Source of the DNA: Bacteroidota bacterium
GTDB taxonomy: Bacteria > Bacteroidota > Bacteroidia > Flavobacteriales_D > Sanyastnellaceae
Direction of reading: 5' to 3'
NCBI GenBank assembly: GCA_027624855.1
Contig: JAQBTQ010000001.1
Span: 62,001-126,000, forward strand
DNA: 64,000 nucleotides
How positions within the stretch are numbered: position 1 is the stretch's first letter; every line of letters begins with the position of its first letter. Below the pieces are notes generated by a model. The model was not told the DNA's origin, did not search any database, and saw only the letters and a program-made list of their open reading frames with translations. Shown piece after piece: positions 1-64,000 of this stretch. The position numbers and the translations under genes are program-made.

Positions 1-2
1 TC

Positions 3-31
3 AAAAAGCGGGTCCGATGAACCCGCTTTTT
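3..31. terminator. Intrinsic terminator hairpin at the left edge
   Basis: An 11-bp perfect stem (3-13 with 21-31) closes a 7-base loop. The G/C-rich core is flanked by A5 on one side and T5 on the other, so it can terminate in both directions. It lies about 37 bases past the stop codon of the leftward coiled-coil gene and is its likely terminator. Confidence 0.85.
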
Positions 32-67
32 CATTGGATGGACTTGCCCATCAACTTTTTATCAAAA

Positions 68-328
68 TTATTGAGCAACGTCTGCTGCGTAAGCATGCAA
101 TGTCTGTAATTCATTTTCTGCTACGAGCAGTGCTGTTTTCAAACTTCCGTTTTCCGCCCGCAATTCATCACATCGACGTTGTGCCAACGCCAACTCCTTT
201 TTCAAACGCATGAATTCCTTGAGGGTTTGAACTCGCTCTTGACGAGCCGTCTCCAATTGAAGCATGAGGTCTTGCATTCCACAAATAACGTTCTGTTTTT
301 GACCTCCTACAATCCATAGTCGAAGCAC
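68..328 (-). CDS. Small coiled-coil protein of unknown function
   Basis: Up to 86 residues, dominated by a charged heptad-like region rich in Leu, Glu, Arg, Lys and Gln, which predicts one long coiled coil. No signal peptide or membrane segment is visible. The longest reading starts at a GTG. An internal ATG at 277 (residue 18) begins exactly where the coil begins and may be the true start, giving 69 residues. It follows the MFS gene on the same strand after 48 bases and ends just before the hairpin at 3-31. Small coiled-coil proteins of this size sit near cell-division genes (zapA) in other Bacteroidota, but no zapA is in view, so no function is assigned. Confidence 0.6.
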   Translation of the reverse strand: MLRLWIVGGQKQNVICGMQDLMLQLETARQERVQTLKEFMRLKKELALAQRRCDELRAENGSLKTALLVAENELQTLHAYAADVAQ

Positions 329-376
329 TTATTCACCTTTTCTCGTTCATTTCAACAATGAACCCTTCACTATAGA

Positions 377-1630
377 TCAAGACTGCTTTTGCTGTCGTAG
401 GGCATCAGCTCGAGGATCAGGAATGCGCCTTTTTAAAACAATCAGAACCAAAAAACCGATCAGACCCAACATACCCGCAGTGGCATACAACATCGAAATA
501 GCAGCAACATCACCTTGAAACCAATAACCCGAAAAAACTGCACCAAAACCAATTCCCAATTCCAATGACATCAACATGGTACCCATGGCCAGGGCTACTT
601 TTCCTGGCTGGGCCAAATCTGCTGTCCATGCCATGATGGTGGGCATATTGATGCCGATGGACATGCCATAAACAATTCCTGCAAGTGCTGCTGTCAATTT
701 CGAGTCTGCCCAAGAAAGTCCAAACATTCCAATAGCCAGCATCAATCCGCCGGCCATTAACAAGGGAACCCTTCCATGCCGATCCGAGGCACGGCCAGCG
801 AGAAGCCTCATGGAGATCGATGCAAAGACAATGATGGTGTTGAATGTCCCTTTGTAGACATATCCCAGCGAGCCAACAAAATCGGGTGATATGGTCAAAA
901 ACGTTCCGAATGCAAAAGCTACCGGCAGCAACCCCAATGCCGCAGGCCAAGATGTCCAATCCAACACGGGTCCGCGAAATACATTCAAATCACCCCAGCG
1001 GACGCTCCTTCCTCCCTTCAGCGTTTCCGGCAATTTCAACGTCATCAACAAAGCAATCAATCCCAATGCCGACGAAGCCATGAACATCGCGTCATATCCG
1101 TACTCCACCGTTAACCAACTTCCTATTGCAGGACCTCCCGCCATTCCAGCATTTCCCGCCACACCGAGGTAGCCAAGGGCCTCGCCTCGCCGTTTCAATG
1201 GCGTAATGTCCGTGATGTAAGCCGTGGTCCCGGTTGGACGAAAACCTGTACTTAATCCGTGAAAAAGTCGAAGGGCCAAGAAAAACCATACGGCCACAGG
1301 CACCCCACTCCAAACGGCATCCCCTTTCATTGCTCCTACACCGATATAACAAATTCCAGCAATCGTCGTCACCCATGTTCCGAATAACATGACAGGCCGA
1401 CGACCCGCCAAATCGGCAATGCGTCCGCTGAGGAATCGCGAAAAGAAGGCTCCTACCGTGAACAGCCCAACAATCCAGCCGATCAAATCTGGGCGGCCGA
1501 GTTCTTCAAGGAAATCTGGTAATTCCGGGAGAACCATGCCAAAACTCGCCATGAATAACACGGTGCTTCCACACAAAATCCAAAACCGGGGCGAGAACAT
1601 TTTTTCGTTCTCTTCTGCTGTTCCTTCCAT
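377..1630 (-). CDS. MFS family efflux transporter
   Basis: 417 residues with about 12 hydrophobic segments, a normal length for a major facilitator superfamily exporter. The MFS motif A is clear after TM2 (GRIADLAGRRPVMLFG, about residues 69-84). Glycine- and proline-rich helices around residues 150-170 fit the motif C region of drug/H+ antiporters. The C-terminus is short, basic and cytoplasmic. Substrate cannot be told from sequence; drug or metabolite efflux is inference. The start at 1630 is supported by a perfect TACCTTTG -7 box 10 bases upstream. It is divergent from the gene at 1669, with only 38 bases between start codons. Confidence 0.85.
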   Translation of the reverse strand: MEGTAEENEKMFSPRFWILCGSTVLFMASFGMVLPELPDFLEELGRPDLIGWIVGLFTVGAFFSRFLSGRIADLAGRRPVMLFGTWVTTIAGICYIGVGAMKGDAVWSGVPVAVWFFLALRLFHGLSTGFRPTGTTAYITDITPLKRRGEALGYLGVAGNAGMAGGPAIGSWLTVEYGYDAMFMASSALGLIALLMTLKLPETLKGGRSVRWGDLNVFRGPVLDWTSWPAALGLLPVAFAFGTFLTISPDFVGSLGYVYKGTFNTIIVFASISMRLLAGRASDRHGRVPLLMAGGLMLAIGMFGLSWADSKLTAALAGIVYGMSIGINMPTIMAWTADLAQPGKVALAMGTMLMSLELGIGFGAVFSGYWFQGDVAAISMLYATAGMLGLIGFLVLIVLKRRIPDPRADALRQQKQS

Positions 1631-1640
1631 GAATTGGTTG

Positions 1641-1648
1641 CAAAGGTA
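1641..1648 (-). promoter_or_regulatory. Bacteroidota -7 box for the MFS gene
   Basis: TACCTTTG on the minus strand is a perfect TAnnTTTG element ending 10 bases before the start codon at 1630. No clear -33 TTTG is visible, as is common in this phylum. Confidence 0.6.
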
Positions 1649-1656
1649 CCTCCCCT

Positions 1657-1664
1657 TATCTTGG
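1657..1664 (+). promoter_or_regulatory. Probable -7 box for the gene at 1669
   Basis: TATCTTGG matches TAnnTTTG at all but one base and ends 4 bases before the ATG at 1669, so the transcript would be leaderless. It lies back to back with the MFS promoter box in the same 38-base gap. Confidence 0.4.
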
Positions 1665-1668
1665 ACAC

Positions 1669-2076
1669 ATGCAATATCCAGCGAAAGTTCTGTTGGCTTG
1701 GGGAGAAGCGATTTCAGGAAACAATGAAATTCGTGATTGGCTGCTCGGGAATGGCTACCCTGAATTGGCCTTGACTTGTCACGCCCTCAGGCTAGTGGAC
1801 TCGGCGAGGTCTTGGCTGATGGCCAATGGCCATCCGCATTTGATGGCATTGGTAAGCGGAGCTGAGGGCAATTTTGAGGCCATTGCTTGGTTGGACAAGT
1901 TTGGATTCAATTTCCTCAAAGACGTGGCGCTCGGCGCTGATAATGATGATGATGCCGTCAAGCGATTAATCCAAGCAAATCAGCCGGAATGGGCTGGTAT
2001 TTCACTGAAAATCCGGGCTGTCAAAAACCAAATTGAAATGGATAACAACGACATGCACCGCATCTCCCGCAATTGA
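1669..2076 (+). CDS. Conserved-looking protein of unknown function
   Basis: 135 residues, soluble, no signal peptide, no recognised motif. It is rich in Trp, Ala, Leu and Asp. Two similar short helical units occur: IRDWLLGNGYPELALTCHAL (about 21-40) and ARSWLMANGHPHLMALVSGA (about 46-65). This suggests an Ank/HEAT-like tandem of helix pairs with the pattern WL-x-x-(N)GxPxL-(A/M)AL. Later segments (AIAWLDKFGFNFLKDVALGA) may be a third, degenerate copy. The ATG at 1669 is the first after the promoter-like box. It is convergent with the peptidase gene, with 10 bases between stops. Function unknown. Confidence 0.65.
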   Translation: MQYPAKVLLAWGEAISGNNEIRDWLLGNGYPELALTCHALRLVDSARSWLMANGHPHLMALVSGAEGNFEAIAWLDKFGFNFLKDVALGADNDDDAVKRLIQANQPEWAGISLKIRAVKNQIEMDNNDMHRISRN

Positions 2077-2086
2077 GAAGAAGCAA

Positions 2087-3367
2087 TTAAGCCGACGCAT
2101 TTTTGAAGACCAGGTGACTCCATTCGTCTTCATTCAACACTTCGTTGGACAATCGCAATACATCTTCTGCCGTGATGGAATCAATGGCCTCGAACACTGA
2201 CTCCAATCGTTCCACCCGATCATATAGCAGGTAACTCTTGCCCAAGCTCGACATGACGCTGTTTCCAGAATCTTGGGACAAAGCGATGTGTCCAACAATT
2301 TGTTGCTTGATGTCATGTAGCTGCCTCACCCCCAATTTTTTCGATCGCAAAGCCTTCAATTCTTTGTAAATCAGAGATTCCGCTCGGTCGTGCAATCGCA
2401 GATCTGTTCCGTAGTAAATGCTGAATAATCCGACGTCGCTGTAGGGTGTATAGGCGCATTCAATATTGTACGCCATCCCATGTCGCTCTCGGACGTTTAA
2501 ACTCAAGCGATTGTTCATCGTCGGTCCTCCCAAATGATTTGCCAGCATCGCTAAACCCAATCGATCGGCGTGATTGCTCCCATGCGTCTTGACTCCCATG
2601 ACATGGTGTACTTGGTGAACCTCCTTTTCTATCCTCACATCAAATTGATTCTTTCCGACAAATGGCTTTCGATGCAATTGAGCCTGTCCCATCGGCACTT
2701 GACCAAAATGCTTTTCACAAATTCGAAGCACTTTCTTCCAAGGAGTTGCGCCAACGGCACTAAAAACCATTTGATCCGGATGGTAATGGCGACCGACAAA
2801 GCCCTTGATCGTGGACTTCGTCATCTTGGCAACGGACTCCCGATTTCCGAGAATGTTCGCGCCCATTGGATGGCCCATGAAAAGACGTTCCTCAAATTCA
2901 TCAAAAAGCGCATCAACGGGACTGTCCAAATAAGAATTCAATTCGTCCAGGATGACATCGCGCTCCTTTCGAATTTCGTGCTCAGGAAAAGTTGCTTCAA
3001 ACGTGATGTCAGAAATTAACTCAATGGCTCGCTCCAAGTGTTGCTCTGAAAATGCGGCATAGATCCACGTGTCTTCTTTTGAGGTGTACGCATTGAATTC
3101 TCCACCAACCGAGTCCAATCGATTCAATATGTGAAAAGCCTTTCTCTTGCGGGTGCCTTTGAACAAAGTATGTTCAATGAAATGCGCTACACCAGACTCG
3201 CCTTGTCCCGCGATTTCATCCCGCGTTCCTGCATTGATGACGAGGCCACAATGCGTCACGGGGCGATCAACCTGTTTGTATATGACCCTCAGCCCGTTGG
3301 CAAGTCGACTCGTGAACAATTCTTCTTTACCCCAATGCGGCACAACACGGTTCGACATCGAGGTCAT
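2087..3367 (-). CDS. M16 family zinc peptidase (insulinase/processing-peptidase type)
   Basis: 426 residues, the usual size for a two-domain M16B protease. The inverted zinc motif HFIEH is at residues 62-66 and the third ligand is in VILDELNSY (Glu142). The GGxxNAxT region (GGEFNAYTSKEDT, 88-100) that follows the active site in this family is present. The C-terminal half has the R/Y-type substrate region (GMAYNIECAYTPYSDVG). No signal peptide is seen, so cytoplasmic or membrane-peripheral action is likely. Start may be Met1 or Met4. It lies 21 bases after the DUF3127 gene and is probably cotranscribed with it. Confidence 0.88.
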   Translation of the reverse strand: MTSMSNRVVPHWGKEELFTSRLANGLRVIYKQVDRPVTHCGLVINAGTRDEIAGQGESGVAHFIEHTLFKGTRKRKAFHILNRLDSVGGEFNAYTSKEDTWIYAAFSEQHLERAIELISDITFEATFPEHEIRKERDVILDELNSYLDSPVDALFDEFEERLFMGHPMGANILGNRESVAKMTKSTIKGFVGRHYHPDQMVFSAVGATPWKKVLRICEKHFGQVPMGQAQLHRKPFVGKNQFDVRIEKEVHQVHHVMGVKTHGSNHADRLGLAMLANHLGGPTMNNRLSLNVRERHGMAYNIECAYTPYSDVGLFSIYYGTDLRLHDRAESLIYKELKALRSKKLGVRQLHDIKQQIVGHIALSQDSGNSVMSSLGKSYLLYDRVERLESVFEAIDSITAEDVLRLSNEVLNEDEWSHLVFKNASA

Positions 3368-3388
3368 TCTATTTTGCTTGCAGGTGAA

Positions 3389-3754
3389 TTAAAAGGGCAA
3401 GTCGTCTTCGTCATCGGCAGCGGCCATCGGCGGCACATCCGGAAGCGGCGTGGAGGCAACAGGTGGTGAATCTTGTGGTGCTGATTGTCCATGGCCTGGT
3501 TCAACCCTCCAAGCATTTAGGTCGACATAGAAATTTCCGTTGTACTCCCTTCCTCGGATATCGAACTTTACCAAAATAGCATCGCCCTCATTGAACTTTG
3601 AGATTTGCTCCGTTCGTTCTTTCGTAGCTGTGAATTTCACATCTTGTGGGTACTGCTCCTCAGTGGTGATTACGAAGTCCCGCTTGTAAAACCCACTCGG
3701 AAAATCTTGCTGATCAAAAATTTTTTTGATCTTTCCTTTCATTTCAAAACTCAT
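3389..3754 (-). CDS. DUF3127 family protein with SSB-like acidic tail
   Basis: 121 residues. The N-terminal ~85 residues (MKGKIKKIFDQQDFPSGFYKR... to NAWRVEP) match the Bacteroidota DUF3127 family, a small beta-rich fold thought to be OB-like. It is followed by a Pro/Ser/Ala-rich linker (about 86-112) and ends in DDEDDLPF, which closely resembles the acidic C-terminal tip of bacterial SSB (DDDIPF) that recruits repair and replication proteins. Family membership is recognised; a role in single-strand nucleic acid binding is inferred from fold and tail. A near-consensus -7 box lies 4 bases before the ATG. The M16 peptidase gene follows. Confidence 0.85.
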   Translation of the reverse strand: MSFEMKGKIKKIFDQQDFPSGFYKRDFVITTEEQYPQDVKFTATKERTEQISKFNEGDAILVKFDIRGREYNGNFYVDLNAWRVEPGHGQSAPQDSPPVASTPLPDVPPMAAADDEDDLPF

Positions 3755-3758
3755 AATG

Positions 3759-3766
3759 CGAAGGTA
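3759..3766 (-). promoter_or_regulatory. Probable -7 box for the DUF3127 gene
   Basis: TACCTTCG on the minus strand, one mismatch from TAnnTTTG, ends 4 bases before the ATG at 3754. It lies in the 52-base gap after the flavin reductase gene, suggesting a separate leaderless transcript for DUF3127 plus peptidase. Confidence 0.4.
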
Positions 3767-3806
3767 TTGACCGCGGTCGAAAATTGCTCGATTTCTTCTT
3801 TTTTTC

Positions 3807-4721
3807 TCAGCCCAAATTGAAAGCCATTACCGCTTTTAAACCATCTTCAATCGCTCCTCGTTGAATACAATCGGATGCAAAGCGATGAAGTGCATGTTCC
3901 AGCGCTGTCGCATCGTCTTCATGTTCAATGAATAATTCAGACAACTCGATCAACTTGAATTCGTTGACATCGGTCTCATTGGGCATGTTGAGTATTGAAC
4001 CCAATTGCGCCAATTCGTTCCCAGTCAAAATGCGGCTGTTTTGCACTTCCAGCGGCAAAGCATCCACACCAATTCCTGGTGCAACGAGTGGTTTAGGCAC
4101 ATCAAACAATGCAGCGCCTGAAGCGCGCACATAGGCATTTCCGCCGCATCGCCCAACCAAATCCAGCAATTGAGGATCCGGATTCCCTTGGTCATTCAGC
4201 ACGTCCTTTCGAAAATGCATCCTTACAATTTCGCAAATCACCAGTTGACCAGCTCCCCCTTCGTCCCCAAGTGATTCCACTCGATTCACCTTGCATTCGA
4301 GTTGAACAGGGCTTTCAGCAACCCGAAAAGGCTTGATCAATTCTGAAGCGATTGGCGTCAACCCTGCCTTATCAAACTCACTGACCCCCCGATCAAAATC
4401 CGCACTTGCCAAAGAGCACTGATGGACCATCGCAAAATCCACCAAATTGATGACCACTTCAGGCACATCTAAAACGTTTTCGAGGGTGTGCTTGGTGGTG
4501 TTGTCCTTCATCCTGCGCGCAGGACTGAATATCACAATGGGTGGATGAGCAGAAAAAACATTGAAATAGCTAAAGGGCGCAAGATTCAACTTACCCGATG
4601 CATCGATGGTGCTTGCAAAGGCTATGGGCCTTGGCGCAATTCCACCAAGTAATTTTCCGTGTAAATCTCGCCCGCTCAACCCCTTCGGATCAAAGGACGC
4701 AAATTCCAATTCTTTCGACAT
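3807..4721 (-). CDS. Flavin reductase-like FMN-binding protein
   Basis: 304 residues. The first ~200 form a flavin reductase-like split-barrel: RPIAFASTID (about 31-40), NLAPFSYFNVFSAHPPIV (46-63) and a conserved HCSLAS-type segment. A roughly 90-residue C-terminal extension (from VQNSRILTGNELAQLGSI) is helical and longer than the minimal domain, but occurs in Bacteroidota members. Likely binds FMN and reduces flavin or acts as an oxidoreductase; substrate unknown. Its ATG is one base after the purE stop, so it is translationally linked to purE. Confidence 0.82.
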   Translation of the reverse strand: MSKELEFASFDPKGLSGRDLHGKLLGGIAPRPIAFASTIDASGKLNLAPFSYFNVFSAHPPIVIFSPARRMKDNTTKHTLENVLDVPEVVINLVDFAMVHQCSLASADFDRGVSEFDKAGLTPIASELIKPFRVAESPVQLECKVNRVESLGDEGGAGQLVICEIVRMHFRKDVLNDQGNPDPQLLDLVGRCGGNAYVRASGAALFDVPKPLVAPGIGVDALPLEVQNSRILTGNELAQLGSILNMPNETDVNEFKLIELSELFIEHEDDATALEHALHRFASDCIQRGAIEDGLKAVMAFNLG

Positions 4722-4722
4722 G

Positions 4723-5229
4723 CTATCGGTTTTTCCCAGCCTGTTCGACTTCAGAAATGGACTGAAGCACCTTGTCCTTTAAAGATTGCTTAAAATCCAT
4801 GATTCGCTGGGCCAAGGCATCATCGGCGGTGGCTACAATTTGAGCAGCCAAAATCCCAGCGTTACGCCCACCATCCAATGCTACCGTTGCCACAGGAACG
4901 CCAGCCGGCATCTGCAGGATACTCAACACAGAATCCCATCCATCGATGGAATTTCGGCTGTGAATTGGAACACCGATGACCGGTAAGTGCGTTAATGACG
5001 CGGTCATGCCAGGAAGATGAGCAGCGCCGCCCGCACCGGCAACAATGACTTTGATCCCGCGAGCTGCGGCGCCCGAGGCATGCTCCATCATGCGTTCCGG
5101 CGTGCGGTGCGCAGAAACCACGGTCATCTCAAACGGCACATTCAATTCATTGAGCACATTCGCCGCCTCGCCCATGACCGTTAAATCACTCGCGGACCCC
5201 ATAATGATGCTGACCATTGGACTTGGCAT
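4723..5229 (-). CDS. purE: N5-carboxyaminoimidazole ribonucleotide mutase
   Basis: 168 residues, class I PurE. It converts N5-CAIR to CAIR in de novo purine synthesis. Signature segments are GSASDLTVM (11-19), SAHRTPERM (39-47) and AGAGGAAHLPGM (64-75), which build the octameric active site, plus PVIGVPIHS and DGGRNAGILAAQI. Its usual partner PurK is not in the window. The gene lies 3 bases after the bifunctional nuclease gene and 1 base before the flavin reductase gene, so all three probably share one transcript from 5834-5841. Confidence 0.95.
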   Translation of the reverse strand: MPSPMVSIIMGSASDLTVMGEAANVLNELNVPFEMTVVSAHRTPERMMEHASGAAARGIKVIVAGAGGAAHLPGMTASLTHLPVIGVPIHSRNSIDGWDSVLSILQMPAGVPVATVALDGGRNAGILAAQIVATADDALAQRIMDFKQSLKDKVLQSISEVEQAGKNR

Positions 5230-5232
5230 AAT

Positions 5233-5817
5233 TTATTCTGATTTGGGATTTTCTCGTCGTTGGATTTCATCGCGAAGCCTTGAAGCAAGCTCATAATCTT
5301 CACGATTGATCGCTTGCGAAAGCTCTTTTTTCAATTCCTTGATGGTGCGCTTCTTGGGAGGGGTCTCTGCGGATTCTTCTTCATCCGCCTCAGACACCCG
5401 GTTCATTTCTTCCGGCCCAATGCTCGCAACTTTCATTACTGATTCGGCGCAGTATATCGGACATCCAAATCGATAGGCGATCGCAACAGCGTCACTGGTG
5501 CGGCAATCAATTTCTTCCGTCTGCAGGTCATTACCACAAATTAGGTTGGCAAAATAAACTCCTTCAACCATGTTATGGATGTTCACTTCCATGACCCGAA
5601 TATCGAAAGCATCCAACGCCGCCTTGAACACGTCATGGGTCAAAGGTCGCGATGCCTTCATATTCTCGATGACAATGGCAATTGATTGCGCCTCGGTTCC
5701 TGCGATCACAATGGGTAGCTTTCGCTCGCCATTGACCTCGGACAAAACCATGGCATATGCACCGGATGAAGATCCGCTGAGCCTCATATCAGTAACTTCT
5801 ACTTCGACCTTTTTCAT
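5233..5817 (-). CDS. Bifunctional nuclease (BFN/DUF151) with C-terminal UVR motif
   Basis: 194 residues. Residues 1-130 are the BFN/DUF151 domain: LPIVIAGTEAQSIAI (about 34-48), the conserved (S/R)PLTHD motif and DCRTSDAVAIAYR (104-116). After an acidic linker there is a UVR motif (LKKELSQAINREDYELASRLRDEI, about 163-186), the UvrB/UvrC interaction helix pair. Such BFN-UVR fusions are normal in Bacteroidota. A nuclease activity is known for a plant relative; the bacterial role is unclear. A perfect TACCTTTG box lies 16 bases upstream. Confidence 0.87.
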   Translation of the reverse strand: MKKVEVEVTDMRLSGSSSGAYAMVLSEVNGERKLPIVIAGTEAQSIAIVIENMKASRPLTHDVFKAALDAFDIRVMEVNIHNMVEGVYFANLICGNDLQTEEIDCRTSDAVAIAYRFGCPIYCAESVMKVASIGPEEMNRVSEADEEESAETPPKKRTIKELKKELSQAINREDYELASRLRDEIQRRENPKSE

Positions 5818-5833
5818 CTTGGAATCGATGAGG

Positions 5834-5841
5834 CAAAGGTA
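5834..5841 (-). promoter_or_regulatory. -7 box for the BFN-purE-flavin reductase unit
   Basis: Perfect TAnnTTTG (TACCTTTG) on the minus strand, ending 16 bases before the ATG at 5817 and placed between the etfA stop and the BFN start. Confidence 0.55.
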
Positions 5842-5859
5842 CGGACTCCAATCCTTTTA

Positions 5860-6801
5860 TTAATCCAACGCTTTCACAGCAGCCGTCAACTTCGGCAAAA
5901 CCTCAAATGCATCGCCCACGATTCCATAATCTGCAGCCTTGAAAAAAGGCGCTTCTGGATCTGTATTGATGACCACGATGGTTTTGGATTGGTTTACCCC
6001 GGCCAAATGCTGAATGGCACCCGAGATGCCGGCAGCGATGTACAAATTTGGCCGAATGGTAATGCCCGTCTGACCAACGTGCTCGTGATGTGGTCTCCAC
6101 CCGATATCCGAAACAGGCCTAGAACAAGCCGTTGTCGCACCCAATGCCCTGGCTAATTCTTCAACGATTCCCCAATTTTCTGGGCCTTTCAGGCCACGTC
6201 CAGCACTCACGACCAATTCAGCTTCCGGAAGCGGCACTTGACCATCAGCACTTGCAGGTTCAAAGCTCGTGATGTGTTCCTTTGCCTGACCAACCTCTAC
6301 TTCGATGGTTTCAATTTGAGCAGTTCCACCTTCACTTCGAACGCCAAAAGCATTGGGAGTTACCGAATAAACCGCAATTGGAGCGGTTACTTCGACCTGT
6401 GCTGACGCCTTTCCAGAAAATACGTTTTTTTCGACTGCATTTTCCTGAGGCAATTGGGTGACCCCAGATACCATGCCTGCGCCCAATCGCACGGCTACGC
6501 GGGGAGCGATTGCCTTGCCAAAATGATCGTGACTTGTGACCACGGCTGTTGCACCCACCAATTTTGCTGCATGCTCTGCGAGTTTAGCCCATTGACCACT
6601 ATCCGTAAGTGGTGATGGGAATTTTAAAATGCGGCCGATCCCTGTGTCTCCAAGTGAAGAACCGTCCTGTAAATCTCCAGACACCACGGCTACAGCCTCT
6701 GAATTCAATTGCTTCGATAAGGCGACTCCATACGAGGCTGCTTCCAATCCACCCTTGGTGGGTTGGCCGTTCTTGGTTGATACGAGCGTGAGTACTGACA
6801 T
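5860..6801 (-). CDS. etfA: Electron transfer flavoprotein subunit alpha
   Basis: Starting at 6801 the product is 313 residues. It carries the FAD-domain signature of EtfA: SAGRGLKGPENW, then CSRPVSDIGW with a GQTG(I)T(I)RPNLYIAAGISGAIQH segment, and NTDPEAPFFKAADYGIVGD. With EtfB it forms the FAD/AMP heterodimer that passes electrons from acyl-CoA dehydrogenases to the respiratory chain. I chose the ATG at 6801 because it lies one base after the etfB stop and begins with the typical MSVLTLV strand. A longer reading into etfB adds nothing family-like. Confidence 0.95.
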   Translation of the reverse strand: MSVLTLVSTKNGQPTKGGLEAASYGVALSKQLNSEAVAVVSGDLQDGSSLGDTGIGRILKFPSPLTDSGQWAKLAEHAAKLVGATAVVTSHDHFGKAIAPRVAVRLGAGMVSGVTQLPQENAVEKNVFSGKASAQVEVTAPIAVYSVTPNAFGVRSEGGTAQIETIEVEVGQAKEHITSFEPASADGQVPLPEAELVVSAGRGLKGPENWGIVEELARALGATTACSRPVSDIGWRPHHEHVGQTGITIRPNLYIAAGISGAIQHLAGVNQSKTIVVINTDPEAPFFKAADYGIVGDAFEVLPKLTAAVKALD

Positions 6802-6802
6802 A

Positions 6803-7540
6803 CTAAATGACTTTGGCTTCTTCTCTGAGTAAACGAACAAGTTCTGCGGCATTCTCCGCATCAATCATGTGACAAGCACCTTTTTCGGGGGGCAAGGCAA
6901 AACGCTGAACACGGGTTTGAGCGGGAGCTTCAGCCTGCTCAACTTGCAATGGCTTGGTTCGAGCTGACATGATCCCACGCATGTTGGGTATGCGCTGCTC
7001 TGCCATTCCCTTGGCTGCGCTGAGAACGAAGGGACACTCCAGCTCGATGGTTTCTTCTCCACCGGCTGCTTCCCTTTTTAACTTGGCAGTTGTTCCTGTC
7101 ACCTCCAGATGCGTCGCATTGGCCACGAAACCGCAGTCCAACATTTCGGCTATCATCGCTGGAACGATGGCTCCATTATGGTCAATGGTCTCTTTGCCAC
7201 ACAACACGACATCGTAACCGTTCTTCTCAGCATGATCGGCAATTAAACGAGCAACCTGCAAGGCATCGGTAGGCTTTGCATCAATTCGAAAGGCATCATC
7301 GGCCCCAATGGCCAACGCCTTTCTGATAATTGGATCGCAGTTCGCGTCGCCCACTGTTATGGTCGTAACCGAACCACCATTTGCTTCCTTCAGTTCAATC
7401 GCTCTGACCAGTGCATACCACTCATCGTAAGGATTTACTATATATTGAACACCATTCGAATCAAATTCCGAATCACCGTTGGTAAAGGCAATTCGGCTCG
7501 TCGTGTCTGGTGCTTGACTGATACAAACGAGAAATTTCAT
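6803..7540 (-). CDS. etfB: Electron transfer flavoprotein subunit beta
   Basis: Starting at 7540 the product is 245 residues, beginning MKFLVCISQAPDT, the usual EtfB N-terminus. NPYDEWYALVRAIELKE (about 38-54), VTTITVGD and DVVLCGKETIDHNGAIVP (AMP-binding region) are characteristic. A start 21 bases further upstream would sit inside the TACATTTG promoter element, so 7540 is preferred. It forms an operon with etfA and is divergent from the PDH E1 beta gene, an arrangement also found in other flavobacteria. Confidence 0.95.
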   Translation of the reverse strand: MKFLVCISQAPDTTSRIAFTNGDSEFDSNGVQYIVNPYDEWYALVRAIELKEANGGSVTTITVGDANCDPIIRKALAIGADDAFRIDAKPTDALQVARLIADHAEKNGYDVVLCGKETIDHNGAIVPAMIAEMLDCGFVANATHLEVTGTTAKLKREAAGGEETIELECPFVLSAAKGMAEQRIPNMRGIMSARTKPLQVEQAEAPAQTRVQRFALPPEKGACHMIDAENAAELVRLLREEAKVI

Positions 7541-7544
7541 ACCA

Positions 7545-7552
7545 CAAATGTA
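7545..7552 (-). promoter_or_regulatory. -7 box for etfBA, implying a leaderless mRNA
   Basis: Perfect TAnnTTTG (TACATTTG) on the minus strand, ending 4 bases before the etfB ATG at 7540. Transcription would begin at or next to the start codon. Confidence 0.6.
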
Positions 7553-7661
7553 CTGATTCAACGACCAATTTTGGTGATGTTTTGCTATGCATGCATAATT
7601 TTTTGTTGAATCCTATTGAATTCGAAAAACCCACCGAAAACCCACTAAAATCCCCTCAGTT

Positions 7662-7690
7662 TTGTTCCATTTATTGTTGACTTATCTTTG
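7662..7690 (+). promoter_or_regulatory. Bipartite Bacteroidota promoter for pdhB
   Basis: TTG at 7662-7664 (within TTTG) and a perfect TATCTTTG at 7683-7690 are 18 bases apart, close to the TTTG/TAnnTTTG consensus of Bacteroidota primary-sigma promoters. The ATG follows 23 bases later, leaving a short leader. The preceding 100 bases are A/T-rich. Confidence 0.65.
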
Positions 7691-7713
7691 CCGACCAATT
7701 CAAGTTAATACGC

Positions 7714-8694
7714 ATGCGCGAAGTTCAATTCAGAGAAGCTGTGGCAGAAGCCATGAGCGAGGAAATGCGAAGGGACAAATCAGTCTTTCTCATGGGAGAA
7801 GAGGTGGCTGAATACAACGGTGCTTACAAGGCATCAAAAGGAATGTTGGATGAATTTGGTCCTGAGCGAGTCATTGACACTCCTATTGCGGAGTTGGGAT
7901 TTGCGAGTATTGCCGTCGGAGCAGCGATGAACGGTCTTCGACCCATTGTCGAATTCATGACCTGGAATTTTGCAATTTTGGCGGCAGATCAAATCATCAA
8001 TCACGCAGCCAAAATGCTGCAAATGAGCGGCGGTCAATATCACGTTCCAATTGTATTTAGAGGTCCAAATGGAACAGCTGGCCAGCTCGGTGCTACGCAC
8101 AGCCAATCATTTGAGTCAATGTATGCTTCAATTCCAGGATTGAAAGTGGTCACACCGTTTACCCCATATGAAGCGAAAGGCTTGCTGAAGTCAGCTATTC
8201 GTGATGACGATCCGGTGCTCATCATGGAGAGCGAAAAAATGTATGGTGATAAAGGCCTCATTCCTGAAGGAGAATTCCTCGTGCCAATTGGAAAGGCAAA
8301 CGTTCGCCGCAAAGGAGATGCTTGCACCATTGTGTCATTCGGAAAAATCTTAAAAACAGTTCATGCGGCAGCCGATGAATTGGAGAAAGAGGGCATCGAA
8401 GTAGAAATCATTGATTTGGTGACCATCCGACCATTGGATTTGGATACCATCATTGAAAGCATCAAAAAAACCAACCGATTGATCATCGTCGAGGAAAGCT
8501 TCCCCGTTGCGAGCATCAGCAGTGAGGTAGCTTATCGAGTACAACGAAACGCATTCGATTATTTGGATGCGCCAATCGTCCGATTGTGTCAATCCGATAC
8601 TCCTTTCGCTTTTTCTCCTCCTTTGATAGACGAAGCGCTTCCTCAAGTCAAAGACATCATCGAGGCAGTCAAAAGCGTAGCGTACGTCGCATAA
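7714..8694 (+). CDS. pdhB: Pyruvate dehydrogenase E1 component, beta subunit
   Basis: 326 residues, the standard length. It contains GEEVAEYNGAYKASKGM (28-44, thiamine diphosphate-binding Glu region), DTPIAELGFASIAVGAA (55-71), the FMTWNFAILAADQIINHAAK segment and the C-terminal transketolase domain with IVVEES-type LIIVEESFP. It decarboxylates pyruvate with E1 alpha and feeds E2. E1 alpha and E2 are not in the window. Branched-chain 2-oxoacid E1 beta is closely related, but the YNGAYK motif fits the PDH form. A consensus promoter precedes it. Confidence 0.92.
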   Translation: MREVQFREAVAEAMSEEMRRDKSVFLMGEEVAEYNGAYKASKGMLDEFGPERVIDTPIAELGFASIAVGAAMNGLRPIVEFMTWNFAILAADQIINHAAKMLQMSGGQYHVPIVFRGPNGTAGQLGATHSQSFESMYASIPGLKVVTPFTPYEAKGLLKSAIRDDDPVLIMESEKMYGDKGLIPEGEFLVPIGKANVRRKGDACTIVSFGKILKTVHAAADELEKEGIEVEIIDLVTIRPLDLDTIIESIKKTNRLIIVEESFPVASISSEVAYRVQRNAFDYLDAPIVRLCQSDTPFAFSPPLIDEALPQVKDIIEAVKSVAYVA

Positions 8695-8747
8695 GTTCAC
8701 ATTAACCCTGAAAACCGCATCGATTTCGGTGCATAGATATTCTTAAC

Positions 8748-11012
8748 ATGGATCAAAACATCCTACTTTACTCGGTACCTGCAATTGCCCTATTGGGATT
8801 GCTCGTCATGGCGGTTCAAGCCGCATGGGTTCGAAAGCAAGACGCCGGCGAATCTCGAATGGCCGAAATCGCCAACCATATTCATGAAGGTGCACTGGCC
8901 TTCCTAAAAGCGGAATACCGGATACTGGCCGTATTTGTCGTCATCGCTGGAGCTTTGCTCGGGTTGATTTCTAGCCTGGTTGAAACCACGCATTGGTTCA
9001 TTGTAGTGGCATTTGTCATTGGCGCTGTTTTCTCTGCCTTGGCGGGAAATATTGGAATGCGCATTGCAACGCAGGCCAATGTGCGAACGACCCAAGCAGC
9101 GCGCACGAGTTTGAGCGGGGCTCTAAAAGTCAGCTTTACTGGAGGAATGGTCATGGGGCTCGGAGTGGCCGGTCTAGCCGTATTTGGATTGAGCACATTG
9201 TTCATCCTCTTATTCCAGACCTCTTTCTTGGACGTTGATTATGCCGGAGGCAATACTGAATCTTTCACGGTATTGCTCGAGGCCCTTGCGGGTTTTTCTT
9301 TGGGTGCAGAAAGCATCGCATTGTTTGCGCGTGTTGGAGGTGGGATTTACACCAAGGCCGCTGATGTAGGTGCTGATTTGGTAGGAAAAGTAGAGGCAGG
9401 CATTCCAGAGGATGATCCTCGAAATCCTGCTACCATTGCTGATAACGTAGGTGACAATGTAGGCGATGTTGCCGGTATGGGCGCCGACTTATTCGGTTCA
9501 TATGTAGCCACCGTGCTCGCAGCCATGGTACTCGGAAATTACGTGATCCGAGACATGGGGGACTCTTACAATTATGAAAATTACGGCATCTCAACCATGT
9601 TACTGCCGTTGGTCATTTCAGCCTTGGGTATCATCTTCTCTATTGTGGGGGCGCAATTCATTCGCGTTGGAAACGACGGAAAAGAAGCGGAAGTTCAAGC
9701 GGCATTGAATCGCGGCAATTGGGGCAGCATCATTTTGACAGCTGTCGCTTGTTATTTCTTAATCGATATGATGTTGCCGGATCAAATTACCATGGCATTC
9801 TTTGGAGAAGCTGATCGCACTTTTGACAAGATTTTTGTCTTTTACGCAGTGTTGGTCGGATTGGTAGTTGGTGCAGCCATCAGCTGGATGACTGAATACT
9901 ACACAGGGTTAGGAAAGAAGCCGGTCCTTGACATCGTCCAAAAATCTTCAACGGGTGCCGCAACCAACATCATTGCTGGTTTGGCAACAGGTATGATTTC
10001 AACGTTTGGACCGATTTTGTTGTTTGCAGGTGCCATTTGGGGGGCTTACGAGTTCGCAGGATTTTATGGCGTTGCAATCGCCGCATGCGCCATGATGGCG
10101 ACTACGGCAATGCAATTGGCAATCGATGCATTCGGTCCGATTGCCGATAATGCAGGTGGAATTGCCGAAATGAGCGAGTTGCCCGATGAAGTGCGTGAAA
10201 GAACGGACATCTTGGATTCGGTAGGTAATACAACTGCAGCCATCGGAAAAGGGTTCGCCATTGCCTCTGCTGCACTTACCGCCCTTGCCCTCTTTGCCGC
10301 ATACGTCACGTTTACTGGCATCGATGGCATCAACATTTTCAAAGCAAAAGTTTTGGCAGCGCTATTCATCGGCGGCATGGTTCCGGTAGTGTTCTCTGCA
10401 TTGGCAATGAACAGTGTTGGTAAAGCAGCCATGGAAATGGTAAAAGAAGTTCGACGTCAATTCAAGGAAATCCCTGGCATCATGGAAGGGACTGGAACAC
10501 CAGAATATGGCAAATGCGTGGACATTTCTACCCAAGCCGCACTGCGTGAAATGATGCTTCCTGGGGCCATCACCATCATCGCCCCAATCCTCGTTGGATT
10601 CGGCATGGGAGCTGAAGCGCTGGGTGCGTACATGGCGGGAGTAGCTGTGAGTGGCGTTCTCTGGGCCATCTTCCAGAACAACGCTGGAGGCGCATGGGAT
10701 AATGCGAAAAAGTCGTTTGAAGCTGGTGTTGAAATTGATGGTCAAATGACATTCAAAGGATCGGATGCGCACAAAGCAGCGGTCACCGGAGATACTGTTG
10801 GAGATCCTTTTAAAGACACGAGTGGACCATCCATGAACATCCTCATCAAACTGACCTGTTTGGTAGGCTTGGTGATTGCCCCGATTCTGGGCGGACACCA
10901 TGAAGATGAAACAGGCGATAAAGTCGAGGCATCTCCAACTTCTCTTGAAGTTCAGCCCACTATGGAGAATGAGTCCATGACCGTTCTGAACTTGAATTCA
11001 GAAACGCTCTGA
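8748..11012 (+). CDS. hppA: Membrane-bound ion-translocating pyrophosphatase
   Basis: 754 residues with about 16 membrane helices. It hydrolyses cytoplasmic PPi and pumps H+ and/or Na+. The PPi-binding motif [19 protein letters not shown] is at about 222-240, and the second acidic cluster is at DNAGGIAEM. In [10 protein letters not shown] (about 493-502) the residues equivalent to 460 and 463 of characterised enzymes are Ala and Gly, the signature of the K+-dependent subfamily (Lys is found in K+-independent ones). Whether the ion is Na+ or H+ cannot be decided here. A roughly 35-residue hydrophilic tail after the last helix is rich in Glu and Ser/Thr. A terminator follows at 11063. Confidence 0.95.
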
Positions 11013-11062
11013 TTCGAATGCAATCTTGAACGGAACCAAGCTTCCGTCAAATCAAAATTAAA

Positions 11063-11090
11063 AAAGGGGGCTCCATCTGGAACCCCCTTT
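11063..11090. terminator. Bidirectional terminator between hppA and the kinase gene
   Basis: An AAAGGGGG/CCCCCTTT stem extends through one mismatch into TCC/GGA around a 4-base loop, flanked by A-rich and T-rich tracts. It sits between convergent genes and can serve both. Confidence 0.8.
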
Positions 11091-11146
11091 CTTCTTTACT
11101 AGATTTTCTATTTAGCTCAACTCACAGTGAGGCCAATCTGATTGAT

Positions 11147-11764
11147 TTACACAAACAAACCGTGCAATTCCGCATCCACTCCCTCAATCACTTCACCAAG
11201 GTCTTCTTTGCTTTCATGGAAGCGGTTATTGTCTACGTCAATGATCAGAACTTTTCCAGCAGAGTAAGTGGTAATCCACGCCTCGTACCTTTCGTTTAGC
11301 CGATTGAGATAGTCCAATCGAATGGCCTCCTCATAATCCCTGCCTCGCTTCTGAATGTTTTCTACGAGTTTCGGAACGGATGCACGCAAATAAATGAGGA
11401 GATCAGGTGGAGAAATGAAGCGCTCCATTAATTCGAACAGATCCAGGTAATTCTGAAAATCACGTGAGCTCATCAATCCCATTGCATGAAGATTGGGCGC
11501 AAAAATGTGGGCGTCTTCATAAATCGTTCGATCTTGAATGACCTTTTTTCCACTTTCTTGCAATTCAGCCAATTGGGCAAATCGTGAGCGCAAAAAGAAC
11601 ACCTGAAGATTAAATGACCATCGCTGCATATCCTTATAGAAATCGTTCAAGTAAGGATTATCATCAACTTGCTCAAAGTGAGGCGCATAGCGATAGTGCT
11701 TAGCAAGCAGTGTCGTTAGAGTTGTCTTTCCAGACCCAATGTTTCCGGCAATTGCAATGTGCAT
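11147..11764 (-). CDS. Deoxynucleoside kinase
   Basis: 205 residues, the size of the deoxyadenosine/deoxyguanosine kinase family. The P-loop is GNIGSGKTT (7-15). DRTIYEDAHIFA (98-109) carries the conserved DR(S/T) substrate motif, and the LID region is VENIQKRGRDYE. It phosphorylates deoxynucleosides for salvage; the dA/dG/dC preference cannot be read. It stands alone, after the shared terminator with hppA, and about 100 bases precede the GH3-type gene stop. Confidence 0.9.
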   Translation of the reverse strand: MHIAIAGNIGSGKTTLTTLLAKHYRYAPHFEQVDDNPYLNDFYKDMQRWSFNLQVFFLRSRFAQLAELQESGKKVIQDRTIYEDAHIFAPNLHAMGLMSSRDFQNYLDLFELMERFISPPDLLIYLRASVPKLVENIQKRGRDYEEAIRLDYLNRLNERYEAWITTYSAGKVLIIDVDNNRFHESKEDLGEVIEGVDAELHGLFV

Positions 11765-11870
11765 AATTCAGTCTAAGTTTAATCTGCAAATTAGGCCGAA
11801 TAAACTCGGAATGGAAACCTTGTTTTCAACATATATCCCACACCCATTTCACTCCCAATTGTGCAGATCC

Positions 11871-13409
11871 TCACAGGCTCTGAAGGCCCTCTTTTTCGAA
11901 CCAAGGTGTCAATTCTGAAATGACCGTTCGCTCATTTGATAAGCGCGGGACCTTGTGCTGACCACCCGATTTACCTTTCGAATCCAACCACTCCTCAAAA
12001 GCGTGATGAGGTAGAATCCTACCTATGGGCATACCTAAAGCCAAATTTGCTGTCCTTTTTGCATCATAATCCGAATTCTGACGCCGCAAAGAACTGTCCA
12101 AGCATTCCATAAACAATTCCAGCCCTCCTTGAGGACCCTTGGAAAATTCTATCAGCCATTCATGTGCGCCGGTTTGACCGTCTTGCATAAATATTGGTGC
12201 AACTGTGAAATCTCGCACCGAAGCATTTGTCAACGTGCTCGCCTCTTCGATGGCCTTTTCAGCCTGTTTTACCATGACCTCCTCACCAAAGACATTCAAG
12301 AATTGAGAGGTACGACCCACGACCTGCATCCTAAATGGATGGAGCTCCGTTATTAGCACAACATCCTCCAGAGCATACCTCCACAACCCCGCATTTGTAG
12401 AGATGATTAAAGCGTACTCCTTCCCTACCTCCAATTCCCTCAATTCCAGCGCAATGGGATTGGCGCTATTCCACTCGCTTACAGGTAAAAACTCAAAGTA
12501 AATTCCGTAATCCAACATCATCAACAAGTCCTCTTCATTGATGCGATCTTGAAGTCCAAAAAAGCCTTCTGAGGCATTGTAGGTTTCGAGAAAATCGAAG
12601 GGGAATTTGGTATCACCAATGATGGATTCAAACTCCGATCGGTAAGGAGAAAAACTTACCCCACCGTGCATGAATAATTGCAGGTTTGGCCACACTTCGC
12701 TCAAACTATTTGCTCCCGTGTGATCCAAGATGCGACGGGCAATTACCAGCATCCAACTGGGAACTCCAGCCAAAATTCGGACATCCTCCTTACAAGTTGA
12801 TTGCGCCATTGCATCGACTTTTTGCTCCCAATTTTCCATGAGGGCGATGTCTCGGCTCGGCGTTCGGCGGGCTTCGACCCAAAAAGGTAAATTTCGTACA
12901 ATGATGGCACTGAGGTCTCCTGTATACCGCCCCGTCTGATCTGCATGCAGTGAAGAAGAACCTCCCAAAATCAAATGCTTCCCATCGTACAAGGCAGCAT
13001 CTGGTCGCTGATGGCAAAACAGCGCCAAAAGGTCTTTGCCTCCTTTGTAATGACAACCTTGCAGAGACGCCTCAGTTACCGGGAGGAATTTGCTTCGATC
13101 GGAGCTGGTTCCAGAACTTTTCGCAAACCATTGCGTTTCACCAGGCCACAAAACGTTGTTCTCTCCCGATCGCACCCGATCAATCCAAGGCTTGAGTTCG
13201 TCATAGGAACGAATCGGCACCCGTTTACGAAACTCGCGCAGGTTTTTGACTTCATGCAAGGCATGCTCCTGACCAAAAACGGTTCGTTGGCCTGCAGCTA
13301 CGAGACTGGAAAAGAGCCTGCGTTGCAATTCGACCGGCTGGTTTCTGACCAATTCAATATGGACCATCCGTTTGCGAATGAACCAGCTGAATGCGGAATT
13401 AAGCGCCAT
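11871..13409 (-). CDS. GH3 auxin-responsive-promoter family acyl-amido synthetase-like protein
   Basis: 512 residues, full family length. The adenylation motifs of GH3 enzymes are present: SSGTSSDRSKFLPVT (about 93-107, phosphate-binding loop), ETYNASEGFFG (about 269-279) and the TNAGLWRYALEDVV region. Plant GH3 proteins adenylate plant-hormone carboxylates and conjugate them to amino acids; bacterial members are common in Bacteroidota and their substrate is not known. No signal peptide. It has no obvious operon partner. Confidence 0.88.
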   Translation of the reverse strand: MALNSAFSWFIRKRMVHIELVRNQPVELQRRLFSSLVAAGQRTVFGQEHALHEVKNLREFRKRVPIRSYDELKPWIDRVRSGENNVLWPGETQWFAKSSGTSSDRSKFLPVTEASLQGCHYKGGKDLLALFCHQRPDAALYDGKHLILGGSSSLHADQTGRYTGDLSAIIVRNLPFWVEARRTPSRDIALMENWEQKVDAMAQSTCKEDVRILAGVPSWMLVIARRILDHTGANSLSEVWPNLQLFMHGGVSFSPYRSEFESIIGDTKFPFDFLETYNASEGFFGLQDRINEEDLLMMLDYGIYFEFLPVSEWNSANPIALELRELEVGKEYALIISTNAGLWRYALEDVVLITELHPFRMQVVGRTSQFLNVFGEEVMVKQAEKAIEEASTLTNASVRDFTVAPIFMQDGQTGAHEWLIEFSKGPQGGLELFMECLDSSLRRQNSDYDAKRTANLALGMPIGRILPHHAFEEWLDSKGKSGGQHKVPRLSNERTVISELTPWFEKEGLQSL

Positions 13410-13489
13410 GGTGATGCATTTGTCACATGCAAAATAATCAGGACCTCACAGAAATAAAACGAATTGGCTCGATCACTTTAAAAATCGAA

Positions 13490-14626
13490 TCATTTCGACG
13501 CAAACACCCGTTGGATTGCGTTCAACGCATAATCGATGTCTGCTTGCGTATTGTATCGACTGAAGCTAAAACGCAAACTGGCACGTTTTGGATCGTGAAA
13601 TTTTAAGGCCCTCAAAACATGCGACCCCAAGGTCGCGCCACTTGAGCAAGCACTTCCGCCGGAACAAGCCACACCTTCAAGGTCCAGCAGAAATAACGCC
13701 ATTCCCGATTTTGGGTGGGGTGGAAATGAAACATTGAGCACGGTATACAGCTTGTCCATTTCGTCCGAGGCGCCGTTGAATCGAATGTCCTCAAAAGCAG
13801 CTCTTAAACCCTCCACCATTTGAGCTTTGAGCGCCCGCACATGGGATTGATGTCCTTCGAGGTCAGCGTAAGCCAATTCCATAGCCTTTGCCAAACCGAC
13901 GATGTTATGCGTGCTTTCAGTGCCTCCTCGCACAGCTCGTTCCTGACTCCCTCCTTCAATCTGTCCGGACACCTGCAACCCTTTTCGTATGAATAAAAAT
14001 CCAACGCCTTTTGGTCCATGGAACTTGTGGGCAGAGCACGTGATAAAATCCACAGGCAATGACTCCAAATCGAAGGAATAATGGCACATGGTCTGCACGG
14101 TATCCGTATGGAAAAGAGCACCATGATTCTGGCACATTTTTCCAATGGCTTCAATGTCCTGGAGCACAGCCACCTCATTGTTCGCATGCATCAAGCTCAC
14201 AATGGTCTTTCCACCTTTGGCTAACAATGATTGCAAGTGGTTCAGGTCTACTTGGCCATTTTCGAGATGATCAACCAAGTCCAAATCCACTCCATTGCTT
14301 CTTTGAAGGGATTGTGCGGTCTTGATCACTGCACTGTGCTCAGCTTCCGAAGTAATGATGCGCGTGCAACCAAGGTCGCGAACCGCAGATCTCAATGCGA
14401 GGTTATCGGCTTCAGTCCCTCCTGACGTGAAGTAAATGCAACTCGGATGACAATTCAGCAACTTTGCAACGCTGCGTCGACTTTGCTCGATAAGCACCCT
14501 TGACTTTCTTCCAACGGCATGACTCGAAGAGGGATTCCCAAAACTTTCTTGTAGAACAGGTACCATCGCCTCTATCACTTCAGGAGCGACAGCGGTCGTA
14601 GCGGCATTATCGAGGTACACGTTCAT
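13490..14626 (-). CDS. Cysteine desulfurase (NifS/IscS-like)
   Basis: From the ATG at 14626 the product is 378 residues and begins MNVYLDNAATT, the family N-terminus; the 7 residues before it look non-homologous. PLP is held by Lys201 in SAHKFHGPKG. The active-site cysteine is in GGSACSSG (Cys327), a short group II/NifS-like loop with an extra Cys at 321. It removes sulfur from cysteine for Fe-S cluster or thio-cofactor formation. No scaffold genes (iscU, sufBC) are adjacent, so its partner is unknown. Confidence 0.92.
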   Translation of the reverse strand: MNVYLDNAATTAVAPEVIEAMVPVLQESFGNPSSSHAVGRKSRVLIEQSRRSVAKLLNCHPSCIYFTSGGTEADNLALRSAVRDLGCTRIITSEAEHSAVIKTAQSLQRSNGVDLDLVDHLENGQVDLNHLQSLLAKGGKTIVSLMHANNEVAVLQDIEAIGKMCQNHGALFHTDTVQTMCHYSFDLESLPVDFITCSAHKFHGPKGVGFLFIRKGLQVSGQIEGGSQERAVRGGTESTHNIVGLAKAMELAYADLEGHQSHVRALKAQMVEGLRAAFEDIRFNGASDEMDKLYTVLNVSFPPHPKSGMALFLLDLEGVACSGGSACSSGATLGSHVLRALKFHDPKRASLRFSFSRYNTQADIDYALNAIQRVFASK

Positions 14627-14663
14627 TGCGCGAAGTAAGGACCGCAAAAATGCGATTTTTGAA

Positions 14664-16052
14664 TTAAATCACCAATGCATTCAACAACGCGGTCAGTTCC
14701 GCTTTGTATGATTTCGCCAATTCTTCAGCTGCGGCCAACGATTCTGCCTCAGAATAGACTCGGATGATTGGTTCGGTGTTGGACTTTCTTAAGTGCACCC
14801 ATCCCTCTGGTAAATCAAATTTCACTCCATCCAAAGTGTTGACTTCTGCTTGTTCATGGGCCAGAACCAAAGCCCTCAGTGCAGCATCAACATCCACATC
14901 CGGTAATTCAAGTTTGTCTTTGGCCATAAACCAATTGGGCAATTCCGATCGCAGTTCAGAAACGGAGCAGTTTTTGTGAGCCAAATGAGTTAGAAATAAG
15001 GCTGTACCCACAACAGCATCTCTTCCATGATGGGAAGCTGGATAAATTATTCCTCCATTGCCTTCACCACCAATGATGGCATTGGTTTTCTTGATGGCAT
15101 CCACAACATTAACCTCCCCGACTGCACTGGCCGTATAGGTTCCACCGTGCTTTTCAGTGATTTGCTTCAGCGCTCGCGTTGAGGACATGTTACTCACCGC
15201 ATTGCCCGGATTCTTTGACAGTACGTAATCAGCGACCGCAACCAATGTATATTCTTCTCCAAACCAACTTCCATCTTCACAAACAAATGCCAATCGATCC
15301 ACGTCGGGATCCACACTGATGCCCAAATCACAGCCATGCTCAATGACGGCGGAGCAAAGTTCCTCGAGATGAGCGGGCAAAGGCTCAGGATTGTGTGCAA
15401 AATGGCCCGTGGGCTCGCAATTGACCGGGACCACTTCACATCCCAATGCCTCCAACAACATCGGCATGATGATCCCACCCGTGGAATTCACGGCGTCCAC
15501 TGCAATTTTGAATTTGCGTTCTCTTACGCTGCCTGCATCAACCAGCTCCAATTCCAACGCAAGTTGAACATGGCGTTGCATCCAACCAACCATCTCTGTC
15601 ACCTCACCAATTGCATCGATTTCTGAATAGGCAGCCTCTTGATTGGCGTATTCCAATACAACCTCTCCATCTGCTGCAGACAAGAATTCCCCATCACGGT
15701 TCAACAATTTCAATGCATTCCATTGCTTGGGGTTGTGGCTTGCCGTTAGAATAATCCCGCCATCCGCTTTTTCGGCAGGTACTGCCAATTCAACCGTTGG
15801 CGTTGTGCTCAATCCCAAATCCAACACATCTACTCCCATGGCATTCAAGGTGCCGACAAGGCAATTCCGCACGATGCTTCCGCTCAAGCGCGCATCCCTT
15901 CCTATGACGACTTTTGGACGATCGGCTCCCGATTGTTCTCGAATCCATCGCGCATATCCCGTGGCAAAACGGACGACATCTGGGGGATTCAATCCCTCGC
16001 CTTGATGACCTCCTATGGTTCCACGTATCCCAGATATCGAAGTGATTAACAT
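14664..16052 (-). CDS. glmM: Phosphoglucosamine mutase
   Basis: 462 residues. It interconverts glucosamine-6-P and glucosamine-1-P on the way to UDP-GlcNAc. The phosphoserine is Ser105 in TASHNP; Mg2+ ligands are in DPDVDR (248-253); the sugar-binding loop is GEGNGG; the phosphate-binding loop is RKSNTEPIIRVY near the C-terminus. Related phosphomannomutases share these motifs, but the GEGNGG form and length fit Bacteroidota GlmM. A perfect TATTTTTG box is 4 bases before the ATG. Confidence 0.92.
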   Translation of the reverse strand: MLITSISGIRGTIGGHQGEGLNPPDVVRFATGYARWIREQSGADRPKVVIGRDARLSGSIVRNCLVGTLNAMGVDVLDLGLSTTPTVELAVPAEKADGGIILTASHNPKQWNALKLLNRDGEFLSAADGEVVLEYANQEAAYSEIDAIGEVTEMVGWMQRHVQLALELELVDAGSVRERKFKIAVDAVNSTGGIIMPMLLEALGCEVVPVNCEPTGHFAHNPEPLPAHLEELCSAVIEHGCDLGISVDPDVDRLAFVCEDGSWFGEEYTLVAVADYVLSKNPGNAVSNMSSTRALKQITEKHGGTYTASAVGEVNVVDAIKKTNAIIGGEGNGGIIYPASHHGRDAVVGTALFLTHLAHKNCSVSELRSELPNWFMAKDKLELPDVDVDAALRALVLAHEQAEVNTLDGVKFDLPEGWVHLRKSNTEPIIRVYSEAESLAAAEELAKSYKAELTALLNALVI

Positions 16053-16056
16053 GCCT

Positions 16057-16064
16057 CAAAAATA
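16057..16064 (-). promoter_or_regulatory. -7 box for glmM, implying a leaderless mRNA
   Basis: Perfect TAnnTTTG (TATTTTTG) on the minus strand, with 4 bases between the box and the glmM ATG at 16052. Confidence 0.6.
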
Positions 16065-16151
16065 CCCTGAGAATGGCTCAATCGTGAAAGTTTTGCCCAC
16101 AGATGTGAAAAAAGGATTGCCTGAATTGAATGACGTCATGAGAGGAATCCG

Positions 16152-16159
16152 TAATTTTG
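16152..16159 (+). promoter_or_regulatory. -7 box for the TPR-comA-rhodanese-popT-aroE operon
   Basis: Perfect TAnnTTTG (TAATTTTG), 6 bases before the ATG at 16166. The last three bases form a TTG that an automatic start caller could take as the start codon; its position inside the promoter box argues against that. Confidence 0.6.
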
Positions 16160-16165
16160 AATGCA

Positions 16166-17578
16166 ATGAATGAAGAAGGCCGCGCTTACCAAGATGAAGC
16201 CTCGCTGATTGGCTTGGTTCGGAAGTTCGAAGAAATGCTTCAAAACGGGGAGCAAGCCTTTTTCGACGTGGACGAATTGGAAGGCCTGATTGAGCATTAT
16301 TTAGAGAATAAGGCTCCTAGAAAAGCGCAATCTGTCTTGCACCATGCCAATTTGTTGTATCCCACGAATCTAACATTGAAGCTTCGTCAGGCGCAAATCT
16401 GGGTGTCAAGTGGTCAGCAAGTAAAAGCCGTTCCATTACTCAAAGAATTACTCAACATTGAGCCTCACGGGGAGGAAATTCTCTTGACGCTCGCGACGGT
16501 TTACAGCCAAATGTCAGAGCACAAATTGGCATTGGAGTATTTCAGAAAGGCACTGGTATTTGCCGACGAGGAGACACGACGCGAAATTCGAATCGACATC
16601 GCACTCGAGTATGAGAATCTAGGGTCATGGCATGAAGCCATTCGAAATCTCCATGAAGCACTGAAGGAAGATCCTACAAACGAAACAGCAGTCTATGAAT
16701 TGGCCTTTTGCTATGAACGCACCGGACAATTCAAACAAGCTGCTGAATTCTACGAGCAGTTCCTCGATCAACAACCCTATTCGTTTGCTGCATGGTACAG
16801 CCTTGGAAACGCGCTTCAACAAAGCGGTAGGTTTCCAAAGGCCATAGAAGCGTACGATTTTGCCATTGCCATAGAAGGCTCTTTTGGCCCGGCGTATCAT
16901 CAAAAAGCAGAAGCCTTGGTCGCGATGGAACGCTATCAAGACGCTTTGCACACGTATGAGGAAACACTTGAGTTTGAGAATGCATCTCCCAGCACTCGAT
17001 GTTACATGGGGGAATGCCTCGAACGCATTGGCGACTTGGACCGTGCCGAATCCTACTACCGAGAGAGTCTGAAACTTGACCCAAAATTCACTGATGCATT
17101 CATTGGGCTAGGTGTGTTGGCTGACATGAGAGAACAATACCGAGAGGCCTGTTCTTATTTCGAGCAAGCCCTAGAAATTGAACCCAATCAAGCCGATTAC
17201 CATTTGCTGCTTGCGACTTCGTTGAAGAAAATGAAGGATTTTGATCGCGCGGAAGCGACCTATGCGTTGGGACTCCAACTGGACATGGTTCACGAAGAGC
17301 TTTGGCTTGAACGAATCGACAACCTCCAGCAGGCAGAGCAGCATGAAGCAGCACTCATCATTGCAGAGGATGCGCTGACTCACCTTCCTGAAGCCGCCTC
17401 AATTTCCTATCGAAGATTTCTGAGTCTTTATGTGACAGGCAAGCACAAGGCCGCATATGATTTGCTGGAGCACCTACTCACACACCATTTCGACCAATCG
17501 GAGGAATTACTAAAATTACTTCCAGCGCTTGCTAATGATGCGCGCTTCAATGAACGCCTTGAGCGTTTTAAACCATAA
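16166..17578 (+). CDS. Tetratricopeptide repeat protein
   Basis: 470 residues from the ATG at 16166. Residues 40-440 are a continuous array of about 11-12 TPR units, for example ALEYFRKALVFADEE, AAEFYEQFLDQQPYSFAAWYSLGNAL and AESYYRESLKLDPKFTDAFIGLGVLA. No signal peptide or membrane helix, so it is a cytoplasmic scaffold. It heads the operon with comA, rhodanese, popT and aroE; the stop is 3 bases before the comA ATG. Flavobacteria often keep a TPR gene near comA, DUF368 and aroE. Its binding partner is unknown. Confidence 0.88.
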   Translation: MNEEGRAYQDEASLIGLVRKFEEMLQNGEQAFFDVDELEGLIEHYLENKAPRKAQSVLHHANLLYPTNLTLKLRQAQIWVSSGQQVKAVPLLKELLNIEPHGEEILLTLATVYSQMSEHKLALEYFRKALVFADEETRREIRIDIALEYENLGSWHEAIRNLHEALKEDPTNETAVYELAFCYERTGQFKQAAEFYEQFLDQQPYSFAAWYSLGNALQQSGRFPKAIEAYDFAIAIEGSFGPAYHQKAEALVAMERYQDALHTYEETLEFENASPSTRCYMGECLERIGDLDRAESYYRESLKLDPKFTDAFIGLGVLADMREQYREACSYFEQALEIEPNQADYHLLLATSLKKMKDFDRAEATYALGLQLDMVHEELWLERIDNLQQAEQHEAALIIAEDALTHLPEAASISYRRFLSLYVTGKHKAAYDLLEHLLTHHFDQSEELLKLLPALANDARFNERLERFKP

Positions 17579-17581
17579 AAC

Positions 17582-18388
17582 ATGTTCAAAATCTCGCATT
17601 TACCTGAACGGACAGTTCGACCCCGAAACAACGGCTTGACCATGGTCATGGATAAAGGGCTCAGTCTTCGAGGTGCAGAAGATTTGATTGAAACGGGCGG
17701 TGAACTGGTAGATTTACTAAAGTTGGGATTTGGGACTTCGCTTGTAACTCCAGGCGTAGAGAAGAAAGTGAAGCTTTACCGGGAAGCTGGATTCGACGTC
17801 TATTGCGGAGGAACCTTATTCGAAGCATTCTTCATCCGAAACGAACTGGATCGATACCTCAAATTCATTGATGGTTTGGGGATCGAATGCCTCGAAGTCA
17901 GTGATGGATCCATGATCATTCCTCACGATGAAAAATGTGAATTGATTCAAAAACTGAGTAAAAACTACAAGGTGCTTTCTGAAGTCGGATCAAAAGAAGA
18001 AGGAATCCTGATCAGTCCGGCGAAGTGGATTCGAATGATGAGCAATGAATTGCAAGCAGGCAGTTTCAAAGTCATTGCCGAAGCACGAGAAAGTGGTAAT
18101 GTCGGTATCTACCGACCAAACGGGAGTGCTCATGTTCAATTGATTCGGCGCATCTTGGCCAATGTTTCCTTGGAAAACATCCTGTGGGAAGCACCCAAGA
18201 AGCCACAGCAAGTATGGTTCCTTCGTCAATTCGGGGCCAATGTGAACCTCGGCAACATCGCCCCGGACGATTTGATTCCACTTGAATGCCTGCGGCAGGG
18301 ACTTCGAGGAGACACCTTTTTTGAGCATTTGCCAGAAGGACTCGCCGAAGGCAAGCGGCTCGTCAATGAAGAAATCGAAGAAGATTAA
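17582..18388 (+). CDS. comA: Phosphosulfolactate synthase (ComA family)
   Basis: 268 residues matching the ComA family: RNNGLTMVMDKGLSLRGAED (about 16-35), DLLKLGFGTSLV (45-56), YCGGTLFEAFF (75-85), ECLEVSDGS (102-110), LSEVGSKEEG and the RQFGANVNLGNI region. The archaeal enzyme adds sulfite to phosphoenolpyruvate for coenzyme M synthesis. Bacteroidota do not make coenzyme M, so the product here (phosphosulfolactate) may lead to sulfolactate or cysteate, for instance for sulfonolipids; that is inference. It is co-transcribed with TPR, rhodanese, popT and aroE genes. Confidence 0.88.
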   Translation: MFKISHLPERTVRPRNNGLTMVMDKGLSLRGAEDLIETGGELVDLLKLGFGTSLVTPGVEKKVKLYREAGFDVYCGGTLFEAFFIRNELDRYLKFIDGLGIECLEVSDGSMIIPHDEKCELIQKLSKNYKVLSEVGSKEEGILISPAKWIRMMSNELQAGSFKVIAEARESGNVGIYRPNGSAHVQLIRRILANVSLENILWEAPKKPQQVWFLRQFGANVNLGNIAPDDLIPLECLRQGLRGDTFFEHLPEGLAEGKRLVNEEIEED

Positions 18389-18394
18389 AAATTC

Positions 18395-18736
18395 ATGAAC
18401 GAAGACATGCATCAGAATGTGCCTACCTTGAGTCCATCTCAGATTCATCAATGGAAAGAGAACGGCACATCCTTTGCATTCCTCGATATTCGTGAGATTC
18501 ATGAAGTGACGGTCAGCCGACTGACTGATTTTCATATTCCCATGGCCTTTTGTTTAAGTCGCCAAGCGGAAATCCCAAGGGAATTGCCTGTCATTTTGTA
18601 TTGCCGAGCTGGAGGCAGATCTGCTGCAACTGTGAGCGCACTCATCACGAAATTCGGCTTTGAAAACTTGTACAGTTTGGAAGGCGGAATCAGCGCATGG
18701 TGCGCTCAATACGATCCTGGCACAGAAGTAGCATGA
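18395..18736 (+). CDS. Single-domain rhodanese-like protein
   Basis: 113 residues. A rhodanese fold with FLDIREIHEV (29-38) and the active-site loop YCRAGGRSA (69-77, Cys70). The segment LEGGISAWCAQYDP is the usual C-terminal rhodanese signature. It could carry sulfane sulfur; its neighbour ComA uses sulfite, so a sulfur-handling link is plausible but inferred. Its stop overlaps the popT start (ATGA). A second Met at residue 5 is an alternative start. Confidence 0.88.
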   Translation: MNEDMHQNVPTLSPSQIHQWKENGTSFAFLDIREIHEVTVSRLTDFHIPMAFCLSRQAEIPRELPVILYCRAGGRSAATVSALITKFGFENLYSLEGGISAWCAQYDPGTEVA

Positions 18737-19614
18737 AGCGACATTTGGGTATTTACCTCAGGGGCATGGCAATGGGGATTGCTGACCTCATTCCTGGAGT
18801 CTCCGGGGGAACCATCGCGCTGATTACTGGAATTTACGATCCCTTCATCGGTTCCATTTCCTCCATCAAATTTGGATTGATTAAAACCCTCAAAAACCAG
18901 GGCATCAAAGGCGTTTGGGAGGAAGTGAACGGTGCATTTTTGGTAGCCTTGTTCGCAGGAATTGCGACGAGCCTATTCACATTTTCGACTGTACTTCACC
19001 AATTGCTCGAACATCATCCTTCCAATTTGTTTGCCTTTTTCTTTGGCTTGATTGCGGCCTCGGTGCCAATCATCTGGCGTGAAGTAACCCATTGGAAAGT
19101 GCATGCCATTGCGATTTTTCTTGTTGGTGTTGCCATCACATTTTCCATTTCTCTGCTGCCTCCGGCCTCCTCAGACTTGAGCCCCATGTACCTTTTCGTT
19201 TGCGGCTGCCTTGCTGCTTGCGCCATGATTCTTCCAGGCATTTCTGGCAGCTTCATTCTTTTATTGCTGGGGGCATATTCAACCATCATTCAAGCCGTCA
19301 AAGATTTCGAGTTGTCCATCCTGATTGTGACAGGACTTGGGGTCGTTGTCGGTTTGTTGGGATTTAGCAAAGGACTGAAATCGTTGCTCAGCAAGCACAG
19401 AAATGCAATGATGGCTTTACTCGTGGGATTGTTGTTTGGATCATTGAATGCCGTCTGGCCTTGGAAAGAAAATGGAGATGGACGAGAGGTTTGGTTACAG
19501 GCCAACATCTTGCCAAATTTCGAATCACTGGCTTGGCCCATTGTGTGGGCGGTGATCGGATTTTTCATCGTTTTTCTTTTGGATCGGTGGACGAAGGATC
19601 GCATCACATCATGA
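18733..19614 (+). CDS. popT: DUF368/PopT family polyprenyl-phosphate transporter
   Basis: 293 residues from the ATG at 18733, with about 8-9 membrane helices. The family motif is repeated in inverted-repeat fashion: GMAMGIADLIPGVSGGTIALITGIYDP near the N-terminus and CAAMILPGISGSFILLLLG-like sequence in the middle. DUF368 proteins were shown in other bacteria to recycle undecaprenyl phosphate across the membrane. A longer reading upstream lies inside the rhodanese gene and is not supported. It overlaps the rhodanese and aroE genes by 4 bases each, so translation is coupled. Confidence 0.88.
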   Translation: MKRHLGIYLRGMAMGIADLIPGVSGGTIALITGIYDPFIGSISSIKFGLIKTLKNQGIKGVWEEVNGAFLVALFAGIATSLFTFSTVLHQLLEHHPSNLFAFFFGLIAASVPIIWREVTHWKVHAIAIFLVGVAITFSISLLPPASSDLSPMYLFVCGCLAACAMILPGISGSFILLLLGAYSTIIQAVKDFELSILIVTGLGVVVGLLGFSKGLKSLLSKHRNAMMALLVGLLFGSLNAVWPWKENGDGREVWLQANILPNFESLAWPIVWAVIGFFIVFLLDRWTKDRITS

Positions 19615-20363
19615 CACCTTCACGATTTGGAGTACTTGGAAAAAGCTTGGCCCATTCAGAGTCCCCGGCGCTTTTTGCTGAACGATTCAAAAAAGAGGGC
19701 ATCCACGATGTGTCGTATGAGCGATTCGAACGAGAGGACTTGACCAATTTTAGGACTTGGCTGGATGAACAGGGAAACGCTGAAATTCCGCTCAGAGGAT
19801 TGAATGTGACCATTCCGTACAAACAGCAAATCATCCCCCACCTTTCGGAATTAACCACCGAGGCAAAAGCCGTAGGTGCTGTCAATGCCATCAAACCAAC
19901 ATCCAGCGGTTGGATTGGACACAATACAGATGTTGAAGGTTTTCTCAAACCCCTCCGGCCATTCCTCAAACCAATCCACGAGCGGTCGTTGATTCTAGGC
20001 GATGGTGGTGCTGCTGCGGCTGTAAGGTTCGGCCTACAGTCCCTGGGAATTGATGTACTGCATGTCACGCGAAAGCCCATAGCTTGGCCTGCTGTGCGCT
20101 ATGAAGAGCTCACGCCTGAAGGCATTCAGCATTATAAATTGATTGTGCAATGCACCCCTGTTGGAACTTACCCAAACATCAATGATTGCGTGCCCATTCC
20201 TTGGGAGGGAATCGGCGCAGAACATTTGATTGTGGACCTTATCTATAATCCTTCCCTTTCGGCATTTTTGAAAAAAGCCATCGAAGCCGGAGCAACGCAA
20301 TTAAATGGCAAAGAAATGCTCAAGGCTCAAGCTGAAGCGGCCTGGAAATGGTGGAATACATGA
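19611..20363 (+). CDS. aroE: Shikimate dehydrogenase
   Basis: 250 residues from the ATG at 19611, which overlaps the popT stop. The substrate-binding motif is FGVLGKSLAHSESPALF (5-21) and the catalytic Lys lies in GLNVTIPYKQQ (about 64-74). The NADP-binding glycine loop is ILGDGGAAAAVRF, somewhat different from the canonical GAGGA. NTDVEGF (about 104-110) and the C-terminal NGKEMLKAQAEAAWKWW are typical. It reduces 3-dehydroshikimate in chorismate synthesis. A start 150 bases upstream would lie wholly inside popT and is rejected. Confidence 0.92.
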   Translation: MTPSRFGVLGKSLAHSESPALFAERFKKEGIHDVSYERFEREDLTNFRTWLDEQGNAEIPLRGLNVTIPYKQQIIPHLSELTTEAKAVGAVNAIKPTSSGWIGHNTDVEGFLKPLRPFLKPIHERSLILGDGGAAAAVRFGLQSLGIDVLHVTRKPIAWPAVRYEELTPEGIQHYKLIVQCTPVGTYPNINDCVPIPWEGIGAEHLIVDLIYNPSLSAFLKKAIEAGATQLNGKEMLKAQAEAAWKWWNT

Positions 20364-20402
20364 CGGCACATTGAGCCTCCGCAATTAATTTTACCGGGTA
20401 GA

Positions 20403-21224
20403 ATGAGCATCGATAAATTGCCCCCAACCGAACAAAGCGGACCGCTAGATCACCTGGAAACCAAGTCCATAGGTGAACTGGTTGGATTCATGCATGCTCA
20501 TTCTGAGCAGGCTTGGAGGGCCGTTGAAAATTGTTTGCCCGAAATAGAGCGCTTTATCGAAGTTTTGGTTCAGCGCATGAAGCAAGGGGGTCGGCTTTTT
20601 TACATTGGTGCAGGCACCAGCGGACGATTGGGCGTGTTGGACGCCAGTGAATGCCCCCCGACATTCGGAGTCGACCCTGAACGGGTTCAGGGATTCATTT
20701 CGGGTGGTGATGGTGCACTGCGCGTCGCTGTTGAAGGAGCGGAAGACAGCGAAACTGGTGCTTGGAATGACCTCGCCCCGAGCCAATTGACAGAACTTGA
20801 CACCATCGTGGGCATTGCCGCTTCAGGAAGAACGCCGTATGTCGTTGGTGGATTGAAAGAGGCAAAAGCAAGAGGACTCTTAACCGCTTGCATCGTTTGC
20901 AATCCAGCATCTGAGGCTGAAAAACACACTGACCACTGCATCGTAGCTGTCACCGGAGCTGAATTTGTCACGGGGAGCACTCGACTCAATGCAGGTACCG
21001 CGACCAAATTGATCTTGAATTTAATCAGCACCATAGCGATGATTCAATTGGGGCACGTACAAGGCTCAAAAATGGTTGACATGCGGCCATCCAACTCCAA
21101 ATTAATCGATCGAGGCGTGCGCATGATTAAGGAAGCAACCAGCGCATCAGATGAAGAAGCATTGAACGCCCTTCAGTCAACTGGAAGCGTTCGTTTAGCC
21201 ATCGAATCCCTCAAGAATTATTGA
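20403..21224 (+). CDS. murQ: N-acetylmuramic acid 6-phosphate etherase
   Basis: 273 residues, standard length. FYIGAGTSGRLGVLDASECPP (66-86) and VDPERVQGFISGGDGAL are the MurQ SIS-domain signatures; IVGIAASGRTPYV (138-150) and LNAGTATKLILNLISTIAM follow. It splits the lactyl ether of MurNAc-6-P to GlcNAc-6-P and lactate in cell wall recycling. No MurNAc kinase, AnmK or PTS gene is adjacent. A TAATTTTA near-match to the -7 element lies about 10 bases upstream, so it may have its own promoter after aroE. Confidence 0.93.
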   Translation: MSIDKLPPTEQSGPLDHLETKSIGELVGFMHAHSEQAWRAVENCLPEIERFIEVLVQRMKQGGRLFYIGAGTSGRLGVLDASECPPTFGVDPERVQGFISGGDGALRVAVEGAEDSETGAWNDLAPSQLTELDTIVGIAASGRTPYVVGGLKEAKARGLLTACIVCNPASEAEKHTDHCIVAVTGAEFVTGSTRLNAGTATKLILNLISTIAMIQLGHVQGSKMVDMRPSNSKLIDRGVRMIKEATSASDEEALNALQSTGSVRLAIESLKNY

Positions 21225-21241
21225 GCAATCACTGAACGGTC

Positions 21242-21823
21242 ATGCACACCCTTGAGCCCTATTTTGCCTGGCGCAATCATTACATTGCGAGCGAAGATCC
21301 GAAAAGTCCATTCTTTGATCGGACGTACAGTGAATTCGAATTTTCGACCAAAGTTTACAATTACTTCATTCATCCGCAGTGGGACACCATCCATTCGCCT
21401 ACCCTTTTCTGTAAAATACTTTTCGTGGATTACGAAGAGCGATTTGCCATCATCGAGTTCATTGGTGAATGGAATGATTGCCTTCACAATGATATCATGC
21501 AATTGAAAAGGGAGGTCATTGACCTGCTGATAGCAGAAGGGATCCATCGCTTCATTCTCATCGGCGAAAACGTTTTAAATTTTCACTTCGGCGACGACTG
21601 CTATTATGAGGAGTGGTTTGATGAAGTCACAGAAGATGATGGCTGGATTGCATTGTTGAACTTTCGAGAACACGTCATTGAAGACATGAAAGCCATTGAC
21701 CTGGACAGCTATTTTGTGCTGGGAGGAGAACTGAGTGAATTGGGATGGCGCACGTTCACACCCGCAAATCTGTATGAACGAATTGATGATTGTGTCACCC
21801 AGCGTTTGGGGTTGATTGGATGA
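21242..21823 (+). CDS. Acidic soluble protein of unknown function
   Basis: 193 residues, acidic, rich in aromatic residues (Trp, Tyr, Phe), no signal peptide or membrane helix. The first 60 residues contain YFAWRNHYIASEDPKSPFF and are followed by VYNYFIHPQWD. The central part has alternating strands and helices (FVDYEERFAIIEFIGEW, then KREVIDLLIAEGIHRFILIGENVLNFHF). Seventeen bases separate it from murQ, so the two are probably cotranscribed. Its 3' end overlaps the convergent MnmD-Nudix gene by 29 bases. I do not recognise a family with a known function. Confidence 0.78.
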   Translation: MHTLEPYFAWRNHYIASEDPKSPFFDRTYSEFEFSTKVYNYFIHPQWDTIHSPTLFCKILFVDYEERFAIIEFIGEWNDCLHNDIMQLKREVIDLLIAEGIHRFILIGENVLNFHFGDDCYYEEWFDEVTEDDGWIALLNFREHVIEDMKAIDLDSYFVLGGELSELGWRTFTPANLYERIDDCVTQRLGLIG

Positions 21824-22970
21824 TTCCCCGCCAATCCTGTAGTTGCGCGACCACGAAGCGATCAATCGGAAAACGCATCATTTGGGGACGCAAGGATTCT
21901 ACAGGTTCCCAATTCATTTCCAAAAGGGAAACTTCCGCTTTCAATTCTTCTGGCTTTTCATCCCACCAAGCGAGTTGATCGGATTCGGATTGCAACCAGA
22001 AATAAGAAGCAATGATCTGCTGATGCTTGTTAAAGGCGCTTCGGACAATAAAATCGTTGGTGTATGCGTGTCCAAGCATTTTCAAGCCCTCCGTTTGACC
22101 CAGCTCTTCATAGCATTCGCGCCACAGAGATTCTTCAAGTGATTCCCCCATTTCCACCCCTCCTCCGGGAAATTTTAGCCCCACTGAACCGTCAGGAAAT
22201 CGTTCCTTTGCGACCAAGATGTGGGTCTGGGCGGAATTCAAAATCAATCCGTACACCCGGTTGTTTTGGGTCTCAATGGGTTCGTTCACAGCAATCAACA
22301 TTTCTCTCTTTCCAGGAGGTCCAGGGTGACGCACGACCCACCAACCGGCCTTTTCCATGGCTCGACGCACCGTTCCTTTCGAACAATAAGTCACCAAGAC
22401 ACCGCCTAACGAAGTCTGGCTTCTCAGTCGTTCAAACACTGCCTGAGTCCACAATTCGGGTTGTTGCTCAGGTGCAAAGGCATCCATGAAGCAGACATCA
22501 AATTCCTCATCCGATTTCCAATCATTCCACGTTTCATTCCTGCATGAAGCGGTAAAATTTTTCGATTCAAAATTCAACCCGTTCGTCAATGGTTGCGCCA
22601 TGGATGTGACCGCCTGGAACAAATCTTCATCTAGTCCCGATCCCGCCCAAACATTCAATTCTTCCAAGGTCAACGGGTGCGGTTCGAGGCCTACGTACTT
22701 TACACCTACTTCGTTGGAATTTGACCACATCCAGGTCAGTGCAGCGTTCAATCCGGTCCCAAACCCCAATTCAAACACCCTCACATTGTTGTTCCCCGCG
22801 TGATTGCGTTTCCATCGATTCAAGCCATTTTCAATAAAAACATGCATGGACTCCGATACCGCTCCATGGATGCTATGATAGCACACACCCAACTCGGGCA
22901 CTTCAATGGTAGGCGATCCATCAGCCGTTTGCTTCACCCTCCGATTTCGATGCACTTGTTCCTCTTTCAT
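21795..22970 (-). CDS. mnmD: MnmD-type tRNA methyltransferase fused to a Nudix hydrolase
   Basis: 391 residues in two parts. Residues 1-232 are an MnmC1/MnmD methyltransferase: SAM-binding FELGFGTGLNA (66-76), FMDAFAPEQQPELW (161-174), LVTYCSKGTVRRAMEKAGW (192-210) and GPPGKREM (217-224). This domain methylates the nm5 group to mnm5(s2)U34 in tRNA. Residues 238-385 are a Nudix domain with the full box GGGVEMGESLEESLWRECYE followed by ELG (269-291). Stand-alone MnmD is usual in Bacteroidota; the Nudix half is extra and its substrate unknown. It lies 3 bases after the TIGR02757 gene. Confidence 0.9.
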   Translation of the reverse strand: MKEEQVHRNRRVKQTADGSPTIEVPELGVCYHSIHGAVSESMHVFIENGLNRWKRNHAGNNNVRVFELGFGTGLNAALTWMWSNSNEVGVKYVGLEPHPLTLEELNVWAGSGLDEDLFQAVTSMAQPLTNGLNFESKNFTASCRNETWNDWKSDEEFDVCFMDAFAPEQQPELWTQAVFERLRSQTSLGGVLVTYCSKGTVRRAMEKAGWWVVRHPGPPGKREMLIAVNEPIETQNNRVYGLILNSAQTHILVAKERFPDGSVGLKFPGGGVEMGESLEESLWRECYEELGQTEGLKMLGHAYTNDFIVRSAFNKHQQIIASYFWLQSESDQLAWWDEKPEELKAEVSLLEMNWEPVESLRPQMMRFPIDRFVVAQLQDWRGIIQSTPNAG

Positions 22971-22973
22971 GAT

Positions 22974-23813
22974 TCAAAATCCTTCTATTGCTCCCAAACC
23001 GAACAATGCAAAATCAAGTCTCACTGGATCTTGTTCATCCACCATACGCAGGGGAATCATCAATTCTTCGACGGCTTTCCAATCATTGGTATTTCGGTGC
23101 AACAAGCCCAATTTTCTTGCCACATTGCCCGTGTGCACATCCAACGGAATCATCAGCTGGTGGGTTTTGATTTGCTTCCAAATACCAAAATCCACGCCTC
23201 TACTCGCCGGCCGCACCATCCATCGGAGAAACATATTCAATCGTTTCGACGCCGAAGCCTTTGCAGGAGTGGCAACGTGCTTTCTGGTTCTTCCAGCCTC
23301 AAAACCTCTTCTTTGCGCAGCCTCAAAGAAACGCTCATTGAAAATTTCCAGATGCCGTTGAACGGTTGGGGAGGATTCCCTGGGAATGAATGCGGCTTCC
23401 AAGGTGTTGAATTCACTGAGCAATTCTTGCAATGCGTGCAAGAAAACCTTCGCATCCCGAGGTTGAAATGTGCGGTGAACAAATCCGGCTGAAGTCACTT
23501 CAATTTCTCGATCGGTGGCATGGAGCAGGTAATCATAAGGTGATTCATCCATGCGCTCAAGAAATCGCAAGGCATTCTTGAGGATGGTCTTGCGCTGTCC
23601 CCATGCCAAAGAAGCAGCGATAAAACCCGCCAATTCAATGTCGCGTGGGTTTCTGTAGCGGTGTGGCACCGAAATCGGATCATCAGCGACAAAATCCAAG
23701 GTTTCAAAATGATCGGCCTTTTCGAGCAGAAATGCTTTCAAATCCTCGTCGAAAAAATCGCGCGATTCAAGGGATCGTACACTTTTTTTCTCCTTGTTCA
23801 ATTCATTCACCAT
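22974..23813 (-). CDS. TIGR02757 family protein
   Basis: 279 residues from the ATG at 23813, close to the family size. Conserved segments include DDPISVPHRYRNPRDIELAGFIAA (about 42-65), SLAWGQRKTILKNALRFLERMDESPYDYL, GFEAGRTRKHVATPAKASASKRLNMFLRWMVR and IPLDVHTGNVARKLGLL. The final parts resemble HhH-GPD-like helical folds, but no catalytic function is established. An upstream in-frame start at 23888 lies across the divergent promoter and into the opposite gene, so 23813 is preferred. A GAATTTTG near-match to the -7 box is 6 bases upstream. Confidence 0.85.
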   Translation of the reverse strand: MVNELNKEKKSVRSLESRDFFDEDLKAFLLEKADHFETLDFVADDPISVPHRYRNPRDIELAGFIAASLAWGQRKTILKNALRFLERMDESPYDYLLHATDREIEVTSAGFVHRTFQPRDAKVFLHALQELLSEFNTLEAAFIPRESSPTVQRHLEIFNERFFEAAQRRGFEAGRTRKHVATPAKASASKRLNMFLRWMVRPASRGVDFGIWKQIKTHQLMIPLDVHTGNVARKLGLLHRNTNDWKAVEELMIPLRMVDEQDPVRLDFALFGLGAIEGF

Positions 23814-23819
23814 CGCAGG

Positions 23820-23827
23820 CAAAATTC
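23820..23827 (-). promoter_or_regulatory. Probable -7 box for the TIGR02757-mnmD unit
   Basis: GAATTTTG on the minus strand differs from TAnnTTTG at one base and ends 6 bases before the ATG at 23813. It faces away from the plus-strand box at 23832, with 4 bases between them. Confidence 0.4.
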
Positions 23828-23831
23828 GAGC

Positions 23832-23839
23832 TAAATTTG
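23832..23839 (+). promoter_or_regulatory. -7 box for the BatA-like gene, implying a leaderless mRNA
   Basis: Perfect TAnnTTTG (TAAATTTG), ending 6 bases before the ATG at 23846. Starts further upstream would translate through this element. Confidence 0.6.
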
Positions 23840-23845
23840 CGCCGA

Positions 23846-25900
23846 ATGGAATTTGTGCATCCAGAAATACTTTGGGGTCTCGGTGCACTGGCTATTCCAA
23901 TAGCCATTCACTTGCTTCATTTTCGAAAGTTTCGTCGTGTTCGATTCTCCCAAGTGGCTTTTCTCAAAAATGTCCAGAGGGAAACCAAGGCCACTCAAAA
24001 AATAAAGCATTGGTGGATTTTACTCCTAAGATTGCTGGCTTTTGCGGCGTTGATTTTTGCGTTCGCTCAACCTCAATATTACCCTGAAGGTACCAGCCGG
24101 TCAATATCCAATGAAGGATATGCGGTTTCCATTTACATCGACAATAGTTTGTCCATGGAAGGGATGGGTGAGGAAGGTCAGCTATTCCAATCCGCCCAAA
24201 ATAAAGCGTCCATTGTCGTGGAACAATTCGATCCAACGGACCAATTTCAAATCCTGACAAATGAATTTACCGGAAGGGATCAAACCTTTCTTACCAAAGA
24301 ACAAGCGCTGGAGAGAATTGAGACGATTAAAATTCAACCACAAACAAAATCATTGGACCGGGTCTTAGATCGCATCGAAAACCAATTAAATAAGGCCCCT
24401 AACCGAAATCGATCCGCTTATCTTTTTTCTGATTTACAACAATCGACCCATCTGCTACCCGCAGAAGTTTCTGAACCAGACACGTCCATCAACTGGTTTT
24501 TTATTCCTGAATTGTCTGAAGACGCGCCAAACATTTGGATCGACTCCATTTGGTTTGATGAACCCATGCGCATTCAAAACCGCCCAGCAAGTCTTCATGT
24601 CAAAATTTCGCACAACTCGAAGAATGCTGTGGACGGGATTCCGATGTCTTTGGAAATTCAGGACCAGCGAATCGCCGTAGGAACGTTCAATTTGGTGCCT
24701 GGAATCGCGACTGATACGGTTTTACGTTACACGCATGGAGAAGCCGGTATCCAGTCAGCTTCCGTCATCATAGAAGATGCGCCCATTCGGTTCGATGACG
24801 CATGGCACTTTGGTTACGAAGTCATCGACAAGATTCGAATCGCGTTGCTCACGTCAAAACCAAGAAGCGCCGTAAGCCAATCCATTCAGCGGATATTTTC
24901 TTCTGCTGATGGACTTTACGAGCTAGAAATGCGCTCGGCTTGGTCTCCGGGTGATTTTGCCGAGCAACACATGGTCATCCTTTCGGAATGGCCATCCATG
25001 GGATCCGGATTTTCAAATGCGCTGGCGGATTTTGTTGACCGTGGAGGTACCGTATTCATCATTCCCAATGAAGATTCGATTGATCCGACTTTATTTGCTG
25101 CACTCAATCTCCAAGGGGGTGGCCCATGGATTGATGGCCCCGATCGGGTCGAGAAACTTCAAACAGAGCATCCTTTTTTTCATAAAATGTTCGCCAAGGT
25201 TCCAGAGCGCATGAATTTGCCAGAAATCTCAAGAATATGGAATCGTAAATTGGCATTTTCCGAAGAAATCCTGGCGAAAACGGAACGAGGCAAACCATTT
25301 CTCACTCGTTCGCCTTTCGGAGCGGGTAAAATTTTTACGCTGAATTCAGAAGCCTCAGGTGCCTACACCAATATCATTGAACATGCGTTGTGGGTGCCGT
25401 TGGTTTTGAGAATGGCCGAACAATCTGCGGCCAATGAAATCCATCAAGGTACCATAGGGGCTATGCCATCTTGGAACTTGAATAAGGACATTACAGAACC
25501 AGCATCCCTGTCCCTCATTGGACCGGAAACCTGGTTGCCTGAAACCCGTCAAATTGGGGCTGAGCTGCGTGTAAACCTCGAGGGCCTTTCACTCCAGTCA
25601 GGGCATTATCAGTTGGTGCAAAATGAAAACCCATTGGCTTGTTTGGGCTTGAATCAAGATCGCAAAGAATCAAATCATCTCGCCTTCACAACTGATGAAA
25701 TGACCGCGCAGTGGGCAGATAAAGGATGGAAAGAGTTCCAATGGATTCTAGCAACCGGTTCTGCAATTCCCCAGATCATTCAACAAATGGAACAAGGGCT
25801 TCCGTTATGGAAAATATGCGTCATCTTTGGGCTGTTGGCCTTGTTCATCGAGACTATTCTACTTCGCAAATGGAAACAATCCTCAAGGGCGTCATCATAA
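23846..25900 (+). CDS. BatA/VWA-type membrane protein
   Basis: 684 residues from the ATG at 23846, which gives the family's N-terminus (MEFVHPEILWGLGALAIPIAIHLL). Two N-terminal membrane helices (about 8-26 and 58-77) flank a basic loop: the BatA-type double-TM domain. A VWA-like region follows (YIDNSLSM, about 101-108, a partial MIDAS). Long beta-rich periplasmic segments end in a C-terminal helix (about 655-675) before a short basic tail. Proteins of this kind precede a dihydroorotase-like gene in many Bacteroidota; function in envelope maintenance is suspected, not shown. It overlaps the next gene by 31 bases. Confidence 0.86.
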   Translation: MEFVHPEILWGLGALAIPIAIHLLHFRKFRRVRFSQVAFLKNVQRETKATQKIKHWWILLLRLLAFAALIFAFAQPQYYPEGTSRSISNEGYAVSIYIDNSLSMEGMGEEGQLFQSAQNKASIVVEQFDPTDQFQILTNEFTGRDQTFLTKEQALERIETIKIQPQTKSLDRVLDRIENQLNKAPNRNRSAYLFSDLQQSTHLLPAEVSEPDTSINWFFIPELSEDAPNIWIDSIWFDEPMRIQNRPASLHVKISHNSKNAVDGIPMSLEIQDQRIAVGTFNLVPGIATDTVLRYTHGEAGIQSASVIIEDAPIRFDDAWHFGYEVIDKIRIALLTSKPRSAVSQSIQRIFSSADGLYELEMRSAWSPGDFAEQHMVILSEWPSMGSGFSNALADFVDRGGTVFIIPNEDSIDPTLFAALNLQGGGPWIDGPDRVEKLQTEHPFFHKMFAKVPERMNLPEISRIWNRKLAFSEEILAKTERGKPFLTRSPFGAGKIFTLNSEASGAYTNIIEHALWVPLVLRMAEQSAANEIHQGTIGAMPSWNLNKDITEPASLSLIGPETWLPETRQIGAELRVNLEGLSLQSGHYQLVQNENPLACLGLNQDRKESNHLAFTTDEMTAQWADKGWKEFQWILATGSAIPQIIQQMEQGLPLWKICVIFGLLALFIETILLRKWKQSSRASS

Positions 25901-27123
25901 ATGACCCGAACAGCATTCATCATCTGAAACAAAAGGATGTTCGCATCGGCCGTGGCAAGCTTGTAGCCATCGAAGATCAATTGGAATCAAACGAAAACGA
26001 CGAAGTTTTAGAGCAGCCCGGCTCGATGCTATCCATTGGATGGATGGATTTACAAGCTGATTTTGCAGATCCTGGACGTGAGCAAATGGAAGGGCTGTCA
26101 AATGGCGCAGCGGCGGCTGCCGCAGGCGGTTTCACCCATGTGGTCATCAACACCAATCAATCCCCTGCTCCAGACACCAAGTCGGCCATTGTGTACCTGA
26201 ATTCTCGCGCTCAAGGGCTACCTACCCGAGTCCTCCCGATGGGAACGATATCATTGAATAGAGAGGGGCATCAACTCTCAGAAATGAATGATTTGAAAAA
26301 CGCCGGGGCTGTGGGATTCACAGATGATCGGCCCATCGACAACACCGAGTTACTGAGACGTGCGTTAGAATATGCAGTCAACTTGAATACGCCTATTGTC
26401 ACCTTGCCACTCGACTTTGGATTGAATTCAAATCCCATGATGCATGAAGGATCCTCAAGCATTCACATGGGTGTGGTAGGCAATCCGTCCGTTTCTGAGA
26501 CCATGCGAATCAAAAGGGATTTGGATGTCCTGCGTTACGCTGGGGGTAAGTTGCATTTTTCATGCATTTCAACAGCCGAATCGGTCTCACTGATTCAAGC
26601 CGCAAAGGATGAAGGACTTCAGGTGACGTGCTCCACATCAGCTCACCACCTCTTTTTTGTGGACGAAGACCTCGCTCGTTTTGACGGAACACTCAAATCG
26701 ATGCCACCTTTCCGGGCGGAATCGGATCGCAAGGCATTGTGCAAAGGGGTCATCAACGGAATCATCGATGCCGTCATATCGGATCATCGACCCCAAGACC
26801 TTGAACATCACGACGTCGAATTCATGCTTTCACCGTTTGGACTTTCGAGCATTGAATCTGTGTACCCAGTAGCTCGAGCAGGTTTGTCGGAATCAAAAAA
26901 TGGCGATGACGCGCTCATACGAGCGTTGACTTCAGGTCCACGCCAAATTTTGGGTCTCCAACTCCCAAAAATTGAAGTCGGGGAACGTGCCGATTTGACT
27001 TGGTATCATCCAGAAATGAAATGGCAGGAAAGTGCCATCAGCATTGGCGTTAATCGACCAGATTACAAGGAAAGGACAACTCCGTTCAATGGCATCGGAA
27101 AGCCATTGCGAACTTGGATTTAA
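25870..27123 (+). CDS. Dihydroorotase-like amidohydrolase lacking the HxH metal ligands
   Basis: 417 residues from the ATG at 25870, which begins METILKGVIINDP, the normal dihydroorotase N-terminus. The fold markers are present: SNGAAAAAAGGFTHVVINTNQSPAPD, SAHHLFFVDEDLARFDG and KSMPPFRAESDRKAL. At the first metal site, active enzymes read DxHxHxRxPG; here it is DLQADFADPG, so both His are missing. The late motif is SDHRPQD rather than TDHAPH. It therefore may be a non-catalytic PyrC partner (as known for ATCase-associated pseudo-dihydroorotases) or have changed activity. Sits with the BatA-like gene. Confidence 0.85.
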   Translation: METILKGVIINDPNSIHHLKQKDVRIGRGKLVAIEDQLESNENDEVLEQPGSMLSIGWMDLQADFADPGREQMEGLSNGAAAAAAGGFTHVVINTNQSPAPDTKSAIVYLNSRAQGLPTRVLPMGTISLNREGHQLSEMNDLKNAGAVGFTDDRPIDNTELLRRALEYAVNLNTPIVTLPLDFGLNSNPMMHEGSSSIHMGVVGNPSVSETMRIKRDLDVLRYAGGKLHFSCISTAESVSLIQAAKDEGLQVTCSTSAHHLFFVDEDLARFDGTLKSMPPFRAESDRKALCKGVINGIIDAVISDHRPQDLEHHDVEFMLSPFGLSSIESVYPVARAGLSESKNGDDALIRALTSGPRQILGLQLPKIEVGERADLTWYHPEMKWQESAISIGVNRPDYKERTTPFNGIGKPLRTWI

Positions 27124-27130
27124 TCCCGGG

Positions 27131-27457
27131 CTAAGCTTCTCCTTGAGGACCACTGAACGTCAATGGCAATGCAGGGTCTTGGTTGCCTTTAGGAGGTTGA
27201 ATCGGACCTTGTTGTTGTTCAAATCGTTGAACATTTTCATTTAAAGCTTGCAACAATCTTTTGGCGTGATGTGGAGCGAGAATGATGCGACTACGAACTT
27301 GTGCTTGATTCATTCCAGGCATGACCTGGGCGAAATCCACAACGAATTCAACCGGACTGTGGGTGATCACCGCAAGGTTCGAATAAATACCTGCTGACAA
27401 TTCTTCCGGAAGGTCGATGTTTAATTTTTTCTTAGTTGAAGGATTATTTTCAGCCAT
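27131..27457 (-). CDS. DUF3467 family protein
   Basis: 108 residues. KLNIDLPEELSAGIYSNLAVITHSP, FVVDFAQVMPG and RIILAPHHAKRLLQALNEN match the DUF3467 family, widespread in Bacteroidota, where it is often near rpoBC. A Gln/Pro-rich C-terminal tail follows. Function unknown. It is the last gene of a long leftward series, 31 bases after the HAD phosphatase gene, and convergent with the dihydroorotase-like gene (7 bases between stops). Confidence 0.88.
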   Translation of the reverse strand: MAENNPSTKKKLNIDLPEELSAGIYSNLAVITHSPVEFVVDFAQVMPGMNQAQVRSRIILAPHHAKRLLQALNENVQRFEQQQGPIQPPKGNQDPALPLTFSGPQGEA

Positions 27458-27488
27458 TTTGATTGCTGTTCTTAGTGATTCTTAATTG

Positions 27489-28217
27489 CTAGTGCTCGAT
27501 ACAATTCAACTCAAGGCTCAACAATTCATCCAGTCGACGGATGCGCTGCCAAAGGTTTGGATCGGTTGGCACTTCACTGGGATCGAAGTGAACTTGTCGC
27601 CAACCCGCCAACCTGGCACCATTCACATCGCATTCCAAATCATCGCCAATCATGATTGCACGACTGGAATTCGACCCGGTTTGATATAAACACGCTTGAA
27701 AAGCATCCAGGGCTGGTTTTTTATGGCCCAAAGCATCGCTCGTAAAAACCTGATCAAAAAACGGTGACAACCCTGAATTTTTCATTTTGATGTGTTGAAC
27801 CTCATCGAATCCATTGGTCAGGATGAACATGCGGTGCCCACGACTCTTTAACGTTTCGCAAACCTCCATAGCTCCCGGAATGAGTGCTGTTCGATAGGGA
27901 GCTCGCTCTACATAGGCCTGACCCATCTCAGCTGAAACCTGTTCAAGTTCATGTGAATGCTCTACCCCAAGCGCTTCCAATGAACGTTGAAAACGCAATG
28001 GCCGCAGTTCCGATTGGGTCAGTTCCCCCTTTCTGTATGCGTTCCAGCAACGCTCATTCTCCACTTCGTAGACAGCAATGAATTGCTGTTCCCCAAATGA
28101 GATGCGAAGCCGGGATTGAGCGATTTCATGAAAAATCTCCGCCAACGCCTCCCGAGAGTTTCGATCGAAATCCCAGAGGGTTCGATCCAGATCGAAGAAG
28201 AGGTCAGCTGAGGACAT
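27489..28217 (-). CDS. HAD-superfamily phosphatase, YjjG-like nucleotidase
   Basis: 242 residues. HAD motif I is FFDLDRTLWDF (7-17, Asp9 and Asp11), motif II is FILTNGF, motif III Lys is in GHKKPALDAF, motif IV is IGDDLECDVNGA. The cap domain length and the DLDRTLWDF form fit YjjG, a house-cleaning 5'-nucleotidase for non-canonical pyrimidine nucleotides. The nearby upp gene also acts on pyrimidines, which fits. Starts 25 bases after the small membrane protein gene. Confidence 0.88.
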   Translation of the reverse strand: MSSADLFFDLDRTLWDFDRNSREALAEIFHEIAQSRLRISFGEQQFIAVYEVENERCWNAYRKGELTQSELRPLRFQRSLEALGVEHSHELEQVSAEMGQAYVERAPYRTALIPGAMEVCETLKSRGHRMFILTNGFDEVQHIKMKNSGLSPFFDQVFTSDALGHKKPALDAFQACLYQTGSNSSRAIMIGDDLECDVNGARLAGWRQVHFDPSEVPTDPNLWQRIRRLDELLSLELNCIEH

Positions 28218-28242
28218 GCCTTAAAGTTAAGCCAGTGTTCCG

Positions 28243-28677
28243 TTACCAAGTGGCCCAAAAAGAAATACCTGTCAACATCAACGACCAAAGGCCAAAAGCC
28301 AGGATCAAAATCCATGGCATTCTAGGATCCCTTTCGAAGTACTTTGCAGCCACCATCGAGGCAATCGGAACGGAAATGATTCCGCAGATTCCCAGCAGCC
28401 CCCATATTCCGTATTGTTTCATGAATCGAACAAGTCTGCGCCTGCTGGGAGTGAAAATCCTTTTCTTTTTGGCTTTACCGCTCCGGCGGTGTTCAATTTT
28501 GGCGGTTATCCACTTTCCAAAATAAAAGAACAACAAAACACCAATTGAAGCGCCAACAGTCGTCACAACGAAAGTCTCCACAATACTGAATCCTCGAGCC
28601 ACCATGATAGAAGGTGTGACTACGAACTTGATGATGGACATCAAAATCATCGATAGGATTTCAAGTACTCCCGCCAT
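28243..28677 (-). CDS. Small integral membrane protein
   Basis: 144 residues with about four hydrophobic segments (5-25, 30-52, 88-110, 118-140) and a strongly basic central loop (RRSGKAKKKRIFTPSRRRLVR). The segment YGIWGLLGICGIISVPIASMVAAKYF resembles the helix-breaking repeats of small multidrug-export-like or DedA-like proteins, but I cannot place it firmly. It lies 3 bases after the upp stop, so it is in that operon. Confidence 0.72.
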   Translation of the reverse strand: MAGVLEILSMILMSIIKFVVTPSIMVARGFSIVETFVVTTVGASIGVLLFFYFGKWITAKIEHRRSGKAKKKRIFTPSRRRLVRFMKQYGIWGLLGICGIISVPIASMVAAKYFERDPRMPWILILAFGLWSLMLTGISFWATW

Positions 28678-28680
28678 GGA

Positions 28681-29337
28681 TCAACGTTTTGGACCGAATG
28701 CTAAGTCTCCTGCATCTCCCAAACCAGGGACGATGTAGCCGTGCGATGATAATTTTTCATCAACTGCACCGACCCAAATGTGGCTGCCTTGAGGAAGCGC
28801 TTGGTGTACATTGTTCAATCCTTCCTCACTAGCGATGGCAGCGGCAATGTGAATTTCACTTGGATTTCCATGCGATTGCTCGAGCGAATTCAACACTTGA
28901 ATCAATGAGGCTCCAGTAGCCAACATGGGATCCGTCAAGATGAGCACCCGGTTTGTGAGCTCAGGGGCACTGACAGCGTCCACTGCAATATTGAAGGAAT
29001 CATGATCTTCATTTTCATACACGCGACAAGCGGAGATAAACGCTTGATCAGCCCGATCAAAAATCTTTGCCATTCCCTGGTGCATGGGGATTCCGGCCCT
29101 CAAGATGGTCGCCAAAACAGGTTGTTCCGTCATGCGAGCGCATTGAGCAATGCCCAAGGGTGTTTGTACAGCGGAAACCTCGAATGACAATTCATGAGAT
29201 ATTGCCATTCCTATCGCCATTCCAATGCGTTCCAAATTCCAACGAAATCGGGCACGGTCCTTTTGGAGATCGACATCGCGGAGTTCCGCGACATAATCAC
29301 TCAATGCACTGGGTTTATCAGATAAAACGTGGATCAT
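28681..29337 (-). CDS. upp: Uracil phosphoribosyltransferase
   Basis: 218 residues from the ATG at 29337. The PRPP-binding loop is LILTDPMLATGASL, and the C-terminal uracil-binding region reads YIVPGLGDAGDLAFG. ATILRAGIPMHQGM provides the other conserved loop. It makes UMP from uracil and PRPP. A longer in-frame reading begins inside the deacetylase gene and is not supported. Ten bases separate it from the upstream gene stop. Confidence 0.93.
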   Translation of the reverse strand: MIHVLSDKPSALSDYVAELRDVDLQKDRARFRWNLERIGMAIGMAISHELSFEVSAVQTPLGIAQCARMTEQPVLATILRAGIPMHQGMAKIFDRADQAFISACRVYENEDHDSFNIAVDAVSAPELTNRVLILTDPMLATGASLIQVLNSLEQSHGNPSEIHIAAAIASEEGLNNVHQALPQGSHIWVGAVDEKLSSHGYIVPGLGDAGDLAFGPKR

Positions 29338-29347
29338 TTGAATTGGA

Positions 29348-30700
29348 TTAACAGACACGCTCAAGAACTTGTTCGTAGACTCCACGCCAGCCTCTCCATT
29401 CCCAACGATCGCTGACGGTTTCATTGTGCCATAGCAACCTGAGTACCCCGTCAACTTCCCGCACAGATTCCGCCAATTGCTCCACGCAATGCACCGCTTC
29501 TTCAGGGGTGTAATTCAGGTATCGCTTGAGGGTTGCATCCATCACGGCCACGGGGTGAACCGTCAGATTCAACATGGTTTCAGATTCTAGGTCATAGGCA
29601 CGGAAAGACCGAGACATCCCAGCACGAAATCCAATGTTATCGGCAAACCCCATGGTATGGTCATGAAGAATTCCTGCTTGTTCTAGTACCTTCCAACTTA
29701 CAGGATATTGCTGTAGCAAGTAATGCTGACGCGCATGATGCACTTCGCAATTTCCCATTTGCGCGACTCGCTGCTTTTCAGTCTTGATCATGGCCACGCG
29801 ATCGTCAAGCTCCAATTGGAAACTGCCAAAGCCCGGATGGACTCCCACATCCGCTGTTCTTTTCAATTCAGCCACCAACCTTTGAAACCCCGGTTGTTTC
29901 CAATCGATGCCACGGTCAAATTCCCCACGGTCAGAAACGAGGAAGAAATAACGCGCTCTCAACCCGTGCGCGGCGTGTAGATTCTCCAACCAGCTGTAGG
30001 TGTCGTATGGATCTCCCATTTGACCACTGAGCACCTTGCGTCGCTCATTGAGCCGCCCCCAGTCCAATTTTGCAAGGTCTTTGACTGTTGCACCAAATCG
30101 TCGCCAAGGACTGCGATGTAAATAGGCAAACGCACTATCCACATCAATGGTCGGAATCACATGATATGCAGCAGGGGTTGGCGCTGCTTGAACACTTTTA
30201 GCCCATTCCCTAACCCTCCACTCAACCTCCGGTCGCCTCAACCAGCCCGACTTCTCAATAACGGAATGTTGGGCCTGAAATCTCCCATATTGATCAAGTG
30301 AATTGGTTGGGGCATCCCTTTCCTCCATTCGTGTGATCATCCAGAACACCCAGCTCCACCAGTCTGCATCAACGCGCTGAAGATTAGCATTCTTCACTCC
30401 AAAGGGCAACCTGCCTTTACCTGGCACTCCTTGTCCTTCGTCATCAGACCACTCCAATTCCCCATCATAATCATCCTCTAAAAGACCAGCAGCCGGTATC
30501 CAATGTCCCTCACCATCATTCAGGTCTATTCCACCGTATTGCAGTTTCAGTCCGTTTACAGCGCACCATTCATCATAGGAGGCGTACCACCTATACTTCC
30601 ATCCCAAAATCACATCAAACACCACATAAGCCACATATTCGTGGCGAGGCGATGCTTTGCCATTCGTAACACCCAACCAAATTGCTATCGATTGAGCCAT
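29348..30700 (-). CDS. Polysaccharide deacetylase-like protein (DUF7033 plus NodB-type domain)
   Basis: About 450 residues from the ATG at 30700. The N-terminal part (EYVAYVVFDVILGWKYRWY..., GGIDLNDGEGHWIPAAGLL) matches the DUF7033 type that precedes deacetylase domains in Bacteroidota. The C-terminal part has the polysaccharide deacetylase plan: TIDVDSAFAY (Asp motif), then ADVGVHPGFGSF (HxxF-type), EVHHARQHYL and DHTMGFADNIGFRAG. No signal peptide, so it may be cytoplasmic. It overlaps wecB by 16 bases, suggesting a surface polysaccharide role. An alternative start 24 bases earlier is possible. Confidence 0.82.
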   Translation of the reverse strand: MAQSIAIWLGVTNGKASPRHEYVAYVVFDVILGWKYRWYASYDEWCAVNGLKLQYGGIDLNDGEGHWIPAAGLLEDDYDGELEWSDDEGQGVPGKGRLPFGVKNANLQRVDADWWSWVFWMITRMEERDAPTNSLDQYGRFQAQHSVIEKSGWLRRPEVEWRVREWAKSVQAAPTPAAYHVIPTIDVDSAFAYLHRSPWRRFGATVKDLAKLDWGRLNERRKVLSGQMGDPYDTYSWLENLHAAHGLRARYFFLVSDRGEFDRGIDWKQPGFQRLVAELKRTADVGVHPGFGSFQLELDDRVAMIKTEKQRVAQMGNCEVHHARQHYLLQQYPVSWKVLEQAGILHDHTMGFADNIGFRAGMSRSFRAYDLESETMLNLTVHPVAVMDATLKRYLNYTPEEAVHCVEQLAESVREVDGVLRLLWHNETVSDRWEWRGWRGVYEQVLERVC

Positions 30701-31800
30701 CGTTGCAATGATTTCGCGATGCATTCAGCAGCATGTCCGTCCCCGTATAGGTTTTGATTCCAATCCAATGATTGAGCTGATCCCAGTGCTAAACAGATCG
30801 ATTCCAATCTTTCAGGGCTCGGACACAATTTGGCATATCCTTTTGAAATCAGTTCGATCCATTCCGTTGAGTCCCGAAGCACAATACAAGGGCGACCCAT
30901 GTAAAAAGCCTCTTTTTGAAGTCCTCCAGAATCGGTCCAAACTTGTTGTACTTCTTTCATCCACTCCAACATTTGAACATAGCCAGCAGGATTTTTAACT
31001 TCGATCGACATGGAACCTAGCGCCTCCTCCCAATTGCTACCAAAAGCGGCATTTAGTGCTTTAGCCGTACGTGGATGAACAGGGAAAATAGCATTCCAAT
31101 TTTGTTTATTCAATACAGATGAAATATTTGTAATCCAGTTTTTTACAGATTCTATTTCATCCACATTAGAAGGCCGGTGCAGCGTAATCAAAACGGTGTT
31201 GGAATGTGGATTTGCCGGGGATGGCTCTCCCCCAAAATAACGCGCAGAATCGAGCATCAGGTCTCCCGCAAGCTCTACGCTTACCCCTTCCCTAGCGTTT
31301 GAATAAATACCCTCCTTTCTCAGTTGAATCACCGCCGATTCAGACGGGCAAATCAGCAAATCACTCAATTGATCCACCAGGATGCGATTGACTTCTTCTG
31401 GCATATTGCGATCAAATGAACGCAATCCCGCTTCGATGTGCACCGAAGGCACCCCAGCTCGAGCAGCAGCCCATGCACCAGCCAAAGTCGAATCCGTATC
31501 TCCATATAACACCACGGCCTCGGGGCGATCGACTTCAATGGCTGTCATGATTCCATGCATCATTTCTCCCATCCGAATACCTGGGTCTGACGAAACAGTG
31601 AGTTGATGATGGGCCTTTGGCAATTTCAATTCCTCAAAAAACTGCCCAGACATCTCGTGGGAGTTGTGCTGTCCGGTATGCAAAATCCGCTCTTCGATGT
31701 TCCATCTTTCATCTGACAAGATCCGACTCAAGGCTGAAGCCTTCATCCATTGAGGTCGGGCCCCAATCACTGTCAAAATGATGTTCTTTGGTTTCGCCAT
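30685..31800 (-). CDS. wecB: UDP-N-acetylglucosamine 2-epimerase (non-hydrolysing)
   Basis: 371 residues. IGARPQWMKASALSRIL (12-28), GQHNSHEMSGQFFEEL, YGDTDSTLAGAWAA (98-111), HIEAGLRSFDRNMPEEVNR (120-138) and DSGGLQKEAFYMGRPCIVLRDSTEW (allosteric and UDP-binding regions) are hallmarks. It forms UDP-ManNAc for capsule, O-antigen or teichoic-type polymers. It lies 18 bases after radC and overlaps the deacetylase gene, whose product could modify the same glycan. Confidence 0.93.
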   Translation of the reverse strand: MAKPKNIILTVIGARPQWMKASALSRILSDERWNIEERILHTGQHNSHEMSGQFFEELKLPKAHHQLTVSSDPGIRMGEMMHGIMTAIEVDRPEAVVLYGDTDSTLAGAWAAARAGVPSVHIEAGLRSFDRNMPEEVNRILVDQLSDLLICPSESAVIQLRKEGIYSNAREGVSVELAGDLMLDSARYFGGEPSPANPHSNTVLITLHRPSNVDEIESVKNWITNISSVLNKQNWNAIFPVHPRTAKALNAAFGSNWEEALGSMSIEVKNPAGYVQMLEWMKEVQQVWTDSGGLQKEAFYMGRPCIVLRDSTEWIELISKGYAKLCPSPERLESICLALGSAQSLDWNQNLYGDGHAAECIAKSLQRWLNR

Positions 31801-31818
31801 GGTTTTGCATTGGACCTT

Positions 31819-32478
31819 TCAAAGATCCCCTTCGTCTGCAAAGCTAAAGTAGCGGTTGCGCGATACAATCACATGGTCGAGCAACGGGCAATCCAATAAT
31901 TTTCCTGCCCATTGAAGGTTTTTTGTGAGTTCACGGTCAGCGCGACTTGGTCGCACATTCCCTGATGGATGATTGTGAATGGCAATAATTCCCGCTGCAC
32001 GAAATGATAAAGCCTTGGAAAAAATGACCTTGGGGTCAGCCACCGTGCCAGTCAACCCTCCCTTGCTGATCATCACCTCTGCAATGATTTCATTTGACCT
32101 CCGAAGCAAGACCAACCAGAATTCTTCGTGCGAAAGATCCGCAAGTCGGATCACGAATCGATTGAACACATCTTCTGATGACCTAATGAAACACGCTTTC
32201 TGGGCCATGTGCGTTAGGAGCTTTTGCCGACGCCGACCCAATTCCAAGGCCGCTGACAATTGCAATGCTTTGGCGTTTCCTATCCCGGAAACGGTCATCA
32301 AACCTTCTGGAGGAATACTGGACAATTTCGATAAATCATGGTCAACCAAATGCATTAGCGACTCCGCAGATTCTCGAATGGGACTTTTTTGCGTACCCGA
32401 TCCTAAAAGAACCATAATCAATTCGACATTTGACAAACCTTGCGGCCCCTCCAGCAACATTTTCTCTCTCGGCAACAT
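31819..32478 (-). CDS. radC: RadC-like JAB-domain protein
   Basis: 219 residues. An N-terminal helix-hairpin-helix region (VSGIGNAKALQLSAALELGRR) is followed by the MPN/JAB metalloprotease-like fold with IIAIHNHPSGNVRPSRAD (His168, His170, Asp181) as the JAMM zinc motif. The N-terminus is short compared with relatives: a TGA codon five codons upstream of the ATG fixes the start. RadC proteins were named for repair, but their role is unsettled. It starts 28 bases past the rpsT terminator hairpin. Confidence 0.9.
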   Translation of the reverse strand: MLPREKMLLEGPQGLSNVELIMVLLGSGTQKSPIRESAESLMHLVDHDLSKLSSIPPEGLMTVSGIGNAKALQLSAALELGRRRQKLLTHMAQKACFIRSSEDVFNRFVIRLADLSHEEFWLVLLRRSNEIIAEVMISKGGLTGTVADPKVIFSKALSFRAAGIIAIHNHPSGNVRPSRADRELTKNLQWAGKLLDCPLLDHVIVSRNRYFSFADEGDL

Positions 32479-32505
32479 TTGATTCGCATGTCAGAAAACT
32501 TCTAG

Positions 32506-32533
32506 AAAAAAAAAGCCTCCCTTTCAGGAGGCT
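32506..32533 (-). terminator. Intrinsic terminator of rpsT
   Basis: On the minus strand AGCCTCC pairs with GGAGGCT around a 6-base loop, followed by nine T residues. It lies 24 bases past the rpsT stop and just before the radC start, so the radC unit either has its own start or depends on read-through. Confidence 0.88.
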
Positions 32534-32556
32534 AATCAAATCAAAATTTTCTTAAA

Positions 32557-32808
32557 TCACAGCTTCGCTACATGAACTGCTAGGCTGGATTTGAGGTTGG
32601 AGGCTTTGTTCTTATGAATCACATTGTTCTTCGCCAACTTGTCCAACATCGCTGAAACTACAGGCAACATCTCAGCCGCTTTTTTGGCGTCTGTGGTTGC
32701 TCTCAATGCTCGAACCGCGTTACGTGCGGTCTTGTGCTGGTATCGGTTTCGCGCAGCTTTCTTACGATCAGAACGGATGCGCTTCAAAGAGGATTTGTGA
32801 TGAGCCAT
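32557..32808 (-). CDS. rpsT: 30S ribosomal protein S20
   Basis: 83 residues, strongly basic, helical. [21 protein letters not shown] at the N-terminus and [20 protein letters not shown] near the C-terminus are standard S20 features. It binds 16S rRNA early in 30S assembly. A perfect TATATTTG box lies 35 bases upstream, so unlike many genes here it has a real leader. Confidence 0.97.
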
Positions 32809-32843
32809 TTGCTTTCAACTGTAATTTTTCCGCTAAGGGGGTG

Positions 32844-32851
32844 CAAATATA
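32844..32851 (-). promoter_or_regulatory. -7 box for rpsT
   Basis: Perfect TAnnTTTG (TATATTTG) on the minus strand. A TTG about 18-19 bases further upstream can serve as the -33 element. The leader to the ATG is about 30 bases and may hold S20 autoregulatory signals. Confidence 0.6.
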
Positions 32852-32893
32852 AGCGATATTCAAATGCATCCAAGAATTTGAGCGCAAGAAACA

Positions 32894-32919
32894 GAAAGGG
32901 CGCACCCCTGCGCCCTTTC
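32894..32919 (-). terminator. Strong orphan hairpin in the rpsT upstream gap
   Basis: An 11-bp perfect stem (GAAAGGGCGCA with TGCGCCCTTTC) closes a 4-base loop. On the minus strand it is followed by a loosely T-rich stretch (TGTTTCTT). No gene in view needs it: the flanking genes point away from the gap. It begins 3 bases after the stop codon of a start-less reading frame (32923-33042). Confidence 0.6.
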
Positions 32920-32922
32920 ACC

Positions 32923-33042
32923 CTAACAATCTACTTGTATTTCAAAGGCGATGCCTGCAAACTTCGCAGTCAAAACACCTTGCGATAATACTAATTTTTT
33001 CGCTTCATTTGTATATTTTGAAGACGAAAAGGTTAATAATTT
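32923..33042 (-). pseudogene. Possible 3' remnant of a lost gene
   Basis: A 39-codon open frame on the minus strand, bounded by TAG codons, with no ATG or GTG start. Its end translates to a protein-like stretch (KLVLSQGVLTAKFAGIAFEI, then QVDC and stop), and the strong hairpin at 32894-32919 starts 3 bases later, as expected of a true gene end. The rest of the 32809-33132 gap is A/T-rich and holds only the rpsT promoter and a TAATTTTA motif near 33115. I cannot name the parent family; chance is not excluded. Confidence 0.25.
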
Positions 33043-33132
33043 CTATGTATGGTCTTTTAGTCGGTCGAATAACAACCATCGCTCAGACTTCGTCAAATTG
33101 AATTCCCGGTAGGTGTAATTTTACCATTCACC

Positions 33133-36100
33133 ATGTCAGTCTCCTCATTTTCAGAATTTTTGCGAGTAATCCCCCCCTCCTTATTGGTCATATTCATGGC
33201 TTTGAGCATTGGACAAGTGCGCTCACAAGGATTATTCAGCAATGTTTCAGAATCCTCCGGAGTTGCCGTTGATGGGATTCACCATGCTGTTGCGATCGGT
33301 GATTTTGATAATGATGGAAGAGAGGACATTTACGTTGGAACCAAATTCGCCGCCAACAGCTTGTTCCGGAATGTGGGTGACATGCATTTCGAAGAAGTTG
33401 CCGTTCCTGCAGGAGTCGCGGACCCCTCCACCACCAACGCTGTGATTTGGGGAGACTTCAACAACGATGGTTGGCTTGACCTCGTCACCGGAAACTACCT
33501 CCAAGCCAATCGCCTTTACATCAATCAAGGAGACGGCACGTTCGAAGATGCTACAGCATCATGGAATGCTGGGAATGAAGGGCCTTGCCGAAGCTTACAC
33601 GCCGCTGATTTCGATCAAGATGGATGGCTCGATTTATATGTGGTCAACATCAACAGCCACAATGCCATGCTGCGAAATGTTGGAGGGACAGGATTTGAAA
33701 ACATCACCTTTCCTACGAACACCGTGGATACCGGCATCGGAATGGGCGCCTTGTTTTTCGACTCTGACAATGATGGCGATGTGGATTTGTATTTGACCCA
33801 CGACGGAAATCAAGTCAATAAATTTTACCGCAACAATGGGAATGGCTCGTTTTCGCAAGTCGCTAGCGAAGTGGGGTTGGATTATCAAGGAAATTGCATG
33901 GGAGTCGATGCCGCGGACATCAATCACGATGGCTGGATGGATTTGTACATCACGGATTTGTATCCGAGCGAACTGTTCATGAACAATGGCGATGGCACCT
34001 ACACCGCCTTAGCTGAGGAAGCAGGTGTCGACGATTCGGGCATGACATGGGGCTGCATCTTTTTTGATTACGACCATGACTCCGAATCCGATTTGTACAT
34101 CGTCAATGACTATGCCTTTGCACCCCTGCCGAATCGCTTGTATCGAGGACTTGGGGACGGCACATTTGAGTGGGTAAGTGAAGGCGACTCCATTCTGAAT
34201 CACAACCACTCTGATTATGGACTTGCCGCGGCGGACTTGGATGGTGACGGCGATTGGGATTTAGCCATCGCGACGCCGGGGTCACCCACTCAACCGGGCT
34301 TTCAGATTTTAGAAAACCTGAATGAATCAGGGCATTTCATTGGCTTTTCCTTGGAAGGAACGTCTTCCAATCGCTCGGCCATTGGAGCACGCGCTGCAGT
34401 GCATTTTGCTGACCAAGTGCGTTACGACGAAGTCCACTGTGGGCAAGGGTACAGCGGTGCGAGTTCTTTGCAATTGCATTTTGGTCTAGGAGAAGAAACT
34501 TTCGTTGACTCCCTTGTCATTCGCTGGCCAAATGGAATGGAGTCCGTTCATGGTCCTTTAGCAGCAGACACCGTACATCATATTATCGAGCCCTTTGCTG
34601 AACCATGGTTCTCCAATGGATGCACCGACCCCTCCGCTTGCAATTATCACATCGCAGCCATCGAGGATGATGGCAGTTGCTATTATCCATTGGCAGGCCA
34701 AAATTGTGACAACGAGGCGCTCGAAGGCTTCCCTACCATTGCATCGCACAGCATCGCACGACTATGGAATGAAGCTGCACTCATTTCCATTCGCAATGAT
34801 TGGGCGAGACCAACAGTTCACGCGCGGAATTTGTGGCATGTCTCAGCATTGATGTACGATGCGTGGGCGGCTTGGATGGACTCTTCGGCCGTCACGCCCG
34901 AACCCTATTTACTTGGCAATACAATAGGCGATTACGATTGCCCTTATGATGGAATGGAGCTGGATTTGGATTCTGTCGACGTCCTCCAAGCGCGCCAACT
35001 GACCATCAGTTACGGAGCTTATCGATTACTCAAGCACCGGTTTGAAAACGCTCCACGCAGCGAGCTCATCTCCGTTCATTTGAATTCCCAAATGGAACAA
35101 CTCGGTTATGATACTGCAATCACCTCGACCCAATATCAAGTCGGAACTTGGGATCAGAAGGCAATTGCATTGGGAAATTATTTGGCACAGCAATACATCG
35201 GGTTCGGTCTTCAGGACGGATCATTTGAAGAAATCGACTACCAGAACACCTACTACAATCCCATGAATTGGAACTTGGTAATGGATGAACCAGGCAATCC
35301 AAACATGTTCTTTCCCAATCGCTGGCAGCCCTTACAACTGGCTGAATTCATTGATCAATCAGGGAATTCAGGCTCAAATATTTCACCGGAATTCCTAAGT
35401 CCAGAATGGGGCAATGTGCAACCATTTGCTATGACCATGGCCGATACCAGTCTATATACTAGGCTTGGAGGTCAATACACGGTATACCATGACCCCGGAA
35501 TGCCGCCACAAATTGATCCAAACGAAAGCATCGGTTTGCAAAGTGATTACAAATGGGGACATTCATTGGTCGGTATTTGGTCGGCGCATTTGAATCCTGA
35601 AGACTCTGTGATGTGGAACATCAGTCCAGGAGCTTATGGATTATATGGCTCCATTCCATCCAACTCGACCGAAGCGCGCATTTATTACGCTGACGAAGGT
35701 CCTCCGGCTTTCACAGAAAATACGCCAGGCCATCCATTCAATCCTTCAACTGGCGAACCCTATCCCGAACAATGGGTGAAGCGAGGTGACTTTACAAGGG
35801 TTTTAGCTGAATACTGGGCGGATGGACCCGATTCCGAGACCCCACCTGGTCATTGGTTCACTTTGTTGAACTACGTGAATGATCAGCCTACAATTCAGCG
35901 CAAATGGAGAGGTTTGGGAGAAACCATGGATCCTTTGGATTGGGACGTACTTGGATATTTCGCCATGGGAGGAGCCATGCACGATGCGGCGGTTGCGGCA
36001 TGGAGTTGCAAAGGGTGGTACGATTATGTCCGGCCCGTCTCAGCGTTGCGATGGATGGCCGATCAAGGCCAGTGTTCTGACCCGGAGCTCCCCAATTACC

Positions 36101-36876
36101 ATGGAGCTGGACTTCCTATCATTCCAGGTGTCATCGAATTAATTGCCGCTAATGATCCCGTCGAATTGCGAGGAGAAAACGACGAGTTTTTGAATGAATT
36201 GAAAATTTACTGTTGGAAAGGACCTGAATTCATCGAAGTTCCTGCGCTCGATGTGGCGGGTGTTGGATGGATACGCGCCCAGGAATGGTGGCCCTACCAG
36301 CGCCCAACATTTGTAACCCCGCCCTTTGCTGGATATGTGAGCGGACATTCAACGTTTAGTCGAGCCGCTGCGGAAGTTTTGACAAGTTTGACTGGAGACT
36401 CCTTCTTCCCGGGCGGCGTCGGTACCGTTTCCATTGAGGCCCATGAATTTCTGGTATTCGAAGATGGGCCAAGTGAAGATTTTGAATTGCAATGGGCGAC
36501 CTACCGGGACGCGGCCGATCAAAGCGCGTTCTCCAGAATTTGGGGTGGCATTCATCCACCGCAAGATGATTATCCAGGTCGAATGATAGGAGAAGTCGTA
36601 GGTTTAGATGCCTTTCTGTTGGCTGAGCAATACGCCTTTCCTCTGCTTGCCAATCCTTGCTTTGAATTCGGCGAATCGGGATGTTTATGCCCGGGCGACT
36701 TCAATTCCGATGGAGCGCGGAACATGCCAGATCTCCTTCTGTTGCTCATTCATTTTGGAGAAAATGTCTCACTGTCAGGGGAAGGAGCATCTCCGGTGCT
36801 TGACTTGGACGGCAGTGGAGCCATTGGCACAGGCGATTTATTGGGGATGTTGACGGTTTGGGGACAACCTTGTTAA
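33133..36876 (+). CDS. Secreted FG-GAP/ASPIC and vanadium-haloperoxidase-like fusion protein
   Basis: 1247 residues. Signal peptide 1-32. Residues 45-400 hold about seven FG-GAP/VCBS repeats with Ca-binding loops (DFDNDGREDIYVG, DFNNDGWLDLV, DLDGDGDWDLA). Residues 410-475 are an ASPIC/UnbV domain. A disulfide motif follows at 497-516 (CTDPSACNYH...DDGSCYY). Residues 530-1170 resemble vanadium haloperoxidase/PAP2 acid phosphatases: K960-x6-R967P, SGH (1070-1072, with Val replacing the usual Pro before it) and S1134-R-x5-H1141-x3-D1145. The C-terminus (1185-1247) is a dockerin-like pair of calcium loops ending in Cys. Oxidation of halides or phosphate ester cleavage are both possible. Confidence 0.85.
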   Translation: MSVSSFSEFLRVIPPSLLVIFMALSIGQVRSQGLFSNVSESSGVAVDGIHHAVAIGDFDNDGREDIYVGTKFAANSLFRNVGDMHFEEVAVPAGVADPSTTNAVIWGDFNNDGWLDLVTGNYLQANRLYINQGDGTFEDATASWNAGNEGPCRSLHAADFDQDGWLDLYVVNINSHNAMLRNVGGTGFENITFPTNTVDTGIGMGALFFDSDNDGDVDLYLTHDGNQVNKFYRNNGNGSFSQVASEVGLDYQGNCMGVDAADINHDGWMDLYITDLYPSELFMNNGDGTYTALAEEAGVDDSGMTWGCIFFDYDHDSESDLYIVNDYAFAPLPNRLYRGLGDGTFEWVSEGDSILNHNHSDYGLAAADLDGDGDWDLAIATPGSPTQPGFQILENLNESGHFIGFSLEGTSSNRSAIGARAAVHFADQVRYDEVHCGQGYSGASSLQLHFGLGEETFVDSLVIRWPNGMESVHGPLAADTVHHIIEPFAEPWFSNGCTDPSACNYHIAAIEDDGSCYYPLAGQNCDNEALEGFPTIASHSIARLWNEAALISIRNDWARPTVHARNLWHVSALMYDAWAAWMDSSAVTPEPYLLGNTIGDYDCPYDGMELDLDSVDVLQARQLTISYGAYRLLKHRFENAPRSELISVHLNSQMEQLGYDTAITSTQYQVGTWDQKAIALGNYLAQQYIGFGLQDGSFEEIDYQNTYYNPMNWNLVMDEPGNPNMFFPNRWQPLQLAEFIDQSGNSGSNISPEFLSPEWGNVQPFAMTMADTSLYTRLGGQYTVYHDPGMPPQIDPNESIGLQSDYKWGHSLVGIWSAHLNPEDSVMWNISPGAYGLYGSIPSNSTEARIYYADEGPPAFTENTPGHPFNPSTGEPYPEQWVKRGDFTRVLAEYWADGPDSETPPGHWFTLLNYVNDQPTIQRKWRGLGETMDPLDWDVLGYFAMGGAMHDAAVAAWSCKGWYDYVRPVSALRWMADQGQCSDPELPNYHGAGLPIIPGVIELIAANDPVELRGENDEFLNELKIYCWKGPEFIEVPALDVAGVGWIRAQEWWPYQRPTFVTPPFAGYVSGHSTFSRAAAEVLTSLTGDSFFPGGVGTVSIEAHEFLVFEDGPSEDFELQWATYRDAADQSAFSRIWGGIHPPQDDYPGRMIGEVVGLDAFLLAEQYAFPLLANPCFEFGESGCLCPGDFNSDGARNMPDLLLLLIHFGENVSLSGEGASPVLDLDGSGAIGTGDLLGMLTVWGQPC

Positions 36877-36887
36877 GGCAGTTCAAT

Positions 36888-39131
36888 TCAATGTTTCTGA
36901 TGAACGACTAACTCATCCATGAAAATCCACGTGGATGAACTCGCCGCGTCATGCCAATCCGGACAAGGACCGGGGTTCATGGCTTCAAATCGTATGAAAC
37001 GCGCCTCCTCCTCTACGCCATACGACGTCCGAATCACTTCCTGAGCATCATTGGGTTCCAGAGCGCTATATCCATTGGATAAAGAATTCACCAACCAATT
37101 GCCCTTCCAAGAGACTCCATCTATTGACCATTGAAATCTGATCGAATCTGGAACGAAAATCCACGCGTCCTGATACAAGTAAAACTGCATGCTCAATGAA
37201 TCGATCGATATCGCTTTTTCCAAGTCCACCTCGACCATCATATTCTCCCCTTGTGCAGCTTGCCACGAACCATCACGAAAATCCAACGAGCCCAGTCGCC
37301 CGTCGGACAATCCTTGGACTCCACGACCTGGATAATATTCATTGATTGCATGTCCAATCTTCACCGGTTTGAATGCCCCAACATGGCCTGCAATTGGAAA
37401 CTCCAAGCCACCTCCCATTTCTTCTCCATTGCGCGTCAAGGCAACACGAATGACGCCCTCTTCACAAATAACGGCTGAGTCTTGCAGATTAAAAGCTACC
37501 TCATCTCGTACGTCATTCACAGGCCAAAAAACCGCCGTACCTCCCACCCCTTTCATGGCCGGCTCGAATTGTACTTGAATGCACCCATCATCTGTGCTGG
37601 TCCTCCAATCCAGAGATAGCGGAACCGTCTCCCAACCGTAATCCACTTCCCACGCATCCAATCGATCGTAGTGTTTATCCATGCGATTTTGAAACGCCTG
37701 CCAATTGCGTGTTTCTTTTGAACTCCACAAAACCTCTGACATGGCCACCATCCGAGGGAACACTTTAGAGTCTACCAATGCTTGAGGCGCATGTTCTGAC
37801 CACATATTGCACTCGCCACCCAAGATCCTTCCTTCGCCTTCGAGACCTTCTGGAACGGGCTCAAATCCGTAGACTTCCTCCATGTCTGTTGATTCTACGG
37901 GGTAGTCAAAATAACAATGAGAAGTGGGAGACATGATGGCGTCGTGGCCTGCGGCAACAGCTGCCAACCCTCCTTCCATTCCCCTCCAAGATTGAACAGT
38001 GGCTCCTTCTGGCAATCCACCCTCCAGAATTTCGTCCCAGCCAATCATTTTGCGGCCATGACTTTCCAGGTATTGACCAATTTCACCAATAAACCAGGAC
38101 TGGAGTTCGTGTTCATCATGGAGTCCATGATCGCGCATTCGATTTTGGCATTTAGCACATGCCTCCCAGCGCACTTTTGGCGCTTCATCTCCACCGATAT
38201 GAATGTAGGTTGAGGGAAAGAGCTCCATCACCTCATCCAGCACGGTGCGCAAGAAAACAAACGTTGTATCCTGTCCCGCGCAATAGATGTCTTTAAAAAC
38301 ACCCCAGTCATTTGGCACTTCCATGGCTTCTCCTGTGCAGCCAAGCCATGGGTATGAAGCCAACGCGGCGCTGCTATGTCCTGGCAATTCAATTTCAGGG
38401 ATGATGGTAACATTTCGCATTTCAGCATAGGCGACGATCTCTCGAATTTGCTCTTTGCTGTAAAACCCTCCGTGCGTCGTACCATCCTTTTCGGTTCTCC
38501 AAGCCCCTTTTTCAGTCAACTCTGGGTACGCATCAATTTGAATTCGCCAACCTTGATCCTCGGTGAGGTGCCAATGCAAGACATTCATTTTATGCAAAGC
38601 CAACAAATCAATCATGCGCTTGACATAATCCGGTTCCATAAAATGCCTACAGCAATCCAGCAGCAATCCCCTATGCTCAAACCGGGGGTAATCATCAATG
38701 ACGCCACAAGGCAGCCGGACCGCATCCGTTTGGACTTGAGGGAGCATCAACCTCAGCGTCGTTAACCCATGAAACACCCCAGCTTCTTCGGTCGCTGAAA
38801 GCAACACCCGATCTGACCTAATTTCAAGATGATATCCTTCTTGAGTCAACCCCTCTACCCGCTCAATTTCAAGAGGAATTGACGGCCCCGATTCTGAATG
38901 AAAATCAGTCGTCAGCCAGTCGTGCCATTGTTCTTTCAACGGACTCCAATCGCTCGGCATCATCAACTCCCAAGCACCATTGCACTCCAAATAGGAATCG
39001 ACTTCAAATTTTTGGAATTGGGGATTCGGCACAATACTTGAATCGTGAACGAAAGGTGCGGACGCTTCACATCCCAGCATTCCGACAAACCCCACCAACA
39101 AACATCGCACAATGAATTTTCTCGCCTGCAT
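36888..39131 (-). CDS. GH20 beta-N-acetylhexosaminidase lipoprotein
   Basis: 747 residues from the ATG at 39131. The lipobox is GMLGC (lipidated Cys21), so it is anchored in the envelope. The N-terminal GH20b domain covers about 35-145 and the TIM barrel 148-490. The catalytic pair is Asp315-Glu316 in HIGGDEAP, preceded by HWHLTEDQGWRI and PEIELPGHS. The C-terminal ~150 residues are a beta-sandwich of F5/8 type. It releases GlcNAc or GalNAc from chitin, peptidoglycan or glycan ends. It is the last gene of the SSS-kinase-nucleotidyltransferase operon (28 bases after the previous stop). Confidence 0.94.
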   Translation of the reverse strand: MQARKFIVRCLLVGFVGMLGCEASAPFVHDSSIVPNPQFQKFEVDSYLECNGAWELMMPSDWSPLKEQWHDWLTTDFHSESGPSIPLEIERVEGLTQEGYHLEIRSDRVLLSATEEAGVFHGLTTLRLMLPQVQTDAVRLPCGVIDDYPRFEHRGLLLDCCRHFMEPDYVKRMIDLLALHKMNVLHWHLTEDQGWRIQIDAYPELTEKGAWRTEKDGTTHGGFYSKEQIREIVAYAEMRNVTIIPEIELPGHSSAALASYPWLGCTGEAMEVPNDWGVFKDIYCAGQDTTFVFLRTVLDEVMELFPSTYIHIGGDEAPKVRWEACAKCQNRMRDHGLHDEHELQSWFIGEIGQYLESHGRKMIGWDEILEGGLPEGATVQSWRGMEGGLAAVAAGHDAIMSPTSHCYFDYPVESTDMEEVYGFEPVPEGLEGEGRILGGECNMWSEHAPQALVDSKVFPRMVAMSEVLWSSKETRNWQAFQNRMDKHYDRLDAWEVDYGWETVPLSLDWRTSTDDGCIQVQFEPAMKGVGGTAVFWPVNDVRDEVAFNLQDSAVICEEGVIRVALTRNGEEMGGGLEFPIAGHVGAFKPVKIGHAINEYYPGRGVQGLSDGRLGSLDFRDGSWQAAQGENMMVEVDLEKAISIDSLSMQFYLYQDAWIFVPDSIRFQWSIDGVSWKGNWLVNSLSNGYSALEPNDAQEVIRTSYGVEEEARFIRFEAMNPGPCPDWHDAASSSTWIFMDELVVHQKH

Positions 39132-39159
39132 GCTGCAAAATACGGGTCCCATGCTCAAT

Positions 39160-40659
39160 TCAACGATTAAACCATGAACGAACCCGTTCCGAACTCACTC
39201 GATTGACCGTTCCATCAAATATTGGGAGCTCTACCTTTTCTGACGACCTGCAGGATGCATGAAAGTGCTCCACACCCACAGCTTGCCACTGAGCCATTTG
39301 GTTTGGCATGACACCACTTCCAACGGTCACCTCAAATCCCAGTTTAACCAATTCCTCAATTCGATCAATTCCATCAATTGCATGCATTTCACCTCCGCTT
39401 GTAAGGAGCCTCAGAACACCCAATTCCATAAGGTCGCTGACCGTTTTCTCCCAGTTCGAACTCGCATCAATTGATCGATGAATGACCAACCGATGCGCTC
39501 CAAACGATTTCACCCAATGGCCCAACAATTCCATATCCAAGTCGCCACGGTCGTCCAACGCTCCGACCACCACTCGCGCCGCACCAGCTTGCAGCGCAGA
39601 TCGAATCTGCTCGGTCATCCAAGATTTTTCTGCATCTGAATAGCTGAAATGTCCTGCACGACAGCGAATCAAGGCATGCACAGGAATACCGGATTTGACG
39701 GACAGCCGCAAATCTGTCTCAGGCGATGTAAGGCCTCCGCATTCCCAATGTGCACACAACTCCACTCGGTGAGCACCGGCCTTCATCGCTAGCTCCACGT
39801 CTTCGGGTGAACTTGCGCAAACTTCCAACTGAAATGGCTCCATGATATTGAGTCCTTCTTGAACCGACGCAACATCCTGAAGTTGAGTCAAATCAAGCAC
39901 AGGCGCCGCGATATCGAGTTTTTCAATGGCATGACCATCTTCCATCATGGCCTGAAGCGCTGTGGGCAATTCCAATTCGCCACGATCAGGATGAGGCTGC
40001 AACGAATTCAAATAAGGCATCAATTTGGATCCGTTCAACCGGAAAATATTCATGGAGACCCGAACAGTCCCCTTCTTTTCCAATTCTTTGACGAAAGATT
40101 CAGTGGGTTTCTCTACAATTTGATTGACCCAATGGTCATCCCCTTCGATCACCGCAAATGCCATGGTCTTTTTTGGATCCAATCCAAGGGCATATCGGTC
40201 ATAAGCAAGCAAAGCCTGTCCATCAGGAGCAGATCGCAAGCGAGCCAGAGCTTCTCTTGTGGGTAAATTATCTCCGTTGCATAAAATCCAAGCTTTGTCA
40301 TCAGAGACCGGATCTTGTTCCAAAGCCATTTTGACCGCGTGTCCGGTTCCCAAAGGTTGCGCTTGAATCACACAACGCATTCGCATGCGAATTCCCGGTC
40401 CTTTTTGGTTCCAATCTGCAACGAAGGCTGGGGTCAGCTCATCTTCGGGTCCAATCACGATCGTGGCCTCCGTGAATCCTGCACGCAATGATTGTTCCAA
40501 GATAAATTGCAACATCGGCTCACGATTGGGACCAACACGAAGCATGGGTTTGGGTCGATTCAATGCTTCGTCGGACAAAACGGATTGCATGCTCTCCGCA
40601 CTGCGTTTCATTCGGCTTGACCTTCCAGCAGCTAAAATGATGATTCGATTGCAATTCAT
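39160..40659 (-). CDS. Sugar nucleotidyltransferase fused to a CutC-family domain
   Basis: 499 residues. Residues 1-272 are a sugar-1-phosphate nucleotidyltransferase: ILAAGRSSRMKR (8-19), RPKPMLRVG (35-43, Lys37), QAQPLGTGHAV (99-109, typical of UTP-using enzymes) and LCNGDN (126-131, metal Asp). Residues 277-495 are a complete CutC TIM barrel: LEVCASSPEDVELAMKAGAH, RVELCAHWECGGLTS and the HRSIDASSNW/LTSGG segments. CutC was linked to copper, but its enzymatic role is unproven. Fusion to an uridylyltransferase-like domain beside a sugar kinase points to sugar metabolism. It overlaps the kinase gene by 4 bases. Confidence 0.9.
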   Translation of the reverse strand: MNCNRIIILAAGRSSRMKRSAESMQSVLSDEALNRPKPMLRVGPNREPMLQFILEQSLRAGFTEATIVIGPEDELTPAFVADWNQKGPGIRMRMRCVIQAQPLGTGHAVKMALEQDPVSDDKAWILCNGDNLPTREALARLRSAPDGQALLAYDRYALGLDPKKTMAFAVIEGDDHWVNQIVEKPTESFVKELEKKGTVRVSMNIFRLNGSKLMPYLNSLQPHPDRGELELPTALQAMMEDGHAIEKLDIAAPVLDLTQLQDVASVQEGLNIMEPFQLEVCASSPEDVELAMKAGAHRVELCAHWECGGLTSPETDLRLSVKSGIPVHALIRCRAGHFSYSDAEKSWMTEQIRSALQAGAARVVVGALDDRGDLDMELLGHWVKSFGAHRLVIHRSIDASSNWEKTVSDLMELGVLRLLTSGGEMHAIDGIDRIEELVKLGFEVTVGSGVMPNQMAQWQAVGVEHFHASCRSSEKVELPIFDGTVNRVSSERVRSWFNR

Positions 40660-41726
40660 TTGCGTCTTTCTACTGTTACACCCACCGCACCCAATTTAAT
40701 CGGAATGGCGCTGTAATGTTGCTGTTTGAATGAATCTAACAAAGCATTTCGTTGTTCTTCGGCAACAACCACAAAGGCCGTTCCACCCGCACCGCTTCCA
40801 TTCATTTTTCCACCGAAGGCTCCCATTGATTTAGCCAATGAAAGCATGGTGTCGATCCTTTTTGTAGAGACGCCGAGGCCATTGGACAGCCATTGATGAT
40901 GCTCTGACAACAGCGATCCAAGGGATGACAAACTCGATGCCTCGTCATTTATGCAATCCCCCCCTTTTTGTGAAACCGCTCGAATGGCAACGGTCGCCTC
41001 CATGAGTCTTCCATCTTCCACACTCCACTCCGTCGGAATTTTGGGGAGGATTTCTGGCCATTTTTCGCCGACCTCAACACCCCATTGCTCCAATAGTTGA
41101 AGCCGCTTATTTTTTGCTCGGGCAAGGATTCCCAAGGTGTCCTTCGGCTCTTCTGAATTTAACAAAATCCAAGCACCACCGGGGACAGGCAATGTTTCGG
41201 TTTCAAAGTGCGGTCGGAAACGCACCAATCGAACGCCTCCCATCGAACAGAGCACTTGATCCATCATTCCTCCTGGCTCATTGAACCACTGGACCTCAGC
41301 TCTCCAAGTGGCATGAGCGATCCATTCCCGATCTGACTCGGAATCGATGGAGCGTCCAGCAAAACTTGCAATGAGTGCACACCAGGAAGCGGTCAAGGCA
41401 CTTGAGCTGCTCGCCCCCGCTTCTTGAGGAATGTCACTGCGCACCTTAGCGTTCCATCCTCGTTCAGGCAACCATCCTTCTTCTCTGGCAACGTGCAAGG
41501 CTGAAAGCCAATACTGTCTGGCTGTTGGTTCTGGCAATTCATCCAAATTCCATTCGAACACCTCACCCAAATCCAACAACTCCAATCGAACCAGCCTATC
41601 ATTTCTACTAGTGCCTTCTATGGTCGCCCTGAGATCGATTGATGCAGCCACAACCGGAAAACCAAAGTAATCTTGGTGTTCACCAAAAAGGCAAATGCGC
41701 CCTGGCGCAGAAACGCTCAAATTCAT
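40656..41726 (-). CDS. GHMP-family sugar kinase, galactokinase-like
   Basis: 356 residues. Motif 1 is APGRICLFGEHQDYFG (7-22), close to the galactokinase GRxNLIGEHxDYxGG signature. Motif 2, the phosphate loop, is PQEAGASSSSALTAS (100-114). Motif 3 is GGKMNGSGAGG near residue 315. Galactokinase-type members phosphorylate the anomeric C1 hydroxyl of galactose, GalNAc or other sugars. With a GH20 hexosaminidase and a nucleotidyltransferase alongside, an N-acetylhexosamine 1-kinase role is likely but inferred. ATGA overlaps link it to both neighbours. Confidence 0.88.
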   Translation of the reverse strand: MNLSVSAPGRICLFGEHQDYFGFPVVAASIDLRATIEGTSRNDRLVRLELLDLGEVFEWNLDELPEPTARQYWLSALHVAREEGWLPERGWNAKVRSDIPQEAGASSSSALTASWCALIASFAGRSIDSESDREWIAHATWRAEVQWFNEPGGMMDQVLCSMGGVRLVRFRPHFETETLPVPGGAWILLNSEEPKDTLGILARAKNKRLQLLEQWGVEVGEKWPEILPKIPTEWSVEDGRLMEATVAIRAVSQKGGDCINDEASSLSSLGSLLSEHHQWLSNGLGVSTKRIDTMLSLAKSMGAFGGKMNGSGAGGTAFVVVAEEQRNALLDSFKQQHYSAIPIKLGAVGVTVERRK

Positions 41727-43498
41727 GATCGGCGTCGGTTGAGCAAGAATACAGCAGCACCAGAGCTAACAGCGACCCCGGTCAGAATCATGGCTTGGAT
41801 TGTTTCCGAATAAATCCAAGAGCCCGTCGCAATCAATGCTGCATAGACACCAATGCTTCCCAAGACCATGGACAAAACCCCTCTTGGCACGGCCCAAGAG
41901 CTCGTCACGTGATCTTCAGACCAACGCCTCCACCCTGGACCACCTGGGTTCACTGTACGCACGAATTTTTGCAATGTCACTTCGGATTCTGGCGGAGTCA
42001 ACCACGTCGCCAAAAGCCAAATCAACGTGGTCAAAAGCGAACCCCAAATGAGTTTTTCGTGATCCGCCAACAAGGGAACCAGAGCTACGGGCTCAGTGGC
42101 AAGCGCGTCGTGCACGAATGTGAAATAGCCGGCAACAAGCAACGACCCGAGCATGGCCACCAATTCTGTCCATGCGTTGATTCTCCACCAGAACCAACGC
42201 AAAATGAACAGCCCTCCAGTTCCCGCTCCAATAAGAAGAAGGAGATTGAATGCTTGCTCTGCATCGGTCAACATCAATCCAAGACCACTTCCTAAGACCA
42301 AAGAAATTATCGTGGCCAAACGCCCAGCCAAAACTTGTTGCGAATCTGTCGCATCAGGCTTGATGAATCGCACGTAAAAATCATTCACCAGGTAACTCGC
42401 TCCCAAATTCAATTGCGTCGACATCGTACTCATAAATGCCGCCAAGAGCGATGCCGTCACCAATCCGAGCAATCCCGTCGGCAAAAGGGAGAGCATAGCA
42501 GGATAAGCAAGGTCATGCCCCACTTTATCAGCTGGTATATCCGGAAATGCCCGTTGAATGTCGGTCAATTCAGGGAACACGATCAATGAAGCCAGTGCAA
42601 TCAGAATCCAAGGCCAGGGTCGTAAGGCATAATGCGCAACATTAAAAAGCAACGTAGCGCCGACAGCGTGTGACTCATTTTTCGCACTGAACATCCGCTG
42701 TGCGATGTATCCACCCCCGCCCGGTTCCGCTCCAGGATAATAACTGGACCACCATTGGACAGCCAATGGAACGAGCAAAATGGGTATCCATTGGCTCGGG
42801 TCGGATAAATCTGGCCACATGGCGGTCTTACTCATCACATTTTCGTGGGTCAATAGAGCCTCCAACCCTCCCACATCATCAAGATTTAAAATGAACCAGC
42901 AAGCCCAAATCGAACCGACCATGGCCAAGATGAACTGCACAAAATCCGTCAAGATGACTGCGCGTAGTCCTCCCAAGGTGCTATACGCTAGCGTAATTAA
43001 TCCCGTTACCAATAGGGTTTGCCAGCCAGGCCAACCCAACAAAATTCCGCCCAATTTGATGGCAGCGAGTGAGACCGCGCCCATCACCAACACGTTAAAA
43101 ACCAAGCCCAAATACAAGGCCCGAAACCCTCTGAGCACGGCAGCAGGTTTCCCTCCATAACGAAGTTCGTAAAACTCAATGTCTGTCATCACCCCTGATC
43201 GCCTCCACAATCGAGCGTAGACAAACACCGTCAGCATACCGGTCAAAAGGAATGCCCACCAGCCCCAATTGCCGCTGACTCCGTTTTCACGAACCAACCC
43301 GGTCACCAAGTTTGGAGTATCTGTAGAAAAGGTCGTAGCCACCATGCTCACACCCAGCAACCACCACGGCATGCTTCTTCCTGCCAAAAAGAAATTCGAA
43401 ACACTCTTGCCAGATGTTCTCGAAGCCCACAGACCTACGCCCAAGGCCAAAGCAAAATAAGCGCCAATAATCAACCAATCCAATGAGGTAATCTCCAT
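41723..43498 (-). CDS. Sodium:solute symporter (SSS family)
   Basis: 591 residues with about 13-14 membrane helices. The N-terminal DWLIIGAYFALALGVGLWAS and the NFFLAGRSMPWWLLGVSM segment are typical of SSS transporters. TTFSTDTPNLVTG and AAFMSTMSTQLNLGASYLVNDFY fit the Na+ and substrate sites. It probably imports the monosaccharide freed by the GH20 enzyme using the sodium gradient. It is the first gene of the operon; a TATTCTTG box lies 4 bases before its ATG. Confidence 0.92.
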   Translation of the reverse strand: MEITSLDWLIIGAYFALALGVGLWASRTSGKSVSNFFLAGRSMPWWLLGVSMVATTFSTDTPNLVTGLVRENGVSGNWGWWAFLLTGMLTVFVYARLWRRSGVMTDIEFYELRYGGKPAAVLRGFRALYLGLVFNVLVMGAVSLAAIKLGGILLGWPGWQTLLVTGLITLAYSTLGGLRAVILTDFVQFILAMVGSIWACWFILNLDDVGGLEALLTHENVMSKTAMWPDLSDPSQWIPILLVPLAVQWWSSYYPGAEPGGGGYIAQRMFSAKNESHAVGATLLFNVAHYALRPWPWILIALASLIVFPELTDIQRAFPDIPADKVGHDLAYPAMLSLLPTGLLGLVTASLLAAFMSTMSTQLNLGASYLVNDFYVRFIKPDATDSQQVLAGRLATIISLVLGSGLGLMLTDAEQAFNLLLLIGAGTGGLFILRWFWWRINAWTELVAMLGSLLVAGYFTFVHDALATEPVALVPLLADHEKLIWGSLLTTLIWLLATWLTPPESEVTLQKFVRTVNPGGPGWRRWSEDHVTSSWAVPRGVLSMVLGSIGVYAALIATGSWIYSETIQAMILTGVAVSSGAAVFLLNRRRS

Positions 43499-43502
43499 AG
43501 AA

Positions 43503-43510
43503 CAAGAATA
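43503..43510 (-). promoter_or_regulatory. Probable -7 box for the hexosamine operon
   Basis: TATTCTTG on the minus strand differs from TAnnTTTG at one base and lies 4 bases before the symporter ATG at 43498. It sits in the 22-base gap after the MmcQ/YjbR gene, so the operon may be transcribed separately as a leaderless mRNA. Confidence 0.4.
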
Positions 43511-43520
43511 GGCAATGGGG

Positions 43521-43880
43521 CTAGAAACCGAGCAATTTCTGCTGTTTTTTTGAAAACCCTCGGATCACACAATCATAGCTGTGGTCGATTAGTTCCAAGA
43601 CCAACTTCCTTGAGACATCGCTTTCGGCAAGCACAGTATTCCAATGATTCTTGTTGGCGTGCCAACCGGGAATCACCCCTTGAAATTGCTCCCGCAATTC
43701 GACCGCACGCTCGGGATCGCACTTGAGCGTCACTCCCGAAAATTCATCCAGATCAGCCACCGCAAAAATCTTCCCGTTCACTTTCCATACGCAAGTGTGG
43801 CCGTCAAATGGAAAGCCCTCGGTTGCATGCATTTTATCGAGACAATGCTCACGAATTTCCTCGAATTCAAAACTTCTCAT
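43521..43880 (-). CDS. MmcQ/YjbR family protein
   Basis: 119 residues. The family pattern is present: EGFPFDGHTCVWKVNGKIFA (about 21-40), a VTLKCDPE segment, the PGWHANKNHWNTV motif (about 71-83) and LIDHSYDCVIRGFSKKQQ. YjbR proteins have a CyaY-like fold and are often called DNA-binding; the role is not established. It is 22 bases upstream of the symporter gene on the same strand and could be the head of that operon, although the symporter appears to have its own box. Confidence 0.9.
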   Translation of the reverse strand: MRSFEFEEIREHCLDKMHATEGFPFDGHTCVWKVNGKIFAVADLDEFSGVTLKCDPERAVELREQFQGVIPGWHANKNHWNTVLAESDVSRKLVLELIDHSYDCVIRGFSKKQQKLLGF

Positions 43881-43934
43881 CGCGATTGGGTAATTCGCTC
43901 TTAAATTGCATCGATTTTATCAAACACCAAAAGC

Positions 43935-44858
43935 ATGCGATTCACTTTACCTCTTTTGACCCTTGTCATGTCATTTCCACTGCTTATACAAGCTCAGTGT
44001 AGCGACATTTTTATCTCAGAATATTGCGAAGGAACCGGCAACAACAAAGGAGTCGAATTCTACAACCCAACAGGCGAGGCCATTGACTTATCATCGTATC
44101 AGCTGCAGCGATGGAGCAATGGTGAAGGCACTGCAACAGATTGGGTCGACTTGATTGGCACCATTGAAGCCTACGGCACTTGGGTACTCGTCAATGGACA
44201 AACGGAAGATGTCGATCTCGGCGGTGGAGCCACCTCACCCGCTTGCGATCCTGCCATGCAGGCCTATGCCGACCAACTTGACAACCCCTATCCAGCACCG
44301 ACCTACATGAATGGTGATGACGCATTGGTTTTGGTAAAGAATGAAACCACTGTCGTGGACATTTTTGGCAAGCCCGGCGAAGACCCTGGAGTGGCGTGGA
44401 CCAATGATGAAGCCAACGGATTCATTGACATCGGTGACGGCGCCGCATGGCTTACGTCGAACCACACCTTACGTCGGAAGTACGACGTGATGCAAGGGGT
44501 GACCGTTCCGCCTGTTTCCTTCAATACCTTTTTGGAATGGGATACATTATCCGTAAATACCTGGGACGGTTTGGGAATGCATGCTTGCGGTTGCAATCCC
44601 AATTCAATTGAACAATTCCACGGGATTGAAACGTCCGTTTTCCCAAATCCATCGAATACCGGTTCGATCACAATTCAGGCAAACGCAGCCATTCAGGGAA
44701 TTACCGTTCACAGTGCCGATGGGAAATTGATTCGAGAGGAAAACCTGGGAACCGGGATTCGCCAATTTGACTTAAGCGGATTGTTACCTGGCTCTTACTT
44801 CGTCAATTTACGCATGACCGCTGGGCAAACATTCGCCCATCGCATTTTGGTGCAGTAA
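43935..44858 (+). CDS. Secreted lamin-tail-domain protein with T9SS sorting domain
   Basis: 307 residues. Signal peptide 1-20 (cleavage after LIQAQ/AQ). Residues 21-150 are a lamin-tail domain: IFISEYCEGTGNNKGVEFYNPTG, IDLSSYQLQRWSNGEG, WVLVNG. Residues 234-307 are a type A T9SS sorting domain (VFPNPSNTGSITIQ, then SGLLPGSYFVNL and HRILVQ at the end). Lamin-tail domains often occur in extracellular nucleases and phosphatases; here it is free-standing. It is followed 9 bases later by the TonB receptor and then the PLD enzyme, suggesting a surface-displayed partner of these. Confidence 0.86.
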   Translation: MRFTLPLLTLVMSFPLLIQAQCSDIFISEYCEGTGNNKGVEFYNPTGEAIDLSSYQLQRWSNGEGTATDWVDLIGTIEAYGTWVLVNGQTEDVDLGGGATSPACDPAMQAYADQLDNPYPAPTYMNGDDALVLVKNETTVVDIFGKPGEDPGVAWTNDEANGFIDIGDGAAWLTSNHTLRRKYDVMQGVTVPPVSFNTFLEWDTLSVNTWDGLGMHACGCNPNSIEQFHGIETSVFPNPSNTGSITIQANAAIQGITVHSADGKLIREENLGTGIRQFDLSGLLPGSYFVNLRMTAGQTFAHRILVQ

Positions 44859-44867
44859 AGCATTGCT

Positions 44868-47714
44868 ATGCAAAAAATTCTGGTCACAGGCTTAGCCATT
44901 TTGCTGAGCTTAGCTTCTTGGGCTCAAACGGGCACCCTGACAGGGACAATTTCAGACGCCATCACTGGGGAGTCTTTGATTCAAGCGAGCGTTTTAGTCG
45001 GCAAAACAGGTGTTGCAACCGATTTCGACGGCAAGTATTCAATCTCGCTTCCTTATGGACAACACGAGATTACGGTTCAGTACATTGGTTATGAAAACCA
45101 AACTCGCACGATCACCATCGATCGAGGGTTGGTTCAGGCCAACTTCAAGCTGAGCACCATCGTCTTACAAGAGGCCGAGGTCATTGCCGACGTCGCCATT
45201 GAGCGCGAGACGCCCGTCGCTTTCTCGAACATCAAACCCGTTCAGATCCAAGAGGAATTAGGCTCCCAGCCCATCCCCATGATTTTGAACAGCACGCCTG
45301 GTGTTTATGCCACCCAAGCGGGATCAGACGATAACGGGCCTTCCATTTCCATCCGCGGCTTCAAGCAAAGGAATGTTTCAGTGTTGGTTGATGGCATTCC
45401 CGTCAACGACATGGAGAGCGGTGCGGTCTTTTGGAATAACTGGTTTGGGTTGGATTTGGTGACCCAAACCATGCAAGTCCAGCGCGGTCTCGGCGCCTCC
45501 AAACTTGCTTTGCCGGCCATCGGCGGAACAGTAAATATCGTGACTTCAGGAATCGAATCATCCAGAAAAACTTCAGTCAAACAAGAAGTTGGAAGCTTCG
45601 GATTTACCCGAACTTCCATTGGCCATACTTCAGGTCGATTGGATGGCGGTTGGGGCTACACCCTGGCGGGCAGCTTCCAAAATCGACAAGGTTATTTCGA
45701 TCAGGATTACAACCGTGCCTTTTTCTATTATTTGAAGATCCAGAAAGCCATTGGCAATCATACTTTTTCGGTTAGCGCAACCGGCTCTCCTTCTGAGAAC
45801 GCGGCACGCGGGTATCAACAGCGGATAGCGACCCACAACAAAGACTACGCGCGTTCGTTGTTTAACGGTTCCGAAGCGGACTATGAGCGACTCAGAGGAT
45901 ACAGTGTTGCCTATGACGCCATTTTTAATGATGGCACATTGCTTCAACAACAGGAGCTGGCGGCGTATGATTCGCTCAATGCTTTGTACGGTTATGCATC
46001 TGTAGACGACTTTGAGGAGGAGGTTTCAATGAGCGACTTCATCGATACCACGGGGCTCGTCAGTTATGGAAACAAGTACAATGTGCATTGGGGCATGCTC
46101 AATGACGAGGTCCTCTATGAGCGTCAAAACAAGTACCACAAGCCCCTATTCTCGTTCCGCCATAGCTGGAGAGCTTCGGAAAAACTTTACATCTCCAACA
46201 TGGCTTATGCCAGTTATGGTTATGGTGGTGGAACGCGATTGGAAAACAGCTTGGGTGGAGGAGATTACACCCCAAACGGCCAAGTTGACTTTCAAAAGTT
46301 CTACAACTCCAACACCATTGGAGGTTTGTTCGGCCCTCCCATTGATCCCACTTACAGCGATTCTTTGTTGAAGTCCGGTCGCATTCTGAGAAAACTCTAC
46401 AACAACCACTATTGGTACGGAGTGCTCTCAACCTTCCGGCATGAAACTTCTGAATCCTTAACCATTTCAGGCGGCCTGGACTTCAGGACGTATCAAGGTG
46501 AACATTATGCGGAAGTCTTTGACTTACTTGGAGGCGACTATTTCGTGGACACCCGCAATGCCAACGCTTCCACCAACATGCGTTTTGTAGGCGACAAAAT
46601 CGGCTACCACAATGACGCGTTCGTGCGCTGGGGCGGCGCCTTTGCATTGCTCGAGTACAAAGGCTACCTCTGGAACGCCTTTTTGAACATCAGTGCTGTT
46701 TCTCAAGGCTACAAAAGCGTTGATTATTTCGCAGAAATGCAGGAAGATGGCACCTTCACAACCAGCGGTTGGAAATGGATTCCTGGCTATACAATTAAGA
46801 CGGGCGGCAACTACAACTTGAGTGAGTATGCCAATACGTTTGTCAACGTCGGTCATCTCAACCGCACGCCAGTCTTCCGCAACGTCGTTGACTTTGAAAA
46901 TCAATTCGTCGAGAACACCGAAAACGAACGAATCAATTCAATTGAATGGGGATACAGTTACAGCAAATTCCCATTTAGTGTGAATGTGAACGCCTACTAC
47001 ACGGATTGGCAAAACCGGCCATTGCAGTCACTGCTCCGATTTGAAACTGTTGAAGGCGACATCGTTCGTGCCAACGTCAACTCCATGAGCGCCTTGCACA
47101 AAGGATTGGAAACCGATGTCGCGTGGCGCGTGCACCCTTCATTGACCGTGGAAGGGTATATCAGCTTAGGCGATTGGCGCTGGACCAGCTCAGAGGATAG
47201 CCTGGTGCTGCTGGATGACGACAGCAACCTGCCCTACATCGATGCCGAAGGCAACCCCGCCATTGTGCAGTACAATGCAGAAGGCGTTTCCGTTGGTGAT
47301 TCGCCACAAAGCCAGTACAGCGTGTCGCTTAAGTACTCTTTCAAAAAAATCTACATCAAGCCGCGCTATACAGTCTTCAGCCGACACTACGCCGACTTCG
47401 ATCCCTTCAGCTTGAACGGTGAAAACGAAGGACGCCAATCATGGCAAATCCCCACCTATGGACTATTGGATCTCCATGCGGGTTACAATTTTGACGTCAA
47501 TGAAACCAACATGGACGTGCGCTTGAGTGCTTTCAATATCTTGAACACTGTATACCTCAGTAACGCACAAAACAATGACGCTTATGGGGAATGGTACTTC
47601 ACCGACCCCGACCGCAAATACGCCTTCAGCGAAAACAATTTTGACGCTGGTTCGGCCAGTGTTTATATGGGTTACGGATTCCGAACCAACCTCAGCATCC
47701 GCATCCGATTTTAA
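44868..47714 (+). CDS. TonB-dependent outer membrane receptor
   Basis: 948 residues. Signal peptide 1-19, carboxypeptidase-D-regulatory-like domain 20-100 (GTLTGTISDAITGESLIQAS, DFDGKYSISLPYGQHEITVQYIGY), plug domain about 110-230 (ISIRGFKQRNVSVLVDGIPVND, VQRGLGASKLALPAIGGTVNIVTSG), then a long beta-barrel ending in FRTNLSIRIRF, a typical outer-membrane-protein C-terminus. No SusD partner follows, so it is not a classic polysaccharide utilisation locus. Flanked by a lamin-tail protein and a secreted PLD enzyme, it probably imports products of phosphodiester breakdown; that is inference. Confidence 0.93.
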   Translation: MQKILVTGLAILLSLASWAQTGTLTGTISDAITGESLIQASVLVGKTGVATDFDGKYSISLPYGQHEITVQYIGYENQTRTITIDRGLVQANFKLSTIVLQEAEVIADVAIERETPVAFSNIKPVQIQEELGSQPIPMILNSTPGVYATQAGSDDNGPSISIRGFKQRNVSVLVDGIPVNDMESGAVFWNNWFGLDLVTQTMQVQRGLGASKLALPAIGGTVNIVTSGIESSRKTSVKQEVGSFGFTRTSIGHTSGRLDGGWGYTLAGSFQNRQGYFDQDYNRAFFYYLKIQKAIGNHTFSVSATGSPSENAARGYQQRIATHNKDYARSLFNGSEADYERLRGYSVAYDAIFNDGTLLQQQELAAYDSLNALYGYASVDDFEEEVSMSDFIDTTGLVSYGNKYNVHWGMLNDEVLYERQNKYHKPLFSFRHSWRASEKLYISNMAYASYGYGGGTRLENSLGGGDYTPNGQVDFQKFYNSNTIGGLFGPPIDPTYSDSLLKSGRILRKLYNNHYWYGVLSTFRHETSESLTISGGLDFRTYQGEHYAEVFDLLGGDYFVDTRNANASTNMRFVGDKIGYHNDAFVRWGGAFALLEYKGYLWNAFLNISAVSQGYKSVDYFAEMQEDGTFTTSGWKWIPGYTIKTGGNYNLSEYANTFVNVGHLNRTPVFRNVVDFENQFVENTENERINSIEWGYSYSKFPFSVNVNAYYTDWQNRPLQSLLRFETVEGDIVRANVNSMSALHKGLETDVAWRVHPSLTVEGYISLGDWRWTSSEDSLVLLDDDSNLPYIDAEGNPAIVQYNAEGVSVGDSPQSQYSVSLKYSFKKIYIKPRYTVFSRHYADFDPFSLNGENEGRQSWQIPTYGLLDLHAGYNFDVNETNMDVRLSAFNILNTVYLSNAQNNDAYGEWYFTDPDRKYAFSENNFDAGSASVYMGYGFRTNLSIRIRF

Positions 47715-47725
47715 AACCTAACCGC

Positions 47726-49918
47726 ATGAAACAACTTCTCACCTCCCTCCTCTGCCTCGCGGCATTCACCGCTTGGGGCCAAACGGACATCCTCGACGCG
47801 CGCACCAATTATGGCGTAGGTCAAACGGTCACTGTTACTGGAATTGTGACGTCCGATGGCAACCTCGGCATCGTTCGTTACCTGCAAGATGAAACAGCGG
47901 GCATTGCACTTTACCCAGGTGGACAATGGACACAAAATGGGTGGCCTGATCCGCAACCTGGTGATGAATTGACAATGACAGGTGCACTCAGTGAGTACAA
48001 TGGATTGCTAGAGGTGGGACCTGACGGGATTACAGAAGTTACCGTCATTTCCAGTGGAAACGCTCTCCCCGAGTTCCAAACGATTTCTCCCGCGGAAATG
48101 AATGAAACCATGGAAGGCGAATTGGCCTTCATTGAAGGGGCGGTGTTTACCAATGGCGGAACCATTATTACCGGAAACAGCACCTTTAGCTTTAGCGCGG
48201 CGGGTGAGGACGGCATCATATACGTTCGCAACGACAATGAATTGGTAGGACAAGTCCTTCCCGCTGGCGAAGTGGACTTGTACGGCGTGGTATCGCAATT
48301 CTCCTTTGATGGAGTAGGCGGATATCAATTGCTGCCGCGCGGCAACTCCGATTTGGTGCCCACATCAGCCATAAACTTGAGCACCCAAGTCGACCAGATC
48401 AACATTGAGACAGCAAGTTTTGATTTGGTCTGGAACACCGATGTACTGGGCGACTCACACGTTGAATATGGACTGACACCCGACCTCGGCATGGAAGTCG
48501 TTGATGACACGCAAGTGCTTGAACATCAGGTGGCGCTCGAAGGGTTGGAGCCTGGCACTATTTATTACGCTCGCGTCATTTCAATTGCAGGAGAAGATTC
48601 CACTGCGTCGACCATTCGACCTTATGCAACCGTTTCTGAATCTCCCGGATACATCCGTGCGTATTTCACCACGCAGGTAGACAACAGTGTAGCGACCATT
48701 GAGAATGCCGAAGCACTTGGCACCAATACCAATGACACCATTGCGGCCTACATCACATCAGCGCAAAGCACCCTCGACATTGCGGCGTACAACATCAACA
48801 ACTCCGCCATCGAGCAGGCCATCAACACGGCCATCGCCAATGGCGTTCAAGTGCGTTATATCGCTGAAGGGCAAAATGCCAATTTGGGATTGAGCGCCAT
48901 TGACGACAGCATGCCTGTTCATTTCCGGATGGACGGAGAAGGCAGTGGGATGCACAACAAGTTCATTGTGGGCGACCGCGACGACGCGCAAAACGCCTTC
49001 GTCCTCACAGGTTCGACGAACTTCACCACCGGTAACTTGAACACCGACCCCAACAACGTCATCATCTTGGGCGACCAAAGCTTGGCGCGTGCCTATACCC
49101 TCGAATTCGAGGAAATGTGGGGCTCGTCTGGAATGGAACCCGATCCAGAAAACTCGAAGTTTGGCTCGGCCAAAACGATCAACACCCCGCGCAGATTCAT
49201 CATTGGCGGCAGCCCGGTGGAGTTGTACTTCTCCCCCACGGACGGCACAACGAACGCAATTCTCGAAGCCATCGAAACGACAGACTATGATTTGTCTTTC
49301 GCACTGTTGAGCTTCACACGCAACGACCTCGGCGCGGCTGTAATCGAGGCGGGCTCAAGCTTGTTCATCAATCCGCGAGGTGCCATGGAAAACATCAATG
49401 ATAGCGGATCAGAATACGAGGCATTGTTGGACGCCGGCATCGAGGTCTACTCACACCAAGGCATTTCCGGTCAATTGCACCACAAATATGCCGTGGTCGA
49501 TCACAGCCAAGCGTTGTCTGATCCGACCGTGGTGACAGGTTCTCATAACTGGTCCACAACGGCAGAAACCACCAACGACGAAAACACCCTGGTGATTCAT
49601 GATGAACGTATTGCAAACCTCTACTTTCAATCCTTCCAAGGCTTGTTGAACGGAATGGGAGTTGGTCTGCAAGAGGCGCTTGATATGCAGACAGTTTGTA
49701 CCGTATATCCGAACCCTGCGCGTGATCAGATTATGCTGCAGCTGCAGGATCCAGGTCAAATTGGGCAACGATTTACTTTGAGGGATGCAAGCGGTCGTAT
49801 GGTATTCGATATTCTAGTGAATACGACTATCCAAAGCATTCACTTGGGGCAACTGGCTTCAGGCGTTTACCTCATGCAATATGGATCGAGCATGACCGAG
49901 CGATTGGTCATTCAATAA
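47726..49918 (+). CDS. Secreted phospholipase D-superfamily nuclease-like protein with OB-fold and T9SS sorting domain
   Basis: 730 residues. Signal peptide 1-18. Residues 25-210 look like an OB-fold of the YhcR/DUF5689 type (TVTVTGIVTSDGNLGIVRYLQDE, TGALSEYNGLLEV). Residues 215-310 are a fibronectin/purple-phosphatase-like domain. Two PLD half-sites follow: His410-x-Lys412-x4-Asp417 with GSTNFT, and His585-x-Lys587-x4-Asp592 with GSHNWS. A type A sorting domain ends the protein (VYPNPARDQIMLQL...RLVIQ). PLD enzymes with OB-folds can cut nucleic acids; lipid phosphodiesters are the alternative. It closes the three-gene set (11 bases after the receptor). Confidence 0.9.
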   Translation: MKQLLTSLLCLAAFTAWGQTDILDARTNYGVGQTVTVTGIVTSDGNLGIVRYLQDETAGIALYPGGQWTQNGWPDPQPGDELTMTGALSEYNGLLEVGPDGITEVTVISSGNALPEFQTISPAEMNETMEGELAFIEGAVFTNGGTIITGNSTFSFSAAGEDGIIYVRNDNELVGQVLPAGEVDLYGVVSQFSFDGVGGYQLLPRGNSDLVPTSAINLSTQVDQINIETASFDLVWNTDVLGDSHVEYGLTPDLGMEVVDDTQVLEHQVALEGLEPGTIYYARVISIAGEDSTASTIRPYATVSESPGYIRAYFTTQVDNSVATIENAEALGTNTNDTIAAYITSAQSTLDIAAYNINNSAIEQAINTAIANGVQVRYIAEGQNANLGLSAIDDSMPVHFRMDGEGSGMHNKFIVGDRDDAQNAFVLTGSTNFTTGNLNTDPNNVIILGDQSLARAYTLEFEEMWGSSGMEPDPENSKFGSAKTINTPRRFIIGGSPVELYFSPTDGTTNAILEAIETTDYDLSFALLSFTRNDLGAAVIEAGSSLFINPRGAMENINDSGSEYEALLDAGIEVYSHQGISGQLHHKYAVVDHSQALSDPTVVTGSHNWSTTAETTNDENTLVIHDERIANLYFQSFQGLLNGMGVGLQEALDMQTVCTVYPNPARDQIMLQLQDPGQIGQRFTLRDASGRMVFDILVNTTIQSIHLGQLASGVYLMQYGSSMTERLVIQ

Positions 49919-49925
49919 CCTTCAA

Positions 49926-51431
49926 TTATCGGAGTAGTTCGAATGAGCCGGTGAGCTGTAAATACGGGTCACCGTCTGGCAAGTAAACGGTTTCTCCTGT
50001 GAGGCTGACGATTTTGATTTCGTCTTGTCCGCGCAGGATACGGACTTCATAATAATAAGTTCCTTCTGAAGCTTCCTCATTGCTCGGATCCCAGCCTGCC
50101 GTAGCGCCAAAGTTTTCTGATGCATAAACGAGGTCACCCCACCGATTGAAGATGCGCACGGTACTCCCTGGATAAGCATCCAATCCGTCAATTCGAAAGG
50201 CGTTATTGAGCGCATCACCATTTTGCGGGGTAATGACATTTGGAATGGTCAAACTGCAATCTTCGGTAATGACCTGAAAAGAGCCCGTTGCCGTGTAGCA
50301 AGGAGGTGAAGTTGAGATGGTCACCTCGTAAAACCCATCGCCCAAACTTTCCAGTCCGGCTCCCGATCCAACACTCGGCGCACCCGCCATATCCCAAGCC
50401 CAGACGTATGTGTAGTCCGTCGACTCCGGTTGCTGAACGACCGAATTCACAGATAAATTCGCAACATCATCTGGACAAACCAGGACTTCCAACAAATCCC
50501 ACCCAAGTGGAGGGTCCAACGCCGTCAATTCAATTTCGGCAAACCCTTCACCAAGATTTGAACAAGCATCGGCTATGGATCCTGCTACATCTGTAATATG
50601 CAACGTGTACAGACCACTGACGGCAATGGTTCCATCTAACGTGAGACGCAATACTTGATTGTAGCCATTGACCGTGCTCATTCCAACCACGGTAGCAAAG
50701 GAATAGCTGCTTCCGCCAGGCCCAAGCAACTCAAAATCATCCACTGTTACTGTCAAAAAATTCACGTATTCTGAGAGGTAAACATCAAACGTAGACAGCT
50801 CACAGTCAACAGACGCGATGCTATCTATGACAGGCCCTTGTTCATCGTACAAGCTCGCCGTTGATTGACCAAAATCAATCTCATAGCCATCCAATGAATT
50901 CGTCCAATTCATGACCACCAAAGCATAGGTCTCTCCAGCCTCAACCGCCAGATCTGCATTGAATGGTGGGCCATTGAAATTTCCTGGGCCATTCGAACTA
51001 CCCGTTCCGCCATTTGCAGTTGAGATTCCCGTCGCTCCGTTGGGTTCAGGAGGGGCGACCCCGTATGAATTGCAACCAACTTCAGGAGAAAGCAGCTGGG
51101 ATCCAATCCCATCGCAGCCTCCGGTGGTGATGTCGAACAATCCCCAGTCGTAGTCATCCATGGGGTTGATGGGGTCGATGATGAAACTCAACAAACCATC
51201 CTCTTGAACAGTGAACGTATACCAAACACTGCTTTGTTCCAGATTTTGATTGCACATCCCCGTGTATTCATATACACTGCCGGTATTGAAGGAGGCTTCC
51301 GTCTCCGTGTACAAATCCCCGCACAACGTTATGGCTCCTTCACAGTCACTGATGGACTGCGCTTGGGCGCCTGAAAGCGCAAATCCCAACAAGACACCTG
51401 CCAAAGAAATTGTCGCAAAACTTCTCTTCAT
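49926..51431 (-). CDS. Secreted adhesin-like protein with type B T9SS sorting domain
   Basis: 501 residues from the ATG at 51431; signal peptide about 1-24 (MKRSFATISLAGVLLGFALS, then GAQAQ). Residues 25-190 resemble Bacteroidota surface domains that start with a disulfide-bonded CEGAITLCGD segment and WYTFTVQEDGLLSFII. Beta-rich repeats follow. The C-terminus is the gliding-motility-associated type B sorting domain (IPNVITPQNGDALNNAFRI, VRIFNRWGDLVYAS, SEGTYYYEV). It is likely anchored or released by the T9SS. Longer N-terminal readings add an aromatic, non-signal stretch and are disfavoured. Binding target unknown. Confidence 0.87.
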   Translation of the reverse strand: MKRSFATISLAGVLLGFALSGAQAQSISDCEGAITLCGDLYTETEASFNTGSVYEYTGMCNQNLEQSSVWYTFTVQEDGLLSFIIDPINPMDDYDWGLFDITTGGCDGIGSQLLSPEVGCNSYGVAPPEPNGATGISTANGGTGSSNGPGNFNGPPFNADLAVEAGETYALVVMNWTNSLDGYEIDFGQSTASLYDEQGPVIDSIASVDCELSTFDVYLSEYVNFLTVTVDDFELLGPGGSSYSFATVVGMSTVNGYNQVLRLTLDGTIAVSGLYTLHITDVAGSIADACSNLGEGFAEIELTALDPPLGWDLLEVLVCPDDVANLSVNSVVQQPESTDYTYVWAWDMAGAPSVGSGAGLESLGDGFYEVTISTSPPCYTATGSFQVITEDCSLTIPNVITPQNGDALNNAFRIDGLDAYPGSTVRIFNRWGDLVYASENFGATAGWDPSNEEASEGTYYYEVRILRGQDEIKIVSLTGETVYLPDGDPYLQLTGSFELLR

Positions 51432-51475
51432 AGATGGAACCATTTGGTATCCAAAGTAATAAAAATATAAATGCA

Positions 51476-52615
51476 TCAAAATGGGTCGCTCAGCCATTCC
51501 GCAGCTACCATCACCGTATCATCAAATGTGTGAAGAAATTCAACGAGAGCCTCTCGTTCTTCTTCAGACAAGTTCAATTGATAAGGTGCTTGGCCGGGAG
51601 AGCCAAATCCATTGACCGATAAACGTTCATCCAAATATGGATGTGGCTGGATATCATCACTGTAAAAGTCCACCACTTCGCGCAATGAGTTGAACCTTCC
51701 GTCGTGCATGTAGGGCGCTGTCAATCCGATGTTTCGCAGTGATACCGTCTTGAACCGACCATCATCGAATGGATCACCTGTCAGCGCTCCAATCCCACCA
51801 TCTCCAGCTTCCGCATAATCCAATTCCAAGCCATTGATAAATGGTTGAGTCGAAAACAAATTCTTTCCGCTGTGGCATTGATTGCAACGCGTTTGACCAT
51901 TGAAGAAAATGTCTTTACCGAGCATTTCCTGTGCTGTGAATTCCGTGAAATCGTTCTCCAACCCCCTGTCGAAACGAGCGGAATAAGAATGAAAACATCG
52001 AATGAATTGAGCCAAAGCAGAGGCGATCCTTTCGGCTGAAATCGTTTCATCTCCAAATGCCCTTTGAAAGAGGTTTGGATAGTAATCCAACTGAGCCAAT
52101 TTTTCGGGCAGTGCTTCCAAATTCATGGCCATTTCATCGGGATGCTCTATGGGTTCAAGAACTTGATTTTCCAATCCAATCGTACGCAAATCCCAAAAAA
52201 GTCGGCGCTGGTAATTCAAATTAAACAGTGCCATTGCATTCCGCTGGGTCAGCGCTCCAGAAACTCCTGCAGAGCGGACATGGGGATCAGAAAACGCACG
52301 TTCTTGCTGGTGGCAGGAAGCACAAGAAACAGAATTGTCGAGCGACAGTTGCGAATCATAAAATAAAACCCTCCCGAGGGTCGCCCCTGCATCGGTCACT
52401 TCGATGTCCGAGGCAAAACCACCAAACAAGGCAAGCGCTGGATCATTGAGCCAAGATTCGGGAAAACTCAACCCGCTGTATTCGAATGGCTCCTCTGGCA
52501 ATGAGGGAAATCGAGGTTCCGTGACTTCATTGATTTCCGGATCAATCGGGGCGTTTTTACCGCAACCCATCCCAAGGGTTAACACCACTGTCCATATCAA
52601 GTAGCGGATCCTCAT
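51476..52615 (-). CDS. Di-haem cytochrome c peroxidase lipoprotein
   Basis: 379 residues. Lipobox TLGMGC (Cys18). Two c-type haem sites: CASCH (98-102) and CNQCH (244-248). The sequences RAFSDP, YMHDGRFNSLREVV (Met303 haem ligand) and SYSARFDRGLEND are typical of the MauG/CcpA superfamily. It probably reduces H2O2 in the periplasm, or makes a protein cofactor if MauG-like. It lies 19 bases after a PqqB-like gene and is likely cotranscribed. Confidence 0.93.
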   Translation of the reverse strand: MRIRYLIWTVVLTLGMGCGKNAPIDPEINEVTEPRFPSLPEEPFEYSGLSFPESWLNDPALALFGGFASDIEVTDAGATLGRVLFYDSQLSLDNSVSCASCHQQERAFSDPHVRSAGVSGALTQRNAMALFNLNYQRRLFWDLRTIGLENQVLEPIEHPDEMAMNLEALPEKLAQLDYYPNLFQRAFGDETISAERIASALAQFIRCFHSYSARFDRGLENDFTEFTAQEMLGKDIFFNGQTRCNQCHSGKNLFSTQPFINGLELDYAEAGDGGIGALTGDPFDDGRFKTVSLRNIGLTAPYMHDGRFNSLREVVDFYSDDIQPHPYLDERLSVNGFGSPGQAPYQLNLSEEEREALVEFLHTFDDTVMVAAEWLSDPF

Positions 52616-52634
52616 CTTACCAATGTACGAAGAA

Positions 52635-53618
52635 TTACAACGGATAGGTTGATCCCGGGACGGCGATGTGATAGCCCTTTTGAATCACCTTGGCATATGC
52701 TTCTGAGGTGGTGTCCAAACACGGATTCGTATGATTCAGATGTATGAAATGGATTTTATCACGCTGAGTCTGGGGCAATGAATCCAGAAGCGCCATGGTC
52801 TCTACCATAAACGGATGGGGAATCTCACTCATATCTCGGTAGCCAATTTCTGCTGCATCAAAAAAAGTGGCGTCCAAATAAGCGCGATCCACTAAAGCCA
52901 ATTCACCCTCCAAGGAACGGCTCCACTCATCCCATTTATTGATGTCTGGAATAAAAAGCGCGGAATGGGTCGGTCCGACGATGCGGAATCCGACCGTCTC
53001 GGAGTATTCGTCGCGGTGAGGAACTTTCAGCGGCACCAATGAAACCGTTGACCCAACCCGAACGGCCTCATCTTCAAATAAAGTCCGAAGCTCAATGTTT
53101 TGCAAAGCTACCAATTGATCCCACGGACCATTGGATTCAAGGAAAGACCTCATCCTCGGCATCGCCCAAACGGGCATCTGGTTTGAGCCGAGTGCTTCGC
53201 GACCAACGAACATCAGCCCACTGTAATGTCCAATGTGAGCGTGGGTCAAAAATATCCTCATTTCTTCCATTGCAACTTGGGACCATTGCCGAAATTCATC
53301 CAACTGCGATGGGAAATCGGGAGTTGCCTCAATCATGGCTCCGACTTTTTTTCCAACGGAGTTAGTGTCCACTATTCCGAGGCAAACCACCTTTCGATCC
53401 ATTCGCGGCCTCAGAAACAAATTCCGACAACAAGGGCGATTGCACCCGATATGAGGGGCACCCCCATCTTGCAGTACACCCAACACTTTCAATGCTGGAA
53501 TACCCTCTTGTTCTGCAGATAACGCTGAATTCGACACCGCAGGATTTGATGCCTGATCCTCAGTTGGCGAACAGCCGAGGAATATGAACAGAATGATGAA
53601 AAGGTATGGACGATTCAC
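52635..53618 (-). CDS. PqqB-like metallo-beta-lactamase-fold lipoprotein
   Basis: 327 residues. Lipobox FLGC (Cys16). It resembles PqqB: LQDGGAPHIGCNRPCC (Cys59, 63, 64), LTHAHIGHYSGL (125-135), PHRDEYSETVGFRI, PDINKWDEW and HLNHTNPCLD near the end (PqqB has HxNNTNP). The MBL motif HxHxDH is HAHIGH here: Asp is replaced by Gly130. True PqqB is cytoplasmic and hydroxylates the PQQ precursor; a lipid anchor is odd. The neighbouring di-haem peroxidase suggests a periplasmic redox or peptide-modifying pair. Confidence 0.85.
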   Translation of the reverse strand: MNRPYLFIILFIFLGCSPTEDQASNPAVSNSALSAEQEGIPALKVLGVLQDGGAPHIGCNRPCCRNLFLRPRMDRKVVCLGIVDTNSVGKKVGAMIEATPDFPSQLDEFRQWSQVAMEEMRIFLTHAHIGHYSGLMFVGREALGSNQMPVWAMPRMRSFLESNGPWDQLVALQNIELRTLFEDEAVRVGSTVSLVPLKVPHRDEYSETVGFRIVGPTHSALFIPDINKWDEWSRSLEGELALVDRAYLDATFFDAAEIGYRDMSEIPHPFMVETMALLDSLPQTQRDKIHFIHLNHTNPCLDTTSEAYAKVIQKGYHIAVPGSTYPL

Positions 53619-53715
53619 AACCCCAATGATAAGCCAAATGAATTTTCGCTGGTAAATCGCCTTTCAAACGCACAAGACAAACCGAACGGAACAACCCAAC
53701 GCATGAATTCGCGTC

Positions 53716-53723
53716 TATCTTTG
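53716..53723 (+). promoter_or_regulatory. -7 box for the CotH gene, implying a leaderless mRNA
   Basis: Perfect TAnnTTTG (TATCTTTG), ending 6 bases before the ATG at 53730. An alternative ATG at 53703 is upstream of this box and would not be transcribed from it. Confidence 0.6.
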
Positions 53724-53729
53724 ACAAAG

Positions 53730-56700
53730 ATGTTATTTCGTACCGCACACAGCACCTTGATTTTAGCACTCCTGCTTCTCTTTTGGGCAGAAATGCCAGG
53801 ACAAGTCGTAATTTCCGAAGTGTCTCCTCAGGAAGATTGGATCGAACTAAGAAATGATGGCCTTGCCTCCGTAAACCTCGATGGGTATCAAATCAACGAT
53901 GAATTTGACGGGGAGTTTTGGACGTTTCCTGAGCTCGTATTGCAACCCGAAGAACATCTATTGATTCAAGCCTCTGGGCTGAATCGTCCTTATTTACCCG
54001 TCAACTGGCAATGCCCAGTTATTGAATCTGTGAATTGGGATTACATCTTGCCCACTTCAAATCCCAATGGACAATGGATGCTCCCTGGAGCCACTTTAAC
54101 AGGCTGGTCCAACGGCCCAGGAGGATTGGGGTATTCCGATGGTGATGACGCCACCGTCATCCCTCAAACCAATTCCGTTTACATGAGGCATAGCTTTACC
54201 ATTGAAGAACCCGCAGATTGGGGTTACATGTCTCTGGCAATAGACTATGACGACGGATTTGTGGCGTACCTCAATGGAATCGAAATAGCACGCTCTCAAA
54301 ACATGTCAGGTGTTGCAGCCAATTATGACAGCTACGCCAGTGAAAACCACGAGGCCACAATGTACACTGGAGGGCAGCCAGAACAATTCGTTTGGAATGA
54401 GGATGAATTCCTTGAATGGCTGCTTCCGGGTGAAAACGTGTTGGCGATCAAATCGTACAACGTAGGCCCCAACTCTTCTGACCTCTCGATTCGACCATTT
54501 TTAGGATTTACACCAAAAGACCCTACGCTCACGGTTTGGCCGACAGCACCAAGCTGGTGGCCCGAAATTGAAGGGGAGCTTCATACAGACTTTCAAATTG
54601 GTTTGGATGAATCCGTTGTATTAAAAAATCCACTTGGAGAAGTAATCAACGCTATACCCATTCACCCTCAATTACCAGCTGGCTTCAGTGTAGGGAGAGA
54701 ACCCGGTGACAGCGAAAATTGGTGCATTTTTGAAAATCCCTCGCCCGGTCAATCCAATGCCGGTCAGACCTGCTTTGCAGGAATTGCAGCCACTCCGGCA
54801 GTCACTCCGGTATCGGGCTGGTATGAAGGAGAAATCACCGTACAATTGACCCCAGGATCGGAAGAATTTGTCGTTCGCTACACCACAAACGGAGACGAAC
54901 CGAATGAAAATTCGCCGGTTTTTCCAACCTCCGGATTGAACCTAGCGGAGACGTCTGCTCTAAGTTTAAAATCATGGTCTGCAGATGGCACTTGGATCAG
55001 CGGCGAAATACGAGATGAGACCTACATCATTGATGAATTCACTCCAGACGTTCCGACATTCTCCATCCTGACCAATGACGAACATCTCTGGAATTGGAAC
55101 ACCGGAATTTATGTGTTTGGACCCAATGCGTCAGGAGAGTACCCGCATTTTGGGGCCAACTTTTGGCAACCCTGGTCACGGTTTTCGAGACTGCTCTTTT
55201 TTGATGAATCAGGGATGCTACAGGCCCGAGAAACCCTCGACTTGGAAATTCACGGAGGGTGGTCAAGGGCCGAACCTCAGCGATCGTTTCGATTGGATTT
55301 TAAAGCAGAGTATTCGGGAGATTTTGAGTGGCCCATTTTTGACGAGTCTCCAGAGATCAACACCTTTAACAACCTCAATCTCCGCAACGGCGGACAACAC
55401 AGTTGGGCAACCAAGTTTCAAGATGGTTTGATTAGTACGTTGGCCAACGAAACGAACAACATCGCAAGTGCATGGCAGCCCGTTCATTTGTACTTAAACG
55501 GAGAATATTGGGGCATGTACGCCGCACGTGAAAAAACCGATGAACACTTCATCGCAAGCCACTTCAATACCGATCCCGATGACGTGGATTTGATGGGGCC
55601 TTTTGCACTGCTAAGCGGATCAGATGAATCATTCTATGAAGCAGCGAATTACTTGCAGAGCTCACCCACCAGCAGCTCGGGCTTCTTTCCTTACTTCGAA
55701 AGCCATTTCGATGTGGAGAATTACATCGATTATTTCGTTTTTGAAACGTACGCTCAAAACACAGACTGGATGGGAATCGCCTGGGGCTTAAACAATGTCA
55801 AGGCATTTCGATCTGAGCCTTCTGCACCTTGGAGGTACCTTTTGTACGATACCGATGCCTGCTTCGGGTTCTTCGGGGCGAATGTGAATTCCAACTTTAT
55901 CAATCAGGCACGGAATCCCGGATTTCCGAATGCTCACAGCAATTTGTTCGACCGTGTCCTCGATAATGAAACGTTTAGGCATCGATTTATCAATCGCTAT
56001 GCTGATTTGATCAATACCATCTTTCAGTCCGAACCGTTCAATGACCGCGTGAATGATTGCATGAACCAAATGTCGAGCGGGATGAATCACCACATTGATC
56101 GATGGAACTCACCAGCCTCCTATGGCGTTTGGATGAATTCCATTTTCAATTTGACTTCACACAACACGTCGCGAATCGGCACTGCTCGAGACCATATCAT
56201 GAGCAGTTTTGGCCTTCCAAATGCTCATGAATGCACCTTAGAGTCTTTTCCCCCACTCGCTGGCAAGGTGCGGGTGAACACGATTACTCCTGGACCACTT
56301 CCATGGGATGGGATTTACTTTGAAGATTGCCCGATTGAGTTGGAAGCCATCGCCGAACCGGGCTGGATGTTCGATCAATGGGACATCAATTCGCATGTCG
56401 TGAACGGGGCGATGTATGCTTATGAGAAGACCACATCAGTCGAGCTTTTCACCAACGATCTCTATCGAGCAAGGTTTGAGCCCTGTCCAGAGGGGGCTGT
56501 CGCAAGTATTACGGAGAACATTGGAGGTTTGGCCGTTTTGACTTCAGAAATTCCTTTCATCGATTCTGTCCTTTGGAGCCTCGATGGGGTGGTGATTGGA
56601 TCGGGGATTACATGGTGGCCGGAGGCAATGGGCAACTATACCGCTGAAGTAATATTCGACGGGTGTTCCGTCGTCACTGGCCCCTATTACACCAACGGAA

Positions 56701-56951
56701 CCGGTGTACCTGCCTTACCAACGTATGAACTCAAAATTGCGCCAAATCCGGCTATGAACTCCGTCTCAATCACGCCTTCTGCAATGGGTCCATTGAGGGT
56801 ATTCAATGCTTTAGGACAAGAAGTATTTGCCGTGACCGAGGAATCCGTAATGCCCGGTTTAGCCATCGAGCTTGATGTAAAAAATTGGCCCGGAGGCATC
56901 TATTATGTGCACTCCGGGCCAGAAATTCAAAAGCTCGTCATCCAACGTTGA
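53730..56951 (+). CDS. Secreted CotH-kinase-family protein with lamin-tail and T9SS domains
   Basis: 1073 residues from the ATG at 53730, which gives a clean signal peptide (MLFRTAHSTLILALLLLFWA). Residues 25-80 are a lamin-tail-like domain. Residues about 360-430 are a chitobiase/hexosaminidase C-terminal-type domain (YEGEITVQLTPGSEEFVVRY, TTNGDEPNENS). Residues about 490-830 are the CotH domain (IHGGWSRAEPQRSFRLDFKAEY, LNGEYWGMYAAREKTDEHFI, YLLYDTDACFGFF). The C-terminus is a type A sorting domain (IAPNPAMNSVSITPSA...KLVIQR). CotH is an atypical protein kinase fold; secreted bacterial CotH substrates are mostly unknown. The starts upstream lie before the promoter box. Confidence 0.9.
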   Translation: MLFRTAHSTLILALLLLFWAEMPGQVVISEVSPQEDWIELRNDGLASVNLDGYQINDEFDGEFWTFPELVLQPEEHLLIQASGLNRPYLPVNWQCPVIESVNWDYILPTSNPNGQWMLPGATLTGWSNGPGGLGYSDGDDATVIPQTNSVYMRHSFTIEEPADWGYMSLAIDYDDGFVAYLNGIEIARSQNMSGVAANYDSYASENHEATMYTGGQPEQFVWNEDEFLEWLLPGENVLAIKSYNVGPNSSDLSIRPFLGFTPKDPTLTVWPTAPSWWPEIEGELHTDFQIGLDESVVLKNPLGEVINAIPIHPQLPAGFSVGREPGDSENWCIFENPSPGQSNAGQTCFAGIAATPAVTPVSGWYEGEITVQLTPGSEEFVVRYTTNGDEPNENSPVFPTSGLNLAETSALSLKSWSADGTWISGEIRDETYIIDEFTPDVPTFSILTNDEHLWNWNTGIYVFGPNASGEYPHFGANFWQPWSRFSRLLFFDESGMLQARETLDLEIHGGWSRAEPQRSFRLDFKAEYSGDFEWPIFDESPEINTFNNLNLRNGGQHSWATKFQDGLISTLANETNNIASAWQPVHLYLNGEYWGMYAAREKTDEHFIASHFNTDPDDVDLMGPFALLSGSDESFYEAANYLQSSPTSSSGFFPYFESHFDVENYIDYFVFETYAQNTDWMGIAWGLNNVKAFRSEPSAPWRYLLYDTDACFGFFGANVNSNFINQARNPGFPNAHSNLFDRVLDNETFRHRFINRYADLINTIFQSEPFNDRVNDCMNQMSSGMNHHIDRWNSPASYGVWMNSIFNLTSHNTSRIGTARDHIMSSFGLPNAHECTLESFPPLAGKVRVNTITPGPLPWDGIYFEDCPIELEAIAEPGWMFDQWDINSHVVNGAMYAYEKTTSVELFTNDLYRARFEPCPEGAVASITENIGGLAVLTSEIPFIDSVLWSLDGVVIGSGITWWPEAMGNYTAEVIFDGCSVVTGPYYTNGTGVPALPTYELKIAPNPAMNSVSITPSAMGPLRVFNALGQEVFAVTEESVMPGLAIELDVKNWPGGIYYVHSGPEIQKLVIQR

Positions 56952-56958
56952 TTGAAGC

Positions 56959-58122
56959 CTATGAATTGGCTTCCTTTCTACGGCGCTGATCCTCGGAAAA
57001 TGAATCCAATCCTTCCGCGGTGCCTTCTGCTCCTTTTTTGGTAGGCAGTTTGCGCATTTCATCAAACAAGGTATCGACTTTGTCATAGTTCTCGAGCCAG
57101 ATGTTGGCATTGATCAAGTTGATGTACAAAAGGCCAGCCATCTTCGCGTCAATTCGCGCTTTTTTGTCATCAAAATCTGCTGTAGCAAGAGCCGATTCCC
57201 AGACCTTCATGCATTGCTGAATTCCGGCTTTGGCTTCTTCAGGTTGACTGAGGTACTTTTCCATCGCCATGGTCATATCCGTTGCGGCATTGTTTAAGTC
57301 CGTGTAGTCAACTTTTTTAGTCGTCTTGGCATGATAAACGGTCATTGGTCGGATTTTTTTAGACACACAATACCGGTCATTCAAAATCGAATTGATGGCT
57401 TCCATTCCAGCCTCAACAGAGAGTTGGCTTACGCGATTATTCACTGCCGTCTGATTCCACGCTTTGTTGAGTGCAGAGGTGCTCGCGTACTTGTCACTGG
57501 TGTAGGTCGTATAACCTTCGGAAGATGCCAAGACTTCGTCAACAACGACCGAGCCATCAGGCAATTGAAGCGTGTAGCGCAAAGGCTGACGGTACTGCAT
57601 GGTGCGGTAGTACTTGTAGGAAACGTTGCCTTCTTTATCCTTGATTTCATCCTTCTTCTCCTCAGGGGCAGATGCCTCAAAATATTGAATTTCAATGGTG
57701 ACGACAGCGCCGCCATTCGAGCGTGTCATGCCTTGCAGATCAATCTTTGAACCCGTAACACCGGCATCAAATACGCGTTCTGTTTGCACCGGCTTGCTGG
57801 GTAAAACCAATTCCGGTTTTTTCTCATCCAAAAGCGCTCGCTCTAGTATTTTAGCACCGGTTCCTTTGGAGTTGTATGCCTCCATCGCTGCGTTATAATT
57901 CTCTTGGGCCATTTGGGTGTCGATTTCCCATTGAGCAAGTTCCGCTTCATATTGATCGCGGTACGATTGATTCACTTCAACGACATAAGTTGTCACCGAT
58001 GCAGGAAGAGGTTCGCTGGGCAGGCTCATGTATTCGACCTGGACCGTTTCCCGCTGCACATTTTGCGCATGCATAAATCCGATCGATCCGATCAGCGTAA
58101 GGGTTAGCAATAATTTTTTCAT
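56959..58122 (-). CDS. Exported protein of unknown function
   Basis: 387 residues from the ATG at 58122. Signal peptide MKKLLLTLTLIGSIGFMHAQ. A coiled-coil-prone region (about 55-90: YRDQYEAELAQWEIDTQMAQ) is followed by beta-rich segments with YKYYRTMQYRQPLRYTLQLP, and a C-terminal helical part with TPR-like helices (LSQPEEAKAGIQQCMKVW, ALATADFDDKKARIDAKMAG). It has a basic tail. No sorting domain is present, so it is periplasmic or outer-membrane associated. A perfect TACATTTG box lies 19 bases upstream. No family recognised. Confidence 0.78.
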   Translation of the reverse strand: MKKLLLTLTLIGSIGFMHAQNVQRETVQVEYMSLPSEPLPASVTTYVVEVNQSYRDQYEAELAQWEIDTQMAQENYNAAMEAYNSKGTGAKILERALLDEKKPELVLPSKPVQTERVFDAGVTGSKIDLQGMTRSNGGAVVTIEIQYFEASAPEEKKDEIKDKEGNVSYKYYRTMQYRQPLRYTLQLPDGSVVVDEVLASSEGYTTYTSDKYASTSALNKAWNQTAVNNRVSQLSVEAGMEAINSILNDRYCVSKKIRPMTVYHAKTTKKVDYTDLNNAATDMTMAMEKYLSQPEEAKAGIQQCMKVWESALATADFDDKKARIDAKMAGLLYINLINANIWLENYDKVDTLFDEMRKLPTKKGAEGTAEGLDSFSEDQRRRKEANS

Positions 58123-58141
58123 TAGGTTACAATTTCTCTGG

Positions 58142-58149
58142 CAAATGTA
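58142..58149 (-). promoter_or_regulatory. -7 box for the exported protein gene
   Basis: Perfect TAnnTTTG (TACATTTG) on the minus strand, 19 bases before the ATG at 58122. It supports that start over one 45 bases upstream, which would translate through the promoter. Confidence 0.6.
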
Positions 58150-58185
58150 TCGGAGAACTGATGCCATAGATGTTCGACTTTTGAA

Positions 58186-58914
58186 TTACTTTCCGAGCAA
58201 GTAACTCGCGCCGATGGCTTGGTAGTAGAATTGATGATTCAATCCCACTGCCATGCTCCAATCCCACTGCAAGCGGTTGTTTTGAAGCCAGACGATTCCC
58301 CAATCGACATTGTACTCCTCATTATCCAGCGCCCCGTATGGCTCGATGTAGATTGAAAGCTTTTCATTCAACGATCGTCCAAGTGAAATGGCAAACTTAA
58401 AATCCTCATCATTCTGGACCCCAATATTGTATCCCAATGCCCAGTTCTCTCCGATGTCATGGCTCACACAAAGCATGACTGTTGGATTTCTCCCATTCCC
58501 ACTTTTCTGGGTTTCAAAATGCATCAACAAGGCCAGTTGTGTTCCGTTACTTTTTGACCCATCCGCAATGCTCCACTTAAAACCCACTTGATTGTCAAAT
58601 CCCCCATTTGCTTGACCCTCAGAGCCAACCTCTATGATCTGATATCGGTTGTACACGTAGCGAAATTCCAAATCTTTCAACAACGGCACCCTCAACAAGG
58701 TCGTAGGTGCAATCCAAGTGCGGTCAGTGTTCCAATCTTCCCATTCAATCATTACACCCGTTTCCAATTGGAGCAGGTTTCCTTTTGGCACCACTGCGGC
58801 GCTTTCTGTTTGATCCGGACGATCGGTTACGATGACGAAATCTTGCGCCAAGCTCTCCGCGATTGCGAAGGACAACGCCAAGGCTACAAAAACCACAACC
58901 AAACGTACGTTCAT
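58186..58914 (-). CDS. Outer-membrane transporter-like beta-barrel protein
   Basis: 242 residues. Signal peptide about 1-23. IVTDRPDQTESAAVVPKGNLLQLETG (split here only by description) near residues 27-52 is the signature start of the MetA-pathway phenol-degradation-like transporter family common in Bacteroidota. The remainder has alternating amphipathic strands ending in FYYQAIGASYLLGK. It may be a porin for aromatic or other hydrophobic compounds; substrate unknown. A perfect TAGATTTG box is 4 bases before the ATG. Divergent from the pirin gene. Confidence 0.85.
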   Translation of the reverse strand: MNVRLVVVFVALALSFAIAESLAQDFVIVTDRPDQTESAAVVPKGNLLQLETGVMIEWEDWNTDRTWIAPTTLLRVPLLKDLEFRYVYNRYQIIEVGSEGQANGGFDNQVGFKWSIADGSKSNGTQLALLMHFETQKSGNGRNPTVMLCVSHDIGENWALGYNIGVQNDEDFKFAISLGRSLNEKLSIYIEPYGALDNEEYNVDWGIVWLQNNRLQWDWSMAVGLNHQFYYQAIGASYLLGK

Positions 58915-58918
58915 GCCC

Positions 58919-58926
58919 CAAATCTA
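58919..58926 (-). promoter_or_regulatory. -7 box for the outer-membrane protein gene, implying a leaderless mRNA
   Basis: Perfect TAnnTTTG (TAGATTTG) on the minus strand, 4 bases before the ATG at 58914. On the plus strand TAAATTAG at 58959-58966 is a near-match 3 bases before the pirin start. Confidence 0.6.
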
Positions 58927-58969
58927 GGGTGATAAGAAATATTTCCGATAGCATTCCGTAAATTAGAAT

Positions 58970-59917
58970 ATGCGAAGGGCTCAATTCATTCAGGGATCTG
59001 CGATTGTAGGGGCAAGCTTAATGCTTCCTCGAATTCTCATGGCGAAGTCGGGAATGTTCTCTTCTGCTGGAGAGCGGCGCGTGGCCCGCGTCCTGAATGC
59101 TCAGCGCCATCAAGTCCAAAATGTGCCTGTTCTACGGGCGTTCGCTGGAGGGAAAAGCGACCTGGTATCTCCCTTTGTCATGCTGGATGAATTCGGTCCA
59201 TTGGATGTCGATCCCGGAAGCATCGGGATGGACATCAAGGCGCACCCGCATGCAGGTGTCATTCCGACGACGTACCTCGTCCAAGGCAGCGGTCGCCATA
59301 CAGACAGCCTGAACAATGACATTGTCTATCACGAGGGACAATACATGCTGTTCAACTCAGGAAGAGGTGCAATCCATGAAGAGGTCAGCGATGATCAACT
59401 GAGAGCGCAAGGGGGCGTCGTCCATGGGTTTCAAATTTGGCTCAACTTGCCTGCCAAGGAGAAATTTTGCAACCCTCTGACCACCATTCACGATCCAAAG
59501 ACCCTACCAGTTATCCAAACAAAAGATTACCGCATTAAGGTTTTAATCGGTTCACTCCTTGGCAAGTCTTCACCAACTGAGACGCACACGCCTACTTTTT
59601 ATTACCATATCAAATTGAATGCAAATGGGCGACTTGATGTTCCTGTTATCTCCGGTCACAATGCCTTCGTCTATGTCATAAATGGTTCGCTCGAACTGGA
59701 AGGAAGGCATCAACTACAAGACGAACAAATGGCATTGTACGATCGCGAAGGAGATCTGTTGCGTTACTACAGCCAGCAAGGATGCGAATTTTTGCTCCTA
59801 GGTGGGCAACCATTGAATGAGCCCGTGGTCTCTTACGGACCTTTTGTGATGAATTCACAAGAGCAAATCAATCAATGCTATCAAAATTATCGGGCTGGTC
59901 GCATGGGAGAACTTTGA
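58970..59917 (+). CDS. Pirin family protein with N-terminal export-like sequence
   Basis: 315 residues. The bicupin pirin core is clear: FVMLDEFGPLDVDPGSIGMD, AHPHAGVIPTTYLVQGSGRHTDSL (metal-binding His residues), QYMLFNSGRGAIHEE and VVHGFQIWLNLPAKEKF. The first ~28 residues (MRRAQFIQGSAIVGASLMLP...) form a basic plus hydrophobic leader, resembling a Tat or Sec signal with a non-canonical RR. Pirins are usually cytoplasmic quercetinase-like or regulatory proteins; an exported one would act in the periplasm. Divergent from an outer-membrane transporter, which might deliver its substrate. Confidence 0.85.
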   Translation: MRRAQFIQGSAIVGASLMLPRILMAKSGMFSSAGERRVARVLNAQRHQVQNVPVLRAFAGGKSDLVSPFVMLDEFGPLDVDPGSIGMDIKAHPHAGVIPTTYLVQGSGRHTDSLNNDIVYHEGQYMLFNSGRGAIHEEVSDDQLRAQGGVVHGFQIWLNLPAKEKFCNPLTTIHDPKTLPVIQTKDYRIKVLIGSLLGKSSPTETHTPTFYYHIKLNANGRLDVPVISGHNAFVYVINGSLELEGRHQLQDEQMALYDREGDLLRYYSQQGCEFLLLGGQPLNEPVVSYGPFVMNSQEQINQCYQNYRAGRMGEL

Positions 59918-59935
59918 AGACCACGCTGACACCGA

Positions 59936-61285
59936 TCAATTTTCTTGCACCCAAATGGACCATTCGAAAGGTCCCAACTCCCTCGTAGCGCCTGCTGTAT
60001 GCAGCTCGCCGGTCATCGCATCCGCCCACTCTTCTTGCCATCCTACAGGCACGTTCACCGAGTAAGTCTGATCTCGACAATTGACTGCGACCCATAGTTG
60101 GCGCCCCTCATATTCTCGCACGAAGCTGACAATCGCCCCGTTACTAGCATCCGAGATATTTCCTTTTCGCGCTTCCGGATGGCTTCCGTAAAAGGCCATC
60201 ATGCTTTGATACGATTGCAAAAAATCAGGGTTTTGCGTCCAGTTAATGGGGACTTGGCTGAAAAATGGAACATTGGATGATTGACCCACTTCTTGGCAAC
60301 CATAGATCAATGGAATTCCCCCCATGAATGTCGTGATCACCTGTGCACCGAAAGCTGCATCCAACCCTCCAAATAGAGCAATTGGCGTGGCATCCCAGGC
60401 CGATTCATCGTGGTTGGTGGTGAATCTCAGCTGCGTTTTGTTTTCAGGTATTTCCGCCATCTGAGACTCATGAATCCCAATCAATGACAAGGCAGAACCT
60501 CCGTTGTACACGTTTTTAATTCCATCGTACCAATTCCACCCAAAGTTCACATCAAATCCCGCATCCAACAGTCCTTCGTCCGCTCCTTCCGCCAGAAACA
60601 AAAGGGGTTTATCTGATGCTGATCGAATCGCGGTAATGGCTTGATCCCAAAAACCTGTGGGAACCCAATCTGCAGCATCACATCGGAATCCATCAATTTC
60701 AGCCATATCAATCCAAAATTGCATCGCGTCAATCATGGCTTCACGCATGGGACTACTGGAATAATTCAAATCGGCCACATCTTGCCAATTCGTTCCAGTA
60801 GGATGGATGATGTTACCCGAAGCATCTTGTGTATACCATTCTGTATTTTCAATCCATGGATGATCCCAAGCGGTGTGATTGGCCACCCAATCCATGACCA
60901 CAATCATCTCTCGCTCATGCGCCGCATCAACAAGGCTAACGAAATCATCCATGGTGCCATACTCCGAACTCACCGCTTTGTAATCTCGCACGGAATAAGG
61001 TGAATTCACAGAATTGATGGTGCCTATGGGATGAATGGGCATCAACCAAATGGCATTCACACCCAATGCAGCAATGTGATCAAGCTTTTGTTCGACGCCC
61101 TCCAAATCGCCATTGGCACTGAACGCTCTCAAATTCACCTCGTAAAAAACCAAATCCGCAATCTCAGGAAATGCAGTAGGTGCATTTGGGACGGGAGTTG
61201 GGTCGTCTTTGCGACAGCTATCCAAGGGCAACCATAAAGTCGCACAAAATAAAATAATGATGTGAGCGCGATTGACCACCATCAT
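59936..61285 (-). CDS. GH13 alpha-amylase-family lipoprotein
   Basis: 449 residues. Lipobox LDSC (Cys24). The GH13 regions are present: DWVANHT (132-138), GFRCDAADW (199-207, nucleophile Asp203), FLAEGAD (230-236, acid/base Glu233) and TTNHDE (289-294, Asp293). The active sites are complete, so it should cut or transfer alpha-glucosidic bonds at the cell surface or in the periplasm. It overlaps the preceding lipoprotein gene by 4 bases and is convergent with the pirin gene. No SusC/SusD pair is near. Confidence 0.92.
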   Translation of the reverse strand: MMVVNRAHIIILFCATLWLPLDSCRKDDPTPVPNAPTAFPEIADLVFYEVNLRAFSANGDLEGVEQKLDHIAALGVNAIWLMPIHPIGTINSVNSPYSVRDYKAVSSEYGTMDDFVSLVDAAHEREMIVVMDWVANHTAWDHPWIENTEWYTQDASGNIIHPTGTNWQDVADLNYSSSPMREAMIDAMQFWIDMAEIDGFRCDAADWVPTGFWDQAITAIRSASDKPLLFLAEGADEGLLDAGFDVNFGWNWYDGIKNVYNGGSALSLIGIHESQMAEIPENKTQLRFTTNHDESAWDATPIALFGGLDAAFGAQVITTFMGGIPLIYGCQEVGQSSNVPFFSQVPINWTQNPDFLQSYQSMMAFYGSHPEARKGNISDASNGAIVSFVREYEGRQLWVAVNCRDQTYSVNVPVGWQEEWADAMTGELHTAGATRELGPFEWSIWVQEN

Positions 61286-62121
61286 TCGATGATCTCATGC
61301 GTATCAAGATCAAACAAGTAGGTTTCACCATTGATGGTAAGTTCGGCTAGGGCATCACAGGTTCCATCACCATAGTCCAACACTCGAATGAACGTGTTTC
61401 GTTGGAGCGTCACAGAGCCACTTACCGGATATCCACAGGGACGGTCGTACACCACGGCATCATATACGACGGTCACGGTACCAGACTGGCCAGCAGCGTT
61501 GGTTACGGTCTTCGAACCATTTCCATCCCTTTGCCAAATGTCATCCGCACAAGCTGGGGTGTCATGTCCGGCCAACCAAGTGCGCGTACCCTCATAAGAT
61601 CGAATCACTGTCAAATTCCCTCGCTGCAAATCCATATCTGACGATTGACTGAAGACCCAATCACCTTCTTCATTTTGACCTTCATTGGTCAGCACTCGGA
61701 CTCCATTCATGACCATGAATTCTCCGAGGGTTAAATCAACCGTTACCGTCCGTGAGGCACCCACTTCATTGCGAACGTCACCGGTCAGTACAATTTCTAT
61801 TGTTCCAGAACGCTGCAAGCCATTTGGGGTGTAACAATCATCGCCAAAGTCCACTGTAATCGTTCGAGGATACACGTCCTCACCAGAATCTGTGATGACC
61901 ACGCAATCAGGCCAAGGCATTCCACCTTCTCCACAATCCGCTCCACCTCCTCCTCGAAGTGTTAATGCATCAACAGGGTCTTGTATGGCCCGTTCGGCCA
62001 TCTCCAAATAGGATTCAGTTTTTACCTCATCACTCAATGAGCGCTGAGGTTGCTCTTTTTGACATCCGGTCCAAACGATGATCGCCGCTGCTGCAATAGA
62101 CTTCCAAATTTTCTTATTCAT
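61282..62121 (-). CDS. Lipoprotein of unknown function paired with GH13
   Basis: 279 residues from the ATG at 62121. Lipobox VWTGC gives lipidation at about residue 20. The body is beta-rich with repeated acidic/aromatic strands: TITVDFGDDCYTPNGLQRSG, TVDLTLGEFMVMNGVRV, TVIRSYEGTRTWLAGHDTP and LAELTINGETYLFDLDTHEI. Several Cys pairs suggest disulfides. Lipoproteins containing this FGDDCYTPNG-type motif occur in Bacteroidota, but no activity is known to me. Translation is coupled to the GH13 enzyme by ATGA overlap, so it may be a glycan-binding partner. Confidence 0.78.
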   Translation of the reverse strand: MNKKIWKSIAAAAIIVWTGCQKEQPQRSLSDEVKTESYLEMAERAIQDPVDALTLRGGGGADCGEGGMPWPDCVVITDSGEDVYPRTITVDFGDDCYTPNGLQRSGTIEIVLTGDVRNEVGASRTVTVDLTLGEFMVMNGVRVLTNEGQNEEGDWVFSQSSDMDLQRGNLTVIRSYEGTRTWLAGHDTPACADDIWQRDGNGSKTVTNAAGQSGTVTVVYDAVVYDRPCGYPVSGSVTLQRNTFIRVLDYGDGTCDALAELTINGETYLFDLDTHEIIE

Positions 62122-62236
62122 GATCTGAGATGATTGAGTTTGATTACCCATTGAAGACGTCCTCGAGCCAAAGAGGTTTATTTAGGGTCAGCAAATTAAC
62201 TTTTGTTCAGAAGATGTTCGGAAAATTCAAGGAACA

Positions 62237-63280
62237 TCAAAAAGCGAGGGTCGCGGAAACCCAAGGTGCTGCAAAACCCCATCGGTCTCCATCATCATCT
62301 TTTCCTATGACACCCACCATCCCGTAATCCCACAACCAACCATTGCGCATACTTAGATTTCTCACCCCCATCGAAAGGATGCCCGCGCTAGAGTTTAATG
62401 ATCGTTCTAAGTAATAGGCAGGGTCACCATACCAGTTCATTGAAGCTCCAGTCACCAATGTGGTCGTCGAAAAATTTCGAATGAAATAGTTTTCGGTGAT
62501 GAACCATCGGTTCTCCGCAATCTGATTCATCCCACTCACACTGAAAAGGAGCGGCCGAACCGATCCTTCGTAATAGGAGGTGATGATGTAAGAATAGTAG
62601 TCATCTGGGTCCATTACCCAACTTTCCAGCGACACAATTCCATTGTCAAACTTTGAGCCCGTTCCCAAGTTGAACGTGAGATTTTTATCCTCGGACCCAA
62701 TGGTAGCATTTGCGAAAACCAATCCCACCGGACGCCCCAATTCGCCGAAGTAATCTGAAAAACCTATCCCCCCAAAAGAAACATGAAGGTGCTCATTGAT
62801 CGACGTGCCAATTTTCGCCGTAGCTCCCGTACCAACAAATGAAATCAATCCACCGATGGTTATGTGGTCATTCACGCCCAAACTCACTGAGTTCATTGCG
62901 ATGTTCGTTTGAAAATACCCTTCACCCTTTTTCAATTGAATGCCCGATGGCGCAAAGAAATATCGGCTCGATTGAGGATTGATTGATAGAGCCCTTCCCA
63001 TTGAATTTTGTGCAAAGCGACTGTATGTATCTACGTCGAGGGTGGTGATCCCTTTTACCAGATGTTTCGGAACCGCAACGACCCCCAAATGCTGCGTTTC
63101 AATGCGAATAACCTCTTCATCACTTCCAAGCATCATTCCAACCCTTGAAGTCCCATCGTGCAAGACCACCTTGACGTATTCTGGATTTGCATTGGAAGGT
63201 TCACCTTGGGCCATCATTGAAGTCAACGAGATCGTCGTTAGCAAAGAGGTAAACAGAAATAAGTGAAGAAATGCTTTCAT
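62237..63280 (-). CDS. Exported protein, probable outer-membrane beta-barrel
   Basis: 347 residues from the ATG at 63280. Signal peptide about 1-24 (KAFLHLFLFTSLLTTISLTS). Residues 30-75 form a small domain (VKVVLHDGTSRVGMMLGSDE, EEVIRIET), like RNA-binding-Sm or SH3-like small barrels of membrane proteins. The rest is made of alternating short strands with Gly and aromatic residues (YFQTNIAMNSVSLGVNDHITIG, FSDYFGELGRPVG) and ends in APWVSATLAF, typical of outer-membrane barrels. A TACCTTTC near-consensus box lies 23 bases upstream. Function unknown. Confidence 0.75.
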   Translation of the reverse strand: MKAFLHLFLFTSLLTTISLTSMMAQGEPSNANPEYVKVVLHDGTSRVGMMLGSDEEVIRIETQHLGVVAVPKHLVKGITTLDVDTYSRFAQNSMGRALSINPQSSRYFFAPSGIQLKKGEGYFQTNIAMNSVSLGVNDHITIGGLISFVGTGATAKIGTSINEHLHVSFGGIGFSDYFGELGRPVGLVFANATIGSEDKNLTFNLGTGSKFDNGIVSLESWVMDPDDYYSYIITSYYEGSVRPLLFSVSGMNQIAENRWFITENYFIRNFSTTTLVTGASMNWYGDPAYYLERSLNSSAGILSMGVRNLSMRNGWLWDYGMVGVIGKDDDGDRWGFAAPWVSATLAF

Positions 63281-63345
63281 CGGTTTGGCTTGTTTGCATG
63301 AAAGGTACAAACCTTTCAATTCTGAAATGTGCATCGCTTTTTCGC

Positions 63346-64000
63346 TTACTGCCCTTTGAACGAATCCGCCGTTCGGCGCAACGACTCTTCAAATGGCGTG
63401 AGCTGCAATCCCAATTCGCGAATCGCCTTTTCGGGACTGACTTCCCAGTGATAGTTTCCCCGGCGCACCCATTCTGTGGTCAAATCCGGTCGCTTACCCC
63501 GCAGTTTAGCAAGGGCAGCATGAATCCGCGCAAAACCCATTTGCAGCCAAATCGGCGCGACCACCATGCGATGAGATTGCCCACTCACATTGGCGAGTGC
63601 ATCAAAGAATTCGCCGTAGGACTTATTGTGCCCCGCGAGCAAATAATTGCTCCCCGCTGCGCCATGATCCATGGCTAGGCGATGGCCTTGCACCACATCT
63701 TGGACATCGACGTAATTACCTTTCCAATGGCGACCCCCAGGAATCAACCGCCAATTTCCGTTGATGTAGCGTTTGATCATCAATGAAACGGAAGCAGGCT
63801 CCCCCCACAAATAGGGACCAAACACCCTTGTAGGACTCACTAACACCACATGCATCTTTTCTTCTAAGACGTGACGCAATGCAACCAAGTCACTCGCAGC
63901 CTTCGATGCTTCGTACGCATTGAAATAATTCAAATCACGTGGTTTTGACTCCGACACCATTCGTGATACCGACGGGCCAAACACACCACCACTGGAGGTC
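63346..64000 (-). CDS. NAD-dependent epimerase/dehydratase (SDR), 5' part outside the window
   Basis: The gene runs off the right edge; 218 codons are visible. The frame stays open to the edge and reads TSSGGVFGP, the usual stretch before the catalytic Tyr. The YxxxK motif is YEASK. VVLVSPTRVFGPYLWGEP and GNYVDVQDVVQGH are typical of extended SDRs such as NAD-dependent sugar epimerases or dihydroflavonol reductase-like proteins. The Rossmann glycine motif would be upstream, out of view. Substrate unknown. A downstream GTG could be mistaken for the start. Confidence 0.87.
   Translation of the reverse strand, partial: TSSGGVFGPSVSRMVSESKPRDLNYFNAYEASKAASDLVALRHVLEEKMHVVLVSPTRVFGPYLWGEPASVSLMIKRYINGNWRLIPGGRHWKGNYVDVQDVVQGHRLAMDHGAAGSNYLLAGHNKSYGEFFDALANVSGQSHRMVVAPIWLQMGFARIHAALAKLRGKRPDLTTEWVRRGNYHWEVSPEKAIRELGLQLTPFEESLRRTADSFKGQ

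Follow-up and report, generated by a model that had tools for sequence, protein, structure and literature searches.

An operon of a marine bacterium that probably salvages N-acetylhexosamine through its 1-phosphate, with a fused gene suggesting that CutC works on amino sugars

We analyzed an operon in a 64,000-nucleotide stretch of DNA (the window, meaning the whole of that stretch) and propose that it serves a marine bacterium in salvaging N-acetylhexosamine (HexNAc), most likely N-acetylgalactosamine (GalNAc), through the anomeric phosphate, HexNAc-1-phosphate, to UDP-HexNAc. We consider this reading probable. On this reading, bacteria may have a compact path that converts GalNAc from the environment to UDP-HexNAc by way of a GHMP kinase. 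The oddest gene of the operon, a fusion to CutC, suggests that this family, which is named for copper and has a human member, works on amino sugars.

In the proposed route, a GH20 lipoprotein at the cell surface would release terminal β-linked HexNAc, an SSS-family symporter would import it together with Na+, and the GHMP kinase would phosphorylate it at C1. The nucleotidyltransferase domain would then transfer UMP from UTP onto HexNAc-1-phosphate, and a GalE-type epimerase encoded elsewhere would interconvert UDP-GalNAc and UDP-GlcNAc for synthesis of the cell envelope, with no NagA or NagB step. CutC would act on free HexNAc, ahead of the kinase step, since it co-occurs both with this 1-kinase route and with 6-kinase (NagK/NagA/NagB) routes. 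We infer each of these reactions, along with which sugar is used, which way the flux runs, and what CutC does. A reading of the sequence alone (the sequence-only reading) had already proposed release of hexosamine, SSS import, C1 phosphorylation, and transfer of the UTP type, and comparison supported all four as parts of a pathway that is still a deduction.

That reading had also noted that NagA and NagB are missing from the operon, and the same held for the genome and its family: profile searches of 17 incomplete genomes of the family gave no match to NagB and none above the cut-off to NagA, and in all 17 amidohydrolases matched the NagA model weakly. GalE was above its cut-off in 13 of 13 genomes. 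Among the open-access papers listed by our searches, we found no description of a bacterial GalNAc route using a GHMP kinase and a nucleotidyltransferase, and one may have been reported elsewhere.

Operon layout and conservation

Gene content, gene order, conservation, domain folds, conserved sites, and neighbors were observed directly. The operon contains, in the order originally assigned, genes for the SSS symporter, the kinase (KIN), the fusion of the nucleotidyltransferase (NT) to CutC (NT.CutC), and GH20, all on the minus strand and all with Pfam domains (Table 1). The ATGA overlaps claimed for the SSS/KIN and KIN/NT.CutC junctions can be read in the sequence. The interval given for the whole operon, 39131-43510, has to be extended; it omits GH20 because the likely start of that gene is the ATG at 39131, 28 nt past the stop codon of the fusion, so that the interval ends on the first base of GH20, and the operon runs to 36888. 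In translation this ATG is followed by a lipobox-like LGC. A YjbR-family gene, 22 nt upstream of SSS and on the same strand, may be a fifth member of the operon; it was present in 14 of the 16 loci from the genus, these being the ones that reach that far.

Table 1. Features of the operon and their positions in the window.
Feature	Coordinates	Strand	Description
YjbR-family protein	43521..43880	-	Pfam YjbR; possible first gene of operon
SSS-family Na+/solute symporter	41723..43498	-	591 aa; Pfam SSF 7e-36; probable GalNAc/HexNAc importer, judged from sequence
KIN, galactokinase-type GHMP kinase	40656..41726	-	356 aa; Pfam; probable HexNAc (GalNAc) 1-kinase
NT.CutC fusion, NTP_transferase + CutC	39160..40659	-	Pfam
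NT half of fusion	39844..40659	-	residues ~1-272; NTP_transferase; probable HexNAc-1-P uridylyltransferase
CutC half of fusion	39160..39843	-	residues ~273-499; TIM barrel; CutC 8e-41; proposed amino-sugar enzyme
GH20 β-N-acetylhexosaminidase	36888..39131 (frame to 39158)	-	Pfam 2e-111; probable lipoprotein

The fusion is not a chance event, because it was matched over its length in 20 of the 22 genomes of the genus, counting the source genome. These 20 include one copy that breaks off at residue 472, close to the end of its contig (G021), and one flagged with a single TAG (G019), for which the same contig has an open frame of 505 aa in locus L106; the exceptions are a genome with only a fragment (G004) and one with no match (G007). 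The four-gene order, which was to be sought in other genomes, recurred in 14 of the 16 genus loci, and the remaining two were cut by contig ends. We dropped synteny within the genus as functional evidence and argued function from other genera and phyla, because the entire neighborhood is conserved there.

Beyond these loci, genome G023 has SSS-CutC-GH20 without KIN-NT, and six loci of group g27 (L063, L065, L067, L069, L071, and L072, the last cut by a contig end) have SSS-KIN-NT with neither CutC nor GH20 in the stretch examined. There are also relatives in which KIN and NT are joined in one reading frame (KIN.NT) and CutC is separate. The KIN-NT pair occurs in Bacteroidota, Ignavibacteria, Marinimicrobia, and other phyla.

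The sugar and the role of CutC

The genes next to KIN-NT point to HexNAc, and to GalNAc first. The operon's GH20 is the only GH20 match in the source genome, and its translation contains HIGGDEA, with an Asp-Glu pair that we take to be the catalytic pair of GH20. We counted neighbors at 80 KIN-NT loci, other phyla included. In 34 of them KIN was immediately preceded by an SSS gene, and a Gfo/Idh gene adjoined in 23, at least 22 of these having a GH109 C-terminal domain. That domain was matched by 23 of the 24 members of the Gfo/Idh cluster, and a GH109 representative matched the α-N-acetylgalactosaminidase 2ixa at E 8e-145. Two further genes, each identified from one representative, were an SDR gene resembling UDP-HexNAc 4-epimerase (12/80) and a ROK gene (9/80). 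Nine symporters whose genes follow a GH109 gene at 0-4 nt share 60-68% identity with the operon's SSS; because of this resemblance, our best guess from sequence is that the imported sugar would be GalNAc. The earlier proposal of GlcNAc or GalNAc thus holds as HexNAc and narrows to GalNAc as first choice. We did not use a GH109-like gene of the source genome (L246:1681-3093) as proof of GalNAc release, its match being divergent: 156 bits, against 285 for the counterpart in G024, and 32% protein identity to the GH109 of Marinimicrobia.

The unexpected part of the operon is CutC, to which the sequence-only reading gave no role, though it is the most informative part. The CutC half matched a solved CutC structure (Z 30.6, from a re-comparison of Foldseek matches only, so that other families may also match), and the fusion retains E279, R298, E300, C302, R332, H394, R395, D398, and H467, invariant among 44-47 aligned sequences. 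We considered 64 CutC neighborhoods, 40 from Bacteroidota and 24 from named plasmids or chromids. Outside the operon, CutC had amino-sugar or N-glycan genes as neighbors in 24 of the 40 Bacteroidota loci (a raw count), being beside glycosylasparaginase in 15, β-mannosidase in 8, and GH20 in 7. Such neighbors were present in 17 of the 24 named regions, likewise a raw count with no random-gene control, in a hand-picked sample (18 annotated, 6 unannotated) that leaves out Enterobacterales, including one unannotated E. coli region. A strict amino-sugar gene lay within 3.5 kb of CutC in 13 of the 18 annotated regions; the five others were from Parabacteroides, Enterococcus, Palleronia, Cetobacterium, and Entomospira. 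The unannotated regions had one in four cases (L250, L252, L255, L256) and none in two (L251, L253). No gene besides cutC had a copper-related annotation in the 18 annotated regions.

Based on these neighborhoods and on the operon, we tentatively propose, with confidence a little short of even, that from bacteria to humans CutC is an amino-sugar enzyme and not a copper protein, that it acts, as an anomerase or isomerase for example, on free HexNAc before a C1 or C6 kinase, and that the operon shows this directly, because CutC is fused there to the uridylyltransferase of a complete, glycolysis-bypassing route from GalNAc to UDP-HexNAc. The reassignment is testable. CutC neighbors in several bacterial groups point to N-acetylhexosamines, which narrows the question of function for a family with a human member. 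The location of cutC near N-glycan genes is not new, because the excerpted text of PMC6718126 places it, labelled a copper gene, in the Xanthomonas nix N-glycan cluster; we found no metabolic reading of CutC in the open-access literature searched.

The same CutC neighbors bear on whether the physiological sugar of the anomeric route might not be GalNAc but GlcNAc derived from chitobiose or the core of N-glycans. The main sugar could be GlcNAc, since GH20 enzymes can free either one and CutC elsewhere accompanies enzymes that act on N-glycans (GlcNAc). Glycosylasparaginase, β-mannosidase, and GH20 fit breakdown of the N-glycan core, as does cutC within the nix cluster (PMC6718126, in excerpt), and CutC-GH20 in L241 and L243 has a GH2 gene as neighbor, at a distance from KIN-NT. 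Against this, in other phyla the transporter and kinase accompany GH109, an α-GalNAcase family, and KIN keeps the galacto-type signature GEHxDY. We consider GlcNAc rather unlikely to be the physiological sugar.

We also think it rather unlikely that CutC is here by accident, whether as a copper protein or as a structural partner with no active part. The family name and annotation fit that explanation, as do the 7 of 24 named regions and 16 of 40 Bacteroidota loci without such a neighbor. L242, L244, and L245 have the family GH20 with no CutC in the stretch examined, which also led us to drop CutC-GH20 as a fixed pair. The explanation is opposed by the neighbors at the majority of loci in both samples, by the lack of any other copper-annotated gene in the 18 annotated regions, by the conserved charged residues kept in the fusion, and by a report that the copper sensitivity seen in E. 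coli cutC mutants was entirely due to the sRNA MicL (PMC6538781, in excerpt).

Kinase and nucleotidyltransferase

KIN is probably a HexNAc 1-kinase, with GalNAc as its likeliest substrate, judging from its sequence and predicted structure. It has three Pfam domains above the cut-offs (GalKase_gal_bdg, GHMP N, and GHMP C). R10, E16, H17, D19, and D156, which we take to be the R/E/H/D of the galactokinase sugar site and the catalytic Asp, were invariant in 48 of 48 relatives, and an alignment to 1s4e agreed with this assignment. The predicted model (pLDDT 93) had galactokinases as its best structural matches (Z up to 39.9) and matched human GalNAc kinase, GALK2, at Z 37.7 (20-21% identity), again among re-compared Foldseek matches; this difference, 39.9 versus 37.7, does not separate galactokinase from GalNAc kinase. 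We rejected mevalonate kinase, for which the NCBIfam models scored about the same as those for galactokinase, all below cut-off, because the GEHxDY and MMD motifs are galactokinase-like (H-Q-D-Y of the first and M-D of the second being invariant in 48/48 relatives) and because mevalonate kinase structures gave lower Z scores, 26.2-35.9.

NT is probably a UTP-dependent HexNAc-1-P uridylyltransferase, as indicated by its structural neighbors among the Foldseek matches, GlmU and UGPase (Z up to 27.0), and by its fusion to KIN in relatives. The motif QAQPLGTGHAV had been offered as a mark of UTP use; alone it is no proof, and the structural neighbors argue better for UTP. The scanned KIN, NT, and KIN.NT proteins reached no NCBIfam equivalog cut-off. 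NT.CutC, the second half of which is CutC where bifunctional GlmU has an acetyltransferase, scored 42.1 bits against bifunctional GlmU (TIGR01173; cut-off 366.85).

A galactose pathway, with KIN as the organism's galactokinase and NT as a UDP-galactose/UDP-glucose pyrophosphorylase, would account for the best structural matches of KIN, for UGPases among those of NT, and for the presence of GalE. KIN has no second match in the source genome and might therefore handle galactose as well. We judge the pathway improbable. The neighbors GH20, GH109, and CutC are HexNAc enzymes or their companions, and KIN scored 92.9 bits against the galactokinase equivalog TIGR00131, far below the cut-off of 226.65. 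Of 26 genomes in which KIN matched strongly, at least 14 had a second, weaker kinase match, so that KIN, judging from sequence, is often not the sole galactokinase-like gene in a genome.

To our knowledge, AmgK is not a GHMP kinase, which counts against muramic acid recycling (AmgK/MurU). This and the other sugar-1-kinase routes, HddA/HddC for heptose or a glucuronokinase type for uronic acid, share the logic of kinase plus nucleotidyltransferase, have weak HddA and HddC model matches, and have a comparable fusion in the zebrafish glucuronokinase/pyrophosphorylase (PMC3938481, in excerpt), and are nevertheless highly improbable: HddA reached 27 bits where its cut-off is 600, and the scanned neighbor representatives included no gene for heptose, uronate, or muramate.

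Comparison with known systems

The proposed GalNAc route resembles the B. thetaiotaomicron PUL BT4240-50 (GalNAc 1-kinase BT4240, GH109, GH2, and MFS), also from Bacteroidota, in which a dedicated glycosidase frees GalNAc for import and O1 phosphorylation by a dedicated kinase (PMC11992087, in excerpt). There, however, the kinase is of the APH family and the transporter MFS, versus GHMP and SSS here; the PUL genes named in the excerpted text include neither a nucleotidyltransferase nor CutC, and the term UDP-GalNAc is absent from the main text. The bifidobacterial lacto-N-biose/galacto-N-biose pathway (NahK) likewise uses a HexNAc-1-kinase, BL1642, which is a relative of the APH-type BT4240, unlike KIN. 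That pathway includes a phosphorylase and ABC import and feeds a UDP-sugar cycle.

Human salvage also pairs a GHMP-type GalNAc kinase, GALK2, with a UDP-GalNAc pyrophosphorylase, UAP1, which acts in the step after it. The operon differs in its bacterial GlmU/UGPase-type transferase, its co-operonic symporter, CutC, and GH20, and the low identity of the kinases noted above. Canonical NagA/NagB and AgaS/AgaA catabolism starts from the same sugars and proceeds by C6 phosphorylation into glycolysis, whereas the source family gave no NagB and no above-cut-off NagA in the profile searches of its 17 incomplete genomes.

The Xanthomonas nix cluster likewise has cutC in a region with β-hexosaminidase and β-mannosidase genes; in the excerpted text it is called copper resistance, with no mention of a 1-kinase, a transferase, or a fusion (PMC6718126). 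Finally, B. fragilis Fkp and the zebrafish glucuronokinase/pyrophosphorylase, as excerpted, have a GHMP kinase and a nucleotidyltransferase in one chain, as in KIN.NT; their sugars differ, and the transferase is N-terminal in both, whereas the kinase is N-terminal in the KIN.NT of the operon's relatives.

The operon and its alternating fusions

Gene and domain reading confirmed the four genes, their order (SSS-KIN-NT.CutC-GH20) and the minus strand as the sequence-only reading had given them, and both of the ATGA overlaps it claimed, at the SSS/KIN and KIN/NT.CutC junctions, were present. Its interval for the whole operon, 39131-43510, was too short: it stops at the first base of GH20. The gap between NT.CutC and GH20 is 28 nt, and SSS is preceded at 22 nt by a YjbR gene.

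Positions of the operon genes, their flanks and features of related loci
Feature	Sequence	Position	Strand
SSS, Na+/solute symporter	window	41723-43498	minus
KIN, GHMP kinase	window	40656-41726	minus
NT.CutC, nucleotidyltransferase-CutC fusion	window	39160-40659	minus
GH20	window	39131 (likely ATG) down to 36888	minus
1247-aa protein, probably secreted	window	33133-36876	plus
Divergent cluster: 307-aa protein, TonB-dependent-receptor-like protein, 730-aa protein	window	43935-49918	plus
In a row: CHU_C (T9SS) protein, di-haem cytochrome c peroxidase, metallo-beta-lactamase-fold protein	window	49926-53618	minus
Divergent GH109-like Gfo/Idh protein	L246 (own genome, ~11 kb outside window)	1681-3093	
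Another NTP_transferase in the place of NT	L153	9067-9951	
Cluster c6 protein, ~860 aa, probably secreted	L131	3523-6156	
M81 metallopeptidase	L248	782-2221	
M81 metallopeptidase	L269	868-2301	
M81 metallopeptidase	L264	70-1503	

The fusion was matched over its full length in 20 of the 22 genus genomes, counting the window's own. Genome G004 has a fragment of the fusion only, and G007 (95% complete) gave no match to the fusion, KIN or GH20, as expected if the genes were lost together or a single contig is missing. The gene order was the same in 14 of 16 genus loci; the other two are cut by contig ends.

The fusion partner of NT alternates. NT is joined to CutC and KIN is free-standing in the window's genus and in genome G073. 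In same-family relatives (L061-L064, L068, L070), KIN and NT form a single open frame of 614-661 codons, and CutC, where present, is a separate gene; KIN.NT is also fused in nine of the named loci. KIN and NT are in different frames in five g27 loci (L065, L067, L069, L071, L072). Because one domain has two alternative fusions, there is good evidence that KIN, NT and CutC would belong to one pathway.

Residues R10, E16, H17, D19 and D156 were kept in all 48 KIN relatives. For the KIN model (pLDDT 93.3), structural matches reached Z 39.9 with galactokinases (2.3 Å over 338 residues) and Z 37.7 with human GalNAc kinase (2a2d; 2.8 Å over 348 residues); for mevalonate kinases the range was Z 26.2-35.9. 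The galactokinase and GalNAc kinase scores are close, so structure does not choose the sugar of KIN. The NT half of the fusion model (pLDDT 88.5) resembled GlmU and UDP-glucose pyrophosphorylases, with Z values of up to 27.0. Of 26 genomes in which KIN matched strongly, at least 14 have a second, weaker kinase match, which may be the true galactokinase.

The gene of the 1247-aa protein converges on GH20 in all 14 genus loci that reach that far; it encodes FG-GAP/ASPIC-UnbV repeats and a helical domain of vanadium-haloperoxidase type (VCPO_2nd, 30 bits). In other genera (e.g. L061, L064) KIN is preceded, on its own strand, by a set resembling the divergent cluster.

Two modules and their metabolic setting

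The operon joins two modules, SSS-KIN-NT (A) and CutC-GH20 (B). We sampled module A in named-genome loci found with a KIN.NT alignment (the best 80 of 549); contig ends cut many loci, and all neighbour counts are lower bounds. SSS was immediately upstream of KIN in at least 34 of these best 80, and a Gfo/Idh gene adjoined SSS, KIN or NT in at least 23. The GH109 (alpha-GalNAcase) C-terminal domain was found in 23 of the 24 members of the Gfo/Idh cluster, and therefore GH109 is adjacent in at least 22 of the best 80 loci. The GH109 representative matched alpha-N-acetylgalactosaminidase 2ixa (E 8e-145). An SDR epimerase was present in at least 12 of the 80 and a ROK/NagC-like gene in at least 9, each identified from one representative; the best matches of the epimerase included the UDP-HexNAc 4-epimerases WbgU and WbpP.

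Nine SSS whose genes follow GH109 by 0-4 nt share 60-68% identity with the window SSS; record titles assign them to Marinimicrobia except for L161, titled only bacterium TMED46. The window NT did not match the gene in the NT place at the majority of them. Marinimicrobia-type loci that keep SSS-KIN with such an unmatched gene are L126, L127, L135, L143, L147, L157, L161, L164, L170 and L153; the L153 gene, the only one scanned, is another NTP_transferase, and NT may have undergone non-orthologous replacement in these loci. Cluster c6, near KIN-NT in 10 of the best 80 loci, had a sub-threshold Melibiase match only and no PDB sequence match; it is possibly a new alpha-GalNAcase-like family.

Module B also occurs without KIN-NT next to it: in G109 and G106 it adjoins a GH2 gene (L241, L243), and in G023 it is with SSS. 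CutC-GH20 is not a fixed pair: GH20 was without CutC in the fetched stretches of L242, L244 and L245.

The sequence-only reading claimed that the operon has no NagA or NagB. In profile searches across the family NagB was found in 0/17 genomes (a control matched in 8/14) and NagA above cut-off in 0/17, with weak amidohydrolase matches in 17/17. GalE was above cut-off in 13/13 genomes and GlmU in 0/13, with weaker matches in 13/13. There was a single GH20 match per genome in 16/17, that of the window's genome being the operon GH20. Because of these results, the genomes are consistent with a putative route from HexNAc to UDP-HexNAc without NagB, a non-homologous deaminase lying beyond profile searches. 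A GH109_C match was present in 15/17 family genomes.

A proposed role for CutC, and known systems

The strongest new reading of the operon concerns CutC. The window domain retains the conserved charged residues and a complete CutC fold (Z 30.6). CutC was present in 46 of 148 genomes of the phylum draw, and we compared 40 CutC loci outside the operon (10 from relatives and the 30 best of the draw). With identities assigned from representatives, CutC was flanked by glycosylasparaginase in 15/40, a beta-mannosidase-like GH2 in 8/40 and GH20 in 7/40; any of the three was present in 24/40 loci and 21/33 genera, and in 18 of the 30 best of the draw alone.

A strict amino-sugar gene was at most 3.5 kb from CutC in 13/18 annotated and 4/6 unannotated (sequence-searched) named plasmid or chromid regions, and 7 of these 24 regions had none within that distance; the regions were hand-chosen, several from related genera, and the counts are without a random-gene control. 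Neighbours were glycosylasparaginase (three Hymenobacter), GH20 (Peteryoungia, Loktanella, Kozakia, Allorhizobium, two Rhizobium), nagA with SIS (Sphingomonas, two Sinorhizobium), nagB (Kozakia, Loktanella, one Hymenobacter), MurQ (Qingshengfaniella), a NagK-like kinase (Asticcacaulis, Pseudoalteromonas), and an AgaS-family isomerase with a NagK-like ROK and a tagatose-bisphosphate aldolase subunit (two Paracoccus). The nagA of locus L252, the nagB of Kozakia and the match to a MurQ subfamily model were above cut-off; NagK-like (E 1e-69, 7e-74; ROK 1e-64, 2e-62) and AgaS-family matches (E 4e-77, 6e-76) were strong and below them. M81 metallopeptidase genes recur close to CutC in alphaproteobacteria and in one actinomycete (also in L250, L253, L255 and L256).

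Because CutC accompanies both 1-kinase and 6-kinase routes, it would most simply act on the free sugar, before the kinase step. GH20 and glycosylasparaginase release beta-anomers and 1-kinases use the alpha form, which makes anomerase one candidate activity.

In the part of the literature available to us, a comparison already lists cutC among the genes of the nix N-glycan cluster of Xanthomonas, an independent clade with CutC neighbours similar to those found here, and interprets it as copper resistance (PMC6718126); E. coli cutC mutants are described as owing their sensitivity to copper entirely to the sRNA MicL (PMC6538781). The nearest described system that we found, the B. theta GalNAc locus, has the same proposed purpose as the window operon but uses an APH kinase and an MFS transporter rather than a GHMP kinase and SSS, and a term search of the paper returned no UDP step (PMC11992087). 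In Fkp and zebrafish glucuronokinase the transferase is N-terminal, whereas the kinase is N-terminal in the KIN.NT relatives of the window operon.
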